This document shows, piece by piece, positions 1 through 51,024 of a DNA stretch of 51,024 nucleotides; position 1 is the first letter of the stretch, and each line of letters opens with the position of its first letter. The stretch covers positions 1 to 51,024 of the forward strand of contig JAIXOZ010000086.1 of assembly GCA_027486495.1 (NCBI GenBank). The letters are read 5' to 3'. This DNA comes from Comamonadaceae bacterium. GTDB taxonomy: Bacteria > Pseudomonadota > Gammaproteobacteria > Burkholderiales > Burkholderiaceae_C. The position numbers and the translations under genes are program-made. Below the pieces are notes generated by a model. It saw only the letters and a list, made by a program, of their open reading frames with translations. It was not told the DNA's origin and did no database searches.

Positions 1-549
1 CATCTCGGCGCGCCGCAAGGCCTCATCCAGCCCCAAAGTGGTACGGGCATCGGTTCGGGCAATGATGAGAAAATCCGGATCTGTGCGCGACTCGACGGCC
101 ACCCGAATCTTCTCGACCATTTGCTGCGCTGGCACAACGCGCCGCCCCATCATGTGGCCACATTTTTTGGGGAACTCCTGGTCTTCCAATTGAATCGCGC
201 AAGCGCCTGCACGCTCGTACCCGCGCACGGTGTGCATGACATTGAGCAAGCCGCCATAGCCGGTGTCACCATCGCAAATCATGGGCGTGGAGGTGATGGC
301 AGTGAACTGCTGGACCCGGTTGACCATGTCGGTGTAAGTGGCCAGGCCCGCGTCCGGCAAGCCCAAGTAAGAGGCCACTGTGCCGTAACCTGTCATGTAC
401 AGCGCATCAAAACCCATGCGGTCGGCCATCTTGGCCGAGATCATCTCGAACACACCCGGTGCCACCACCAGGTCACCCTGACGCAACCGAGCGGCCAATT
501 GACTGCGCCGTGATGCATGGCTGACTTGGGACAGGCCGTTGTGCATCAT
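1..549 (-). CDS. Isocitrate lyase/PEP mutase-family C-C lyase (partial, C-terminus outside window)
   Basis: The 183 visible codons are the N-terminal part of a TIM-barrel enzyme of the isocitrate lyase/phosphoenolpyruvate mutase superfamily. Visible marks are the CDGDTGYGG loop near residues 92-100, whose aspartates bind Mg2+ in the family, and QLEDQEFPKKCGH near 120-132, which holds the lyase catalytic cysteine (C130). KKCGH points to a lyase (2-methylisocitrate or dimethylmalate lyase type) rather than a phosphonate mutase. The start is ATG at 549, or the adjacent ATG at 546. It overlaps the stop of the flavin monooxygenase upstream by an ATGA, so the two are probably translationally coupled and act in one pathway. 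The substrate cannot be assigned; oxaloacetate decarboxylase-like activity also occurs in this family. Confidence 0.85.
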   Translation of the reverse strand, partial: MMHNGLSQVSHASRRSQLAARLRQGDLVVAPGVFEMISAKMADRMGFDALYMTGYGTVASYLGLPDAGLATYTDMVNRVQQFTAITSTPMICDGDTGYGGLLNVMHTVRGYERAGACAIQLEDQEFPKKCGHMMGRRVVPAQQMVEKIRVAVESRTDPDFLIIARTDARTTLGLDEALRRAEM

Positions 550-1739
550 GTGATGGACTCCGCGCGCTCCAGCGCTTCGATCATGGAGGACTTTCTAAGG
601 TAGTCCAATGCCCTGGCAGGGTTTTCGCAGGTGGCCCTCAACTCGTCTTGCACACGCTGGCGCACCACGGGGTCGCGCTCTTCAATTTCACGCTTGTTGC
701 GTGCCGTGCTGGCGTTGATGTAGTCAATGGCAATGGTGCGGCGCTGGCGTTCATAGCGCGACATCACATCCAAGTCCGCCCCCTGTTGAATGACTTGGAT
801 CAATTTCTGGGTCAAGTTCATCGCGTCGTGCACACCACCATTCATGCCCATCCCCCCCAGGGGGTTGTTGATGTGAGCGGCATCTCCGGCCAAAAAGATG
901 CGGCCCTGAATGAAGGTCTTGGCCACCCGTTGGTGAACTTTGTAGAGGGTGCGGTGCAAAGTGTTGTAAGGCCGGGGCTGTGGCAGCAAGCTTTGCAAGC
1001 GGGCCTGCACCGCTTCGTCGGTCATGACCTCCTCGTCCGATTCTTGTGCCTTGGTCGGAAAAAGCACGCGCCAAAGTGCGGGCACACGCAATAAAACGCA
1101 CCATTCTTGCGGGTCAGAGCAGTAATTGACGTAAGACAAACGTGGCAAATGACTGGCGTAATCAAAGTCGGTGGAGATGACCAAAAAGCGCTCCGGATAG
1201 GTCAAACCTTCGAAATCGATGCCCAGGGTCCGTCGCGTTGCACTCCAGGCGCCGTCGGCCCCGATCATGTAATCGGCCTCGATGGGGTGGCTTTCCCCTT
1301 GGGTGCTGACCATGGCCGTGACCTTGTCACCAGTTTGCACCACCGATTCGAGGCGGGTTGAAAAAAGCAACTTGACGTGAGGCAAGCGCTCAAGCTCCAA
1401 CTTGATCAGGTCGGCCAGCTTCCATTGCTCGCATTGCAGCCGAAAAGGGTGGTCGGTGTGTCCTTTGAGCACATCCAGATCAAACTCTGCTATCACACCG
1501 TCCTTGCGGTCACGCTGCTGGGTGTAACGGGCCACCAAACCTTGGGCCACCAATTTTGAGGCGAGACCAAAACGCGCCAACATGTCCAGCGTGGGCGGGT
1601 GAAAGGTGGATGCCCGCAGGTCCCGATTGAGTTCGGCAGACGCCTCCAAGAGGGTGACTGACACGCCGGCCTGACCCAGCACCAAAGCACTGACTAAGCC
1701 AACAGGGCCTCCACCGGCAATCAAAACATGGGCACTCAT
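546..1739 (-). CDS. Class A FAD-dependent monooxygenase (PHBH fold)
   Basis: A 397-aa cytoplasmic flavoprotein hydroxylase of the p-hydroxybenzoate hydroxylase type, expected to use FAD, NAD(P)H and O2 on an aromatic or related ring. The Rossmann motif GGGPVG lies at residues 9-14, the DG motif (GADG) at about 160-163, and the GD motif FLAGDAAH at about 282-289, followed by the glycine-rich GGMGMNGG. All three class fingerprints are intact and the length is normal. ATG at 1739 is chosen because it opens directly on the FAD motif; the frame stays open upstream but has no family similarity there. It overlaps the downstream lyase by 4 nt and diverges from a GntR regulator, its probable controller. 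The exact substrate is unknown. Confidence 0.9.
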   Translation of the reverse strand: MSAHVLIAGGGPVGLVSALVLGQAGVSVTLLEASAELNRDLRASTFHPPTLDMLARFGLASKLVAQGLVARYTQQRDRKDGVIAEFDLDVLKGHTDHPFRLQCEQWKLADLIKLELERLPHVKLLFSTRLESVVQTGDKVTAMVSTQGESHPIEADYMIGADGAWSATRRTLGIDFEGLTYPERFLVISTDFDYASHLPRLSYVNYCSDPQEWCVLLRVPALWRVLFPTKAQESDEEVMTDEAVQARLQSLLPQPRPYNTLHRTLYKVHQRVAKTFIQGRIFLAGDAAHINNPLGGMGMNGGVHDAMNLTQKLIQVIQQGADLDVMSRYERQRRTIAIDYINASTARNKREIEERDPVVRQRVQDELRATCENPARALDYLRKSSMIEALERAESIT

Positions 1740-1772
1740 GCACTTCCTCAATGGACACAACAACGCATAAAC

Positions 1773-1778
1773 TGTACA
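1773..1778. promoter_or_regulatory. Candidate GntR/FCD half-operator TGTACA
   Basis: A TGTACA palindrome lies 34 bp upstream of the monooxygenase start, in the 209-bp divergent gap shared with the GntR gene. It shares the GTNNAC core with TGTATACA at 1910-1917. A pair of such sites fits control of both divergent promoters, but six bases is a weak motif alone. Confidence 0.3.
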
Positions 1779-1909
1779 CAAAGTGCACCGCAACAAGTGT
1801 CGAAAAGTCAAGTCATCAGGGATTTCACCTATAAAATGTCTTGAAAATAACGCTTTTCCAAAATAAATCAGCCCAAACAACAAACCACAACACCGTTGAC
1901 TCCAATTAA

Positions 1910-1917
1910 TGTATACA
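1910..1917. promoter_or_regulatory. Candidate GntR/FCD operator TGTATACA
   Basis: A perfect 8-bp palindrome lies 31 bp upstream of the GntR gene at 1949. VanR/FadR-type FCD regulators bind GT...AC palindromes such as TTGTATACAA, which this matches closely. A TTGACT hexamer at 1896-1901 could be the -35 of the regulator promoter, so occupancy would interfere with transcription (autoregulation). Confidence 0.45.
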
Positions 1918-1948
1918 AATTAACCTGCATCATCCGATTACAACCACC

Positions 1949-2623
1949 ATGACGCGCGCCAGCAGCCTCGCCTACAGCACCATCCGCGAACTGATCATCA
2001 GCGGCAGTTTTCAACCCGGAGAGCGCCTACTGGAGGAAGAGTTGGCGCACCGCGTTGGCGTTTCGCGCACCTCGATTCGTGACGCGTTCAGACGCCTCAG
2101 CGCCGAGGGACTTATTCGCACCGAGAACAACCGCGGCACCTTTGTGGCGCAATTGAGCAGTTCAGAGGTCGATGAGATTTTTCAACTTCGAGCCGTACTG
2201 GAAGGCCATGCAACCGCATTGGCGGCCATCCATGGCCAGCAACACCATTGGGATGCTCTGGCCGAGGTCGCCACCGCGATCGACCACCAACTGGCGCAAG
2301 CTGAACTGTCGGACGCGGATCGGTACACCCGCTTCCAGACCTGCAACACCCGCTTTCATGACATCCTTTTGCAAGCAAGCGGTTCACCACGACTGCAGTC
2401 CCTGGCGCGGTCCTTGATCGAGCTGCCTTTGGTGACCATGAAGCAACACATCTGGCCCGGGGAAGTGCGCATACGCCGATCCAATATGCAACATTGGGAA
2501 ATCATCGAATCCTTGCGTGTACGAGACCCTTTGTTGGGGCGGCTTCGGATGCAAACCCACATCATCAGCGCTCGGCCCTTGGCCATGCTCAGTCAAAGCT
2601 TAATGCCCATTCACATGCTCTGA
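1949..2623 (+). CDS. GntR-family regulator, FCD subfamily
   Basis: A 224-aa cytoplasmic transcription factor. Residues about 5-70 are the GntR winged helix (LEEELAHRVGVSRTSIRDAF is the recognition region), followed by the strand RTENNRGTFVAQL. Residues about 75-210 form an all-helical FCD ligand domain, with the metal-site pattern RFHDILLQASGS and a late histidine in MQTHIISA. Length is typical. ATG at 1949 has no strong Shine-Dalgarno, suggesting weak translation as usual for repressors. It diverges from the monooxygenase-lyase pair with GTNNAC palindromes between, so it most likely represses that pair until a carboxylate ligand binds. The ligand is not known. Confidence 0.9.
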   Translation: MTRASSLAYSTIRELIISGSFQPGERLLEEELAHRVGVSRTSIRDAFRRLSAEGLIRTENNRGTFVAQLSSSEVDEIFQLRAVLEGHATALAAIHGQQHHWDALAEVATAIDHQLAQAELSDADRYTRFQTCNTRFHDILLQASGSPRLQSLARSLIELPLVTMKQHIWPGEVRIRRSNMQHWEIIESLRVRDPLLGRLRMQTHIISARPLAMLSQSLMPIHML

Positions 2624-2654
2624 ATCCACGTTGCGCGCGAGCCTCACTTTTCGG

Positions 2655-2692
2655 GGGCTGGGCCTTTTCAAAAGCAGGACACGCCCCAGCCC
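2655..2692. terminator. Candidate bidirectional terminator hairpin
   Basis: GGGCTGGG (2655-2662) pairs with CCCAGCCC (2685-2692) in the 79-bp gap between two convergent GntR genes. No long T-run follows on the plus strand; a short A/T-rich run flanks the other side. Position favours a shared terminator, but the U-tracts are poor. Confidence 0.4.
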
Positions 2693-2702
2693 TTGGGCTT
2701 GT

Positions 2703-3365
2703 TCAGTTCACCACATCCTTGATGCGCGGCCAGGTGTTGCGGATGTGATCGCCCATGATGCGCGAGAGGGCCTGTCCATCGCGAACGGCCAAGGCCGTCA
2801 TCATCTGCTCATGCTCGGCCATGGCGTCGGTCCAGTTTTCCGCGGTGGAATTACCGCTGTAGCGCAGGCTGCGCATGCGTTTGCTCAACGTTGCGTGGGT
2901 CATGCTCAGGGTGTCGTTGTCGGCCAGCGCGATCAGGGCTTCGTGGATGCGCTGGTTGAGTGCGAAATACGCCAGCCGCTCTCGTGCTTCAAACAACACT
3001 CGCATCTCTTGGTGCATCTGCAAGATCGCGTCGATCCGGGCTGGGTCAGCCTGACAAGCCCGCTCACCGGCATGGGTCTCCAACAGGGCAATCACTTCCA
3101 GCATGTCGCGCGCATCTTTGGCCGAAAAGGCTTTCACGATGGCGCCGCGCAAGGGCAAAAGCTCCACAAGGCCTTCGGCCGTCAAGACCTTGATCGCCTC
3201 TCGCACCGGGGTGCGGGACACGCCCAACAACTGGGCCACCTCCATCTCCTGGATGCGCTCACCCGGGCGCAGGCGCAAGGACACGATCATGTCGCGCAAG
3301 CGGTGGGTCACTTCTTCGTGGAGCGAAGTGCGCTCAATCTGGCTGGAGGGGTCTTGAGAGGGCAT
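2703..3365 (-). CDS. GntR-family regulator, FCD subfamily
   Basis: A 220-aa FCD-type GntR protein. The winged helix spans residues about 12-75 (EMEVAQLLGVSRTPVREAIKVL, then LLPLRGAIVKAF) and the FCD domain about 85-215. It is paralogous in architecture to the regulator ending 80 bp away but clearly different in sequence. It diverges from the pdxA2-Bug operon, and the gap holds a perfect 16-bp palindrome, the obvious operator. Role inferred: repressor of the dehydrogenase-receptor pair, relieved by the transported acid or a breakdown product. Confidence 0.9.
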   Translation of the reverse strand: MPSQDPSSQIERTSLHEEVTHRLRDMIVSLRLRPGERIQEMEVAQLLGVSRTPVREAIKVLTAEGLVELLPLRGAIVKAFSAKDARDMLEVIALLETHAGERACQADPARIDAILQMHQEMRVLFEARERLAYFALNQRIHEALIALADNDTLSMTHATLSKRMRSLRYSGNSTAENWTDAMAEHEQMMTALAVRDGQALSRIMGDHIRNTWPRIKDVVN

Positions 3366-3424
3366 GGGGTGGAAGTATGGGGGAAAACCAGAGCTTGACC
3401 GGGTCAGATCGACTGCCTAGCATT

Positions 3425-3440
3425 ATCCGTAATTACGGAT
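3425..3440. promoter_or_regulatory. Perfect 16-bp palindrome, probable GntR operator
   Basis: ATCCGTAATTACGGAT is its own reverse complement. It lies 59 bp from the GntR start (3365) and 39 bp from the pdxA2 start (3480). The GT-N4-AC core fits FCD-type GntR operators. One site in this position can repress both divergent genes. Confidence 0.65.
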
Positions 3441-3479
3441 TACAACTGTCCGCCAGCGCACTTGACACAAAGCCTTCAC

Positions 3480-4448
3480 ATGACACTCCCGACACTGGCC
3501 CTTTTTACCGGCGACCCTGCAGGCATCGGCCCTGAACTGGTTGAAAAAATGCTGCAAAACCCCTCGTGGAAAACGCACGCCCGGGTGATCCTGATCGGCC
3601 AGAAAGGGTCGATCCAGGCCCCCTCCGAAGTGGTCTGGCACGATTGGTCTGGCGCCAACGCCCCTGTTTTTGAGCGCGGCGTGGCCAACGCCCACAACGG
3701 CCGCTACATGATCGATGCCCTGGCCGCCGGGGTGGACTTGGTGACGGCAGGCCAAGCCGATGCTTTTTGCTTTGCCCCGCTGAACAAGTCTGCCCTGCGC
3801 CAAGGTGGCATGACACAAGAAGACGAACTGCGCTGGTTTGCCGAACACATGCACTACAGCGGCGTGTGCGGCGAGCTCAATGTGCTGAAGAACCTCTGGA
3901 CAGCGCGGGTGACCTCGCATGTCCCCCTGAACGAAGTCTCCAGCTTGCTGAGCCCGGACAAAGTGGCCGATGCGATTCGCATGATCTCGCAGGCCTTGCA
4001 GGCCTCTGGCGTCGCCAGCCCGCGCATCGCTGTCTGCGGACTCAATCCGCACAACGGAGACAACGGCAACTACGGCGACGAGGAAGGCCGCATCATCACG
4101 CCGGGTGTACAGCAAGCTGCCATCATGGGCTTTGCAGCCGATGGCCCCTTCCCGGCCGACACCGCCTTTGTGCGCGCCATCCGCACGCCGGGCGGCTACG
4201 ACGGTGTGGTGACCATGTACCACGACCAAGGCCAGATCGCCATGAAGCTGATGGGTTTTGAGCAAGGCGTGACGGTGCATGGCGGCCTGCCCTGCCCCAT
4301 CACCACCCCGGCCCATGGCACGGCATACGACATCGCAGGCCAGGGCTTGGCCAATCCCCAAGCCATGACCAATGCATTCGAACTGGCCGCCCGCATGGCC
4401 AACGCTCACCGCTCATCACAACCACAACCTGAGGAGACATTGTCATGA
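3480..4448 (+). CDS. PdxA2-type 4-hydroxythreonine-4-phosphate dehydrogenase family protein
   Basis: A 322-aa NAD(P)-dependent, metal-dependent oxidative decarboxylase of the PdxA family. The three metal histidines are present: H147 (SHVPL), H191 (NPHNGD) and H248 (YHDQGQ). The C-terminal PCPITTPAHGTAYDIAG signature is intact. ATG at 3480 is chosen; an upstream in-frame TTG at 3462 adds six residues outside the conserved fold. The gene overlaps the Bug receptor by ATGA and sits in a regulated catabolic operon, so a PdxA2-like role (oxidation of a phosphorylated hydroxy acid such as threonate 4-phosphate) is likelier than vitamin B6 synthesis. No DUF1537 kinase is visible. A TphB-like cis-diol dehydrogenase, also of this family, is an alternative. 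Confidence 0.85.
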   Translation: MTLPTLALFTGDPAGIGPELVEKMLQNPSWKTHARVILIGQKGSIQAPSEVVWHDWSGANAPVFERGVANAHNGRYMIDALAAGVDLVTAGQADAFCFAPLNKSALRQGGMTQEDELRWFAEHMHYSGVCGELNVLKNLWTARVTSHVPLNEVSSLLSPDKVADAIRMISQALQASGVASPRIAVCGLNPHNGDNGNYGDEEGRIITPGVQQAAIMGFAADGPFPADTAFVRAIRTPGGYDGVVTMYHDQGQIAMKLMGFEQGVTVHGGLPCPITTPAHGTAYDIAGQGLANPQAMTNAFELAARMANAHRSSQPQPEETLS

Positions 4449-5404
4449 AATTGAAGAAAATCCTGCTCGCGGCCCTGCTGGTCACACCCTTGCTGGGCTT
4501 GGCGCAAAACTACCCCAACAAGCCTGTGCGCATCATGGTGGGGGCCAACGCTGGCGGTGGCACCGACATCATTGCCCGCATGTTGGCCGAAAAAATGGGC
4601 GAAGCCTTCAAAGGCTCGTTTGTGGTCGAGAACAAACCGGGGGCGTCCAACACCATTGCCGCCGACCTGACGGCCAAAGCACCGGCAGACGGCCATACCC
4701 TGCTGGTGGCCACCAATACCGGCCAGGCTATTGCCCCGCACCTGATCAAACTCAGCTTTGACCCGATCAAGGACCTGACGCCGGTGGGTCTGATCGTCAC
4801 GGTGCCCAATGTCCTGGTGGTGGGAGCCAATGTGCCCGCCAACAACGTGGCCGAGTTGGTGTCCTTGATGAAAGCCAAGCCCAACGAGTTCAAATACGCG
4901 TCGTCCGGCGTGGGCAGTACCCAGCACATCGCAGGCGAGGGCTTCAACTTGGCTGCTGGCGTGAAAAGCATCCATGTGCCTTACCGGGGCAGCAGCCAGG
5001 CGCACCTGGACATCATTGGGGGTAACGTGCAGATCATGTTCGACACCACCTCCTCGGCCATGGGCCAGATCAAGGCTGGCAAATTCAAGCCCCTGGCCCT
5101 GACCACTGCCACCCGCAGCAGCGAGTTGCCTCAAGTGCCGACTTTGGCCGAGGCCGGTGTCAGCGGCTTTGAGATGAGCACCTGGTACGGTATGTTCGTG
5201 ACCACCGGCACCCCGCCCGAAGTCACCCAGCGCCTGCAAACCGAGTTGGCCAAAATCCTGAAAATGCCCGACATCCAGACCAAACTCAAAGGTTTGGGCG
5301 GCGAGCCAGGCAGCATCACCCCCGAGCAATTTGCGCAAATGAACCGTCAGGAATTCACGCGCTTTGGCGATCTGATCAAGAAGGCCAACATCAAGCTGGA
5401 GTGA
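4445..5404 (+). CDS. Bug-family TTT periplasmic solute receptor
   Basis: A 319-aa periplasmic binding protein of the TctC/Bug family. Residues 1-20 (MKLKKILLAALLVTPLLGLA) are a Sec signal peptide ending in an LA-Q cleavage context. The mature start YPNKPVRIMVGANAGGGTD and the pattern VVENKPGASN...APADGHTLL are Bug hallmarks, where the first loop holds the carboxylate. It is translationally coupled to pdxA2 (ATGA), so it should bind the acid that PdxA2 helps degrade. No TctA/TctB lies beside it, so it must borrow membrane components encoded elsewhere or act as a sensor. Confidence 0.93.
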   Translation: MKLKKILLAALLVTPLLGLAQNYPNKPVRIMVGANAGGGTDIIARMLAEKMGEAFKGSFVVENKPGASNTIAADLTAKAPADGHTLLVATNTGQAIAPHLIKLSFDPIKDLTPVGLIVTVPNVLVVGANVPANNVAELVSLMKAKPNEFKYASSGVGSTQHIAGEGFNLAAGVKSIHVPYRGSSQAHLDIIGGNVQIMFDTTSSAMGQIKAGKFKPLALTTATRSSELPQVPTLAEAGVSGFEMSTWYGMFVTTGTPPEVTQRLQTELAKILKMPDIQTKLKGLGGEPGSITPEQFAQMNRQEFTRFGDLIKKANIKLE

Positions 5405-5788
5405 TGCAGACTCGGCCCCATAAAGTGGCCACCCCGGCATAGGCTGACGCGTCATCCCGACCCTGTCCTCGCCAAACGGTGAGGGCATCGGCGGGGACCA
5501 TGAGCAAGGGGTTTTGGTATTCGGTCGGCAAGTCTTTCGCACCTTTACTCAGTGCACATGGTTTCCGAGCGCGCTGCACACATCACCTTGCAGTGTTTAA
5601 GGGGCTTTGCCTGTCATGAGAAGCAGCGGCAAACGCGCCCGTATCAGCTTGTATTGCCCGTGGACACATTGGCGGCACCCAAATTGGGAACAACGGCCAG
5701 CAGATGCCGTTTTCTTGCAGACCTTCAAAAAGTAGCGGGCGGTGGTGTGTGGGGTTTAGGGCTGGGCCGAGTCGGTTATCGGCAAGGG
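5405..5788. other. 384-bp stretch without a supported gene
   Basis: This is the convergent gap between the Bug receptor and the aldehyde dehydrogenase. Short open frames occur on both strands but none has family similarity, a signal sequence or a convincing ribosome site. No strong U-tracted terminator was found. It may hold a dispersed intergenic repeat or a decayed gene, but nothing here proves either. Confidence 0.4.
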
Positions 5789-7252
5789 TCAATCGTTGCA
5801 AGGCATGAACACATGCTTGGTTTCCATAAAGTCGTTCAGGCCTTCCACGCCGTGTAAACGCCCGAAACCGCTTTGGCGGTAGCCCCCGGTCTCGATTTCG
5901 GCAAACAAGCGGTTGTGCGCATTCACCCAGACATTCCCAAATTTGACGCGACGGGTGATTTGACGGGCTGCCCGGTGGTCGGCGGTCCACACCGAAGCGG
6001 CCAAGCCGTAACGCGTCGCATTGGCGCGCAGCACCGCTTCATCGTCTGAAAAGAAGGTCTCCAAGGTGATCATCGGACCAAAAATTTCGTCCTGCACAAA
6101 ATGGCTGTTCAGGTCTTGTGTGGCCACAAGCGACGGCGTGATGAACGCGCCGCCGCGAGGCATGTCAGCAGGCACATGCCCCGCCAGCAACACGCGGCAG
6201 TCGGAGGCGGCCTCGCGCACTTCTTTCAGCAAGCGGGCTTGGTTGCGCTGGTCAATCAAGGGGCCCATGCCCGAGCTCGGCTGGTCACCTGGCCCCACTT
6301 TGACCTGGGCCAAAGCCTGTGTCAGTTGCGCTGAAAACTCAACGGCCACCGATTCGTGCACCAGCACCCGACTGATGGCGGTGCACATTTGCCCCGCCAT
6401 GACGCATGCACCGCCCACAATGCCGCGCACGGCAGCGGTCATGTCGGCGTCGGCCCGCACAATAGCGGGCGCTTTTCCGCCCAACTCCAGCGACAGGCGG
6501 GTCAGGTTTTTGGCGGTGGACAAGGCAATTTGCTTGCCCACATGGGTCGAGCCGGTGAAGCTGATGACATCCACCTCAGGGTGCGCGCACAGGTGTTGCG
6601 TGGCCACGATGTCTTGCTCAATGAAAGAATTGATCACGCCTGCGGGAATGCGCTCATCAACCACCAGGCAAGCCATGACCTGGGTGTGCACCAGCGCCGT
6701 CTGGTGCGCCGCCTTGATGACCACAGTGCAGCCCGCAGCCAGCGCAGGGGCCAAAGAGCGCACCAGCAAAGTCACAGGCGCGTTCCAAGGCACGATGATG
6801 GCGGCCACGCCTATGGCTTCGCGCTCGATGTGGGAGTAAACATCGGGCTCCATCTCAATGACGCGGCCAAACAGGTTGCGCGCCAGCCCAGCGTAGTAGC
6901 GCAGCTCAGAAATGCCGGCCATGACTTCGCCTTCGGCCTCGCGCTGCAACTTGCCGTTCAGCTGCACCAGTGTCTGGACGACTTGCGCTTTGTTGTGCTC
7001 TAGTCGATCAGCAAACAAGCGCAGCACATCGGCGCGCAGCTTGGGCTGTTGCGCCCAAGTGGTCGATTCAAAGGCATAGCGGGCGCAGGCAATGGCGGCG
7101 TCCACCTCTTGCACGCTGGCGGCCACGAACTGGGCCGCTTTTTCGCCGGTGGCTGGATTGAAGGAATCCCCAATACGGTGAGCGTCGCTGGGCTTAAGCC
7201 ATTGGCCCTCGATGTAGTTGTGCGCGATGCGGGTGTCTGGGGTCGTTTTCAT
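5789..7252 (-). CDS. NAD(P)+-dependent aldehyde dehydrogenase
   Basis: A 487-aa cytoplasmic ALDH-superfamily enzyme oxidising an aldehyde to its acid. All key residues are present: oxyanion-hole N157 (PWN), cofactor lysine K180 (VVIKAA), FTGSTHVGK near 232-240, general base E256 (LELGGK) and catalytic cysteine C290 (GQMCTA). Length matches the family. ATG at 7252 opens on the conserved NYIEGQW segment; the frame continues upstream without conserved sequence. It stands alone, divergent from the flavoprotein at 7579 across 326 bp, so both may respond to one regulator. The substrate is not determinable; neighbouring acid-oxidising genes suggest a semialdehyde. Confidence 0.93.
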   Translation of the reverse strand: MKTTPDTRIAHNYIEGQWLKPSDAHRIGDSFNPATGEKAAQFVAASVQEVDAAIACARYAFESTTWAQQPKLRADVLRLFADRLEHNKAQVVQTLVQLNGKLQREAEGEVMAGISELRYYAGLARNLFGRVIEMEPDVYSHIEREAIGVAAIIVPWNAPVTLLVRSLAPALAAGCTVVIKAAHQTALVHTQVMACLVVDERIPAGVINSFIEQDIVATQHLCAHPEVDVISFTGSTHVGKQIALSTAKNLTRLSLELGGKAPAIVRADADMTAAVRGIVGGACVMAGQMCTAISRVLVHESVAVEFSAQLTQALAQVKVGPGDQPSSGMGPLIDQRNQARLLKEVREAASDCRVLLAGHVPADMPRGGAFITPSLVATQDLNSHFVQDEIFGPMITLETFFSDDEAVLRANATRYGLAASVWTADHRAARQITRRVKFGNVWVNAHNRLFAEIETGGYRQSGFGRLHGVEGLNDFMETKHVFMPCND

Positions 7253-7578
7253 GGTGTTGACCGGTCGGGAACAGAACAAAACAGACCCAAGTCTGGGATG
7301 TCCCCGCCAATTGTTTAGCATGTTAAGTAAATCAGCCCCAAATGCTAGCCATTGTCTCGTGATCGGCCATTGGGTCAAACCCTGTGTACTTACCGTCGGC
7401 TTATAGATGAGGCACCCGTCACCACCTCATAGCGTCGCTTGTTTGGATCAGCCCCTTCTTGATAGCGGGCCTGGCGCCTGTCCGGGTTTCAGTTTTTGAC
7501 ACATACTTGGCTCTTGTTCAACTTGGACCAATGCCTTGGTCCAGGCCCCAGATTTTTCTTTCCAATCCAAGCGAAGCG
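7253..7578. promoter_or_regulatory. 326-bp divergent promoter region
   Basis: This region drives the aldehyde dehydrogenase leftward and the flavoprotein rightward. It contains TTAGCATGTTAA (7315-7326, palindromic except for one pair), a TTGACA hexamer at 7496-7501 without a convincing -10 at normal spacing, and a perfect hairpin at 7525-7542. No regulator gene is adjacent. Confidence 0.45.
7525..7542. promoter_or_regulatory. Perfect inverted repeat GGACCAA-N4-TTGGTCC
   Basis: Seven-base arms with a TGCC spacer lie 36 bp before the flavoprotein start at 7579. This could be a regulator operator or a leader-RNA hairpin. No regulator is encoded beside it. Confidence 0.4.
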
Positions 7579-8898
7579 ATGAATACCGATGTAGCTATTT
7601 TGGGCGCTGGCGCAGCGGGCATGTTCGTGGCCTTGGTGGCACAGGCGCGTGGCCTGGAGGTCACCTTGATCGATCCCCATGTGCACCAAGCGAACAACTT
7701 CGCCATCAGCGGAGGACTTTTCCCTGCAGCGGGATCGGCGCTGCAACGTGCCGCGGGCTCTGCTGACAGCCCGCAAGCCTGGCTGCAGGATTTGCGCCAA
7801 TTTGCCCCTGGCATGGTCAATGAAAACATTGCCAGTGCGGTAGCCCATGCCCTGCCTTTGGCCACCGATTTTTTGAGCCAAACATGTGCTGCGCCCTTGC
7901 ACTTCTTGCCTGACATGGTTGCCCCCGGTCACAACCAATTGCGCTTTCACTGTGTGGTGCCCGCCTCAGGGGCCGCCATGCACGCCTGGTTCCGCCAAGC
8001 CTGCGCCCAATACCCTCGCATCCGCTGCTTGACCGAGCCCGCAAAAGTCCAGCGCCTGGCTCAGGGCTTTGAGCTGAGAGTGGGCAGCGACCAGCTGCTC
8101 GCCCGCCAAATCGTGCTGGCTGGCGGAGGCTTCGGGGCCAACCCGGAGATGGTCGCACGCTACATCCCCGGTATGGCCGGCGCACTGCACAACGGCTCGC
8201 CCACGCAAGACGGCAGCACCATGGCCTTGGGCATCGAATGGGGCGCTCAGCTTTGGGGCATGGACGGCTACCAGGGGCAAGGCCACACCAACCCGGGCGG
8301 CGCGACCCGACTGGGGATGTCCATCCCGACACTGGGGGGCTTTCTGGCCAACCGCCAAGGCTTGCGATTTGTGGCAGAAGACATCGGCCCCTCGGCACTC
8401 GCTCCGGCCGTGTTGGCACAAGCCGGTGGCGTGGCGCTGGAGGTTTTTGATGCCGCCATCGAGGCCCAATTGGGCAACCACGGGGCTTACCAGCAAGCCG
8501 TCAAGGCCGGGCAGGTGATCACCGCGCCCGATCTGGCCAGTCTGTCCGCGCAGACCGGTGTCGACTTGCACAGCTTGCAGCAAACGGTGGAGGCCGTGAG
8601 GTCTTTTGCAATGGGTCAAGCACGCGACCCACTGGGCCGTCAAAGTTTTGCTCGGGAGTTGGTGCCGCCCTTCAAGGCCTCTTGGGTAACGGGTGCGCTG
8701 TCGCACACCCAGGGCGGCTTGCTGACCTGCGCCGATGGCAAGGTGCTGGACCAGCAAGGCCAAGCCATCCCGAACGTGTTTGCGGTGGGCGGGTGTGCTG
8801 CAGGTTTGTCTGGGCGTGGGGCCGAAGGGTACTTGCCGGGCAACGGCTTGGCCCAGGCTTTTGGCCTGGGCTGGCGGCTGGCTCAGGCTTTGAGCTGA
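7579..8898 (+). CDS. FAD-binding dehydrogenase, fumarate reductase/TcuA-like
   Basis: A 439-aa flavoprotein of the FAD_binding_2 (fumarate reductase/succinate dehydrogenase flavoprotein) superfamily. The dinucleotide motif ILGAGAAGMF is at residues about 7-16, a second FAD contact VLAGGGFGANPEM lies near 185, and the C-terminal signature GGCAAGLSGRGAEGYLPGNGL is near 410. TcuA-type tricarballylate dehydrogenase and ketosteroid dehydrogenases are the closest recognisable types. ATG at 7579 is used because it begins right at the FAD motif; an open stretch back to 7459 lacks similarity. There is no heme or Fe-S partner nearby. It converges on a Bug receptor with a 21-bp gap. An organic-acid dehydrogenase is likely but the substrate is unknown. 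Confidence 0.82.
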   Translation: MNTDVAILGAGAAGMFVALVAQARGLEVTLIDPHVHQANNFAISGGLFPAAGSALQRAAGSADSPQAWLQDLRQFAPGMVNENIASAVAHALPLATDFLSQTCAAPLHFLPDMVAPGHNQLRFHCVVPASGAAMHAWFRQACAQYPRIRCLTEPAKVQRLAQGFELRVGSDQLLARQIVLAGGGFGANPEMVARYIPGMAGALHNGSPTQDGSTMALGIEWGAQLWGMDGYQGQGHTNPGGATRLGMSIPTLGGFLANRQGLRFVAEDIGPSALAPAVLAQAGGVALEVFDAAIEAQLGNHGAYQQAVKAGQVITAPDLASLSAQTGVDLHSLQQTVEAVRSFAMGQARDPLGRQSFARELVPPFKASWVTGALSHTQGGLLTCADGKVLDQQGQAIPNVFAVGGCAAGLSGRGAEGYLPGNGLAQAFGLGWRLAQALS

Positions 8899-8919
8899 TT
8901 CGAGGCCTGGGGCGCTGCC

Positions 8920-9906
8920 TTATTCGGCCTTGGCACCTGAAATCTCAACCGCCCGTTTGAACTTGGCCATTTCGCTGCGGTGAAAAGCTTGGGTGTCTGC
9001 GGCACTGGAGCCAATCACCGTGGCCCCCTGTGCTTCCAGCTGCTGCTTGACGCCCGGGTCGTCCAGGGCTTTTTTGACCTCGGCTTGAATGCGCGCGACC
9101 AAAGTCGGTGGGGTGCCCGCCGGGGCCATCAAAACAATCCAGGCCGTGGCATCAAAACCAGGAATGAACTCGGAAATCGCGGGGACCTGCGGCAACTGGG
9201 GGGAGCGTTTGAGGGAGGTCACAGCCAGCGGAACAATGCTGCCCGACTTGATCTGTCCAACGAGAGAGGGCAACCCTTCAACGCCAGCCTGAACGTCACC
9301 GGCCATGACGGCCTGCATGGCCGGAGCGCCGCCCCGGTAACCCACATGCGTGAGTTTGATGCCTGCATCGGCCTTGATCAACTCCATGACCAAGTGCGAC
9401 GTTGTGCCCGGACCGGAAGAAGCATGGGCCAATTTGTCGGGCTGGGATTTGGCTGCGGCGATCAACTCAGGCAAGGTTTTGAAGTTTTGCTTGGGACTGG
9501 TCACGACCACTTGAGGAAAGGACACCAGTTGGGTCACCGCCGTGAAGTCCTTCAAGGCATCGTAAGGCAGCTTGGTGAACAAAAAAGGGTTGATGGCCAT
9601 GGTGCCGGGGGAGCCAAGCAGCAAGGTATAGCCGTCAGGCTTGGCGCGGGCCGCAAAGTCAGTGCCTATGTTACCGCTGGCTCCGGTTTTGTTGTCCACG
9701 TTCATGCCTTGAGCGGTGTTGGCGGTCATTTTGTTGGCAATGATCCTGGCCACCACATCGACTGCCGATCCGGCAGCAAAGGGGTTGACCCAAGTGACAG
9801 GGCGCGTAGGCCATTCAGTGGTTTGGGCCCCACTGCTCAAGGGCCACAACAAAGGCAAGGCAGCCAGCGAGGCCAAGGCCAGGCGGCGGGTTTTCAGTGC
9901 ATTCAT
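8920..9906 (-). CDS. Bug-family TTT periplasmic solute receptor
   Basis: A 328-aa receptor with a signal peptide at residues 1-29 (RRLALASLAALPLLWPLSSGAQ, shown here from residue 7 only in part: RRLALASLAALPLLWP) and the Bug pattern WPTRPVTWVNPFAAGSAVD, followed by VDNKTGASGNI and AKPDGYTLLL. ATG at 9906 has GGAG seven bases upstream, which decides the start over more distal codons. It follows the OYE-like gene by 62 bp on the same strand, so the two probably form an operon in which the receptor delivers an unsaturated or N-methylated acid to the reductase. No membrane TctAB genes are adjacent. Confidence 0.92.
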   Translation of the reverse strand: MNALKTRRLALASLAALPLLWPLSSGAQTTEWPTRPVTWVNPFAAGSAVDVVARIIANKMTANTAQGMNVDNKTGASGNIGTDFAARAKPDGYTLLLGSPGTMAINPFLFTKLPYDALKDFTAVTQLVSFPQVVVTSPKQNFKTLPELIAAAKSQPDKLAHASSGPGTTSHLVMELIKADAGIKLTHVGYRGGAPAMQAVMAGDVQAGVEGLPSLVGQIKSGSIVPLAVTSLKRSPQLPQVPAISEFIPGFDATAWIVLMAPAGTPPTLVARIQAEVKKALDDPGVKQQLEAQGATVIGSSAADTQAFHRSEMAKFKRAVEISGAKAE

Positions 9907-9968
9907 GCAAGTCTCCATGGTGATAAAAAAGGGCATTCGTGCAAACGGCATACAGGGCGGGCACGGTG

Positions 9969-11966
9969 TCATATAGACACCCCCACACCATAGCCTTGAG
10001 CGGTAGCAGACAATGTCTCTCCGGCGGCAAGGCAGTCACCAATTTGGTAAAACGGACGACCGCTGGCCTGCAGGGCCTGTAGCAATTCTGTGTTGGGTTG
10101 GCGTGGCGTGGCATAGGTGATCAGCGCCACGTCCTGGATCTCGCCACGGCGTCCGCCATAAATGCTGTCGTAGGCCAATCGCCCATGCGCCTCAAAACCA
10201 TCATCCCATTGCAACTGGCTCTGCACATGCACCGTGACGCCGGCTTGGTGCATGCGCCGCAAAATGCTCTGACGCGTGACCAGACTGCAGTCCGCTGCAA
10301 TTTGCTCTCGCGGGGTCAACACCACCACCAGCTCAAACAAGCTCGCCAGGCGTTCGGCCACAGCATAGGTTGCCTCCACCGGGTCCAGGTCCCATATGAC
10401 GGCCGTGCCTCTTTGGCGCTGGCCATAACGCGGCAAATCTGCACACAAGCTGGGCAGGTCCGGTATCCAGCCAAGCTCCCGCAGGGAGTCGGGCAATTCC
10501 AGTGGCCATACTGGTGTGCCACCCGTGGCCAGAACGAACGCATCGCAGTCCTGCAAGGACACATCCTGAGGGGCCAATCGGCGGCCCAGATCAAATTGCA
10601 CACCGTGCTCCTGTGCCCGCTCAAATTGGTAGTCGTAAATGCTGGACAAAGCGTCTTGCGTAGGCAAATTGGCCAAGCGGCGGGCTTTGCCACCCACCTG
10701 CGCCGAAGCCCCGACCACGCGCACCTGATGCCCCCGCGCTGCGGCAGTCCAGGCGGCTTCAAGACCGGCGATGCCGGCACCGATGACCAGCAGTTTTTGG
10801 GGCTTGAGGGTTGGGAGGAGAACTTGCCCTTCGGTTTGCGCAGCCAGTCTGGGGTTGTTGTCGCAAGCAATGGGACGGTCTTGCACGATGGTTTTCCAGC
10901 AGGTGTTGCACGAAACGCAATAGCGAATGCGGCCGGCTTGTCCCTGGCGGGCCTTGTCGGGCCACTGCGGATCGGTGATCAAAGGCCTGCCCAAGCCGAT
11001 CAATTGCACCCGATCGGCCTGCAGCAGCGCTTGGGCCTCGGCCGGGTCGGTGATGCGCCCCAGGCTCATGACGGCCACCCCTTCGGCATGGGCCGCCAAT
11101 CGCTCGATCAATGGGGCATAGGGCATGCGTGGCCCTGCAATATCGGGCAAATGCATCTCGAGAGAACGTGCATGTGCACCCTGAGCAAAAGCCAGGTAGG
11201 CCGGTCGGCACTGCTGGAGCAAGGCCTGCACGATCTCGATGGCATGATCAGGCGGAATGCTGTCAGCCAAGCCGTCATCTGCCGGCAATTTGATGCCCAC
11301 CACAAAGCCGTCACCGCAGGCCTGCCGAATCGCCCGTGTCATCTCGGCCAGCCAGCGGGTGCGGCCTTTGGCGTCGCCGCCGTAGGCATCGTCGCGGCGA
11401 TTGGCTCTTGGCGACAAAAACAAGTGAAACAAATGCCCATGGCAAGCCGACAACTCGACTCCGGAAAACCCGGCCCGCTGCAAAAGCAAGGCCCGCTCGG
11501 CCACCATGCTCACCCAATCTTGAACCTCTTGTGTGCTCATGGCGCGCGGCATGGTGCCACTGAGGTCATCGGGCAAAGCACTGGGGGCCAATGCCTGGCT
11601 GCCACGGCCAGGAATGTGACGACCCCGACCGGGATCTTGGATTTGAGCCACCAAATGGCATTTATGGGTATTCACGGCATCAACCAAACGCCGAAGATCG
11701 CCCAAATGTGCAAGATCGAAGGCTGGTAAACGCATTGGGTTTTGCCAAGCCCCAAGACCCACAGGTTCGGTGACCAACATGGCCGCTCCGCCTTGGGCGC
11801 GCGTCTCGCAGTAACGCAAGTAGGCTTCACCCAAAACCCCGCGGGCACCCAAACGTGTAGAAATAGAGGCGTGAACGATCCGATTTTTCAGATTCACCCC
11901 ACCCAAGCGCAAGGGTGAAAACAAAGCGGGATAAGGATTTTCTCGTGATTCTGTGGCGAACTGCAT
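9969..11966 (-). CDS. OYE-type Fe-S flavoprotein (2,4-dienoyl-CoA reductase/TMADH-like)
   Basis: A 665-aa multidomain oxidoreductase. Residues about 10-340 form an Old Yellow Enzyme TIM barrel binding FMN (FSPLRLGGVNLKNRIV; FLSPRANRRDDAYGG). Then comes the Fe-S segment RYCVSCNTCWK...ACDNNP with spacing C-x2-C-x2-C-x11-C. Residues from about 385 form a second nucleotide-binding domain opening with LLVIGAGIAGLEAAW. The cysteine spacing resembles trimethylamine dehydrogenase more than FadH (C-x2-C-x3-C). In the motif that usually reads HGYL, this protein has HGHL, so the usual active-site tyrosine is replaced by histidine. It may reduce enoyl compounds or demethylate or dehydrogenate amines. It is upstream of, and probably cotranscribed with, a Bug receptor. 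Confidence 0.85.
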   Translation of the reverse strand: MQFATESRENPYPALFSPLRLGGVNLKNRIVHASISTRLGARGVLGEAYLRYCETRAQGGAAMLVTEPVGLGAWQNPMRLPAFDLAHLGDLRRLVDAVNTHKCHLVAQIQDPGRGRHIPGRGSQALAPSALPDDLSGTMPRAMSTQEVQDWVSMVAERALLLQRAGFSGVELSACHGHLFHLFLSPRANRRDDAYGGDAKGRTRWLAEMTRAIRQACGDGFVVGIKLPADDGLADSIPPDHAIEIVQALLQQCRPAYLAFAQGAHARSLEMHLPDIAGPRMPYAPLIERLAAHAEGVAVMSLGRITDPAEAQALLQADRVQLIGLGRPLITDPQWPDKARQGQAGRIRYCVSCNTCWKTIVQDRPIACDNNPRLAAQTEGQVLLPTLKPQKLLVIGAGIAGLEAAWTAAARGHQVRVVGASAQVGGKARRLANLPTQDALSSIYDYQFERAQEHGVQFDLGRRLAPQDVSLQDCDAFVLATGGTPVWPLELPDSLRELGWIPDLPSLCADLPRYGQRQRGTAVIWDLDPVEATYAVAERLASLFELVVVLTPREQIAADCSLVTRQSILRRMHQAGVTVHVQSQLQWDDGFEAHGRLAYDSIYGGRRGEIQDVALITYATPRQPNTELLQALQASGRPFYQIGDCLAAGETLSATAQGYGVGVSI

Positions 11967-12108
11967 TCATTTGAGTATGAACGAGCACTCCACCAGCCAC
12001 CCCCCGCGAAAACCCTGAGATTCAAGCCCTGTGAACCCATCAGCCAAGAGGGAAAACAGGCTTTGTTTGTGGCAAGGAAAGCGTCAAAAGGCCCCGACAT
12101 GCGGCACA

Positions 12109-12720
12109 TCAAGCCGCCAGCAAATAGCCTTCTGAAGCCGATGCGTCCAAAGTGCGCCCTTGAATCAAGGCTGGTGCAGCTTGCTTGAATGCTGCGACGA
12201 CCTGGCCCTCGTCCATGGAGAAAATATCGTCTTGCAGGAGCCTGGAAAAGAACAGATCGGCCGACAACTGCGGCGCATGCTGATGGCAATAATCGGCCAA
12301 CAGCATCCGATAAAAGTCCACAAAGTCACGCATCAAGGCACAAGTTTTCCTTGCATCGATCAATTGCGCCTGCTCGGGCACAGACAACAGTTTCAGCGGG
12401 TTTTCGCTGTACAAACCAAATCGGGTCCAGCCAAATTTAGGGTAAGCCGTTTGCGCACGCCAGTTGGTGTAGTGCCGCTTGAAATACGTCTGCATGCATT
12501 GGTCCGTAGCCACCAAAGCAAACAAGCACAAAATAAACATGGGACGCAACTCGGTGTCTATGTTTTCCAGGTCGTCTTGAGCGCGAATCCAGTTTTTGCC
12601 CCCAAACTGGATCAGGTCCTTGTCGTTCAAAATCTCTTTGAGCACTTGAGGCACTTCGCTGAATTGCAGCTTGCCGATATCACGTTGAAAACCGTCATTG
12701 AAATAAGTAACGATGCTCAT
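12109..12720 (-). CDS. Unrecognised 203-aa protein
   Basis: I do not recognise this family. The product is probably soluble and mainly helical, rich in aromatic residues (YFKRHYTNW, FGWTRFGLY), with one moderately hydrophobic stretch near residues 58-72 (LRPMFILCLFALVATD) that could be a buried helix. There is no signal peptide or known motif. ATG at 12720 is preceded by AAAGG about 8 bases upstream, a reasonable ribosome site, which supports a real gene. Codon use is less GC-biased than in neighbours and the upstream sequence is very AT-rich, consistent with acquisition by transfer or an infrequently expressed accessory gene. It stands alone between the OYE-like gene and an ABC receptor. Confidence 0.6.
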   Translation of the reverse strand: MSIVTYFNDGFQRDIGKLQFSEVPQVLKEILNDKDLIQFGGKNWIRAQDDLENIDTELRPMFILCLFALVATDQCMQTYFKRHYTNWRAQTAYPKFGWTRFGLYSENPLKLLSVPEQAQLIDARKTCALMRDFVDFYRMLLADYCHQHAPQLSADLFFSRLLQDDIFSMDEGQVVAAFKQAAPALIQGRTLDASASEGYLLAA

Positions 12721-13019
12721 TTTTTTGCCTTTCGATTAAAAAAATGAATTCAGCAGATGACAATTTGAAAAACCAAGGGACTGACAAGCATTCAATTGCG
12801 CCCCTCACAAATCCAAATATTTACCTTTCATTGGATTTGCTGTTTTTATTTTATGAAATCTTAATAATTAATTTTTAAAATAAAACAACCATTAGAGATT
12901 TATTACATCTTGTTTCAAATTTTCAAGTCTGCCGATGCGGGCATAAAAAAGTCTCGGCCATAAAGTTCACCCTCCAACAGTCCGCAGCAAAGTTAAGAAA
13001 AAGACAACCCAAAACCCGT
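12721..13019. other. AT-rich intergenic region
   Basis: This 299-bp gap is strikingly AT-rich from about 12820 to 12920, unlike the rest of the window. It probably holds the promoter of the unknown gene at 12720 and the 3' end of the ABC-receptor transcript. No gene, terminal inverted repeat or tRNA was seen. Confidence 0.5.
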
Positions 13020-14297
13020 TCACCCTCCCGGACGCACCATCTGGCAGGTGCTGGGCAGACGGGCCTGCTCGGCCTTGATCTGGTGCACCACTTTGAAGCC
13101 GTAACCGGAGCCTTCCACGTCAAAGGGCACACCTGGCGTGCCTTGGCGGGCCATCATGCCCACCACCAGAGGCTGCTGAAACTGGTGGTCTTGCGCCCGC
13201 ATGCTGCCGGTTTGTCCTGCGATGCTGACGCGGGCTTTTTCCAGTTGCATGGCCACGGCCACCGGGTCGGTGCCCCCGGCTTTTTCCACCGCCTGCGCCA
13301 GCGCCTCGATCATGAGTTGCATGCGCACATGCACATAGTCTTCGGAGGGTTTAGGGAAACGCTGACGAAAGTCTTGGTAGAACTGGGCGCTGGCCTGTCC
13401 TGGCACATTGGGCAGCCAGTCGGCCACCGCGATCACGCGGCCCACACCGGCTTCGCCAATGGCTGCAGGCGCGCCCAAGGCGTTGCCATAAAAGGTATAG
13501 AACTTGCCTTCGTAACCGGCCTCGCGCGCGGATTTGACCAAAAGCGTCAGGTCATTGCCCCAGTTGCCGGTGATCACGGCCTGCGCACCGCTGGCTTTGA
13601 TCTTGGCTGCATAGGGCAAGAAGTCTTTGACCCGCCCCATGGGGTGCAGCTCATCGCCCACGATCTGCACATCCGGGCGCTGCACGCCCAACTGCCGCCG
13701 GGCCTCACGCAACACGGCCTGACCAAAACTGTAGTCCTGACCGATCAGATAGGCCGATTTCACGCTTTGATCTTCACGCAAGACCTGCATGAGCGCTGCC
13801 ATGCGCATGTCGGCATGGGCATCGAAACGGAAATGCCAGAAGCTGCATTTTTCGTTGGTCAAGGCAGGGTCGACTGCCGAGTAATTGAGAAAGAGCACGC
13901 GCCGGTTGGGCTCGCGCTCGTTGTGCTTGTTGATGGCGTCGATCAGGGCCGCCGCATTGGCCGATGAGTTGCCTTGCAACACGACCTGCGCGCCGTCGTC
14001 GATGGCCGATTTGAGGGCCGACAAAGCCTCTTCGCTTTGGCCTTTGCTGTCGTGGCGCGTCAACACCATGGGCCGCATGCCTTGTGCGGTGGGCACGCCG
14101 CCGCGGGCATTGACCCGCTCGACGGCCCAGGCAATGTTGCGCAACACCGATTCACCGGTGTTGGCAAAGGGGCCGCTCAGGCCCTCGATCAAGGCCAGGC
14201 GAATGGGCGCGGGCGGATGGGCATGGGCGGGCACAAAACACACAACAGTGGCACAGGCCAGCAGCGTGCGTCGCGAAAAAAAGGGCAGTGAATGCAT
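13020..14297 (-). CDS. ABC-transporter periplasmic receptor, branched-chain amino acid (LivJ/Peripla_BP_6) type
   Basis: A 425-aa type I periplasmic binding protein. Residues about 1-26 (FFSRRTLLACATVVCFVPAHA) form a signal peptide, and the mature chain opens with PIRLALIEGLSGPFANTGE, typical of LivJ-like receptors. The domain continues to the C-terminus at normal length. ATG at 14297 is chosen because it starts the signal peptide. No permease or ATPase genes are adjacent, so it is an orphan receptor; ligands in this family include amino acids, urea, amides and aromatic acids. A perfect 14-bp palindrome lies 77 bp upstream of the start. Confidence 0.88.
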   Translation of the reverse strand: MHSLPFFSRRTLLACATVVCFVPAHAHPPAPIRLALIEGLSGPFANTGESVLRNIAWAVERVNARGGVPTAQGMRPMVLTRHDSKGQSEEALSALKSAIDDGAQVVLQGNSSANAAALIDAINKHNEREPNRRVLFLNYSAVDPALTNEKCSFWHFRFDAHADMRMAALMQVLREDQSVKSAYLIGQDYSFGQAVLREARRQLGVQRPDVQIVGDELHPMGRVKDFLPYAAKIKASGAQAVITGNWGNDLTLLVKSAREAGYEGKFYTFYGNALGAPAAIGEAGVGRVIAVADWLPNVPGQASAQFYQDFRQRFPKPSEDYVHVRMQLMIEALAQAVEKAGGTDPVAVAMQLEKARVSIAGQTGSMRAQDHQFQQPLVVGMMARQGTPGVPFDVEGSGYGFKVVHQIKAEQARLPSTCQMVRPGG

Positions 14298-14373
14298 GAC
14301 AAGACAGACGCAGGACCGATAACCGGTCCACACAAGCAAAGGGGCGGAGTTTAACCAGCTGGAAATCACACCC

Positions 14374-14387
14374 TCGGGTTAACCCGA
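14374..14387. promoter_or_regulatory. Perfect 14-bp palindrome, candidate operator
   Basis: TCGGGTTAACCCGA is self-complementary and lies in the 139-bp gap upstream of the orphan ABC receptor (start 14297) and just past the tsaD stop (14437). A transcription-factor site controlling the receptor is the simplest reading. No regulator gene is adjacent. Confidence 0.45.
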
Positions 14388-14436
14388 ATTCCAACAGGGC
14401 TTGTCAAGGGCCTTGTCAGGGCGGGATTTCGAAGCG

Positions 14437-15486
14437 TCAAACTCCGGCCAGCTCGTGCAGAGGCCAGCGTGGCTTGACGTCAAAGCTGTAACGGGCTTCA
14501 GCGTTTTGCGCCCCTGCTTGCAAACGCATCGCGGCGGCCATGGCGATCATGGCGCCGTTGTCGGTGCACAAATGCAGTTCGGGGTAGTGCACGCGCACCT
14601 TCGCTTTGGCGCAGGCAGCGTTGAGCTGCGCGCGCAGCTCGCGGTTGGCCCCCACCCCCCCGGCCACCACCAAGCGCTTCATGCCACTGGATTTGAGCGC
14701 GTTCATGGATTTTTTGACCAACACTTCCACAATCGCGGCTTGGGTCGATGCGGCCAAGTCGGCCCGCTCTTGCGCGCCTTCGGTGTGAGCGGCAGGGCCG
14801 ATTTTTTGGCTTTGAGTGAGCACCGCCGTCTTAAGGCCTGCAAAAGAAAAATCCAGATCACCACTGTGCAGCAGCGGGCGGGGCAACTTGTAGGCGGCTG
14901 GGTTGCCCTGCTCGGCCAGTTGCGACAAACCCGGGCCACCGGGGTAAGGTAGACCCATGAGCTTGGCCGATTTGTCAAAGGCTTCGCCTGCGGCGTCGTC
15001 AATCGTCTCGCCCAGCAGTTCGTAGCGGCTCACGCCGTCCACCCGCATCAACTGCGTGTGTCCGCCCGACACCAGCAAGGCGATGAAAGGGAATTCGGGC
15101 GGGTCGGCACTCAAAAATGGCGAGAGCAAATGCCCTTCGAGGTGGTGAACGCCCAGCACCGGCTTGCCCAAAGAAGCCGCCAGCGCACAGGCTACGCCCG
15201 AGCCCACGAGCAGCGCCCCGGCCAACCCCGGGCCCCGGGTGTAGGCCACCACATCAATGTCGGCCAAAGTAGCCCCCGCCTCGGCCAGCACCTGGCGGGT
15301 GAGCGGCAAAACCCGGCGGATGTGGTCACGGCTGGCCAGCTCGGGCACCACGCCGCCATAGGCTTGGTGCATCTCGATCTGACTGAAGAGCGCGTGCGAC
15401 AGCAAGCGCGGCATACCACCGCCCTTGGTGACCATCAAGGCCACGCCCGTTTCGTCGCATGAAGATTCAATACCCAAAATGTGCAT
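14437..15486 (-). CDS. tsaD: tRNA N6-adenosine threonylcarbamoyltransferase TsaD
   Basis: A 349-aa ASKHA-fold enzyme that, with TsaB and TsaE, transfers the threonylcarbamoyl group from TC-AMP to A37 of ANN-decoding tRNAs. [14 protein letters not shown] opens the protein. The metal-binding HHLEGH motif is at residues 114-119, and [17 protein letters not shown] and [10 protein letters not shown] follow in family order. Length is standard. ATG at 15486 is certain because it starts at the conserved MxILGIE. It is an essential cytoplasmic gene. It diverges from the ModA-like gene across 120 bp. Confidence 0.98.
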
Positions 15487-15606
15487 AACGGCGAGTTTAA
15501 GCGGGGCATGGGGCGAACCGGCGCCTTGTTCATAATCCTGACAGTTGCAGCGCCCCAATGTGAAAGGGCGTTGCGCATTTAACCCCTGCCATTCAAAGCG
15601 CCCCAC

Positions 15607-16299
15607 ATGACCACCATCCGTCTGATTTCCTCCATGGCCACCAAGCCGCTGCTGGCCGATCTGGTGGCGCTTTACCAAGCGCAAGCTCTCGACATCCATG
15701 TGCAAGCAGAGTCGGTCGGCGGGGTCGATGCGGCCCAGCGCGTGCAGTCCGGCGAGGCTTTTGACGCCGTGGTGCTGGCCAGCGACGCCATCGACAAACT
15801 GATCACCAGTGGCCATGTGCTGGCGGGCAGTCGCGTGGACTTGGTGCATTCGGGTGTGGCGGTGGCCGTGCCTTTGGGCCAGCCAGTGCCCGACATTTCC
15901 AGCGAAGACGCGCTGCGCCAAGCCGTGCTGTCCGCGCCTTCGTTGGGTCTGTCCACCGGCCCCAGCGGTGTGCAGTTGCGCCAACTGTTTGAGCGTTGGG
16001 GCATCCTCCATCAAATCGAGACAAAGCTGGTCCAAGCCAAGCCAGGCGTACCGGTGGGCGCCCTGCTGGCCCGGGGCGAGGTGGCGCTGGGTTTTCAGCA
16101 GTTGAGCGAAATGCGCGGCGTCACAGGCATCCAGGTGCTCGGTCCCCTGCCCCCCCCGGTACAGATCACAACCACGTTTTCGGGCAGTGTGGCCAGCAGC
16201 AGCACACAGCCACAGGCAGTACAAGAATTGCTGGCTTTTTGGGCCTCACCTGAATGCTCCCCCTGCAAAGTGTTGCATGGCATGGCAGCCGTTGAATAG
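15607..16299 (+). CDS. ModA-like substrate-binding domain protein lacking a signal peptide
   Basis: A 230-aa protein with the type II periplasmic-binding fold seen in molybdate receptors (ModA): [25 protein letters not shown], a [13 protein letters not shown] hinge strand, and [20 protein letters not shown]. It begins [16 protein letters not shown] without a hydrophobic signal, so it should remain in the cytoplasm. It carries a C-terminal CSPC (CxxC) not typical of ModA. It lies 48 bp before ybiB-cobA on the same strand; in related bacteria such genes accompany assimilatory nitrate/nitrite reductases, which need molybdopterin and siroheme. An intracellular ligand sensor is possible; transport is unlikely. 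Confidence 0.75.
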
Positions 16300-16347
16300 G
16301 CATATGCTTATAACCGATAGTGATCCTTTTTCCCGCACAATGCGCCC

Positions 16348-17256
16348 ATGAGCATCAGTCACTACATTCGGGACATCGGGCGCGGCAAAGACGGCGCACG
16401 CGCCCTTGCACGAGCGCAGGCCGCTGACTTGATGGGACAAATTCTGGACCAGCGCGTGAGCGACCTGGAACTGGGCGCGTTTTGCATCGCCATGCGCGTC
16501 AAGGGAGAAACGCCTGAAGAAATGGCCGGCTTTCTAGATGCCACCCACACCCGCTTGCAGCTCATTCAAAACACCGGCGTGCCCACCGTGGTGCTGCCCA
16601 GCTACAACGGAGCCCGTAAGCTGCCTGTATTGACCCCTCTGCTGGCTTTGCTGCTGGCCCGTGAAGGTGTGGCGGTGGTGGTCCACGGCTGTGCCACAGA
16701 GGAGTTGCGCGTCAGCAGCCAAGCTGTTTTCTCAGTGCTGGGCCTTCGCCCGGTTGGGGCTTCGACCAGCCTCAAACCCGGTCAGGTGGCGCTCGTACCG
16801 ACAGGCGTGCTTCACCCCGGCTTGGAACGCTTGCTGGCGGTGCGCCGCGTGGTGGGCCTGCGCAACCCCGGGCACAGCCTGGTCAAGCTCTTGAACCCAT
16901 GCAGCACACGCAGCGCAGCCACGCTGGTGGTGGCCAGCTACACCCACCCCGAATACCAGCAGTCCATGTCTGCCACTTTCCAATTGACCGAACAGCATGC
17001 TCTGCTGCTGCGCGGCACCGAGGGCGAGCCCGTAGCAGATGCGCGGCGCACACCGGCCATGGATGTCTTCCATCACGGACAATTAAATCGTGTGCAAAAC
17101 CTCCAGGAAGGTCCTTTGGCCCATTTGCCAGAATTGCCTCCCACCGATGCGGTGGCCACAGCCCTCTACACCGAACACGTTTTACAAGACCTGCTGCCCG
17201 TGCCCATGCCGATTGCCCGGCAAGTCCAGCACATCTTGCACGCCTTAAAAGCATGA
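16348..17256 (+). CDS. ybiB: YbiB family DNA-binding protein (TrpD2)
   Basis: A 302-aa protein with the anthranilate phosphoribosyltransferase fold (TrpD2/YbiB group). An N-terminal helical domain (YIRDIGRGKDGARALAR...LELGAFCIAMRVKGETPEE) is followed by the large alpha/beta domain. The family has lost the enzyme activity; E. coli YbiB binds nucleic acid and is under LexA control. ATG at 16348 follows an AT-rich leader. Its stop overlaps the cobA start (ATGA), so both are translated from one message. No clear LexA box was seen upstream. Confidence 0.88.
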   Translation: MSISHYIRDIGRGKDGARALARAQAADLMGQILDQRVSDLELGAFCIAMRVKGETPEEMAGFLDATHTRLQLIQNTGVPTVVLPSYNGARKLPVLTPLLALLLAREGVAVVVHGCATEELRVSSQAVFSVLGLRPVGASTSLKPGQVALVPTGVLHPGLERLLAVRRVVGLRNPGHSLVKLLNPCSTRSAATLVVASYTHPEYQQSMSATFQLTEQHALLLRGTEGEPVADARRTPAMDVFHHGQLNRVQNLQEGPLAHLPELPPTDAVATALYTEHVLQDLLPVPMPIARQVQHILHALKA

Positions 17257-18047
17257 CCACCTTGCCACTTCTTCCTGGCCGCTGCACTTTGGTGGGCGCA
17301 GGCCCCGGTGACCCGGAGCTGCTCACCCTCAAAGCCGTCAAAGCCATAGCCAGCGCCACCGTGCTGCTGGTCGATGACCTGGTCAATGACAAAGTGCTGG
17401 CCCACGCCTGTCCCTCAGCCCGCATCGTGCATGTGGGCAAACGTGGCGGCTGCAGCAGCACACCCCAAGCCTTCATCGACAAGTTAATGATCCAGGCGGT
17501 GCTAGCGGGCGAGCAGGTGGTGCGCCTGAAGGGGGGCGACCCTTTCATCTTTGGTCGCGGCGGCGAGGAAGTGGAGCACCTGCGCGCAGCGGGCATCGAT
17601 GTTCAGGTGGTCAGCGGCATCACGGCGGGCTTGGCTGCCATGGGCAGCCTGGGCGCACCTTTGACGCACCGCGAACACGCGCATGGCGTGGTGTTTGTGA
17701 CCGGCCACGCCAAGCCCGGCGACAGCGGCACCGACTGGCCGCAACTGGCCCGCACCGCTTGGCAAGCCAAACTGACGCTGGTCATTTACATGGGCGTGAG
17801 CCATCTGGACCAGATCAGCGAAGGCCTGCTGCAGGGCCTGCCCGCCACCACGCCCGTAGCCATCGTGCAGCACGCCAGCTTGCCCGAGCAACGCGAAGCC
17901 TTGACCACACTGGGCGATCTGGTCCACACCGTGCACCGAGAAGGCCTGCAAAGCCCGAGCATCATGGTGGTAGGCGATGTGGTGCAAGGGGCCAGAGCAT
18001 GGGCCAGCCAACAGCAGAGCCAGCATAAAGCCGCCTTGCAGGCCTGA
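17253..18047 (+). CDS. cobA: Uroporphyrinogen-III C-methyltransferase (SUMT)
   Basis: A 264-aa SAM-dependent enzyme making precorrin-2 from uroporphyrinogen III, the branch point to siroheme and cobalamin. The signature LVGAGPGDPELLTLKAVKAI is at residues about 12-31, VRLKGGDPFIFGRGGEE near 90, and VVSGITAG near 120. It is a single-domain CobA rather than the fused CysG. ATG at 17253 overlaps the ybiB stop. Pairing with ybiB is usual in Burkholderiales beside nitrite/sulfite assimilation genes, implying siroheme supply for NirB or CysI, although neither is in view. Confidence 0.96.
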   Translation: MTTLPLLPGRCTLVGAGPGDPELLTLKAVKAIASATVLLVDDLVNDKVLAHACPSARIVHVGKRGGCSSTPQAFIDKLMIQAVLAGEQVVRLKGGDPFIFGRGGEEVEHLRAAGIDVQVVSGITAGLAAMGSLGAPLTHREHAHGVVFVTGHAKPGDSGTDWPQLARTAWQAKLTLVIYMGVSHLDQISEGLLQGLPATTPVAIVQHASLPEQREALTTLGDLVHTVHREGLQSPSIMVVGDVVQGARAWASQQQSQHKAALQA

Positions 18048-18165
18048 AATGGGCCAAGCCAATTACAAAATCCAACAATCCTCGCAAGCCAAAACCCAAT
18101 CGGCACTATGCGGCTACCAGAACATTGATGCGCGGCATTTTTCGCCAGCAGAAATGGCGTGATTC

Positions 18166-18555
18166 ATGAGATTTTTTGATTCAATCGCGGGCCAGATGGC
18201 ACAACAGGCCGCTTCGGCAGAGTCGGGCAAGCACAGCGCAGACGGCAACCCAATCATGACAATGCTGACGGATTTGCTGAGCAATCCCGACATGGGTGGC
18301 ATCGGAGGCCTGGTCAGCGCTTTCCAGAAAAACGACTTGGGCGACCTGGTGGCCTGGTGGATTTCGAGCAACGCCAATTTGGCGATTCCCGCAGAACATA
18401 TTCATTCTGTGTTGGGACAAGGTCCTTTGCAGGATGAGGCCAGCAAAATGGGCCTGTCTTCGGGCGACCTGGCCTCTGCCCTGTCCAAGCATCTGCACGG
18501 GCTTGTGGACCCATGTGGACCAACTCACCCCCAATGGGCAGCTGCCCAACGGTGA
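18166..18555 (+). CDS. YidB-like (DUF937) protein with frameshifted C-terminus
   Basis: The 129-aa frame resembles the YidB/DUF937 family (E. coli YidB about 132 aa): an N-terminal MRFFDSIAGQM, a glycine-rich GGIGGLVSAFQKNDLGDLVAWW, and NANLAIPAEHIHSVLG...GLSSGDLASALSKHL. The expected ending LTPNGQLPNGDLMAQALGML lies in another frame from about 18522, while the current frame ends PCGPTHPQWAAAQR. A 10-bp tandem duplication at 18504-18523 causes the switch. The original frame, if restored, would run to 18700 and overlap the next gene. Function of the family is unclear; loss of the last 25 or so residues probably harms it. It could also be a sequencing error. Confidence 0.7.
   Translation: MRFFDSIAGQMAQQAASAESGKHSADGNPIMTMLTDLLSNPDMGGIGGLVSAFQKNDLGDLVAWWISSNANLAIPAEHIHSVLGQGPLQDEASKMGLSSGDLASALSKHLHGLVDPCGPTHPQWAAAQR
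18504..18523 (+). repeat. 10-bp imperfect tandem duplication causing a frameshift
   Basis: TGTGGACCCA (18504-18513) is directly followed by TGTGGACCAA (18514-18523). Deleting one 10-bp unit restores an open frame that matches the conserved YidB C-terminus. It looks like a recent slippage event within the coding sequence. Confidence 0.75.
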
Positions 18556-18622
18556 CTTGATGGCGCAGGCCCTGGGCATGCTCAAAGGATTCATGAAGTT
18601 TTCAGCCCCAGTGCCTTTCAGG

Positions 18623-18648
18623 CCAAAAAGCCCTCCGGGGCGTTTTGG
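18623..18648 (+). terminator. Hairpin with UNCG loop, probable terminator after yidB
   Basis: A ten-pair stem with a single A-G mismatch (CCAAAA-A-GCCC against GGGC-G-TTTTGG) closes on a TCCG tetraloop. The T-run lies within the 3' arm, so it could work in both directions. It lies 49 bp before the next gene and marks the likely original end of the yidB unit. Confidence 0.55.
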
Positions 18649-18696
18649 TCTTGAGCCTGAGCCCCCGGCTAGCCGCGCCCCTTACACTCCCCAGCC

Positions 18697-19941
18697 ATGA
18701 AGACATGGGATGTGGTGATCGTGGGTGCCGGGGCTGCCGGTTTGTTTTGCGCGGGCGTGGCGGGTCAGCGGGGCCTGAAGGTGCTGCTCATCGACCACAG
18801 CGACAAAATCGCAGAAAAAATCCGCATCTCGGGCGGCGGGCGCTGCAACTTCACCAACCGGCTGCTGGACGCGTCTGCCCCGCAAAAGCACTTTATCAGC
18901 CAAAACCCGCATTTTTGCCGCTCGGCCCTGTCGCGCTACACGCCCCAAGACTTCATCAATCTGGTGCAAAAGCACGGCATTGCTTTTCACGAAAAGCACA
19001 AAGGACAACTGTTTTGCGACCATTCGGCCGAAGACATCATCCGTATGCTGCTGGCCGAATGCGCCGCTGGGGGCGTGGAAATCCGCAGTGGGTGTGCGGT
19101 TCAATCGGTACAGGCGCCTTCTGCCAACCAGCCCCTTTACCTTCTGGAAACCCAACAAGGCGCAGTGCAGACCACCGCGCTGGTGGTGGCCACGGGGGGC
19201 TTGTCGATCCCCAAAATCGGGGCCAGCGACTGGGGCTACCGCACCGCCAGCCAGTTCGGGCTGCGCCTGGTGGAGCGCCGTCCGGGTCTCGTGCCTTTGA
19301 CATTTGACGGTGAGGCTTGGGCACCTTATGCCCAACTCGCCGGTCTGGCCTTGCCAGTGGGCATCGAAACTGGCGAGAAAAAAAACCGCATGCTCTTCGA
19401 AGAAGACCTGCTGTTCACACACCGGGGCTTGTCTGGGCCGGGCGTGCTGCAAATTTCAAGCTATTGGCAAGATGGTAGCCCCATCCGCTTGAATCTGGCA
19501 CCCGAGGTCAATTTGCCCGAGCGTTTGCAAGAGGCCAAGCTGCGCTCCAAAAAACTGCTGGGCAACGAACTGGCCACGCTGGTACCCAGCCGTTTGGCCG
19601 AGGCTTGGGTCAACCAGGACCCGGCCTTGCAACGCACATCCGCAGAAGTGCCTGACAAAGCCTTGAACAAACTGGCCGAAGCACTGTCGAACTGGACACT
19701 CACACCAAACGGCAGCGAAGGCTACAAAAAAGCCGAAGTGACACTGGGCGGGGTAGACACCCGTGACCTGTCTTCACAGACCATGGAATCGAAACAGCCT
19801 GGGCTGTATTTCATTGGCGAGGTAATCGACGTGACCGGATGGCTGGGCGGCTACAACTTCCAGTGGGCATGGGCCAGTGCACACGCCTGCGCGTCGGCCT
19901 TGCCCAGTCCCAGTACCAGTCCCACTGCCCCTTGCGCCTGA
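18697..19941 (+). CDS. BaiN/YhiN-family NAD(P)/FAD-dependent oxidoreductase
   Basis: A 414-aa flavoprotein of the HI0933/YhiN/BaiN family. The FAD motif VVIVGAGAAGLFCAGVAG is at residues 6-23, the family signature KIRISGGGRCNFTN at about 45-58, and the C-terminal GYNFQWAWASAHACA at about 387-401. Cytoplasmic. Family members are mostly uncharacterised; gut BaiN reduces a dehydrated bile-acid intermediate, which need not apply here. ATG at 18697 overlaps the stop of the alternative yidB frame (ATGA at 18697-18700), hinting at ancestral coupling. Length is normal. Confidence 0.92.
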   Translation: MKTWDVVIVGAGAAGLFCAGVAGQRGLKVLLIDHSDKIAEKIRISGGGRCNFTNRLLDASAPQKHFISQNPHFCRSALSRYTPQDFINLVQKHGIAFHEKHKGQLFCDHSAEDIIRMLLAECAAGGVEIRSGCAVQSVQAPSANQPLYLLETQQGAVQTTALVVATGGLSIPKIGASDWGYRTASQFGLRLVERRPGLVPLTFDGEAWAPYAQLAGLALPVGIETGEKKNRMLFEEDLLFTHRGLSGPGVLQISSYWQDGSPIRLNLAPEVNLPERLQEAKLRSKKLLGNELATLVPSRLAEAWVNQDPALQRTSAEVPDKALNKLAEALSNWTLTPNGSEGYKKAEVTLGGVDTRDLSSQTMESKQPGLYFIGEVIDVTGWLGGYNFQWAWASAHACASALPSPSTSPTAPCA

Positions 19942-19946
19942 GCACA

Positions 19947-21296
19947 TCAGACCAGCTGTGGCGTGGTGTTCATCATGGAAAGATGGGCTGACTCTGCCGC
20001 TTCTGAAGCCAACTCCACGCCTTCGGCTCGAAAACGCATGCAGATGTCAAACAGCAACTCGGACACCAAGGCCATCTGGCCATTGCGCAGATCATTGATC
20101 CAGAAACTGGTCTCCAGCGTCACCTCGGCGGCGGCCACACTGGCGATCAACACATCGCCAGGGGGATCGACCAGCACCCGGGGCGATGTCTTGAGCGATT
20201 GCATGATCAATTGACGCGCAAGTGGATAGTCGGCGACGTCGCCGATTTTCAGTAAAAATGAGACCCGAAAGTCATCGTTGCTCAAGGTATGGTTTTGCAA
20301 AACGCCCTTGATCAGGCTGCTGTTGGGAATGAGGCTTTCGGTGCCCACCGCATCGCGCACCACCAGGGCTCGGCTGCTCATTTGCACCACTCGCCCAGTG
20401 ATGTTGTCGATGGTCACGTAATCACCCACCTTCAGGGCCCGCTCCAAGAGGACATTCAAGCCGCTCACGTAATTGACCACAAATTCCTGCAATCCAAATC
20501 CCAGACCAATGCCCATGGCCCCTGCAAAAGCGGCCAGGGTTGTCAAATTGATACCGGAGCTGACCAGCACAGTGATCAAGGTGAACATGAAAATTCCCAT
20601 GCTGAACAGCCGGGTCAAAATCAAGGCATCGTTGCCTTGAATGGTCTCTTGACGAACAAAGCGCTGCAGCAGACGCGCCACCAAATCGGCGATTTGGCCA
20701 GCCACAGTCAGCGCCACAATGCCCATGATCAAGCCTGTGACGATGTTCGCCCCTTTGAAAACTTGTTCACCGATGGAAAATTGAATGGTCTGGACGAAAG
20801 CGGTGATCGGCTGAAAAAAACCAAAAAAAGTGAGCACTGCCGCCACCACGACCGACCACTCGATCATGAACAAAAAGATGCGCAATAACTCGTGTGGATG
20901 CAAGACATGTCGAAAAAACCAGCCTGCCACGCGGATGGCCAAAACCCACAAAGTCAGCGACAGCACTTTCCATAAAACCAACAGGTCGTGAGCGGTCCAT
21001 CCCCACAACAAGCCCGCCCCTAAAAAAGCGGCCAAAGAAGCTGCAACGAACACCGCAGGCCCCATGGTCTGAAGACCTGCCAGCCACAACTGCCTGAACC
21101 TCGAACCGCCCACAACCTTTCGACGCAGCAAGCGCCAACAAAGCAGGTAAGCGATCGCAATGCTCAGCAAACACATCGTGCACTGCACCACGAAACTGGA
21201 CAAGGACAAATTGAGATAAGCGTGGTAAGCCATGGATTGGTAGAAACCATCGCCACTCATCACGACCTGGTCGATCCGCATGAAACTCATACTCAT
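19947..21296 (-). CDS. MscS-family mechanosensitive ion channel
   Basis: A 449-aa inner-membrane channel. Several hydrophobic helices span residues about 15-240, followed by the pore-lining TM3 and MscS beta domain (AFAGAMGIGLGFGLQEFVVNYVSGLNVLLERALKVGDYV, shown here as GIGLGFGLQEFVVNY) and a C-terminal alpha/beta vestibule. It should open under membrane tension during hypo-osmotic shock. ATG at 21296 is 17 bp past the stop of the patatin gene; an in-frame TTG at 21317 would overlap it. Co-orientation and the tight gap suggest a two-gene unit with the patatin. Base composition is somewhat less GC-rich than neighbours. Confidence 0.9.
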   Translation of the reverse strand: MSMSFMRIDQVVMSGDGFYQSMAYHAYLNLSLSSFVVQCTMCLLSIAIAYLLCWRLLRRKVVGGSRFRQLWLAGLQTMGPAVFVAASLAAFLGAGLLWGWTAHDLLVLWKVLSLTLWVLAIRVAGWFFRHVLHPHELLRIFLFMIEWSVVVAAVLTFFGFFQPITAFVQTIQFSIGEQVFKGANIVTGLIMGIVALTVAGQIADLVARLLQRFVRQETIQGNDALILTRLFSMGIFMFTLITVLVSSGINLTTLAAFAGAMGIGLGFGLQEFVVNYVSGLNVLLERALKVGDYVTIDNITGRVVQMSSRALVVRDAVGTESLIPNSSLIKGVLQNHTLSNDDFRVSFLLKIGDVADYPLARQLIMQSLKTSPRVLVDPPGDVLIASVAAAEVTLETSFWINDLRNGQMALVSELLFDICMRFRAEGVELASEAAESAHLSMMNTTPQLV

Positions 21297-21313
21297 GACA
21301 GCCCTGCCCTTGC

Positions 21314-23593
21314 TCAAAAACTAAAACGTCGGCCCAATTGCAGAAACACATTAAAGGCATTGCCAGAACCTCGGGCTGCTCCCAAGTAAATATCACCGAC
21401 TTTGCTGTCCACCGCAATAAAGAGGGTGCCGCTGTAACGGGTGCGAATTTCTTCCCCCTGGCTCCATGCGTCGCCGGCCTCCAGTACCGTGCCCACATAC
21501 GTTCTTTGATTGAACATCCCGCCATCGGACAGACGGTACATGTAGGTGCCTTGTACATGGGCCAGATCGCTGCCAGACAACTGTCCCATGCGATAAGCGC
21601 CCATGAATTGGAAACCCCCTAGGAACAACAGACTTGGGGATTTGCATTTTTCGCAATGGCGCGTGACTTCGTCTCTCGCCAGATTCATCCCGGCATTCAC
21701 AATGTGTGGGCCCAAAGAGTGGGCCCACTTGAGGCTCAAACGTCCACCCCGATAGGCAATGCCCGACAAACCCTGCTCCAGGCTGGCGTTGACGAAAAAG
21801 CCACGGGTTGGAAAACTGAGCGAGTCAAGTTGGTCAATTTGAAACTGGGTTTTGATACCGTTGTATTTAAAAACAGAGGACTGGTCCATGTCCATGTCCA
21901 AAAGATCAAAGCGCGTCTCAAACTTTCTGCGAATGGTGCTGGAAGTCAAACCTAATTTGATGTTCGCCTTGCGTTCGTAGTCAAACACCAACTGGGCATC
22001 GAATTTTTGAAATGTCTGGTTCAAATAGGCCAGCTTTTGCTCACTGAAATCTTCACGATCGATCGCTGTCCTATAAAGCGGCAAATTGTTGCTGTCCCAC
22101 GAAACACCCGTCTCCAGACTCCACCGTTGACCCAAGGGTTGATATAGCCTTGCAGCAACTTCGGACTGAGTGCCCAGTCGGGCATCGATTGACATCTCCA
22201 AGCCCGATGCCGTCAACCACGGCCTGCGATAGCCCAGCCCTACAGAAAATTGCGTGACACCATCTAACTCGCTGGAGAAACCCAACGTTGTCTTCATGAA
22301 GTGGGGGCTGTAAGGTTTTTCACGAACCTGGACCACCAGGGTGTATTGATCCCCATGTTGTTGCTCCAGGGCGTAGCTGACCAAGTCAAAAAATCCGCTG
22401 GTGTAGAGCTGATCAATGAAGCGCTCGGTTTGTACCGAAGAAAACTCCAATCCAAGCAAAGGCGACATGACCGATTGGATGTACTGCTCAGAGACATCCT
22501 TGTTGCCTTTTGCTTGGATGCCCACAATTCGCCTTTCCCTCTGATCAAACGACAGCTGCTTGGGTGCTGGCAAGGGCACAGATCGGTTCCATCCGGACTG
22601 AAGGCGATCCCAACGGTCATTGACCGCAGAAACTGCAAGCTGGCCACGGCGCACAATTTCTGCTGCACGGTTGAAGTCCGCAAAGCCAATGTCTTGCAGC
22701 TCAGGTGTTACCAAAATATCTTGCGGCCTCAGCAAGGCCATGTTCCGCTTTTCGTTCTGACGGATCAAAATATCGACCATCCTGTTGGCCACCACCAGCG
22801 CATGGCTGACCTGATCTGTTTTGCCATCATCAATGCCCCCTGAAAGATAAGAAGCAATGATGACGTCGGCCCCCTCTTGCAATGCAACTTCAACGGGCAA
22901 ATTGGCCACCAACCCGCCATCGACATAGGTCTCACCGTCCACTTCCACCGGCGCAAAAACCGCTGGTGCCGCCATGCTGGCGCGGATCGCCAGATGCAAG
23001 GCACCACGATCAAACACCTTCATTTCACCATCCCGATATCGGGTGGCCACCGCCCGGAAGGGAATTTTCAGGTCATTGAAATTGACCTGAGGCGGAACAT
23101 GGGACGTGAGATCTTGCAAAAGTGCTAAAAACCGCTGTCCATCGCTCACGCCGCGGGCAAAGCTTGGCGCACCATTTCGGATACCAAACTCAAAGTCCAC
23201 CGGGTATTTTTGCTGGTGTGCGCGTGTGCGAGATGGCAACTCCAGCCGATTGAGTTGGTCAAGCGCCACCTTGGCAGGATCGAGGCCACCAACCACGCGC
23301 TCAATTTCATCGGTGGACAGCCCACTGGCATACAAGCCCCCGATCACCGCCCCCATGCTGGTCCCCACAATGCGGGAAATGGGAATGCGTTCTTCTTCAA
23401 GTCTTCGCAAGACCGCCAGATGAGCAAAACCCTTGGCACCACCTCCGGCCAGCACCACCACAACGGAAGGTGACTTCAAAGGTTCTGCAGGCAAGGACTG
23501 CGCCCCAAGGCCCAAACTGAGTAAGCAAGTGCTGATGAGCATGAGCAGCCGTTGAATTTTCAATTTTTGGTACAAGATGCCGCTCACTTTCAT
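21314..23593 (-). CDS. PlpD-like patatin phospholipase with outer-membrane barrel (type Vd secretion)
   Basis: A 759-aa two-part protein. Residues about 1-33 form a signal peptide. Residues about 43-240 are a patatin domain with the oxyanion GGGAKG at 50-55, nucleophile S79 in GTSMG and the dyad aspartate D225 in VDGG. Residues about 340-430 look like a POTRA module, and the rest (strands ending in HSLGPHIVNAGM and a terminal phenylalanine, LGRRFSF) is a 16-strand Omp85/BamA-like barrel. This is the PlpD/FplA architecture, a lipase displayed or released by type Vd autotransport. ATG at 23593 is preferred over TTG at 23596. It is upstream of mscS with a 17-bp gap; a link between envelope lipid and tension is conceivable but untested. 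Confidence 0.92.
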   Translation of the reverse strand: MKVSGILYQKLKIQRLLMLISTCLLSLGLGAQSLPAEPLKSPSVVVVLAGGGAKGFAHLAVLRRLEEERIPISRIVGTSMGAVIGGLYASGLSTDEIERVVGGLDPAKVALDQLNRLELPSRTRAHQQKYPVDFEFGIRNGAPSFARGVSDGQRFLALLQDLTSHVPPQVNFNDLKIPFRAVATRYRDGEMKVFDRGALHLAIRASMAAPAVFAPVEVDGETYVDGGLVANLPVEVALQEGADVIIASYLSGGIDDGKTDQVSHALVVANRMVDILIRQNEKRNMALLRPQDILVTPELQDIGFADFNRAAEIVRRGQLAVSAVNDRWDRLQSGWNRSVPLPAPKQLSFDQRERRIVGIQAKGNKDVSEQYIQSVMSPLLGLEFSSVQTERFIDQLYTSGFFDLVSYALEQQHGDQYTLVVQVREKPYSPHFMKTTLGFSSELDGVTQFSVGLGYRRPWLTASGLEMSIDARLGTQSEVAARLYQPLGQRWSLETGVSWDSNNLPLYRTAIDREDFSEQKLAYLNQTFQKFDAQLVFDYERKANIKLGLTSSTIRRKFETRFDLLDMDMDQSSVFKYNGIKTQFQIDQLDSLSFPTRGFFVNASLEQGLSGIAYRGGRLSLKWAHSLGPHIVNAGMNLARDEVTRHCEKCKSPSLLFLGGFQFMGAYRMGQLSGSDLAHVQGTYMYRLSDGGMFNQRTYVGTVLEAGDAWSQGEEIRTRYSGTLFIAVDSKVGDIYLGAARGSGNAFNVFLQLGRRFSF

Positions 23594-23796
23594 CAAAATG
23601 AATTCGAAATTCTTTTTATTTTATCGGCAACCAATTCAAGTATGTGATGAGACGACCAGTGCCAAATCGTGGCCTCGGATCACCCCCCATCCATAAAGAC
23701 CTTTTGTTCGTGATAACTCTTGCACGCAACAGCCCAAGTCGGATGAAGGCATCGCTCACCCACCCAAAAAGCGCCATCGGCACTGACAGTTGGCGT

Positions 23797-23802
23797 TATA
23801 AT
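23797..23802 (+). promoter_or_regulatory. rpsU promoter -10 TATAAT
   Basis: A perfect sigma-70 -10 hexamer. No good -35 is visible at 16-18 bp. Transcription would begin near 23809, leaving a leader of about 123 nt before rpsU. Confidence 0.55.
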
Positions 23803-23822
23803 CCAAGGCTTTGCTGGCAAAC

Positions 23823-23894
23823 CCCCGTCTGCCAAATACTAGTTCGTGACGGGGAACCGCCGTAACTGGGTTTCAAGGGCCCGATCTCCCTTGA
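23823..23894 (+). ncRNA. Candidate structured 5' leader of rpsU
   Basis: Two hairpins lie between the -10 and the start codon. CCCCGTC (23823-23829) pairs perfectly with GACGGGG (23848-23854). TCAAGGG (23873-23879) pairs perfectly with CCCTTGA (23888-23894). Ribosomal-protein leaders often bind their own protein for feedback control. No T-run follows, so control at translation is likelier than termination. Pairing is seen; function is inferred. Confidence 0.4.
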
Positions 23895-23931
23895 TACTGC
23901 AGCCGGCACATTTTTTGGAAACTTTGATTCA

Positions 23932-24144
23932 ATGACCACCATCCGCGTGAAAGAAAACGAGCCGTTTGACGTTGCCCTGCGTCGCTTCAAGCGCACCATC
24001 GAAAAACTCGGCCTGCTGACCGACCTGCGTGCCCGCGAGTTCTACGAAAAGCCCACCACTGAGCGCAAGCGCAAGAAGTCGGCTGCCGTCAAGCGTCACT
24101 ACAAACGCGTTCGCAGCATGCAGTTGCCCAAGAAGATGTATTGA
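23932..24144 (+). CDS. rpsU: 30S ribosomal protein S21
   Basis: A 70-aa basic protein that matches S21 throughout: [20 protein letters not shown], then [18 protein letters not shown] and the basic tail. S21 sits on the 30S platform near the anti-Shine-Dalgarno and aids initiation. ATG at 23932 is unambiguous. It is followed by a strong terminator, then a yqeY-like gene, an order common in proteobacteria (rpsU-yqeY-dnaG), although dnaG does not follow here. Confidence 0.99.
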
Positions 24145-24177
24145 TCTTCCACTTTGCTTGACCTGAAAAGGTCTGCA

Positions 24178-24220
24178 AACAAGCCCGCTGGAGGACGCTC
24201 AGGCGGGCTTTGTTGTTTTT
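24178..24220 (+). terminator. Rho-independent terminator of rpsU
   Basis: AAGCCCGC (24181-24188) pairs with GCGGGCTT (24203-24210), followed by TGTTGTTTTT. This is a classic intrinsic terminator 36 bp after the rpsU stop. Confidence 0.88.
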
Positions 24221-24258
24221 AATTTCCTTTTTTTCAATTGCCAATCTCGGAGCCTCTC

Positions 24259-24705
24259 ATGAGCCTGAAAGAACAGATCACCGAAGACATGAAAACCGCC
24301 ATGCGCGCCAAAGACGCTGAGCGTCTGGGCACCATCCGCTTGCTGCTGTCGGCCATGAAGCAAAAAGAAGTGGACGAGCGGATCGAGCTGGACGATGTCG
24401 CCGTGGTGGCCATCGTGGACAAACTCATCAAGCAACGCAAAGACTCGATCGCAGCCTTTGAACAAGCTGCCCGCCAAGACTTGGCCGACAAAGAAAAAGC
24501 CGAAATGGCTGTTTTGGTGGCGTACCTGCCAGCCCGCATGTCGGCCGAAGAAGTCACTGCGGCCGTTCAGGCCATCGTGGCCGATCTAGGTGCCAAGGGG
24601 CCGGGCGACATGGGCAAGGTCATGGGTGCCGTCAAAGCCCATCTGGCTGGCAAAGCCGATATGGGTCAGGTCTCTGCTGCTGTGAAGGCATCGCTGGCGG
24701 GCTGA
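24259..24705 (+). CDS. GatB/YqeY domain protein
   Basis: A 148-aa cytoplasmic protein of the YqeY family, resembling the C-terminal tRNA-binding tail of GatB: SLKEQITEDMKTAMRAKDAERLGTIR (residues about 2-27, here shortened to TEDMKTAMRAKDAERLG), LPARMSAEEV near 95, and GDMGKVMGAVKAHLAGKADMG near 117-137. GGAG seven bases upstream fixes ATG at 24259. Function is not settled; binding of tRNA has been proposed from the GatB likeness. It lies behind the rpsU terminator, so it is transcribed by read-through or its own promoter. Confidence 0.95.
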   Translation: MSLKEQITEDMKTAMRAKDAERLGTIRLLLSAMKQKEVDERIELDDVAVVAIVDKLIKQRKDSIAAFEQAARQDLADKEKAEMAVLVAYLPARMSAEEVTAAVQAIVADLGAKGPGDMGKVMGAVKAHLAGKADMGQVSAAVKASLAG

Positions 24706-24713
24706 GCCCGGGT

Positions 24714-25652
24714 TCAATCTGCCAGGCTTAGTGCACTGTCTCTCAGGCAGCCCATGAAAATGCTTTGTTGCGTTTTCAGTCGCTCCTCGCGCAACCGAAA
24801 ACAGCACATCGGCCCACTGAGCAGCTTGGCGGGTGCACGCAGTACCTGCACCTGCGCAGTGGCTTCAAACTGTTTGGCCTGCTGATGGGCGATGGCCCAC
24901 AGCATCGGGGTTTGTCCCATCAGACTGAGGGCGAGCAAGGACGAGTCGGTTTGCACATCTGGACCGTGCCCCAAGCGATCGCCGTTGCGGTAGACCGACA
25001 GCATTCGGTCTATTTTGGGACGCAATGGGGTGTGGGGCGGCGGCAGCACCCAAGCCTCTTGCGCCAGATCCCCCCATGAAAGCTTCTTTTTTTTGTGCAA
25101 GCGGTGACCCAACCCTGCCAAGATGGTGCTGTGCTCCTCGTAAAGGGGCGTGACCTCCACCAGGTTCAAGTCGACACGCAATTCGGCGTGCGCCAGCATG
25201 AGGTCTAGGCGGCCATCCAGCAACTGCTCATAAAGCACCTCCAGTGGCAGCATCTGGGTGATGAGCAGCACCTCTGGCAAGATCTCGCGCGAACGCGCCA
25301 TAGCGCGGGCCAAGACCTCCTGCGAAAACGCAGCCAACACGCCGACCCGCATCTCAGCGCTGACACCACCGGACAAGCCCAGCAAGTCCTCCTCGGCCAG
25401 ATCGATCTCGGCCAGCACGCGGTGAGCGTGCTGAATGAGGCTCAAACCCGCCACAGTGGGCACCATGCGCTTGGTGGTGCGCTGAAACAAAATCACCTGC
25501 AACTGGTTTTCCAGCTGCGCAAGTGCCCTTGATGCAGCCGGTTGGGTGGAGTGCAGGATGTCTGCACACCGACTCAGGTTGAGCTCGCGCCCCAGAACGC
25601 TCACCAAGCGCAATTGCTGGAGCGTCAGCACCCTTTGTAAATTCAAAGCCAT
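24714..25652 (-). CDS. LysR-family transcriptional regulator
   Basis: A 312-aa regulator. The N-terminal winged helix at residues about 8-66 contains LSRCADILHSTQPAASRAL, and a linker helix leads to a type II periplasmic-fold effector domain at about 90-300. It diverges from the Bug-GMC oxidoreductase pair. The 132-bp gap has two overlapping inverted repeats, one just 7 bp from its own start, in line with autorepression plus activation of the divergent operon. ATG at 25652 is used rather than an in-frame TTG two codons earlier. Effector unknown, probably the imported acid or its product. Its 3' end converges on the yqeY-like gene with an 8-bp gap. Confidence 0.94.
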   Translation of the reverse strand: MALNLQRVLTLQQLRLVSVLGRELNLSRCADILHSTQPAASRALAQLENQLQVILFQRTTKRMVPTVAGLSLIQHAHRVLAEIDLAEEDLLGLSGGVSAEMRVGVLAAFSQEVLARAMARSREILPEVLLITQMLPLEVLYEQLLDGRLDLMLAHAELRVDLNLVEVTPLYEEHSTILAGLGHRLHKKKKLSWGDLAQEAWVLPPPHTPLRPKIDRMLSVYRNGDRLGHGPDVQTDSSLLALSLMGQTPMLWAIAHQQAKQFEATAQVQVLRAPAKLLSGPMCCFRLREERLKTQQSIFMGCLRDSALSLAD

Positions 25653-25658
25653 GATCAA

Positions 25659-25697
25659 TCATACCCATTCAGGTATGAATAGACCGGCATTATTCAT
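25659..25697. promoter_or_regulatory. Two overlapping inverted repeats, probable LysR operator
   Basis: TCATACC-N6-GGTATGA occupies 25659-25678 and ATGAATA-N9-TATTCAT occupies 25675-25697. Both have perfect 7-bp arms and share the central bases. LysR proteins bind such interrupted dyads (T-N11-A type) as a recognition site plus an activation site, matching the divergent gene layout. Confidence 0.65.
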
Positions 25698-25784
25698 TTG
25701 TCACACCGCAAGGGACTTTGAATAATGGCCAGCAGTCAAACACGGTTTTGACCTCAACCTACACCATCCAGGAGACCATTCACC

Positions 25785-26765
25785 ATGCCAACCCTTTCGG
25801 TTTCTCGACGTGCGGCCCACATTTTTTTGGCCAGCCTGATGCTGACGCTGGGCTTTGCCGCAACGGCACAAAACTACCCGAGCAAAGCCATCCGCATGGT
25901 CGTTCCCTGGCCTCCTGGCACGCCTGCCGATGTGTCCGGCCGCATGGTGGCCGAAAAAATGAGCACCGCTTTGGGCCAAGCCATCGTGGTGGACAACAAG
26001 CCTGGGGCAGCAGGCACCATTGGGATGGCCGATGCGTTGCGCCAGCCTGCCGACGGACACACCCTTTATCTGCTGTCCTCGGCTTCCCTGGTGGCACCGC
26101 TGCTGTTTCCGGCGCAGTCCATCCAATTCAGCCAGCTTGAACCCGTGGGTCACATGGCCTGGAGTTACAACGTGCTGGTTGCACCGATGACCAGCATGCT
26201 GAAAGGCCCCGCAGACATTGTTCAAACGGCCAAGGCAAAACCTGGCACGTTGAGTTTTGCATCCGGGGGCAACGGCACACCCGCGCATCTGGCTGGCGAA
26301 CTGTTCAAGCAACAAACCGGGTCCGTGACCACCCATGTGCCCTACAACCAGTTTGGCATGGCCATTGGAGACCTGATCGCCGACCGCACCAACTTCATGT
26401 TTTTGACGGCCTCAGCCGCCATCCCGCAAATACAAGGCGGCAAACTCAAAGCCATGGCTGTCACAGGTGCCAAACGTTTGCCTGCCCTCAAAGAGGTGCC
26501 CACCATGGCCGAGCAAGGCTTTGCTGACTTCGTGCTGCGTTCATTCGACGGCATGATGGTCAAGGTCGGGACCCCCAAAGAAGTGGTGGAGCGCCTGAAC
26601 ACCGAACTGAACAAAGCCTTGAATCTGCCCGAAGTTCGCGAACGCCTTGGGGCCTTGGCGCTGGAGACCGAGCCCATGAGCGGGAGCCAGTTTGGTGCCG
26701 TGATTGCCGCTGAAACCGAAAAGTGGCAACGCATCGGTCGCGCTGCCCAGATCAAGGCCGATTGA
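25785..26765 (+). CDS. Bug-family TTT periplasmic solute receptor
   Basis: A 326-aa receptor. The signal peptide covers residues about 1-28 (RRAAHIFLASLMLTLGFAA, ending ATAQ). The Bug pattern YPSKAIRMVVPWPPGTPADV, VDNKPGAAGTIG and QPADGHTLYLL follows. AGGAGA about 10 bases upstream supports ATG at 25785. The next gene begins directly after its stop codon, so receptor and GMC oxidoreductase are coupled. Typical ligands are mono-, di- or tricarboxylates. TctAB partners are not adjacent; those at 31385-33369 belong to another operon but could be shared. Confidence 0.93.
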   Translation: MPTLSVSRRAAHIFLASLMLTLGFAATAQNYPSKAIRMVVPWPPGTPADVSGRMVAEKMSTALGQAIVVDNKPGAAGTIGMADALRQPADGHTLYLLSSASLVAPLLFPAQSIQFSQLEPVGHMAWSYNVLVAPMTSMLKGPADIVQTAKAKPGTLSFASGGNGTPAHLAGELFKQQTGSVTTHVPYNQFGMAIGDLIADRTNFMFLTASAAIPQIQGGKLKAMAVTGAKRLPALKEVPTMAEQGFADFVLRSFDGMMVKVGTPKEVVERLNTELNKALNLPEVRERLGALALETEPMSGSQFGAVIAAETEKWQRIGRAAQIKAD

Positions 26766-28382
26766 ATGTGCATCAAGGACACCCCTTGCGACATCGTCAT
26801 TGTCGGGGCTGGCTCGGCTGGCTGCACCCTGGCTGCCCGGCTCAGCGAAGACCCCAACCTGCAGGTCACTTTGATCGAAGCAGGTACGCCCTCCAAGTAC
26901 CCATGGCTGAGCATTCCCATCGGCTATTTCAAAACCGTTGGCAACCCGGCACACGATTGGCAATTTGAAACACAACCCGAAACCGGCATGGCCGATCGGC
27001 GCTTGCCCTGGCCGCGAGGCAAGGGCCTGGGGGGCTCCAGCCTGATCAACGGCATGCTGTATTTGCGCGGCCACCAACAGGACTATGACCGTTGGCAAGA
27101 CTTGGGCAACCCGGGCTGGTCCTGGGCCGATGTGTTGCCCTATTTCCAACGCGCCATGAACACCGACCGCCCCCACCCCGGTGATGGCCAAGAGGGGCCT
27201 TTGTGGGTTTCTGAAGTGCCCCATGATCCGCTTTCCGATGCGTTTGTTGCGGCCGCTGCGCAATGCGGCATCCCGCCGACGGCCGACTTCAATGGCGGTG
27301 ACAACTCGGGCGCGGGCTACTTTCGCATGAACACGCGCCACGGCCAACGCATGAGCACCGAGCGGGCCTATTTGCGGCGCGCCATGCAACGCCCCAACTT
27401 GCAAGTCATCAGCGGCGCGCAGGTCACCCGCATCCTGATGCAGGGCACGCGAGCACAAGGCGTGAGCTGGCTGCAAAACGGGCACAGCCACAGCCTGCAT
27501 GCGCGACATCAAGTGGTGCTTTGCGCAGGTGCCATCCAGTCCCCGCAACTCTTGCAGCTGTCCGGCATGGGACCAAGCGCCTTGCTGGCCAAGCAACAGA
27601 TTGCACCTGTCATCGATTTGCCAGGCGTGGGCGAGAACCTGCAAGACCATTTGCAAGTGCGTCCATCTTTTCGCTGCCAAGGTGTGGAAACGCTGAACGA
27701 TGTGGCCAACAGCCCATGGCGCAGTGCCCGCGATTTTTTGCGCTACCAACTCACCCGCACGGGGTCTCTGGCCACCGGGGTTTACCGGGCTGGCGCGTTT
27801 TTGTCCGTGGAGAATGCCCAGCAGCCCCACTGGCCCAATGTGCAGATCCATTTCGGCTTGGTCAGCTTTGACCGCCCCCACCAACCGCCCCACCCTTTTC
27901 CGGGCATCACCCTGTCGGCCTGCATTTTGCGGCCCGAAAGCCGAGGGCGTATTCAGATTCGCAGCGCCGACCCCCTGGACGCTCCCGAGATACAGGCCAA
28001 TTACCTGAGCGCCGAAAACGACCAACGCCTGGCCGTGCAAATGGTGCACAAAATGCGCGAAATCGCCAGCCAGTCACCGCTGTCCGACATCATCGTGCAA
28101 GAGCATGAACCTGGCGCAGCAAGCCAAAGTGATGGCGATCTGCTCGATTGGGTGCGCCGCCGCGCGGGCAGCATTTTTCACCCGGTGGGCACCTGCGCCA
28201 TGGGGCCGCAGAGCGACCCGATGGCGGTGGTCGATGCGCGGCTGCGGGTCCACGGTGTGCAAGGTCTGCGTGTGGTGGATGGCTCGATCATGCCGCGCAT
28301 CGTGTCCGGCAACACCAACGCGCCCATCATCATGTTGGCCGAAAAAGCCGCTGACCTGATCCGCGCAGACCTGCGGGCTTAA
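26766..28382 (+). CDS. GMC-family flavin alcohol oxidoreductase
   Basis: A 538-aa FAD enzyme of the glucose-methanol-choline family, close in type to choline and alkan-1-ol dehydrogenases. The FAD motif [19 protein letters not shown] is at residues about 11-29, GMC signature 1 ([20 protein letters not shown]) at about 82-101, signature 2 ([16 protein letters not shown]) at about 256-271, and the catalytic HPVGTC-type histidine motif near 475, with asparagine in SGNTNAP near 515. ATG at 26766 immediately follows the Bug stop. It probably oxidises an alcohol group of the imported compound or a precursor. The 3' end overlaps the convergent MarR gene by 4 bp. Confidence 0.93.
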
Positions 28383-28951
28383 TCGACCAGAGGCGTTGAT
28401 TTCCAATGGGCGCGGCTGCCACCCAGCCTGCGTCCGGTGGCACCTTCGGGCTTGTGTCTTTGGGCCACAGCCAATGCGCGCGCGCGCAGGCTGTGCATGG
28501 CCTTGGCCAGCGCTGCTCGCTCGTCTGTGCCTAAGTCTTGCATGACCTCGTTGTGCACCTGAACCACGCGGGGGAAAATTTGCCGGTACAACTGCTTGCC
28601 GGCCTCCGTCAGTTCAACCCTCGCCTTGCGGCCATCCCCAGGCACGGGCTGGCGGTCCACCAAGCCTTTGGCCATCAGGCCGCGCAAAGTTTTGGAGGCT
28701 TGCGATCGGTCCACCGTGGTGCGGGCTGCCAAGTCCGAAGGCGACATGCCGCCGAGTTCGGCCAACATCGCCGCAAACTGCCACTCCTCGCGGGTGATGC
28801 CGTACTCGTTTTCGCAAATGCGGGTCACCAATGAACCGCTGATGCCCAAGAACTCGTGCAGCTGAAAATTGAGCAGATCGAAGATCGACTGCGGATTTTC
28901 AAAATGGGGCAGCGGGTCAGAGGCCGCCAGGGATGCTTTGGGAAAACCCAT
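28379..28951 (-). CDS. MarR-family transcriptional regulator
   Basis: A 190-aa winged-helix regulator. The core spans residues about 20-150: helix-turn-helix MSPSDLAARTTVDRSQASKTL, then the wing DRQPVPGDGRKARVELTEAG. The C-terminal tail of about 30 basic residues is longer than usual. ATG at 28951 is chosen as the first codon giving a normal MarR start; the frame remains open further upstream across the neighbouring gene, without similarity. It diverges from the aminotransferase-TTT-deacetylase operon with a 19-bp dyad between, so it most likely represses that operon until an effector binds. Confidence 0.92.
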   Translation of the reverse strand: MGFPKASLAASDPLPHFENPQSIFDLLNFQLHEFLGISGSLVTRICENEYGITREEWQFAAMLAELGGMSPSDLAARTTVDRSQASKTLRGLMAKGLVDRQPVPGDGRKARVELTEAGKQLYRQIFPRVVQVHNEVMQDLGTDERAALAKAMHSLRARALAVAQRHKPEGATGRRLGGSRAHWKSTPLVD

Positions 28952-28987
28952 GTTTGCAACAGCCTGTCTACGGGAAAGACCTGAGGA

Positions 28988-29006
28988 TAATGGATTTTTT
29001 CCATTA
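28988..29006. promoter_or_regulatory. 19-bp dyad TAATGGA-N5-TCCATTA, probable MarR operator
   Basis: Perfect 7-bp arms around a five-T spacer lie centrally in the 81-bp gap between the MarR gene and the aminotransferase operon. Size and symmetry suit a MarR dimer. With such a short gap it must overlap at least one promoter. Confidence 0.7.
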
Positions 29007-29032
29007 CCCCCTTGCTGCCTATGCTCGGGGGC

Positions 29033-30394
29033 ATGAATTCCAACAGCATCGACATCCGCAGCGCCAACGCGCAGCACATGTACCACCCCATGATCGACCC
29101 CAAGGCGGTGCAAGCTGCGCCGCCCTTGATCATTGACCGGGGCGAAGGCGTGCACGTCTACGACATCGACGGCAAGCGTTATCTGGACACGGTGGCTTCC
29201 CTGTGGAACGTGAACGTGGGGCACAACCGCCCCGAGGTCATCGACGCCATCAAGGCGCAACTGGACAAGCTGGCTTATTACTCCACCTTTCAAAACACCT
29301 CCAACCCGCCGGCCATCGAGCTGTCGGCGCGTCTGATGCGCATGTTTGCCCCCGAGAAGATGAACAAGGTGTTCTTTTCATCGGGTGGCTCAGACGCGGT
29401 GGAAACCGCGCTCAAACTGGCGCGCCAATACTGGAAGCTCAATGGCCAGCCCGATCGCCACCAGTTCATCTCGCTCAAATGGGGCTACCACGGCGTGCAT
29501 TTTGGCGGCGCGTCCATCAACGGCAACCCGATGTTCCGCAGCGCCTACGAGCCCCTGCTGCCCGGCTGCCACTTGGCCGAGACGCCCTACACCTACCGCA
29601 ACCCCTGGAACGAAACCGACCCGGCCAAGCTTTCTCAGCTGTGCCTGGACCAGTTGTCGCAGCTGATCGAGCAAGTTGGGGCGCACAACATCGCCGCCCT
29701 GGTGGCGGAGCCGGTACAAGGCGCAGGCGGCGTGATCGTGCCGCACGACAGCTACTGGCCGGGTCTGCGGCAACTGCTGGACCAGCACGGCATCTTGCTG
29801 ATCAGCGATGAAATCGTGACCGGCTTTGGCCGCATTGGCGCCATGTGCGGTGCGCGCGCATGGGGCGTGGCCCCGGACATCATGGCCATGGCCAAGGGCA
29901 TCAATTCGGGTTATGTGCCTTTGGGGGCCACGCTCATCAACGAACGCCTGGCCAGCGCCTGGAACCAGCCCGGCGTGCCCGCTGCGCTGATGCACGGCTA
30001 CACCTATTCGGGCCATGCGCTGGCCTGCGCTGCGGCCAACGCGAATCTGGACATTGTCGACAGCGAGGACCTGCCCGGCAACGCCAGCCGCGTGGGGGCT
30101 TACATGCAAGATCAGCTGCAAGAGTTGATGGCGTACGCCCATGTGGGCGAAGTGCGCGGCAAAGGCATGATGGCCGCCGTTGAACTGGTGACCGACAAAG
30201 CCAGCAAGGCCATGCTCATGCCGCCCTCGCCTTACATCCAGACGCTGGTGGGCACGGCCCGCCATGCGGGTGCCATCATCCGCGTGCAAGGCAACCGCCT
30301 CATCCTGTCGCCGCCCCTGGTCTTTACCCGCCAGGATGTGGACGAGAGCCTGCGCATCTTGCACATCGCGTTCTCTGCCGCAGAAAAAGTTTGA
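29033..30394 (+). CDS. Class III (omega) aminotransferase
   Basis: A 453-aa PLP enzyme of the class III aminotransferase family, which uses omega-amino groups of substrates such as beta-alanine, GABA or putrescine with pyruvate or 2-oxoglutarate. The PLP phosphate loop SSGGSDAVETALK is at residues about 116-128, the cofactor aspartate is D259 in SDEIVTGFGR, and the Schiff-base lysine is K288 (MAKGINSGYVPLG). ATG at 29033 follows GGGGG; ATG 29021 is possible but lacks a ribosome site. It leads a five-gene operon with a TTT transporter and a deacetylase, suggesting it removes the amino group freed by deacetylation. Confidence 0.94.
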   Translation: MNSNSIDIRSANAQHMYHPMIDPKAVQAAPPLIIDRGEGVHVYDIDGKRYLDTVASLWNVNVGHNRPEVIDAIKAQLDKLAYYSTFQNTSNPPAIELSARLMRMFAPEKMNKVFFSSGGSDAVETALKLARQYWKLNGQPDRHQFISLKWGYHGVHFGGASINGNPMFRSAYEPLLPGCHLAETPYTYRNPWNETDPAKLSQLCLDQLSQLIEQVGAHNIAALVAEPVQGAGGVIVPHDSYWPGLRQLLDQHGILLISDEIVTGFGRIGAMCGARAWGVAPDIMAMAKGINSGYVPLGATLINERLASAWNQPGVPAALMHGYTYSGHALACAAANANLDIVDSEDLPGNASRVGAYMQDQLQELMAYAHVGEVRGKGMMAAVELVTDKASKAMLMPPSPYIQTLVGTARHAGAIIRVQGNRLILSPPLVFTRQDVDESLRILHIAFSAAEKV

Positions 30395-30425
30395 TTTCAC
30401 TTCACCCCACCAACAGGAGACTCAC

Positions 30426-31382
30426 ATGAACCACCGCATCCGTTTGATCGCCCTCGCCGCTCTGGCCGCTGCCGCTGCCCTGCCCGCCATGGCGCAGGAC
30501 AAATGGCCCAGCAAGCCCATCGAGATCATCTACCCCTACCCACCGGGCAACGACATGGACGTGGTGACCCGCCTGGTCGCAGAAGGCATGAGCAAGCGCC
30601 TGGGTGTGCCGGTGCAGGTGATCAACAAGCCCGGCGGCGGCGGCGTGGTGGGCTTTGCCGAGATGACCCGCGCCAAACCCGATGGCTACACCATCGGCAC
30701 CTGGACGCCTGGCCCGGGCATCTCGCAAATCATTGCGGGCAACACACCCTACAAAATCAGCGACTACCAATCGGTGGGGGGCATGCTGATCAACGATTTC
30801 GTGTTGGCTGCGCGTGGCGATATTCCGGCCACCAACCTCAAAGAATTTGCCGCTTGGGCCAAGAAAAGCGGCAAACCCGTCGTGATTGGCAGTTATGCCC
30901 CCGCCGCCGTGCCTGCGCTGATCGCCGCCAAGATTGCCAAAAAAGACGGCTGGGCCTACAAGGTCGTGGCTTTTCCGAACCCCAGCGCCAAGGAACTGGT
31001 CGCGGGTGATGCCGATGTGACCACCGCCGGGGCTGAAGGGGCCATCTCTTATGCCAAGGCCGGTCAGATCAAAATCCTGTCCGCTTGGGGCCCACAACGC
31101 AACCCTGTCTTCCCGAACGCCGCAACCCCCGCCGAAGAAGGCTACGGTGACTTGTACACCTGGGGCGGCATGGCCGCACCAGTGGGCGTGCCCAAGGACA
31201 TCATCAACAAGCTCTCCAGCGTGATGATGGAATCGCTCAAAGACAAGGCCGTGCAAGACCAATTCAAGAAAGCCGGTATCCCCGCCTTCCCCATGACCGC
31301 CGACCAAATGAGCAAGCGCGTGACTGAAGACGCCAAATGGATTGGCGAGCTGATGACCGAACTGGGCATGACCAAGAAGTGA
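30426..31382 (+). CDS. Bug/TctC-family TTT periplasmic receptor
   Basis: A 318-aa receptor. The signal peptide spans residues 1-24 (LIALAALAAAAALPAMAQ) with AMA-Q cleavage. Bug features are WPSKPIEIIYPYPPGNDMD, INKPGGGGVVGFAEM and AKPDGYTIGTW. The first ligand loop reads YPPGNDMDV, an unusual sequence that may reflect an uncommon ligand. AGGAGA precedes ATG 30426. The tctB gene starts 2 bp after its stop and tctA follows, making this the only complete TTT system in view; the other three Bug genes are orphans. Confidence 0.96.
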   Translation: MNHRIRLIALAALAAAAALPAMAQDKWPSKPIEIIYPYPPGNDMDVVTRLVAEGMSKRLGVPVQVINKPGGGGVVGFAEMTRAKPDGYTIGTWTPGPGISQIIAGNTPYKISDYQSVGGMLINDFVLAARGDIPATNLKEFAAWAKKSGKPVVIGSYAPAAVPALIAAKIAKKDGWAYKVVAFPNPSAKELVAGDADVTTAGAEGAISYAKAGQIKILSAWGPQRNPVFPNAATPAEEGYGDLYTWGGMAAPVGVPKDIINKLSSVMMESLKDKAVQDQFKKAGIPAFPMTADQMSKRVTEDAKWIGELMTELGMTKK

Positions 31383-31384
31383 CG

Positions 31385-31873
31385 ATGAAGCCTGAGACAA
31401 GCGTTCGCGGTTGGTCCTGGGACCGGGTCTTGCTGCTGGTCTTGGCACTGATGGCGGGCAATCTGCTCATGGCCAGTCGCCAGCTCATCGTGCCTTACCC
31501 GGAAACCGCGCTTTGGTACGAATCGGCGGCCTTTTTTCCGATGCTGGCGCTGGGGCTCATGGCCTTGGCCGGTCTGGTCGAGGTGTTCAACCGCCGCGAT
31601 GCCCTCGAACTCAAGGACTCGGACGAACTCGACTCCAGTCAGGCCCGCATGGGTCTGGCCTGGGCCGTTCTGGGGCTGTTTGGCCTGTACATGCTGGCCG
31701 TGCCTTGGCTGGGTTATCTGAGCAGCACTTTGCTCTTTCTGGTGGCCAGCAGCCGGGTGCTGGGCTTTGCCTGGCGCACCACTTGGGCGCTGAGCCTGCC
31801 CTTGGCGCTGGCCATGTGGTGGGTGTTTCTGAAACTCCTCAAAGTCCACTTCGGACACGGCTGGTTGATCTGA
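31385..31873 (+). CDS. tctB: TTT transporter small membrane subunit TctB
   Basis: A 162-aa inner-membrane protein with four predicted helices: about residues 13-31 (WDRVLLLVLALMAGNLLMA), 45-63, 91-125 in two parts, and 135-153 (WALSLPLALAMWWVFLKLL). Its size and layout are those of TctB, the poorly conserved small subunit that joins TctA in proton- or sodium-driven uptake. ATG at 31385 is 2 bp after the receptor stop, and tctA follows by 2 bp. Identity rests mainly on topology and context. Confidence 0.9.
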   Translation: MKPETSVRGWSWDRVLLLVLALMAGNLLMASRQLIVPYPETALWYESAAFFPMLALGLMALAGLVEVFNRRDALELKDSDELDSSQARMGLAWAVLGLFGLYMLAVPWLGYLSSTLLFLVASSRVLGFAWRTTWALSLPLALAMWWVFLKLLKVHFGHGWLI

Positions 31874-31875
31874 CC

Positions 31876-33369
31876 ATGGAATTTTTTGACAGTCTGTCGC
31901 AAGGTTTTGCGGCCTTGGGCACTTGGCCAATCGTGCTGTCCCTGTTGATGGGCTCGGCACTGGGCATTGTGGTAGGCGTGCTGCCCGGCGTGGGGCCCGG
32001 CGTGACGATTGCCGTGCTGCTGCCCTTCACGTATGGCATGGCCCCGCTGGCGGGCATTTCCTTGCTGCTGGGGGTGTACTGCGGCGCCTTTTACGGTGGC
32101 GCGGTCACGTCCATCCTGATTCGCACGCCCGGCGAAGCCTCGTCCATCATGACCATGTTCGATGGTTACCCCATGGCCAAAAATGGCCAGGCGCAAAGGG
32201 CTTTGTCATTGGCCTTCATGTCGGCATTCATTGGCGGAATTGTGAGCGCCTTGCTGCTGGGCCTGGCAGCACGCCCACTGGCTGGTTTTGCGGCCAAATT
32301 TGGCGCACCTGAAAGCGTCATGGCCATCTTGCTGGCCAGCCTGTGCGTGGGCAAGGCCTATCAGCGCCAGTTTGCCTCGGCCATGATGATGATGTGCTTG
32401 GGCTTCTTCCTGGCCACCGTGGGCATCGACCCCAACTCCAACGAACAACGCTACACGCTGGGACTCCCCGCCCTGCTCAGCGGTATCCCGTTGGTGCCCG
32501 TGGCGGTGGGCATGTTCGGCATGGCGCAGGCTTTGGTCATGGTCAGCTCGCCTGTGCCCACGATTGATTCGTCGCTGATTGGCCGTGCAGGCGTGTCATG
32601 GCGCGCTTTTCTGGAGCCCTTCAAATACCCCAAAACCTTGGGCAAGGGCCTGTTCCTGGGCTCGGCCATCGGTGTCTTGCCCGCTGTGGGTGCGGCCTTG
32701 TCCACCTCGCTGGCTTACTTTTGGGCGCAACGCGGTGCCAAAGACACCACGCCTTTTGGCGAGGGCAACCCCGAGGGCATCGTCGCAGCCGAAAGCGCCA
32801 ACAACTCCAACTCGGGCGGCGCCATGATCACGGTGCTGACCTTGGGCATTCCGGGCGACGCCATCACCGCCATCATCATGGGCGTGTTTGTGGTGCACGG
32901 CATCGTGCCGGGCCCGTCGCTGTTCATGGACCGCCCGGAAATCATCAACGGCGTGCTGTCGGCCTTGCTGGTCATCAACGTGGTCATCCTGGCCCTGCTC
33001 GTGGTGTGCGTCAAACCGCTGGCCCGCCTGGCCTATGTGAATCCACGCATTCTGGGCCTTGCGATTTTGGCGCTGTGCTTTGTGGGCGCCTACTCGGCGG
33101 CCAATTCGATGTATTACGTGCTGATTGCCACGGTGTTCGGCGTCTTCGGGTTGGTGTGTGCACGGGCCAATATCCCCACCATTCCGCTCATTTTGGGTAT
33201 GGTCATGGGTGACACGCTGGAGTCGGCCTTGCGGCAAACGCTGGGCCGCAGCGACGGCTCGCTGATGCCGTTCATCACACGCCCCATCTCGGCCAGCATC
33301 TTGGCCGTCATGGTTCTGATGTTGATCTGGCCCTGGCTGTCCCGGGTGCTGATCAAAAGCAAAGACTGA
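31876..33369 (+). CDS. tctA: TTT transporter large membrane subunit TctA
   Basis: A 497-aa inner-membrane permease with about 11-12 helices, the channel subunit of the TTT transporter. The family motif VGVLPGVGPGVTIAVLLPFT is at residues about 35-54, with GAFYGGAVTSILIRTPGEAS near 73-92 and the second repeat motif GNPEGIVAAESANNSNSGGA near 298-317, followed by LGIPGDAITAIIMG. Length matches TctA. It follows tctB by 2 bp; the deacetylase begins 8 bp after its stop. It may also serve the orphan Bug receptors in this window. Confidence 0.97.
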   Translation: MEFFDSLSQGFAALGTWPIVLSLLMGSALGIVVGVLPGVGPGVTIAVLLPFTYGMAPLAGISLLLGVYCGAFYGGAVTSILIRTPGEASSIMTMFDGYPMAKNGQAQRALSLAFMSAFIGGIVSALLLGLAARPLAGFAAKFGAPESVMAILLASLCVGKAYQRQFASAMMMMCLGFFLATVGIDPNSNEQRYTLGLPALLSGIPLVPVAVGMFGMAQALVMVSSPVPTIDSSLIGRAGVSWRAFLEPFKYPKTLGKGLFLGSAIGVLPAVGAALSTSLAYFWAQRGAKDTTPFGEGNPEGIVAAESANNSNSGGAMITVLTLGIPGDAITAIIMGVFVVHGIVPGPSLFMDRPEIINGVLSALLVINVVILALLVVCVKPLARLAYVNPRILGLAILALCFVGAYSAANSMYYVLIATVFGVFGLVCARANIPTIPLILGMVMGDTLESALRQTLGRSDGSLMPFITRPISASILAVMVLMLIWPWLSRVLIKSKD

Positions 33370-33377
33370 AATCCCTG

Positions 33378-34502
33378 ATGACGCCTACCACTGCCTATGT
33401 GACCGACGAGCTGTGCTTCTGGCATGACCCGGGCAACTACGCCCTGATGCTCAAGCCCGGTGGTTTTGTAGAACCCTACAACCGCCACATCGAAAACGCC
33501 GCCCCCAAGCGGCGCCTGCACAACCTGATCCAGCAATCAGGCCTGGTGCACGATCTGAAGGTCATCCCAGCTCGCGACGCCCAGGTGCACGAGCTCACCC
33601 GCCTGCACAGTGCCAGCTACGTGGCCAAGGTCGAACAAATCGCATTGGCCGGTGGCGGCGACACCGGCATTGGCGCACCCATCTCTTCCAATGGCTGGGC
33701 CGCTGCCCGCCGTTCAGCCGGTTGCGCCCTCACGGCCGTGGACGCGGTCATGCAGGGACAAGCGCAAATGGCCTATGCCCTGACGCGCCCGCCGGGCCAC
33801 CATGCCGAACCCGAGCAAGGCATGGGCTTTTGCGTGTTTGCCAATGCGGCGCTGGCTGCCGCCCACGCCATCGAGGTGCATGGCCTGCAGCGCGTGGCCA
33901 TCGTCGACTGGGACGTGCACTTTGGCAACGGCACCCAAAAATGCTTTGAAAACCGCAGCGATGTGCTGACGGTTTCGGTGCATCAGCAAGCGGGCTACCT
34001 CTTCGTCAAGGGCGAGGCCGACGAACTCGGCCAGGGCGCTGGCGCGGGCTTCAACATCAACATCCCCCTGCCCCCGGGTTGCGGCTTCGGGGCTTACCGC
34101 GAGTCGTTTGAAAAAATCATCCTCCCGGCGCTGGACGCCTACCAGCCAGAATTGATCATCGTGGCCTGCGGCTATGACGCCGGGCGCTTTGACCCGCTGG
34201 GCCGCATGATGCTCGACGGTGTGGCCTTTCGCTGGATGACCGATGCGATACTGGCCATGGCCCGCAACCACGCCCAAGGCCGCGTGGTCATGACGCACGA
34301 AGGCGGTTATTGCCCGGTGTCTGTGCCGTTTTGGGGGATGTCGGTGCTGGAACAAATGACCGGGCTGAAAACCGAGGTGGTCTGCCCCTTCACCGGGCAA
34401 CACGACCAGATGCCCGCGCAAAAATTGCAAACCGAACAGGCCCGCTTGGTGCAGTCATTGGCCGGGTATTTTGAAGACATCCGGCAAAAACACTGGGCTT
34501 GA
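33378..34502 (+). CDS. Class II HDAC-like/acetylpolyamine amidohydrolase family deacetylase
   Basis: A 374-aa zinc amidohydrolase of the arginase-deacetylase fold. Catalytic features are the tandem histidines H141-H142 (PPGHHAEP), zinc ligands D179 and H181 (DWDVHFGNGTQ) and D267 (CGYDAGRFDP), and the transition-state tyrosine Y311 (HEGGYC). All are present, so it should be active. Bacterial members remove acetyl groups from acetylpolyamines, acetylated amino acids or proteins. As the last gene of the MarR-controlled operon, 8 bp after tctA, it most likely acts on the imported compound, freeing an amine for the class III aminotransferase. Confidence 0.94.
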   Translation: MTPTTAYVTDELCFWHDPGNYALMLKPGGFVEPYNRHIENAAPKRRLHNLIQQSGLVHDLKVIPARDAQVHELTRLHSASYVAKVEQIALAGGGDTGIGAPISSNGWAAARRSAGCALTAVDAVMQGQAQMAYALTRPPGHHAEPEQGMGFCVFANAALAAAHAIEVHGLQRVAIVDWDVHFGNGTQKCFENRSDVLTVSVHQQAGYLFVKGEADELGQGAGAGFNINIPLPPGCGFGAYRESFEKIILPALDAYQPELIIVACGYDAGRFDPLGRMMLDGVAFRWMTDAILAMARNHAQGRVVMTHEGGYCPVSVPFWGMSVLEQMTGLKTEVVCPFTGQHDQMPAQKLQTEQARLVQSLAGYFEDIRQKHWA

Positions 34503-34555
34503 AGGCAGGCGTTGGGTGCCCAGCCAAAGCGCCGCATCCCCAGGCTGAGGCTTGT

Positions 34556-35446
34556 TCAGCGCTGCAAAATCAAGGCCGCCCCAAGCACCGCCAACATCGC
34601 CCCGCCCCATGCTCCCCAGGCCGGGCGGCGGCGGTACACCCCCCACAGCAACGGCAGCAACAAGATCGGCGTGAGCGAAGAAAAAATGCCCACCAAATTG
34701 GCTTGGCCGGTGTGCAGCGCCTGCAAAATCAAGGTCATGCCCAACGCCATGGCCAACGCCGCACTGGCCCAAGTGTTGAACAGGGTTTTGCCGCTCAAAG
34801 GGTTTTGCACCCGCGCCACCTGCGCGCCAGCCCACAGCAGCCCCAAATGCGCCAAAAAACTGGCGCTGGTGCGCACAGCAGACGCCGCCACAGCGTCCAC
34901 CCCCGAGGCCATCAAGGGTTTGATCATCAAGGTGGCCACCGACTGACACACCGCAGCCAGCAGACCCAGCAAGACCCCCGCCATCAAACTGCCTTGGGTG
35001 TTTTCCCAGGCGTGGGTTTCACTCTCACGGCGGCCCCATACGATCGCCACCATCACGCCCGAAACCAGCACCCCACCCCCCACCAAGGTCCAGCCCCAGA
35101 GGGTTTCGCCCAGAAAAATCCAGGCCAGCAAGGTGGAAAAAATGGCGTGCGTGGCAAACAGCACCCCACTGCGGCGCGGCCCCAACCGGTTCATGCAGGC
35201 AAACAGGGCTGTGTCGCCGATGAAGATGCCAATGAAGCCAGACAAGGCCAGCAAGGCGATGCTCGATCCGTCCAGGCTGCGCCACTGGCCTGTGAACAGC
35301 GCCAGCGCCCACAGCAGGGTGAGCGCAAAAAACAAACGCCAGCGTGTGAAGGCAAAGGCCCCCATCTGGCTGGAGGCTGCGGCAGAAAACAAACTGCCCA
35401 CTGCCCACGACAAGGCGGCCAGCGCCGCCAAAAGTTCAGCCTGCAC
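34556..35446 (-). CDS. DMT-superfamily (EamA) transporter
   Basis: A 296-aa inner-membrane protein with ten predicted helices in two EamA repeats (residues about 3-135 and 150-293). The first helix is LLAALAALSWAVGSLFSAA and the last GGAMLAVLGAALIL. Members export amino acids, nucleobases or other metabolites. The start codon is GTG at 35446, with a GAGG about 12 bases upstream; no ATG gives a better fit. It converges on the deacetylase operon and lies 13 bp after pmbA on the same strand. Substrate unknown. Confidence 0.88.
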   Translation of the reverse strand: MQAELLAALAALSWAVGSLFSAAASSQMGAFAFTRWRLFFALTLLWALALFTGQWRSLDGSSIALLALSGFIGIFIGDTALFACMNRLGPRRSGVLFATHAIFSTLLAWIFLGETLWGWTLVGGGVLVSGVMVAIVWGRRESETHAWENTQGSLMAGVLLGLLAAVCQSVATLMIKPLMASGVDAVAASAVRTSASFLAHLGLLWAGAQVARVQNPLSGKTLFNTWASAALAMALGMTLILQALHTGQANLVGIFSSLTPILLLPLLWGVYRRRPAWGAWGGAMLAVLGAALILQR

Positions 35447-35459
35447 AGCGCAACAGGCC

Positions 35460-36881
35460 TCAGCTGCCCGCCAGCTTCATCCGGTTGACCAAAATGGAGC
35501 CGGTGGTTTTGGCGCCCATGTTGTAGGTATCGGCCCCCACGGCTTCGATGCCCATGAGCATGTCCTTGAGGTTGCCAGCGATGGTGATCTCATGCACCGG
35601 GTAGGCGATCTGACCGTTTTCAACCCAAAAGCCGCTGGCGCCGCGTGAATAGTCACCCGTGACGTAGTTCACGCCCTGGCCCATCAACTCGATCACGAAC
35701 AAGCCCGTGCCCAGCTTTTGCAGCATGGCGTCCAGGTCGTCGGTGGACTGCGTCAGGCGCGAAGTCAGCGTCAGGTTGTGCGAACCACCCGAGTTGCCGG
35801 TGGTTTTCATGCCCAGTTTGCGGGCCGAATAGCTGGACAAAAAGTAGCCCTCCACCCGGCCGCCCTTGACCACCTTGCGGCGCACCGAGCGCACGCCCTC
35901 GTCGTCAAACGGCGAGCTGCCCTTGCCGCGCAACAGGTGCGGGTCTTCCTCAATGTCGATGTGCTTGGGGAACACTTTCTTGCCCAGCGAGTCCAGCAAA
36001 AAGCTGCTCTTGCGGTACAGCGCCCCACCGCTCACGGCCTGCACAAAACCACCCAAGAGGCCAGCAGCCACAGGCGATTCGAACAACACCGGGCATTCGG
36101 TCGTGGCGATTTTGCGCGCACCCAGACGCGACAAGGCGCGTTCTGCAGCGTAGCGGCCTACCACTTCGGGCGAGGCCATCTCGTCGGCCGAGCGCATCGA
36201 GGTGTACCAAGCATCACGCTGCATTTCGGCGTTGCGCCCGGGCAGCTTGGCGATGGGGGCCACCGAAATGCTGTGGCGCGAGCTGGCATAGCCGCCGCGA
36301 AAGCCGTGTGTGTGGGCGCTGAAAAAATGGCTTTGCTGCGCCGACACGGCCGCGCCGTCGCTGTTGGTGATGCGGCGGCTGGTTTTAAGGGCTGCGGCTT
36401 CGCACTGCAAAGCCAGCTTGGCCGCTTCTTCGCTGTTGATGCTCCAAGGGTGAAACAAATCCAGATCGCGGTGCTTCGTTTCGATGTCGGCCTCGTCGGG
36501 CAGCCCGGCGGTCGGGTCTTCTGCGGTGAAGCGGGCGATGTCATAGGCTGCTTGCACCGTGCGCTCAATCGCCGCTTTGGAAAAGTCCGATGTGCTGGCG
36601 TTGCCCCGGCGGTGATCCACATACACCGTCACGCCCAAAGACTTGTCGCGGTTGCGTTCCACGTTTTCCAGCTCGCCCTTGCGCACGCTGACCGACAGGC
36701 CGCAGCCTTCAGACGCTTCGGCCCCGGCGTTGGTGGCACCCAGCTTTTTGGCGTGGTGCAAGGCGATGTCGACCAGCTCTTCAAAATGGTCACGCGAGTA
36801 GCTGAAGCCGTCGTGGGCATGCGCATGGGCGGCGGGGGTGGGGGCGTTTTTTTTCACGGAACTTTTCACAGAAATTTTCAC
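35460..36881 (-). CDS. pmbA: Metalloprotease PmbA/TldE
   Basis: A protein of about 473 aa from the TldD/PmbA family. PmbA pairs with TldD to form the heterodimeric metalloprotease that degrades unfolded peptides and matures microcin B17; the PmbA subunit lacks the zinc motif. The N-terminal domain shows SVSVRKGELENVERNRDKSLG near residues 63-83, and the C-terminal domain GVNYVTGDYSRGASGFWVENG near 426-446. No ATG precedes the conserved region; GTG at 36881 is the best start, GTG at 36944 adds 21 residues. tldD is not in the window. Divergent from yjgA, an order typical of this order of bacteria. Confidence 0.94.
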   Translation of the reverse strand: MKISVKSSVKKNAPTPAAHAHAHDGFSYSRDHFEELVDIALHHAKKLGATNAGAEASEGCGLSVSVRKGELENVERNRDKSLGVTVYVDHRRGNASTSDFSKAAIERTVQAAYDIARFTAEDPTAGLPDEADIETKHRDLDLFHPWSINSEEAAKLALQCEAAALKTSRRITNSDGAAVSAQQSHFFSAHTHGFRGGYASSRHSISVAPIAKLPGRNAEMQRDAWYTSMRSADEMASPEVVGRYAAERALSRLGARKIATTECPVLFESPVAAGLLGGFVQAVSGGALYRKSSFLLDSLGKKVFPKHIDIEEDPHLLRGKGSSPFDDEGVRSVRRKVVKGGRVEGYFLSSYSARKLGMKTTGNSGGSHNLTLTSRLTQSTDDLDAMLQKLGTGLFVIELMGQGVNYVTGDYSRGASGFWVENGQIAYPVHEITIAGNLKDMLMGIEAVGADTYNMGAKTTGSILVNRMKLAGS

Positions 36882-36984
36882 GTAGGGGCTCTCGAAAAAA
36901 ATGGCGGGCGCTGGGCCCGCAGTGGCCGCTATGATACTTGCCACCCAGCCTCAGCGCTGCATCTGAAAACGAGTTCCCCCAGTC

Positions 36985-37644
36985 ATGTCCCGTAAACCCA
37001 AAAAAGGCTATTTCGTCCGTGGTCAGTTTGTTGCCGAAGGCAGCGAGCTCGACCTGGAGTACAAGCGCGAGCTCAAAGGTGGCCTCGACGGCCCCAGCCG
37101 CAACGAACTCAAGCGCGAAAGCACCGAACTGCAAGAACTCGGCACAGCCTTGCTGACCCTGCGCCGCGACCTGATGGAGGGCCTGGCCCTGCCCGACAAA
37201 CTGGTCGATGGCTTGGCCGAGGCCAAGCGCATCACCAACTTTGAAGGCAAGCGCCGCCAAATGCAGTTCATTGGCAAGCAAATGCGCCTGCTCAGCCCCG
37301 AAACCCTGCAAGCCGTGCGCGAAGCGCTCGACATCCAGCGCCTGGGCAGCGCCAAAGACACCCAAGCCCTGCACCTGGCCGAGGCCTGGCGCGACCGCCT
37401 GATCGCCGACGATGCCGCCGTGGGCGAATGGATCGAACACCACCCACAAACCGACATCCAGCAGCTGCGTGCCCTGGTGCGCCAGGCCCGCAAAGACGCG
37501 GTACCGGTGACCAACGCGGCCGTCTCGCAAGGCTTGGCTCCACGCCAAGGCCGCGCTTACCGCGAGCTGTTCAAGCTGGTGCGCAGCGTGCTGACAGGCG
37601 GCCAGAGCGACGAGACCCCCGACGAGGAAGCCGAAGATGAGTGA
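36985..37644 (+). CDS. yjgA: Ribosome biogenesis factor YjgA/DarP (DUF615)
   Basis: A 219-aa helical protein of the DUF615/DarP family, which assists late assembly of the 50S subunit near the peptidyl-transferase centre. Family sequence is visible throughout: LKRESTELQELGTALLTL, LVDGLAEAKRITNFEGKRRQ, QFIGKQMR and FKLVRSVLTG. The acidic tail (DETPDEEAEDE) is common. A -10-like TATGAT at 36930-36935 lies upstream. It overlaps mogA by 8 bp, so the two are cotranscribed. Confidence 0.96.
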   Translation: MSRKPKKGYFVRGQFVAEGSELDLEYKRELKGGLDGPSRNELKRESTELQELGTALLTLRRDLMEGLALPDKLVDGLAEAKRITNFEGKRRQMQFIGKQMRLLSPETLQAVREALDIQRLGSAKDTQALHLAEAWRDRLIADDAAVGEWIEHHPQTDIQQLRALVRQARKDAVPVTNAAVSQGLAPRQGRAYRELFKLVRSVLTGGQSDETPDEEAEDE

Positions 37645-38245
37645 GCCCAACGCCGCGATCCCTTTTGACCCGGTCAAGATCGGCATCGTGTCCATCAGCG
37701 ACCGCGCCAGCACCGGCGTGTACGAAGACAAAGGCCTGCCCGCACTGCAGGACTGGTTGACCCGTGCGCTGCACAACCCGATCACCTTTGAGCCGCGCCT
37801 GATCCCCGACGAAAAAGACCGCATCAGCGCCACACTGATCGAGCTGGTGGACGCCGGGTGCAGCCTGGTGCTGACCACGGGCGGCACCGGCCCCGCCCTG
37901 CGCGACGTGACCCCCGAGGCCACGCTGGCCGTGGCCGACAAGGAAATGCCCGGCTTTGGCGAGCAGATGCGCCAGATCAGCTTGAAATTTGTCCCGACGG
38001 CCATCTTGTCGCGCCAAGTGGCCGTGATCCGGGGCCAGAGCCTGATCATCAACCTGCCCGGCCAGCCCAAATCGATTGCCGAAACACTCGAAGGTCTGAA
38101 AGACGCCGACGGCAAAGCCGTGGTGCATGGCATTTTCGCGGCCGTGCCCTATTGCGTGGATTTGATTGGTGGGCCCTACATGGAAACCCGCGACGAAGTC
38201 TGCAAGGGGTTTCGACCCAAAACTGCGATCCGCCCTGCCCGTTGA
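37637..38245 (+). CDS. mog: Molybdopterin adenylyltransferase (MogA/MoaB family)
   Basis: A 202-aa cytoplasmic enzyme that adenylylates molybdopterin before molybdenum insertion. The opening strand IGIVSISDRASTGVYEDKGL is at residues about 15-34, the MPT-binding TTGGTGPALRDVTPEAT at about 79-95, and LPGQPKSIAETLEGL follows near 139. Length matches MogA rather than the shorter MoaB. ATG at 37637 lies inside the yjgA end, indicating coupling. It provides cofactor for molybdoenzymes, in line with the ybiB-cobA nitrate-type context elsewhere in the window. Confidence 0.93.
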   Translation: MSEPNAAIPFDPVKIGIVSISDRASTGVYEDKGLPALQDWLTRALHNPITFEPRLIPDEKDRISATLIELVDAGCSLVLTTGGTGPALRDVTPEATLAVADKEMPGFGEQMRQISLKFVPTAILSRQVAVIRGQSLIINLPGQPKSIAETLEGLKDADGKAVVHGIFAAVPYCVDLIGGPYMETRDEVCKGFRPKTAIRPAR

Positions 38246-38270
38246 ACGCGGGCATCGGCTCGCCGTGTCC

Positions 38271-38753
38271 TCAAGACGGCTTGTGCAGCAAAGCCACCGC
38301 CCGCGCCTCGATGCTTTGGCCCATGCCAACTGGCCCCAACTTTTCAGCAGTTTTGGCCTTCACATTCACCTGTTCCAGAGCCACGCCCAAAGCTTGGGCC
38401 ACGCCAGCATTGATGGCCGCCATGTGCGGCGCGAGTTTGGGGGCCTGGGCCACGATGGTGCTGTCCACATTCACCAGTTCCCAACCCTGCGCGCGCACGC
38501 GGCGCATGGCTTCGGCCAACAACACCGATGAGTCAGCCCCTTTGAACTGTGCATCGGTGTCCGGGAAATGCCGCCCAATGTCGCCCAAGCCCGCTGCACC
38601 CAGCACCGCATCGGTGATGGCGTGCAACAGCACATCGGCGTCGGAATGGCCCAAGAGGCCTGCGCTGTGTGCGATCTCCACCCCACCCAAAATCAGCTTG
38701 CGCCCTGGCACCAGGGCATGCACGTCCCAGCCTTCGCCCACACGGATGTTCAT
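38271..38753 (-). CDS. ispF: 2-C-methyl-D-erythritol 2,4-cyclodiphosphate synthase
   Basis: A 160-aa trimeric zinc enzyme of the MEP isoprenoid pathway. Metal ligands D10, H12 (GEGWDVHAL) and H44 ([10 protein letters not shown]) are present, as is the signature [10 protein letters not shown]. The C-terminal [19 protein letters not shown] binds CDP. Its ATG overlaps the ispD stop (ATGA), so ispD-ispF form one operon, as in many proteobacteria. Length is normal. Confidence 0.98.
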
Positions 38754-39475
38754 GTTCTGCCTCTCAAAACCACCTCGGCAATCGCAAAGTCGGCTGGGTA
38801 AGTGACTTTCATATTCTGGGCCGAACCCGGAACCAGGCGCGGCGCATGGCCCAGGTGCTCCATGGCGCTCGACTCGTCGGTGACCCCTTCAAAAGCGGTG
38901 ACCGCCGCCGCAGCCAACGCAGCATGCAAAGCGCCAAGGCGAAACATTTGAGGGGTTTGCGCCAACCATTTGTCCTCACGCGGCACTGTGCTGGCCACAC
39001 GGGCATCTTGACCATCCAGCATCTGAGACTTCAAAGTGTCGGGCAGCGGCAAAGCCAGCAAGCCGCCCACCGGGTCATCCCGGCAGGCCCCGATCAAGCC
39101 CGATACCGCCTCGGGCGTGATCAGGCAACGCGCTGCGTCGTGGACCAGCACCCAATCCTGTGCAGGCAATCCCGCCTGCAACATCGCGCTCAGGCCATTG
39201 AACACACTCGCTGCTCGGGTCGCTCCTCCACAGGCCTCGCGCCTGAAGCGCGCAGGCCAGGCGGCTTCAGGCCACTCAAATCCGTCATCGGGTGACAGGA
39301 TCACCCAAGCACTGGCCAGCTGCGGCACACGGGCCAGCGCCTGCAAGGTGTGCATGACCATGGGTTGTCCCGCCACAACTTGGTACTGCTTGGGTTGCGC
39401 CGTGCCTGCGCGGCTGCCCGTGCCGGCGCAGGGCACCAGGGCATGAAAACGGGGGGCGTCTGAGATGAACGACAT
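38750..39475 (-). CDS. ispD: 2-C-methyl-D-erythritol 4-phosphate cytidylyltransferase
   Basis: A 241-aa nucleotidyltransferase making CDP-ME in the MEP pathway. The CTP-binding loop reads [19 protein letters not shown] at residues about 13-31, where most homologues have PAAGxGxR; the alanine-to-cysteine change is conservative. [13 protein letters not shown] (DAAR) is near 125. ATG at 39475 precedes this loop; the upstream extension in frame is not conserved. First gene of ispD-ispF, divergent from mfd. Confidence 0.97.
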
Positions 39476-39685
39476 GTGCTTCAATTGTAGGCGGTGGCCC
39501 TCTCGCCACACGCGAGTTGTTCAGGGCCCCGCAAGTTGAACTGTCGGTTGCCAACAAGGTAAGTGACTTTGACCCGTGAGACGGATGGGTGACACACGCT
39601 CACCTACCCACCATCAAGGGAATCGACTTGACACCCAGTCAACGCCAGTAGCCCCTTCTACAATCAGCTGGTTTAACCGACCCAT

Positions 39686-39724
39686 CACCCCCCTCCTTCC
39701 CGGCGGGGGGTGTTTTGCTTTTTT
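39686..39724 (+). terminator. Terminator-like hairpin in the mfd leader
   Basis: CACCCCCC (39686-39693) pairs perfectly with GGGGGGTG (39705-39712), followed by TTTTGCTTTTTT (39713-39724). It has every mark of an intrinsic terminator, yet lies only 23 bp before the mfd start with no gene upstream on that strand. It could attenuate mfd transcription. Confidence 0.7.
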
Positions 39725-39747
39725 CATCGCCTTTGCCCATCTCCACC

Positions 39748-42700
39748 ATGCAACTGCCCAGCCTCATCACCGGCAAACGATTCACCCTGCCACGCCCTGT
39801 CGGATCGGCCGATGCCGTGCTGCTGGCCCAATTGGCCGAGCGCGAGAAAAAGGCCGGCAAGCTCACCGCCATCGTGACCGCCGACGCGGCCGACGCCCAG
39901 AGATTGATGGACGAGCTGGTAATTTTCGCGCCCGGCCTGCGCTGCGTGATGTTCCCGGATTGGGAAACACTGCCGTATGACACCTTCTCGCCGCACCAAG
40001 ACCTGATCTCTGAACGCTTGGCCACGCTGTGGCGCATCAAGCAACGCAACCACCCCGAAAGCGCCGACGTGGTGCTGGTGCCCGCCACCACCGCGCTGTA
40101 CCGGCTGGCCCCGCCGTCCTTTTTGGCGGGCTACACCTTCGAGTTCAAGGTCAAGCAAAAGCTGGACGAAGCCCAGCTCAAGGCCCAGCTCACACTGGCG
40201 GGCTACGCGCACGTCAGCCAGGTGGTCAGCCCCGGCGAATACGCGGTGCGCGGAGGGCTGATTGACCTCTTCCCCATGGGCTCGCTGGTGCCTTACCGGG
40301 TGGACCTGTTCGACGACGAAATCGACTCCATCCGCACCTTTGACCCCGACAGCCAGCGCAGCCTCTACCCTGTGCCTGAAGTGCGTTTGCTTCCTGGGCG
40401 AGAGTTCCCGATGGACGAGGCAGCGCGTGCGCGCTTCAGAAGCCGCTGGCGAGAACTGCTCGAGGGCGACCCGACCAAAAGCCGCATTTACAAAGACATG
40501 GGCAATGGCGTGGCCACGGCGGGCATTGAGTACTACCTGCCGTTGTTCTTTGAAGAAACCGCCACGGTGTTTGACTACTTGGGCGCAGGCGAGGCCGATG
40601 CCGCCACTGTGGTGCTGCACGGCGATCTGGAGCCCGCCTTCCAGCGCTTTTGGCAGGACACCAAAGACCGCTACCGCCTGGTGCAAGGCGACCCCGAGCG
40701 GCCGGTGCTGCCGCCCGAATCGCTGTTTTTGAGTGCAGAGCAGTTCTACACGCTGACCAACGGCCACGCCCAACTGGCCCTGCGCCCGGGTACAGCCGAT
40801 GTGCACGACAACACGTTGGCGCAAGCCCTGCCCGAGCTGACGGTGGTGCGCGGTGCCGAAGATCCGCTGGCCCGATTGCAAGCGCATATCCACAGCGGCT
40901 CAACCCGCGTGCTGATCCTGGCCGAAAGCGATGGCCGCCGCGAAAGCCTGCTCGACTTCGTGCGTTCCAGCGGTCTGACTCCACCGGTGTTTGACAGTCT
41001 CGAAGATTTTTTGACCAGCGACGAAAAAGTCGGCATGGCCACCGCAGCGCTGGTCAGTGGTTTTCACTGGTTTGAGCACGGCATTGACCTGGTCACCGAG
41101 ACCGAACTCTTTGCCGCAGGGGCGGTCACCCGCCGCCGCAAAAAGCAAGAACAGGTCAGCGACGTCGAAGCGCTGATCAAAGACCTGAGCGAGCTGAACG
41201 TGGGCGATCCGGTGGTGCACAGCCAGCACGGCATCGGCCGCTACCGGGGCCTGGTCAACATGGACATGGGCCAGAAAAACGAAGACGGCACGCCCGCCCT
41301 GCAAGAGTTTTTGCACCTCGAATACGCCGACCAAGCCACGCTTTATGTGCCCGTGAGCCAGCTTCAATTGATTGGCCGCTACACCGGTGTGAGCGCCGAC
41401 GAAGCGCCGCTGCACAAGCTGGGCTCGGGCCAGTGGGAAAAAGCCAAACGCAAAGCCGCCGAGCAGGTGCGCGACTCGGCCGCCGAGTTGCTGAACATTT
41501 ATGCCCGCCGCGCTGCACGCGAGGGCCACCCTTTCCGCTACAGCCCGCAAGACTACGAAACCTTTGCCAACGACTTCGGCTTTGAAGAAACCGCCGACCA
41601 AAAGGCCGCCATCCACTGCGTGATTCAAGACATGATCAGCCCCCGCCCCATGGACCGCCTCGTCTGCGGCGATGTGGGTTTTGGCAAGACCGAAGTGGCC
41701 TTGCGCGCCGCCTTTGTGGCCGTCACGGGTGGCAAGCAAGTGGCGATTTTGGCGCCCACCACCCTGCTGGCCGAACAGCACTACCAAACCCTCAAAGACC
41801 GCTTTGCCAAATGGCCCGTCAAGGTGGCCGAGGTCTCGCGCTTTCGTTCGGGCAAAGAAGTCACCGCCGCCCTCAAAGGCATTGCCGACGGCACGGTGGA
41901 CATCGTGGTCGGCACGCACAAGCTGCTGAGTGAATCCACCAAATTCCATGATCTTGGCCTGCTCATCATCGACGAGGAGCACCGCTTTGGCGTGCGCCAC
42001 AAAGAGGCCATGAAAGCCCTGCGCGCTGAGGTCGATGTGCTCACGCTCACCGCCACGCCCATCCCCCGCACCATGGGCATGGCATTGGAAGGGCTGCGCG
42101 ATCTGAGCGTGATTGCGACTGCGCCACAACGCCGCTTGGCCATCAAGACCTTTGTGCGCAACGAAGGCACAGGCGTGATCCGCGAGGCGGTGCTGCGCGA
42201 ACTCAAGCGCGGCGGGCAGTGCTACTTTTTGCACAACGAAGTCGAGACCATCGAAAACCGCCGCCAAAAGCTCGAAGAAATCCTGCCCGAAGCCCGCATC
42301 GCCGTGGCCCACGGCCAGATGCCCGAGCGCGAGCTGGAGCGCGTGATGCGCGACTTTGTGGCCCAGCGCTACAACATCTTGCTGTGCTCGACCATCATCG
42401 AGACCGGCATCGACGTGCCCACGGCCAACACCATCGTGATTTCACGCGCCGACAAGTTCGGCCTGGCCCAGCTGCACCAGCTGCGCGGGCGTGTGGGCCG
42501 ATCCCACCACCAGGCCTATGCCTATTTGATGGTGCCCGAGATCGAAGGCCTCACCAAGCAAGCCGCCCAGCGGCTGGACGCGATCCAGCAGATGGAAGAG
42601 CTGGGCAGCGGCTTTTACCTGGCCATGCACGACCTGGAAATTCGCGGCGCGGGCGAAGTGCTGGGCGAAAACCAGAGCGGCAACATGCTCGAAGTGGGCT

Positions 42701-43242
42701 TTCAGCTCTACAACGAGATGCTGTCCGAAGCCGTGCGCAGCCTCAAGGCAGGCAAAGAACCCGACCTGCTCAGCCCCCTGTCGGTCACGACCGACATCAA
42801 CCTGCACGCCCCCGCCCTGCTGCCCAACGACTACTGCGGTGATGTGCACCTGCGCTTGTCTTTCTACAAAAAACTGGCCACCGCCAAAACCAGCGACCAG
42901 ATCGACGCCCTGCTCGAAGAGCTGGTCGACCGCTTTGGCAAACTCCCCCCCCAAGCGCAAACGCTGGTGGACGTGCACCGCCTGCGCGTGCTGACCCAGC
43001 CTTATGGCGTGATCAAGGTCGATGCGGCGCCTGGCGTCATCCAGATCACCTTCAAGCCCAACCCGCCCGTGGACCCCATGGCCATCATCGGCCTGATCCA
43101 GAAAAACAAACACATCAAGCTGGCGGGCAACGACAAAATCCGCATCGAACGCGAGCTGCCCGACCCAAAAGCGCGGGCGCAGATGGTGCGGGATTTACTG
43201 CGGAGTTTGGGCACGCCCAAAGAGCAAACCGTCGCCGCTTGA
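39748..43242 (+). CDS. mfd: Transcription-repair coupling factor Mfd
   Basis: An 1164-aa DNA translocase that removes stalled RNA polymerase from lesions and recruits UvrA. N-terminal UvrB-like domains span about 1-340. An RNA-polymerase-interacting CarD-like domain lies near 480-550 (NVGDPVVHSQHGIGRYRGL). The RecG-like motor has Walker A GDVGFGKTEVALRAAF near residues 641-656, DEEHRFG near 742-748, and motif VI QLRGRVGRS near 910. The C-terminal TRCF domain is complete. ATG at 39748 is chosen; an in-frame TTG at 39715 lies inside the hairpin T-run. Preceded by a terminator-like structure. Confidence 0.98.
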   Translation: MQLPSLITGKRFTLPRPVGSADAVLLAQLAEREKKAGKLTAIVTADAADAQRLMDELVIFAPGLRCVMFPDWETLPYDTFSPHQDLISERLATLWRIKQRNHPESADVVLVPATTALYRLAPPSFLAGYTFEFKVKQKLDEAQLKAQLTLAGYAHVSQVVSPGEYAVRGGLIDLFPMGSLVPYRVDLFDDEIDSIRTFDPDSQRSLYPVPEVRLLPGREFPMDEAARARFRSRWRELLEGDPTKSRIYKDMGNGVATAGIEYYLPLFFEETATVFDYLGAGEADAATVVLHGDLEPAFQRFWQDTKDRYRLVQGDPERPVLPPESLFLSAEQFYTLTNGHAQLALRPGTADVHDNTLAQALPELTVVRGAEDPLARLQAHIHSGSTRVLILAESDGRRESLLDFVRSSGLTPPVFDSLEDFLTSDEKVGMATAALVSGFHWFEHGIDLVTETELFAAGAVTRRRKKQEQVSDVEALIKDLSELNVGDPVVHSQHGIGRYRGLVNMDMGQKNEDGTPALQEFLHLEYADQATLYVPVSQLQLIGRYTGVSADEAPLHKLGSGQWEKAKRKAAEQVRDSAAELLNIYARRAAREGHPFRYSPQDYETFANDFGFEETADQKAAIHCVIQDMISPRPMDRLVCGDVGFGKTEVALRAAFVAVTGGKQVAILAPTTLLAEQHYQTLKDRFAKWPVKVAEVSRFRSGKEVTAALKGIADGTVDIVVGTHKLLSESTKFHDLGLLIIDEEHRFGVRHKEAMKALRAEVDVLTLTATPIPRTMGMALEGLRDLSVIATAPQRRLAIKTFVRNEGTGVIREAVLRELKRGGQCYFLHNEVETIENRRQKLEEILPEARIAVAHGQMPERELERVMRDFVAQRYNILLCSTIIETGIDVPTANTIVISRADKFGLAQLHQLRGRVGRSHHQAYAYLMVPEIEGLTKQAAQRLDAIQQMEELGSGFYLAMHDLEIRGAGEVLGENQSGNMLEVGFQLYNEMLSEAVRSLKAGKEPDLLSPLSVTTDINLHAPALLPNDYCGDVHLRLSFYKKLATAKTSDQIDALLEELVDRFGKLPPQAQTLVDVHRLRVLTQPYGVIKVDAAPGVIQITFKPNPPVDPMAIIGLIQKNKHIKLAGNDKIRIERELPDPKARAQMVRDLLRSLGTPKEQTVAA

Positions 43243-43430
43243 AGAGCAGATTTGCCAGCACACGACCCAAGAAGACTCTGTGGAGCGCTGGATACCGACA
43301 GCTTTCCCGGAGCTGAGGGCATGCACACCAAGCGCCCAAGCGCATCGGCAGTGTGCGCGCTAAAACCAACCAAGCACAGGCGCATGATCAATCAGCCCCG
43401 CCTGCTTTGGGGTTCATTCAGACGCGAAAC

Positions 43431-43880
43431 TCACTTTTTGCCAGTCGAACCGTAACCGCCCTCGCCGCGTTCACTGGGCGCGTCAAACTCGGCAACCACA
43501 TTGAACGTGGCCTGCACCACCGGTACGATGACCATTTGCGCAATGCGCTCCATCGGCTCGATGGTGAAGGCCACATCGCTGCGGTTCCAGGCACTGACCA
43601 TCAACTGTCCCTGATAGTCGCTGTCGATCAAACCCACCAAATTGCCCAGCACGATGCCATGCTTATGGCCTAGTCCCGAACGAGGCAGCAATATGGCGGC
43701 ATAACCGGGGTCTTTCAGATGCACTGCAATGCCTGTGGGCACCAGCTGCCAGGCGTTGGGCTGCAGGGTCAAAGGCTCGTTCAGGCAAGCGCGCAAATCC
43801 AGGCCTGCACTTCCGGACGTGGCATAGGCAGGCAACTGATCGGCCATGCGAGCGTCGATGATTTTGAGGTCGATATTCAT
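43431..43880 (-). CDS. dut: Deoxyuridine 5'-triphosphate nucleotidohydrolase
   Basis: A 149-aa trimeric dUTPase that keeps uracil out of DNA and supplies dUMP for thymidylate. Five motifs are in order: AGLDLRAC (I), [10 protein letters not shown] (II), [15 protein letters not shown] (III), ERIAQMVI (IV) and the glycine-rich [13 protein letters not shown] (V). Length is standard. It lies 86 bp behind coaBC on the same strand, the common coaBC-dut arrangement, and converges on mfd. Confidence 0.98.
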
Positions 43881-43966
43881 GTTCAGTTGGTTGTTGAGTG
43901 TTGTCTTGAGGTTTTTTCTCAGTACGTTGAACTCTCAACGAACAAAGAACAATCCTAAAAAATGAC

Positions 43967-45181
43967 CTAGCGAGTCAAGCGGGATGCGATGTCGGTGATC
44001 AGCTGCACCGCCAAGGCCTGCTTGCTGGCGTGAGGCAATTCGCGTGCACCCTTTTCGTCCACCAACAACAAGGCGTTGTCGTCTTGGCCGAAAGTGGCTG
44101 GGCCAATATTGCCCACCAGCAGCGGCACCCCTTTGCGCAGGCGTTTGGCCGTGGCATGCTGCAACAGGTCGTGGCTTTCGGCGGCAAAACCCACACAAAA
44201 AAGTTCGCCCGACGCGCCACGCAGAGACTGAGCGATGGTGGCCAGAATGTCCGGGTTTTCGACAAAACTCAGCTCAGGCGTTTGACCCGATCCGTCTTTC
44301 TTGATTTTTTGGTCAGCGGAATGGGTCGGTCGCCAATCGGCCACAGCGGCGGTGGCTATGAACACGTCGGCCGCATCGGCTTGCTGCACCACAGCGTCCA
44401 GCATCTCTCGGGCCGAACGCACATTGAAGCGCAGCACGCCCCGCGGTGAAGGCAAATGTACCGGTCCCGCAACGAGCGTCACCTGGGCGCCCGCCATGCG
44501 AGCCGCACGGGCAATGGCAAAGCCCATCTTGCCGCTCGACAAATTGGTGATGCCCCGCACCGGGTCAATCGCTTCGTAGGTTGGCCCTGCTGTCACCAGC
44601 ACCGACTTGCCTGACAGCGCTTTGGGGGTGAAAAACGCTTCAAGTTCTTCAAGAATTTCATCAGACTCGAGCATGCGCCCGTCGCCCGTCTCGCCGCAAG
44701 CTTGGTCGCCCTGCCCCACATCCAGCACATGGATGCCGTCGGCTTTGAGTTGGGCCACATTACGCTGGGTGGCGGGGTTGGACCACATTTCGCGGTTCAT
44801 GGCCGGAGCCACAATCAGCGGCACTTTGTCGATGGGACGCGCCAAGCACATGAGGCTGAGCAGCTCATCGGCACCGCCATGCAACAGCTTGGACAAAAAA
44901 TCGGCACTGGCCGGGGCCACCACAATCGCATCGGCGTCGCGGCTCAAGTTGATGTGCGCCATGTTGTTGGCCTCACGCGGGTCCCACTGCGAGGTGTAAA
45001 CCGGCCTGCCCGACAAGGCCTGCATGGTGACTGCCGTCATGAAGTGCTCGGCCGCCTCGGTCATGACCACCTGCACGGTGACGCCCGCCTTGACCAAGGC
45101 GCGGCAGAGTTCAGCCGACTTGAAGGCCGCGATGCCGCCCGACAAGCCCAGAACGATGTGTTTTCCAGCCAATGTGCTCAT
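43967..45181 (-). CDS. coaBC: Bifunctional phosphopantothenoylcysteine decarboxylase/synthetase
   Basis: A 404-aa coenzyme A biosynthesis protein. The N-terminal CoaC flavoprotein domain (residues about 1-185) has GLSGGIAAFKSAELCRAL, the catalytic histidine in NNMAHINLSRDAD and the substrate clamp PAMNREMW. The C-terminal CoaB domain opens with VLVTAGPTYEAIDPVRGITN and continues NLSSGKMGFAIA. Length is normal. ATG at 45181 is clear. It diverges from pyrG across 289 bp containing a large inverted repeat. Confidence 0.98.
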   Translation of the reverse strand: MSTLAGKHIVLGLSGGIAAFKSAELCRALVKAGVTVQVVMTEAAEHFMTAVTMQALSGRPVYTSQWDPREANNMAHINLSRDADAIVVAPASADFLSKLLHGGADELLSLMCLARPIDKVPLIVAPAMNREMWSNPATQRNVAQLKADGIHVLDVGQGDQACGETGDGRMLESDEILEELEAFFTPKALSGKSVLVTAGPTYEAIDPVRGITNLSSGKMGFAIARAARMAGAQVTLVAGPVHLPSPRGVLRFNVRSAREMLDAVVQQADAADVFIATAAVADWRPTHSADQKIKKDGSGQTPELSFVENPDILATIAQSLRGASGELFCVGFAAESHDLLQHATAKRLRKGVPLLVGNIGPATFGQDDNALLLVDEKGARELPHASKQALAVQLITDIASRLTR

Positions 45182-45271
45182 GGCTGGGGAATGTAGCAGA
45201 CCGCTGCGTATTCAGTGCGAATGAGCTTGAACGCGATGACCGGAGAAATGGACAACAACGCAGCGCCGGGT

Positions 45272-45335
45272 CAGGGCTGGCCGGATCAGGCGATTTGGCG
45301 AGCGAAGCGAGTATGAGCCCGACCGGCCAGCCCTG
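45272..45335. repeat. Long inverted repeat upstream of pyrG
   Basis: CAGGGCTGGCCGG (45272-45284) and CCGGCCAGCCCTG (45323-45335) are perfect 13-bp complementary arms around a 38-bp loop; pairing extends a few bases outward with wobble and one mismatch. It sits between divergent coaBC and pyrG, and 136 bp before the pyrG start. It may be a cruciform, a regulatory hairpin or a dispersed repeat. Confidence 0.6.
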
Positions 45336-45392
45336 GCCCCGGCCCGGAAAACGACCACCACCTCGTCAAGGAAACCCACAAGAAACGCATGA

Positions 45393-47117
<1,725 letters not shown>

Positions 47118-47147
47118 CCCCGTTGACGCAACCGACAGGACACCTTC

Positions 47148-48002
47148 ATGAAACTTTGCGGATTTGACGTTGGCCTGCAACAGCCCTTCTTTTTGATCGC
47201 GGGCACCTGCTCCATCGAAGGTCTGGAGATGTCCATCGAGGTAGCCGGTCGCCTCCAAGAGGCTTGCTCAAGCCTGGGCATTCCGCTCATCTACAAAGGC
47301 TCGTTCGACAAGGCCAACCGCTCATCGGGCAATACCCAGCGCGGTGTGGGCATCGATGCGGGTCTGAAAATCCTCGACGAAGTGCGCCGTCAAATTGGCG
47401 TGCCCATCCTGACCGATGTGCACGACGAGTCGCAGGTCAAGACTGTGGCCAGCGTGGTCGATGTGCTGCAGACCCCCGCCTTCTTGTGCCGCCAAACCGA
47501 TTTCATCCGCGCCGTGGCGCAATCGGGCAAACCGGTCAACATCAAGAAGGGCCAGTTTTTGGCCCCTTGGGACATGAAAAACGTCATCGACAAGGCCCGC
47601 AGCGCTGCACGCGAAGCGGGTCTGCCCGAAGACAACTTTTTGGCCTGCGAGCGCGGCGTGAGCTTTGGCTACAACAACCTCGTGGCCGACATGACGAGCC
47701 TGGCCGAGATGCGCAAAACCGGCGCGCCCGTGGTGTTCGATGTGACCCACTCGGTGCAAAAGCCGGGCGGCCAAGGCACCAGCAGCGGTGGCGCACGCGA
47801 AATGGTGCCGGTGCTGGCCCGAGCTGGCGTGGCCGTGGGTGTGGCGGGTCTCTTCATGGAAACCCACCCCAAGCCAGCCGAGGCCTGGTCAGACGGCCCC
47901 AACGCCGTGCCCCTGGGCCAGATGAAGGCCCTGCTCGAGACCTTGGTGCAACTCGATTCCGTCGCCAAAAAGAACCCATTTTTAGAGGATGATTTTTCAT
48001 GA
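47148..48002 (+). CDS. kdsA: 3-deoxy-D-manno-octulosonate 8-phosphate synthase
   Basis: A 284-aa TIM-barrel aldolase condensing PEP with arabinose 5-phosphate to KDO-8-P for lipopolysaccharide. Family sequence includes [28 protein letters not shown] and [13 protein letters not shown]-type GVPILTDVH, with [20 protein letters not shown]-type [14 protein letters not shown] at about 203-216. AGGA upstream supports ATG at 47148. Its stop overlaps the DUF1330 start (ATGA). Its presence confirms an LPS-bearing Gram-negative cell. Confidence 0.98.
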
Positions 48003-48286
48003 GCGGCTATATCATCGCCCACGTTCAGGTCACCAACCCTGTTCAATACGAAGAGTACAAAAAGTGGTCCACAGCGGCCATGAAGTCCGCAGGCGCCGAA
48101 GTGTGTGTGCGCGGCGGCCAGGTGCAAGTGCTTGAGGGAGACTGGGCTCCTGAGCGCATCGTGATTTTGAAATTTCCTTCGTTTGATGCCGCCAAGGCCT
48201 TTTACGAACTGCCCGAATACCTGAAAGCCCGCGAAGCGCGCGAAGGTGCAGCCATCATGCGCATGGTGGCCGTTGAAGGCGTCTGA
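47999..48286 (+). CDS. DUF1330 domain protein
   Basis: A 95-aa cytoplasmic protein forming a ferredoxin-like dimeric alpha-beta barrel: [20 protein letters not shown] at the N-terminus and [18 protein letters not shown] near residues 56-73, both DUF1330 hallmarks. The molecular role is unknown. It overlaps kdsA by 4 bp and precedes eno by 50 bp, so it is coexpressed with essential LPS and glycolysis genes. Confidence 0.93.
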
Positions 48287-48324
48287 ACCGCTGGCTTCAA
48301 AGACCCGTTTTATTTTTAAATTGA

Positions 48325-49623
<1,299 letters not shown>

Positions 49624-49633
49624 GCCTTGAGTC

Positions 49634-49909
49634 ATGGGCAACCGCCTGGTCCCGATTGTGCTTTTCGCCCTGCTGGTGATTGTGCAAGCCCAACTGTGGT
49701 TCGGACCGGGCAGCTTGCCTCATGTGAGCGAGTTGCGCCAGGAATTGGCGCAACAAAAACAGGCCAATGAAGAAGCAAATCGCCGCGTAGAGCAACTGAG
49801 CGCCGAAGTCAACGACCTCAAAGAAGGTCTGAACATGGTGGAAGAGCGTGCTCGCCATGAACTGGGCATGGTCAAGGCCAACGAAATTTTCGTGCAGATC
49901 GCCAAATGA
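49634..49909 (+). CDS. ftsB: Cell division protein FtsB
   Basis: A 91-aa bitopic inner-membrane protein of the FtsQLB divisome subcomplex. A short cytoplasmic tail leads to one membrane helix (residues about 5-22, VPIVLFALLVIVQAQLWF), then a coiled coil (ELRQELAQQKQANEEANRRV) and the conserved EERARHELGMVKANEIFVQI segment. It follows eno by 10 bp, the standard order in proteobacteria. Confidence 0.96.
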   Translation: MGNRLVPIVLFALLVIVQAQLWFGPGSLPHVSELRQELAQQKQANEEANRRVEQLSAEVNDLKEGLNMVEERARHELGMVKANEIFVQIAK

Positions 49910-49943
49910 GCCCGAAACCTTTTGGTTGGGCGCCTGCAGAGCC

Positions 49944-50624
49944 ATGAGCCCCCTTCGCGTTGCCGTGGTGGGTGCTGAAAGCACCGGCAAAACCTGGCTC
50001 ACCCAGTCCTTGGTGGACGTGTTGCACGTACGCGGCCAATCGGTACACAAGGTGGACGAGGTGCTGCGACAGTGGTGCGACCGCGCAGGCCGCACGCCCC
50101 AGCGCCACGAGCAAATGGCCATCGCTGAGCAGCAAGCCCAAGCCTCGCATCCACCCGGCCAACCGGTGCCCAACACCTGGCTGTTGTCAGACACCACGCC
50201 CCTGATGACCGCCGTCTACAGCCATCATCTTTTTGACGACGAAAGCCTCTATCCCATGGCTTTGGCGCATCAAGCCCTTTACGACATCACCTTGGTCACG
50301 GGCCTGGACCTGCCCTGGGTGGCCGACGGCCTGCAACGCGATGGCCCCCAAGTACGTGGCCCAGTCGACACCCTGGTGCGGCAAGCTCTGGAGCGCTCAG
50401 GCATGGCCTATCGGGTGGTGTATGGCCAAGGGCCACGGCGCTTGAACAACGCCTTACTGGCTCTGGGTTTGGCGGGAGAGGATGCATCCGCGCAACACCT
50501 CCGTGAGCAAGGCCAGTTCGCGATCAACCAGGGCCGCAGCGTGTGGCAGTGCAACGACTGCAGCGACTCCGGCTGCGAACATCAGCTGTTCACCCGGCTT
50601 TTGAAGCAGCGTTCAGCGGTGTGA
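49944..50624 (+). CDS. NadR-like P-loop ATPase/kinase (AAA_28)
   Basis: A 226-aa cytoplasmic protein with a Walker A motif VVGAESTGKT (residues 8-17), of the type found in the ribosylnicotinamide-kinase domain of NadR. Further family-like elements are NTWLLSDTTPLMTAVYS near 82-98 and DITLVTGLDLPWVADGLQRDG near 113-133. The C-terminus carries CNDCSDSGCEH, a cysteine-histidine cluster that could bind zinc and is not typical of NadR. No NMN-adenylyltransferase or DNA-binding domain is fused. ATG at 49944 lies 34 bp after ftsB. A nucleoside kinase or NAD-salvage role is inferred only from the fold. Confidence 0.82.
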   Translation: MSPLRVAVVGAESTGKTWLTQSLVDVLHVRGQSVHKVDEVLRQWCDRAGRTPQRHEQMAIAEQQAQASHPPGQPVPNTWLLSDTTPLMTAVYSHHLFDDESLYPMALAHQALYDITLVTGLDLPWVADGLQRDGPQVRGPVDTLVRQALERSGMAYRVVYGQGPRRLNNALLALGLAGEDASAQHLREQGQFAINQGRSVWQCNDCSDSGCEHQLFTRLLKQRSAV

Positions 50625-50913
50625 CAAACAACGTCACAGTGGAATGGATTTGTTCGGTGAGCACCACAACTTCCCTGACAAAGCGATTGAACTCATGCCC
50701 TCTACCGACCAGTGCTGACCTCACTGACTGGGGTGTTTCAAACCAAATAGGTCGCCAGCCATCTAAGGCTGCAGCATCTTTGTGGTGCTGAACATCAGCA
50801 CCAGCAACTGGCCTTGGGTTTTCAGCGCATGGATCAAGTCCACTCTGCCGTGAATGGTCTGCTTGTGCAGGGCATGATGAAATTCAGTCAGCACAGTTTT
50901 TCAATAGGCGTAT
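50625..50913. other. Gene-poor stretch abutting the IS30 end
   Basis: No intact gene is visible in these 289 bp. On the minus strand an open stretch of 45 codons (50763-50900) ends at a TAG and lacks a start, and it reads toward the IS element. On the plus strand a 24-codon frame starts at 50644 (MDLFGEHHNFPDKAIELMPS). Both could be gene remnants; neither is recognised. Confidence 0.4.
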
Positions 50914-51024
50914 TCAAGTACGAACTGCAACACGGTTTAACGAGGCGTGAAACACCTCGTGGGGTGTCTTGAATCCCAGCCGCTTTCTGGGGCGGTGATT
51001 CAATCTGTTTTCGATCATAGTCAA
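50914..51024 (-). mobile_element. IS30-family transposase, C-terminal 36 residues (cut by window edge)
   Basis: The reverse strand encodes MIENRLNHRPRKRLGFKTPH, then EVFHASLNRVAVRT and a stop. The NxRPRKRLGFKTPxEVF ending is diagnostic of IS30-family DDE transposases. The rest of the element lies beyond the window. The element's terminal inverted repeat should lie around the stop codon, about 50905-50935, but cannot be delimited without the other end. Confidence 0.88.

What the first reader, a model, noticed from the sequence alone, without database searches (positions are those of the whole stretch)
28988..34502. MarR-controlled operon joining a complete TTT transporter to a deacetylase and an omega-aminotransferase
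Five tightly spaced genes encode a class III aminotransferase with K288, a Bug receptor, TctB, TctA and a zinc deacetylase with all catalytic residues. TTT systems carry carboxylates, class III aminotransferases act on omega-amines, and HDAC-like enzymes remove acetyl groups. The set reads as import of an N-acetylated amino acid (for example 4-acetamidobutyrate or an acetylated polyamine catabolite), deacetylation, then transamination to a semialdehyde. The residues and gene order are seen; the substrate is inferred. I know of no described TTT route of this kind.
Basis: partly seen in the sequence, partly recalled or inferred. Interest (0 to 1): 0.75.

Follow-up and report, generated by a model that had tools for sequence, protein, structure and literature searches.

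The report
Amide-eating operon with interchangeable hydrolase slot
A freshwater bacterium carries a tightly controlled set of genes that probably imports a small acetylated amino compound, strips off the acetyl group with an enzyme related to human histone deacetylases, and then removes the amine for food; relatives put unrelated amide-cutting enzymes in the same gene position, which hints at what this puzzling enzyme family does in bacteria.

Summary
In detail: MarR (28379-28951, minus) faces AT-BugB-TctB-TctA-HDAC-like deacetylase (29033-34502), gaps 31, 2, 2 and 8 bp, catalytic residues present. A perfect 19-bp palindrome (28988-29006) lies between, conserved in relatives and the only copy found in the genome. 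The set is not chance: a class III aminotransferase (AT) lies near the deacetylase in 21 of 21 Limnohabitans-type loci long enough to show it and in 6 of 9 other close loci, against 0 of 60 control regions. Strongest new evidence: the position after TctA is an amide-hydrolase slot. In 60 congeneric genomes, 17 carry AT plus deacetylase; all 4 with AT alone carry an unrelated Amidohydro_3 hydrolase there; a more distant genome has an amidase there. The importer is exchanged too (TTT or NMT1-type ABC). This supports import, amide hydrolysis and transamination and argues against a protein-deacetylase role. Aldehyde dehydrogenases in four operon variants resemble succinate-semialdehyde dehydrogenases (below the curated cut-off), favouring an N-acetyl omega-amino acid; the substrate stays inferred. 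Acetylpolyamines are disfavoured. Rival: N-acetyl arylalkylamines, because four more distant HDAH loci sit in or beside hpa clusters.

The parts
28379..28951 (-). MarR-family regulator, 190 aa, divergent from the operon
   Evidence: MarR_2 58.6 bits, MarR 41.1 bits (scanned with a short upstream extension); start
28988..29006 (.). candidate MarR operator TAATGGA-TTTTT-TCCATTA
   Evidence: 0 mismatches in 13 and 1 in 7 of 20 Limnohabitans-type loci showing MarR and AT, 1 in L036; 3-6 in L105, L066, L071, L037; 0 in L234, 1 in L236 and in L237 before the AT, 6 in L238; only site in own genome at up to 2 mismatches; of 2000 random 130-bp window pieces 4 held the site itself, none had 1-2 mismatches, 8 had 3
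29033..30394 (+). class III aminotransferase, 453 aa, catalytic K288
   Evidence: nearest solved chains 5lh9 (omega transaminase) and 6s54
30426..31382 (+). Bug/TctC solute receptor BugB, 318 aa
   Evidence: PF03401 133.8 bits; nearest solved chains 2dvz and BugD 2f5x
31385..31873 (+). TctB small membrane subunit, 162 aa
   Evidence: PF07331 55.2 bits
31876..33369 (+). TctA large membrane subunit, 497 aa
   Evidence: PF01970 414.5 bits
33378..34502 (+). HDAC-like zinc deacetylase, 374 aa; occupies the hydrolase slot of the operon
   Evidence: PF00850 276.7 bits; best solved chains 5li3 and 5g0x, HDAH; residues
25785..28382 (+). possible accessory pair: second Bug receptor (25785-26765) and GMC oxidoreductase (26766-28382), facing a LysR gene (24714-25631, minus)
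   Evidence: GMC within 8 kb of the deacetylase in 14 of 25 Limnohabitans-type loci and 2 of 9 other close loci (L067, L071, where it directly follows the deacetylase), 0 of 60 controls

Best explanation
A MarR-controlled catabolic operon. BugB binds an N-acylated, most likely N-acetylated, omega-amino acid (for example N-acetyl-beta-alanine or 4-acetamidobutyrate) in the periplasm and TctAB imports it. The HDAC-like zinc enzyme hydrolyses the amide, releasing acetate and the free omega-amino acid. The class III AT passes the amine to a keto acid, giving a semialdehyde, which an SSADH-like aldehyde dehydrogenase (ALDH) oxidises; that gene is in the operon in some relatives, and in this genome a 49% homologue lies on another contig (C18). 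Shown: genes, residues, conserved palindrome, conserved linkage, exchange of hydrolase and importer. Inferred: transport, reactions, substrate, and that MarR represses at the palindrome.
For: Linkage: AT near the deacetylase in 21 of 25 Limnohabitans-type loci (the other 4 end at a contig edge before the AT position) and 6 of 9 other close loci, 0 of 20 and 0 of 40 controls. The genomes of the other 3 (L067, L069, L108) hold an AT elsewhere at 73, 71 and 74% (L108 shares its genome with L105). In 250 family genomes the three with AT above 70% are the three with the close deacetylase. Genus, 60 genomes: both 17, deacetylase only 1 (contig starts inside it), AT only 4, neither 38. Hydrolase slot: Amidohydro_3 directly after TctA in all 4 AT-only genomes, one cut by a contig end; AS-family amidase there in L238; deacetylase allele plus S58 peptidase in L053-L056 and L058. 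Importer exchange with MarR, ALDH, AT and deacetylase kept: L036 TTT; L037 and L066 NMT1-type ABC. Acid semialdehyde: ALDHs of L036, L037, L066 and L234 are 60-74% alike in the pairs compared, each scores best with SSADH, and L036's best solved relatives are led by KGSADH and SSADH. Acetyl: RPPGHH and EGGY present, which Graf 2024 ties to a small foot pocket (PMC11532494, section 13 read).
Against: No substrate was tested. The window's operon has no ALDH. SSADH scores are below the curated cut-off (426-469 vs 646). The four operon ALDHs keep the AbKGSADH Arg281 equivalent but none of N159, Q160, R163, and Arg281's role there rests on docking. Sulfatase genes near 6 of 9 close non-Limnohabitans loci are unexplained by this route. 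Cluster 1b relatives deacetylate lysine peptides in vitro. L067, L069 and L108 lack the AT within 8 kb. Only 11 of 44 more distant HDAH loci have a class III AT near, 6 of them specifically similar. The AT/deacetylase identity correlation (r 0.858, n 16) and the Fisher test are not corrected for species descent.
Confidence: 0.55

Rival explanations
1. The substrate is an N-acetyl arylalkylamine (for example N-acetyltyramine or N-acetyldopamine, perhaps sulfated), not an acid: deacetylation, transamination to an arylacetaldehyde, oxidation to an arylacetate.
For: Four more distant HDAH loci, each with an MFS gene beside the deacetylase, lie in or beside hpa (4-hydroxyphenylacetate) genes: Aquitalea L075 (same contig as L148), Vogesella L076, Pantoea sp. 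Cy-639 L077, Agrobacterium L111 (annotation of L111). L148 also has an ALDH best matched by StyD (704.9 bits, cut-off 850) and an AT over the PRK07481 cut-off. Sulfatases near 6 of 9 close non-Limnohabitans loci. The window AT's nearest solved relative is an omega-transaminase.
Against: With the hpa panel at 35% identity or more (45% for the two ALDHs) none of 25 Limnohabitans-type loci has a hit and 1 of 9 other close loci has one HpaI-like hit (2 of 40 arbitrary regions also had a hit, 0 of 20 other HDAC loci). Operon ALDHs of the close clade are SSADH-like with the K-x-R-N-A-G-Q motif, not StyD-like. A TTT importer points to a carboxylate.
Confidence: 0.2
2. The acyl group is not acetyl: the operon degrades another omega-amino amide such as a pantothenate-like or beta-alanyl compound.
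For: Hydrolase families in the slot are diverse; S58 (DmpA/BapA-type) peptidase genes directly follow the deacetylase in 5 Limnohabitans-type loci and in L105.
Against: RPP and EGGY motifs are tied to acetyl preference in cluster 1b.
Confidence: 0.12
3. The deacetylase is a protein lysine deacetylase that switches the AT or another operon protein, not a catabolic enzyme.
For: Characterised relatives (PA3774, KpHdaH) deacetylate lysine substrates in vitro; BsAcuC deacetylates an acetyl-CoA synthetase (passages).
Against: Its slot is filled by Amidohydro_3 or amidase genes in relatives; the active-site entrance is remodelled and residue 182 is F or Y.
Confidence: 0.07
4. Acetylated polyamine catabolism.
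For: Solved relatives of the AT include a polyamine:pyruvate transaminase (9j4z); HDAC-fold acetylpolyamine hydrolases exist.
Against: Motif is 273-PLG, neither PEG (HDAC10) nor PIS (bacterial ApaH); PA3774 does not hydrolyse acetylpolyamines (PMC4784309, passages); a TTT importer would be odd for a cation.
Confidence: 0.03
5. N-acetyl aminosulfonate (N-acetyltaurine type) catabolism.
For: NMT1-type ABC importers in L037 and L066 and an NMT1 receptor in L239; N-acetyltaurine import and hydrolysis genes are annotated in Ruegeria pomeroyi (PMC4334477, passages).
Against: No Xsc over the cut-off in this genome, which is 95.4% complete (best 315.6 vs 676.4 bits).
Confidence: 0.03

Closest known systems
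Bacterial class II HDAC-like amidohydrolases, cluster 1b of Graf 2024 (P. aeruginosa HdaH/PA3774, KpHdaH; dimethoate hydrolase DmhA, propanil hydrolase PrpH)
   Same: Full-length similarity (331.4 bits to 5li3 and 329.7 to 5g0x, which I recall as the P. aeruginosa enzyme; also 9gku propanil and 9gkw dimethoate hydrolase), catalytic residues, RPP and EGGY motifs, N-terminal L1 region
   Different: Distinct subclade: F/Y182 for His, mostly L208 for Pro and C336 for Asp, G99 at the rim, N35-R36 in the L1 loop; sits in an import operon; the small-molecule members named by Graf act on pesticides, this one probably on a natural metabolite
TTT transporters (TctABC, Bug receptors)
   Same: Complete three-part set over Pfam cut-offs; receptor nearest 2dvz (BugE, glutamate) and 2f5x (BugD, aspartate) among solved chains
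   Different: Linked to a deacetylase and an omega-AT; no N-acyl amino acid in the part of the review's ligand table shown (PMC5812351, passages)
GABA/omega-amino acid catabolism (class III AT plus SSADH)
   Same: AT with an SSADH-like ALDH in four operon variants
   Different: An importer and an exchangeable amide hydrolase belong to the same operon
N-acetyltaurine degradation (naaS, ABC importer, Tpa)
   Same: Logic of import, amide hydrolysis, transamination (PMC4334477, passages)
   Different: TTT importer here; no Xsc over cut-off; NaaS was not compared by sequence
Ectoine degradation (DoeA/DoeB/DoeD)
   Same: Deacetylase plus class III AT with an importer (recalled)
   Different: No ectoine hydrolase among the five genes; deacetylase of another family (recalled)

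Membership tests
Classical zinc HDAC family, cluster 1b | Hist_deacetyl domain over cut-off and catalytic HH, D, H, D, Y | tested here: met
Classical zinc HDAC family, cluster 1b | RPPXHH and EGGY motifs | tested here: met
   137-RPPGHH-142 and 308-EGGY-311 (definition from PMC11532494 section 13)
Classical zinc HDAC family, cluster 1b | second His after the zinc-ligand His (DxHH) | tested here: not met
   F in 33 and Y in 2 of 35 clade rows, His in 77 of 77 others. It is a common feature of the family in this sample, not a criterion I found stated as defining; so the enzyme is called HDAC-like, a divergent subclade
Classical zinc HDAC family, cluster 1b | tetramer; lysine deacetylase activity | not testable with these tools
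   needs purified protein
Acetylpolyamine amidohydrolases | PIS (bacterial) or PEG (HDAC10) gatekeeper motif | tested here: not met
   273-PLG-275, placed by the D-P motif after the zinc ligand, not by a structural alignment
TTT transporter | TctA, TctB and TctC proteins over Pfam cut-offs in one operon | tested here: met
TTT transporter | transport of its ligand | not testable with these tools
   needs binding and uptake assays
Class III omega-aminotransferase (PRK07481) | subfamily score over cut-off and PLP lysine | tested here: met
   664.6 vs 575 bits; K288
Class III omega-aminotransferase (PRK07481) | arginine that binds the keto-acid carboxylate | tested here: inconclusive
   R417 and R422 invariant in three sequences; their role is recalled from related enzymes
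MarR-controlled operon | MarR domain, divergent gene, conserved palindrome | tested here: met
MarR-controlled operon | binding of MarR to the palindrome and repression | not testable with these tools
   needs gel shift and expression data

The most novel reading that the evidence does not exclude
This subclade has a natural, small-molecule catabolic role for the HDAC fold outside polyamines (to my knowledge the first): a dedicated N-acetyl omega-amino acid deacetylase occupying an operon slot that evolution also fills with Amidohydro_3 and amidase enzymes. By extension much of bacterial cluster 1b (HDAH/PA3774 type), whose natural substrate is unsettled, may serve catabolism of N-acetylated amines rather than protein deacetylation.
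Probability: 0.35. Interest if true: 0.72.

Novelty: new variant of a known kind. Interest (0 to 1): 0.55.

Why it matters
Bacterial class II HDAC-like enzymes have structures and inhibitors, but for the P. aeruginosa member the function 'remains elusive' and HDAH's natural substrate is called unknown (PMC4784309, passages). A conserved operon in which such an enzyme is exchangeable with two unrelated amide-hydrolase families gives a direct, cheap test of what this subclade does, and the palindrome and the Bug receptor offer two independent ways to find the ligand. It would also add an N-acyl amino compound to the diet of the freshwater genus Limnohabitans and a ligand class to TTT transporters.

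Tried and rejected
Acetylpolyamine reading: disfavoured. Taurine-type route: no Xsc over cut-off. A carboxylate-binding K26 in the L1 loop looked attractive in three sequences, but Q or P replaces it in others, so it was dropped; R36 holds in 35 of 35. The idea that every HDAH gene has an importer beside it does not hold: in 16 of 16 loci of one family (f55) of the phylum sample my importer panel finds none within 8 kb (their neighbours were not domain-scanned). A wider regulon for the operator: no second site. Of the 11 of 44 distant loci counted with a class III AT, 6 (L038, L116, L121, L123, L148, L149) are at about 36-57% identity; L117-L120 and L133 are at 27-32%.

Limits of the counts. 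The distant sample is 40 of the 41 loci found (G947 was not fetched) plus L038-L041. The 20 other-HDAC controls were picked's list; the 40 arbitrary regions lie at about one third and two thirds of 20 single-contig family genomes. The sulfatase, GMC and ALDH queries were taken partly from the loci counted; one search recounts with each locus's own query left out. Six rows (L116, L122, L125, L080, L081, L087) were dropped from the residue count because the extended frame held a stop, and L070 as a duplicate of L037; the 77 outgroup rows include two duplicate pairs with one extra row each, L128/L082 and L148/L075. Gene calls outside the window are from my own simple caller. Structure prediction was not run: sequence similarity already settles the fold, and I saw no way to inspect a pocket with the outputs offered.

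Literature: searches (and 74 for the ALDH) showed no paper on a TTT-deacetylase-aminotransferase operon in their listings, which showed 2 to 20 titles each; most subscription journals are not held. Seen beyond listings: PMC11532494 (outline, sections 13 and 16, passages), PMC4784309, PMC4334477, PMC9870897, PMC5812351, PMC5385487 (passages). Plasmid HDAH records (26 records, 6 opened) were used for context and as query sources.
Full report
What is there. The window is contig C63 of a 3.78-Mb draft genome. Its genus apparently includes Limnohabitans planktonicus: the AT of locus L049's genome has the same place and score as one listed as same genus (G1032). Five genes read left to right with gaps of 31, 2, 2 and 8 bp: class III aminotransferase (AT), Bug receptor (BugB), TctB, TctA and an HDAC-like deacetylase, each over its Pfam cut-off. 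A MarR gene faces them. Between lies TAATGGA-TTTTT-TCCATTA at 28988-29006. It has 0 mismatches in 13 and 1 in 7 of the 20 Limnohabitans-type loci that show MarR and AT, and 1 in L036, of a different genus, whose first gene is an aldehyde dehydrogenase. It is the only site found in the genome at up to two mismatches. More distant loci (L105, L066, L071, L037) have 3-6 mismatches.

Is it more than chance? An AT lies within 8 kb of the deacetylase in 21 of 25 Limnohabitans-type loci; the other four (L043, L044, L055, L060) start at a contig end before the AT position. It is there in 6 of 9 other close loci and 11 of 44 distant ones (6 of them specifically similar), and in 0 of 20 and 0 of 40 controls. 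The genomes of the three close loci without a neighbouring AT (L067, L069, L108) hold an AT at 73, 71 and 74% identity elsewhere; L108 shares its genome with L105.

Phylogenetic profile. Among 250 genomes of the family, 243 have some HDAC at E 1e-30, but only three have a close one (100, 75, 68%), and exactly those three have the AT above 70% (100, 75, 72%). Among 60 genomes of the genus, 18 have the deacetylase, 21 the AT, 17 both (Fisher p 2.5e-10, not corrected for descent). The single deacetylase-only genome starts a contig inside the gene and is 84% complete.

The hydrolase slot. The four AT-only genomes were opened. All keep AT-BugB-TctB-TctA, and MarR in the three whose contig reaches it. 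Directly after TctA, where the deacetylase stands in the window, all four have an Amidohydro_3 enzyme, 64-88% identical in the pairs compared (the L235 copy is cut by a contig end; Pfam was run on L234 and L236, the others follow by identity). L234 adds an SSADH-like aldehyde dehydrogenase and keeps a perfect operator. L237 also has an amidase over the indoleacetamide-hydrolase cut-off (542.1 vs 532) between MarR and the AT, and L235 a fragment of the same amidase before its AT. In the genome of L067 the slot holds an AS-family amidase (L238), while its deacetylase sits about 12 kb away beside a GMC oxidoreductase. In L053 and L054 nucleotide identity to the window is 86-93% across TctA but 71-83% in the deacetylase, with a Peptidase_S58 gene behind it (Pfam run on the L056 copy). 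Unrelated amide-cutting enzymes thus replace or accompany the deacetylase at one position, which makes a small-molecule amide the simplest common denominator and a regulatory protein-deacetylase role unlikely.

The importer is exchanged too. L036 has MarR, ALDH, AT, TTT, deacetylase; L066 has MarR, ALDH, AT, an ABC importer with two NMT1-type receptors and two permeases, then the deacetylase; L037 has the same with a second aminotransferase and two SDR genes added. In gene trees of AT and deacetylase L036 and L066 are close neighbours.

Which substrate? Graf 2024 (section 13 read) ties the RPP and EGGY motifs to acetyl preference; both are present. The gatekeeper motif is PLG, not the PEG or PIS of polyamine enzymes (section 16 read; sequence), and PA3774 does not act on acetylpolyamines (PMC4784309, passages). 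The ALDHs of four operon variants (L036, L037, L066, L234) each score best with SSADH, below its cut-off; the solved relatives of the L036 enzyme are led by KGSADH and SSADH; all four keep the Arg281 equivalent that docking placed on the succinate-semialdehyde carboxylate, but not N159, Q160 or R163 (PMC5385487, passages). The unlinked 49% homologue in this genome (C18) keeps all four positions. With a TTT importer this favours an acid, so N-acetyl omega-amino acids lead. Against: hpa-linked relatives with a StyD-like ALDH point to N-acetyl arylalkylamines for another branch of the family, and sulfatases near 6 of 9 close non-Limnohabitans loci (0 of 60 controls, own queries left out) are not explained.

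A remodelled deacetylase. Against 77 other cluster 1b-like rows, the 35 clade rows have F or Y for the second His of DxHH; 33 have Leu at 208 where the others have Pro, 34 have Cys at 336 where 75 have Asp; all 35 have Gly at rim position 99 and Asn-Arg at 35-36 in the L1 region. Graf 2024 names the L1 loop as a specificity determinant.

Verdict.

Noticed in passing
window 24714-28382: LysR gene facing an orphan Bug receptor and a choline-dehydrogenase-like GMC oxidoreductase; a GMC gene is near the deacetylase in 14 of 25 Limnohabitans-type loci. The MarR operator sequence has no second copy there.
   Followed up: partly
L037 5183-6736, L066 11218-12513, L067 13837-15546, L068 2153-3613, L071 8883-12027, L108 3568-5178: Sulfatase-family genes recur near the deacetylase outside Limnohabitans (6 of 9 loci, 0 of 60 controls); L108's passes the choline-sulfatase cut-off. 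Link to the pathway unexplained.
   Followed up: partly
L075/L148, L076, L077, L111: HDAH genes, each with an MFS gene beside it, lie in or beside 4-hydroxyphenylacetate (hpa) genes in Aquitalea, Vogesella, Pantoea and Agrobacterium, suggesting an N-acetyl aromatic amine for that branch.
   Followed up: partly
L215 (G000:C144) 7091-15520: A 51% paralogue of the AT in the same genome sits with P450, 2Fe-2S ferredoxin, glutamine-synthetase-like, GATase, ALDH, UPF0261 and HAD genes; looks like an amine-degradation cluster.
   Followed up: partly
L053, L054, L055, L056, L058, L105, L239: Peptidase_S58 (DmpA/BapA type) genes next to the deacetylase or near the AT; L105's nearest solved relatives are an aminopeptidase (1b65) and beta-peptidyl aminopeptidase.
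   Followed up: partly
window 3480-11966: Separate catabolic-looking stretch with a PdxA-like dehydrogenase, an ALDH, an FAD_binding_2 protein and an Oxidored_FMN protein, and two apparent Bug receptors at 4445-5404 and 8920-9936 (read from sequence, not scanned).
   Followed up: no
L108 7935-9410: Second deacetylase copy in the genome of L105 whose match stops at query residue 295; it looks truncated or out of frame at the C-terminus.
   Followed up: no
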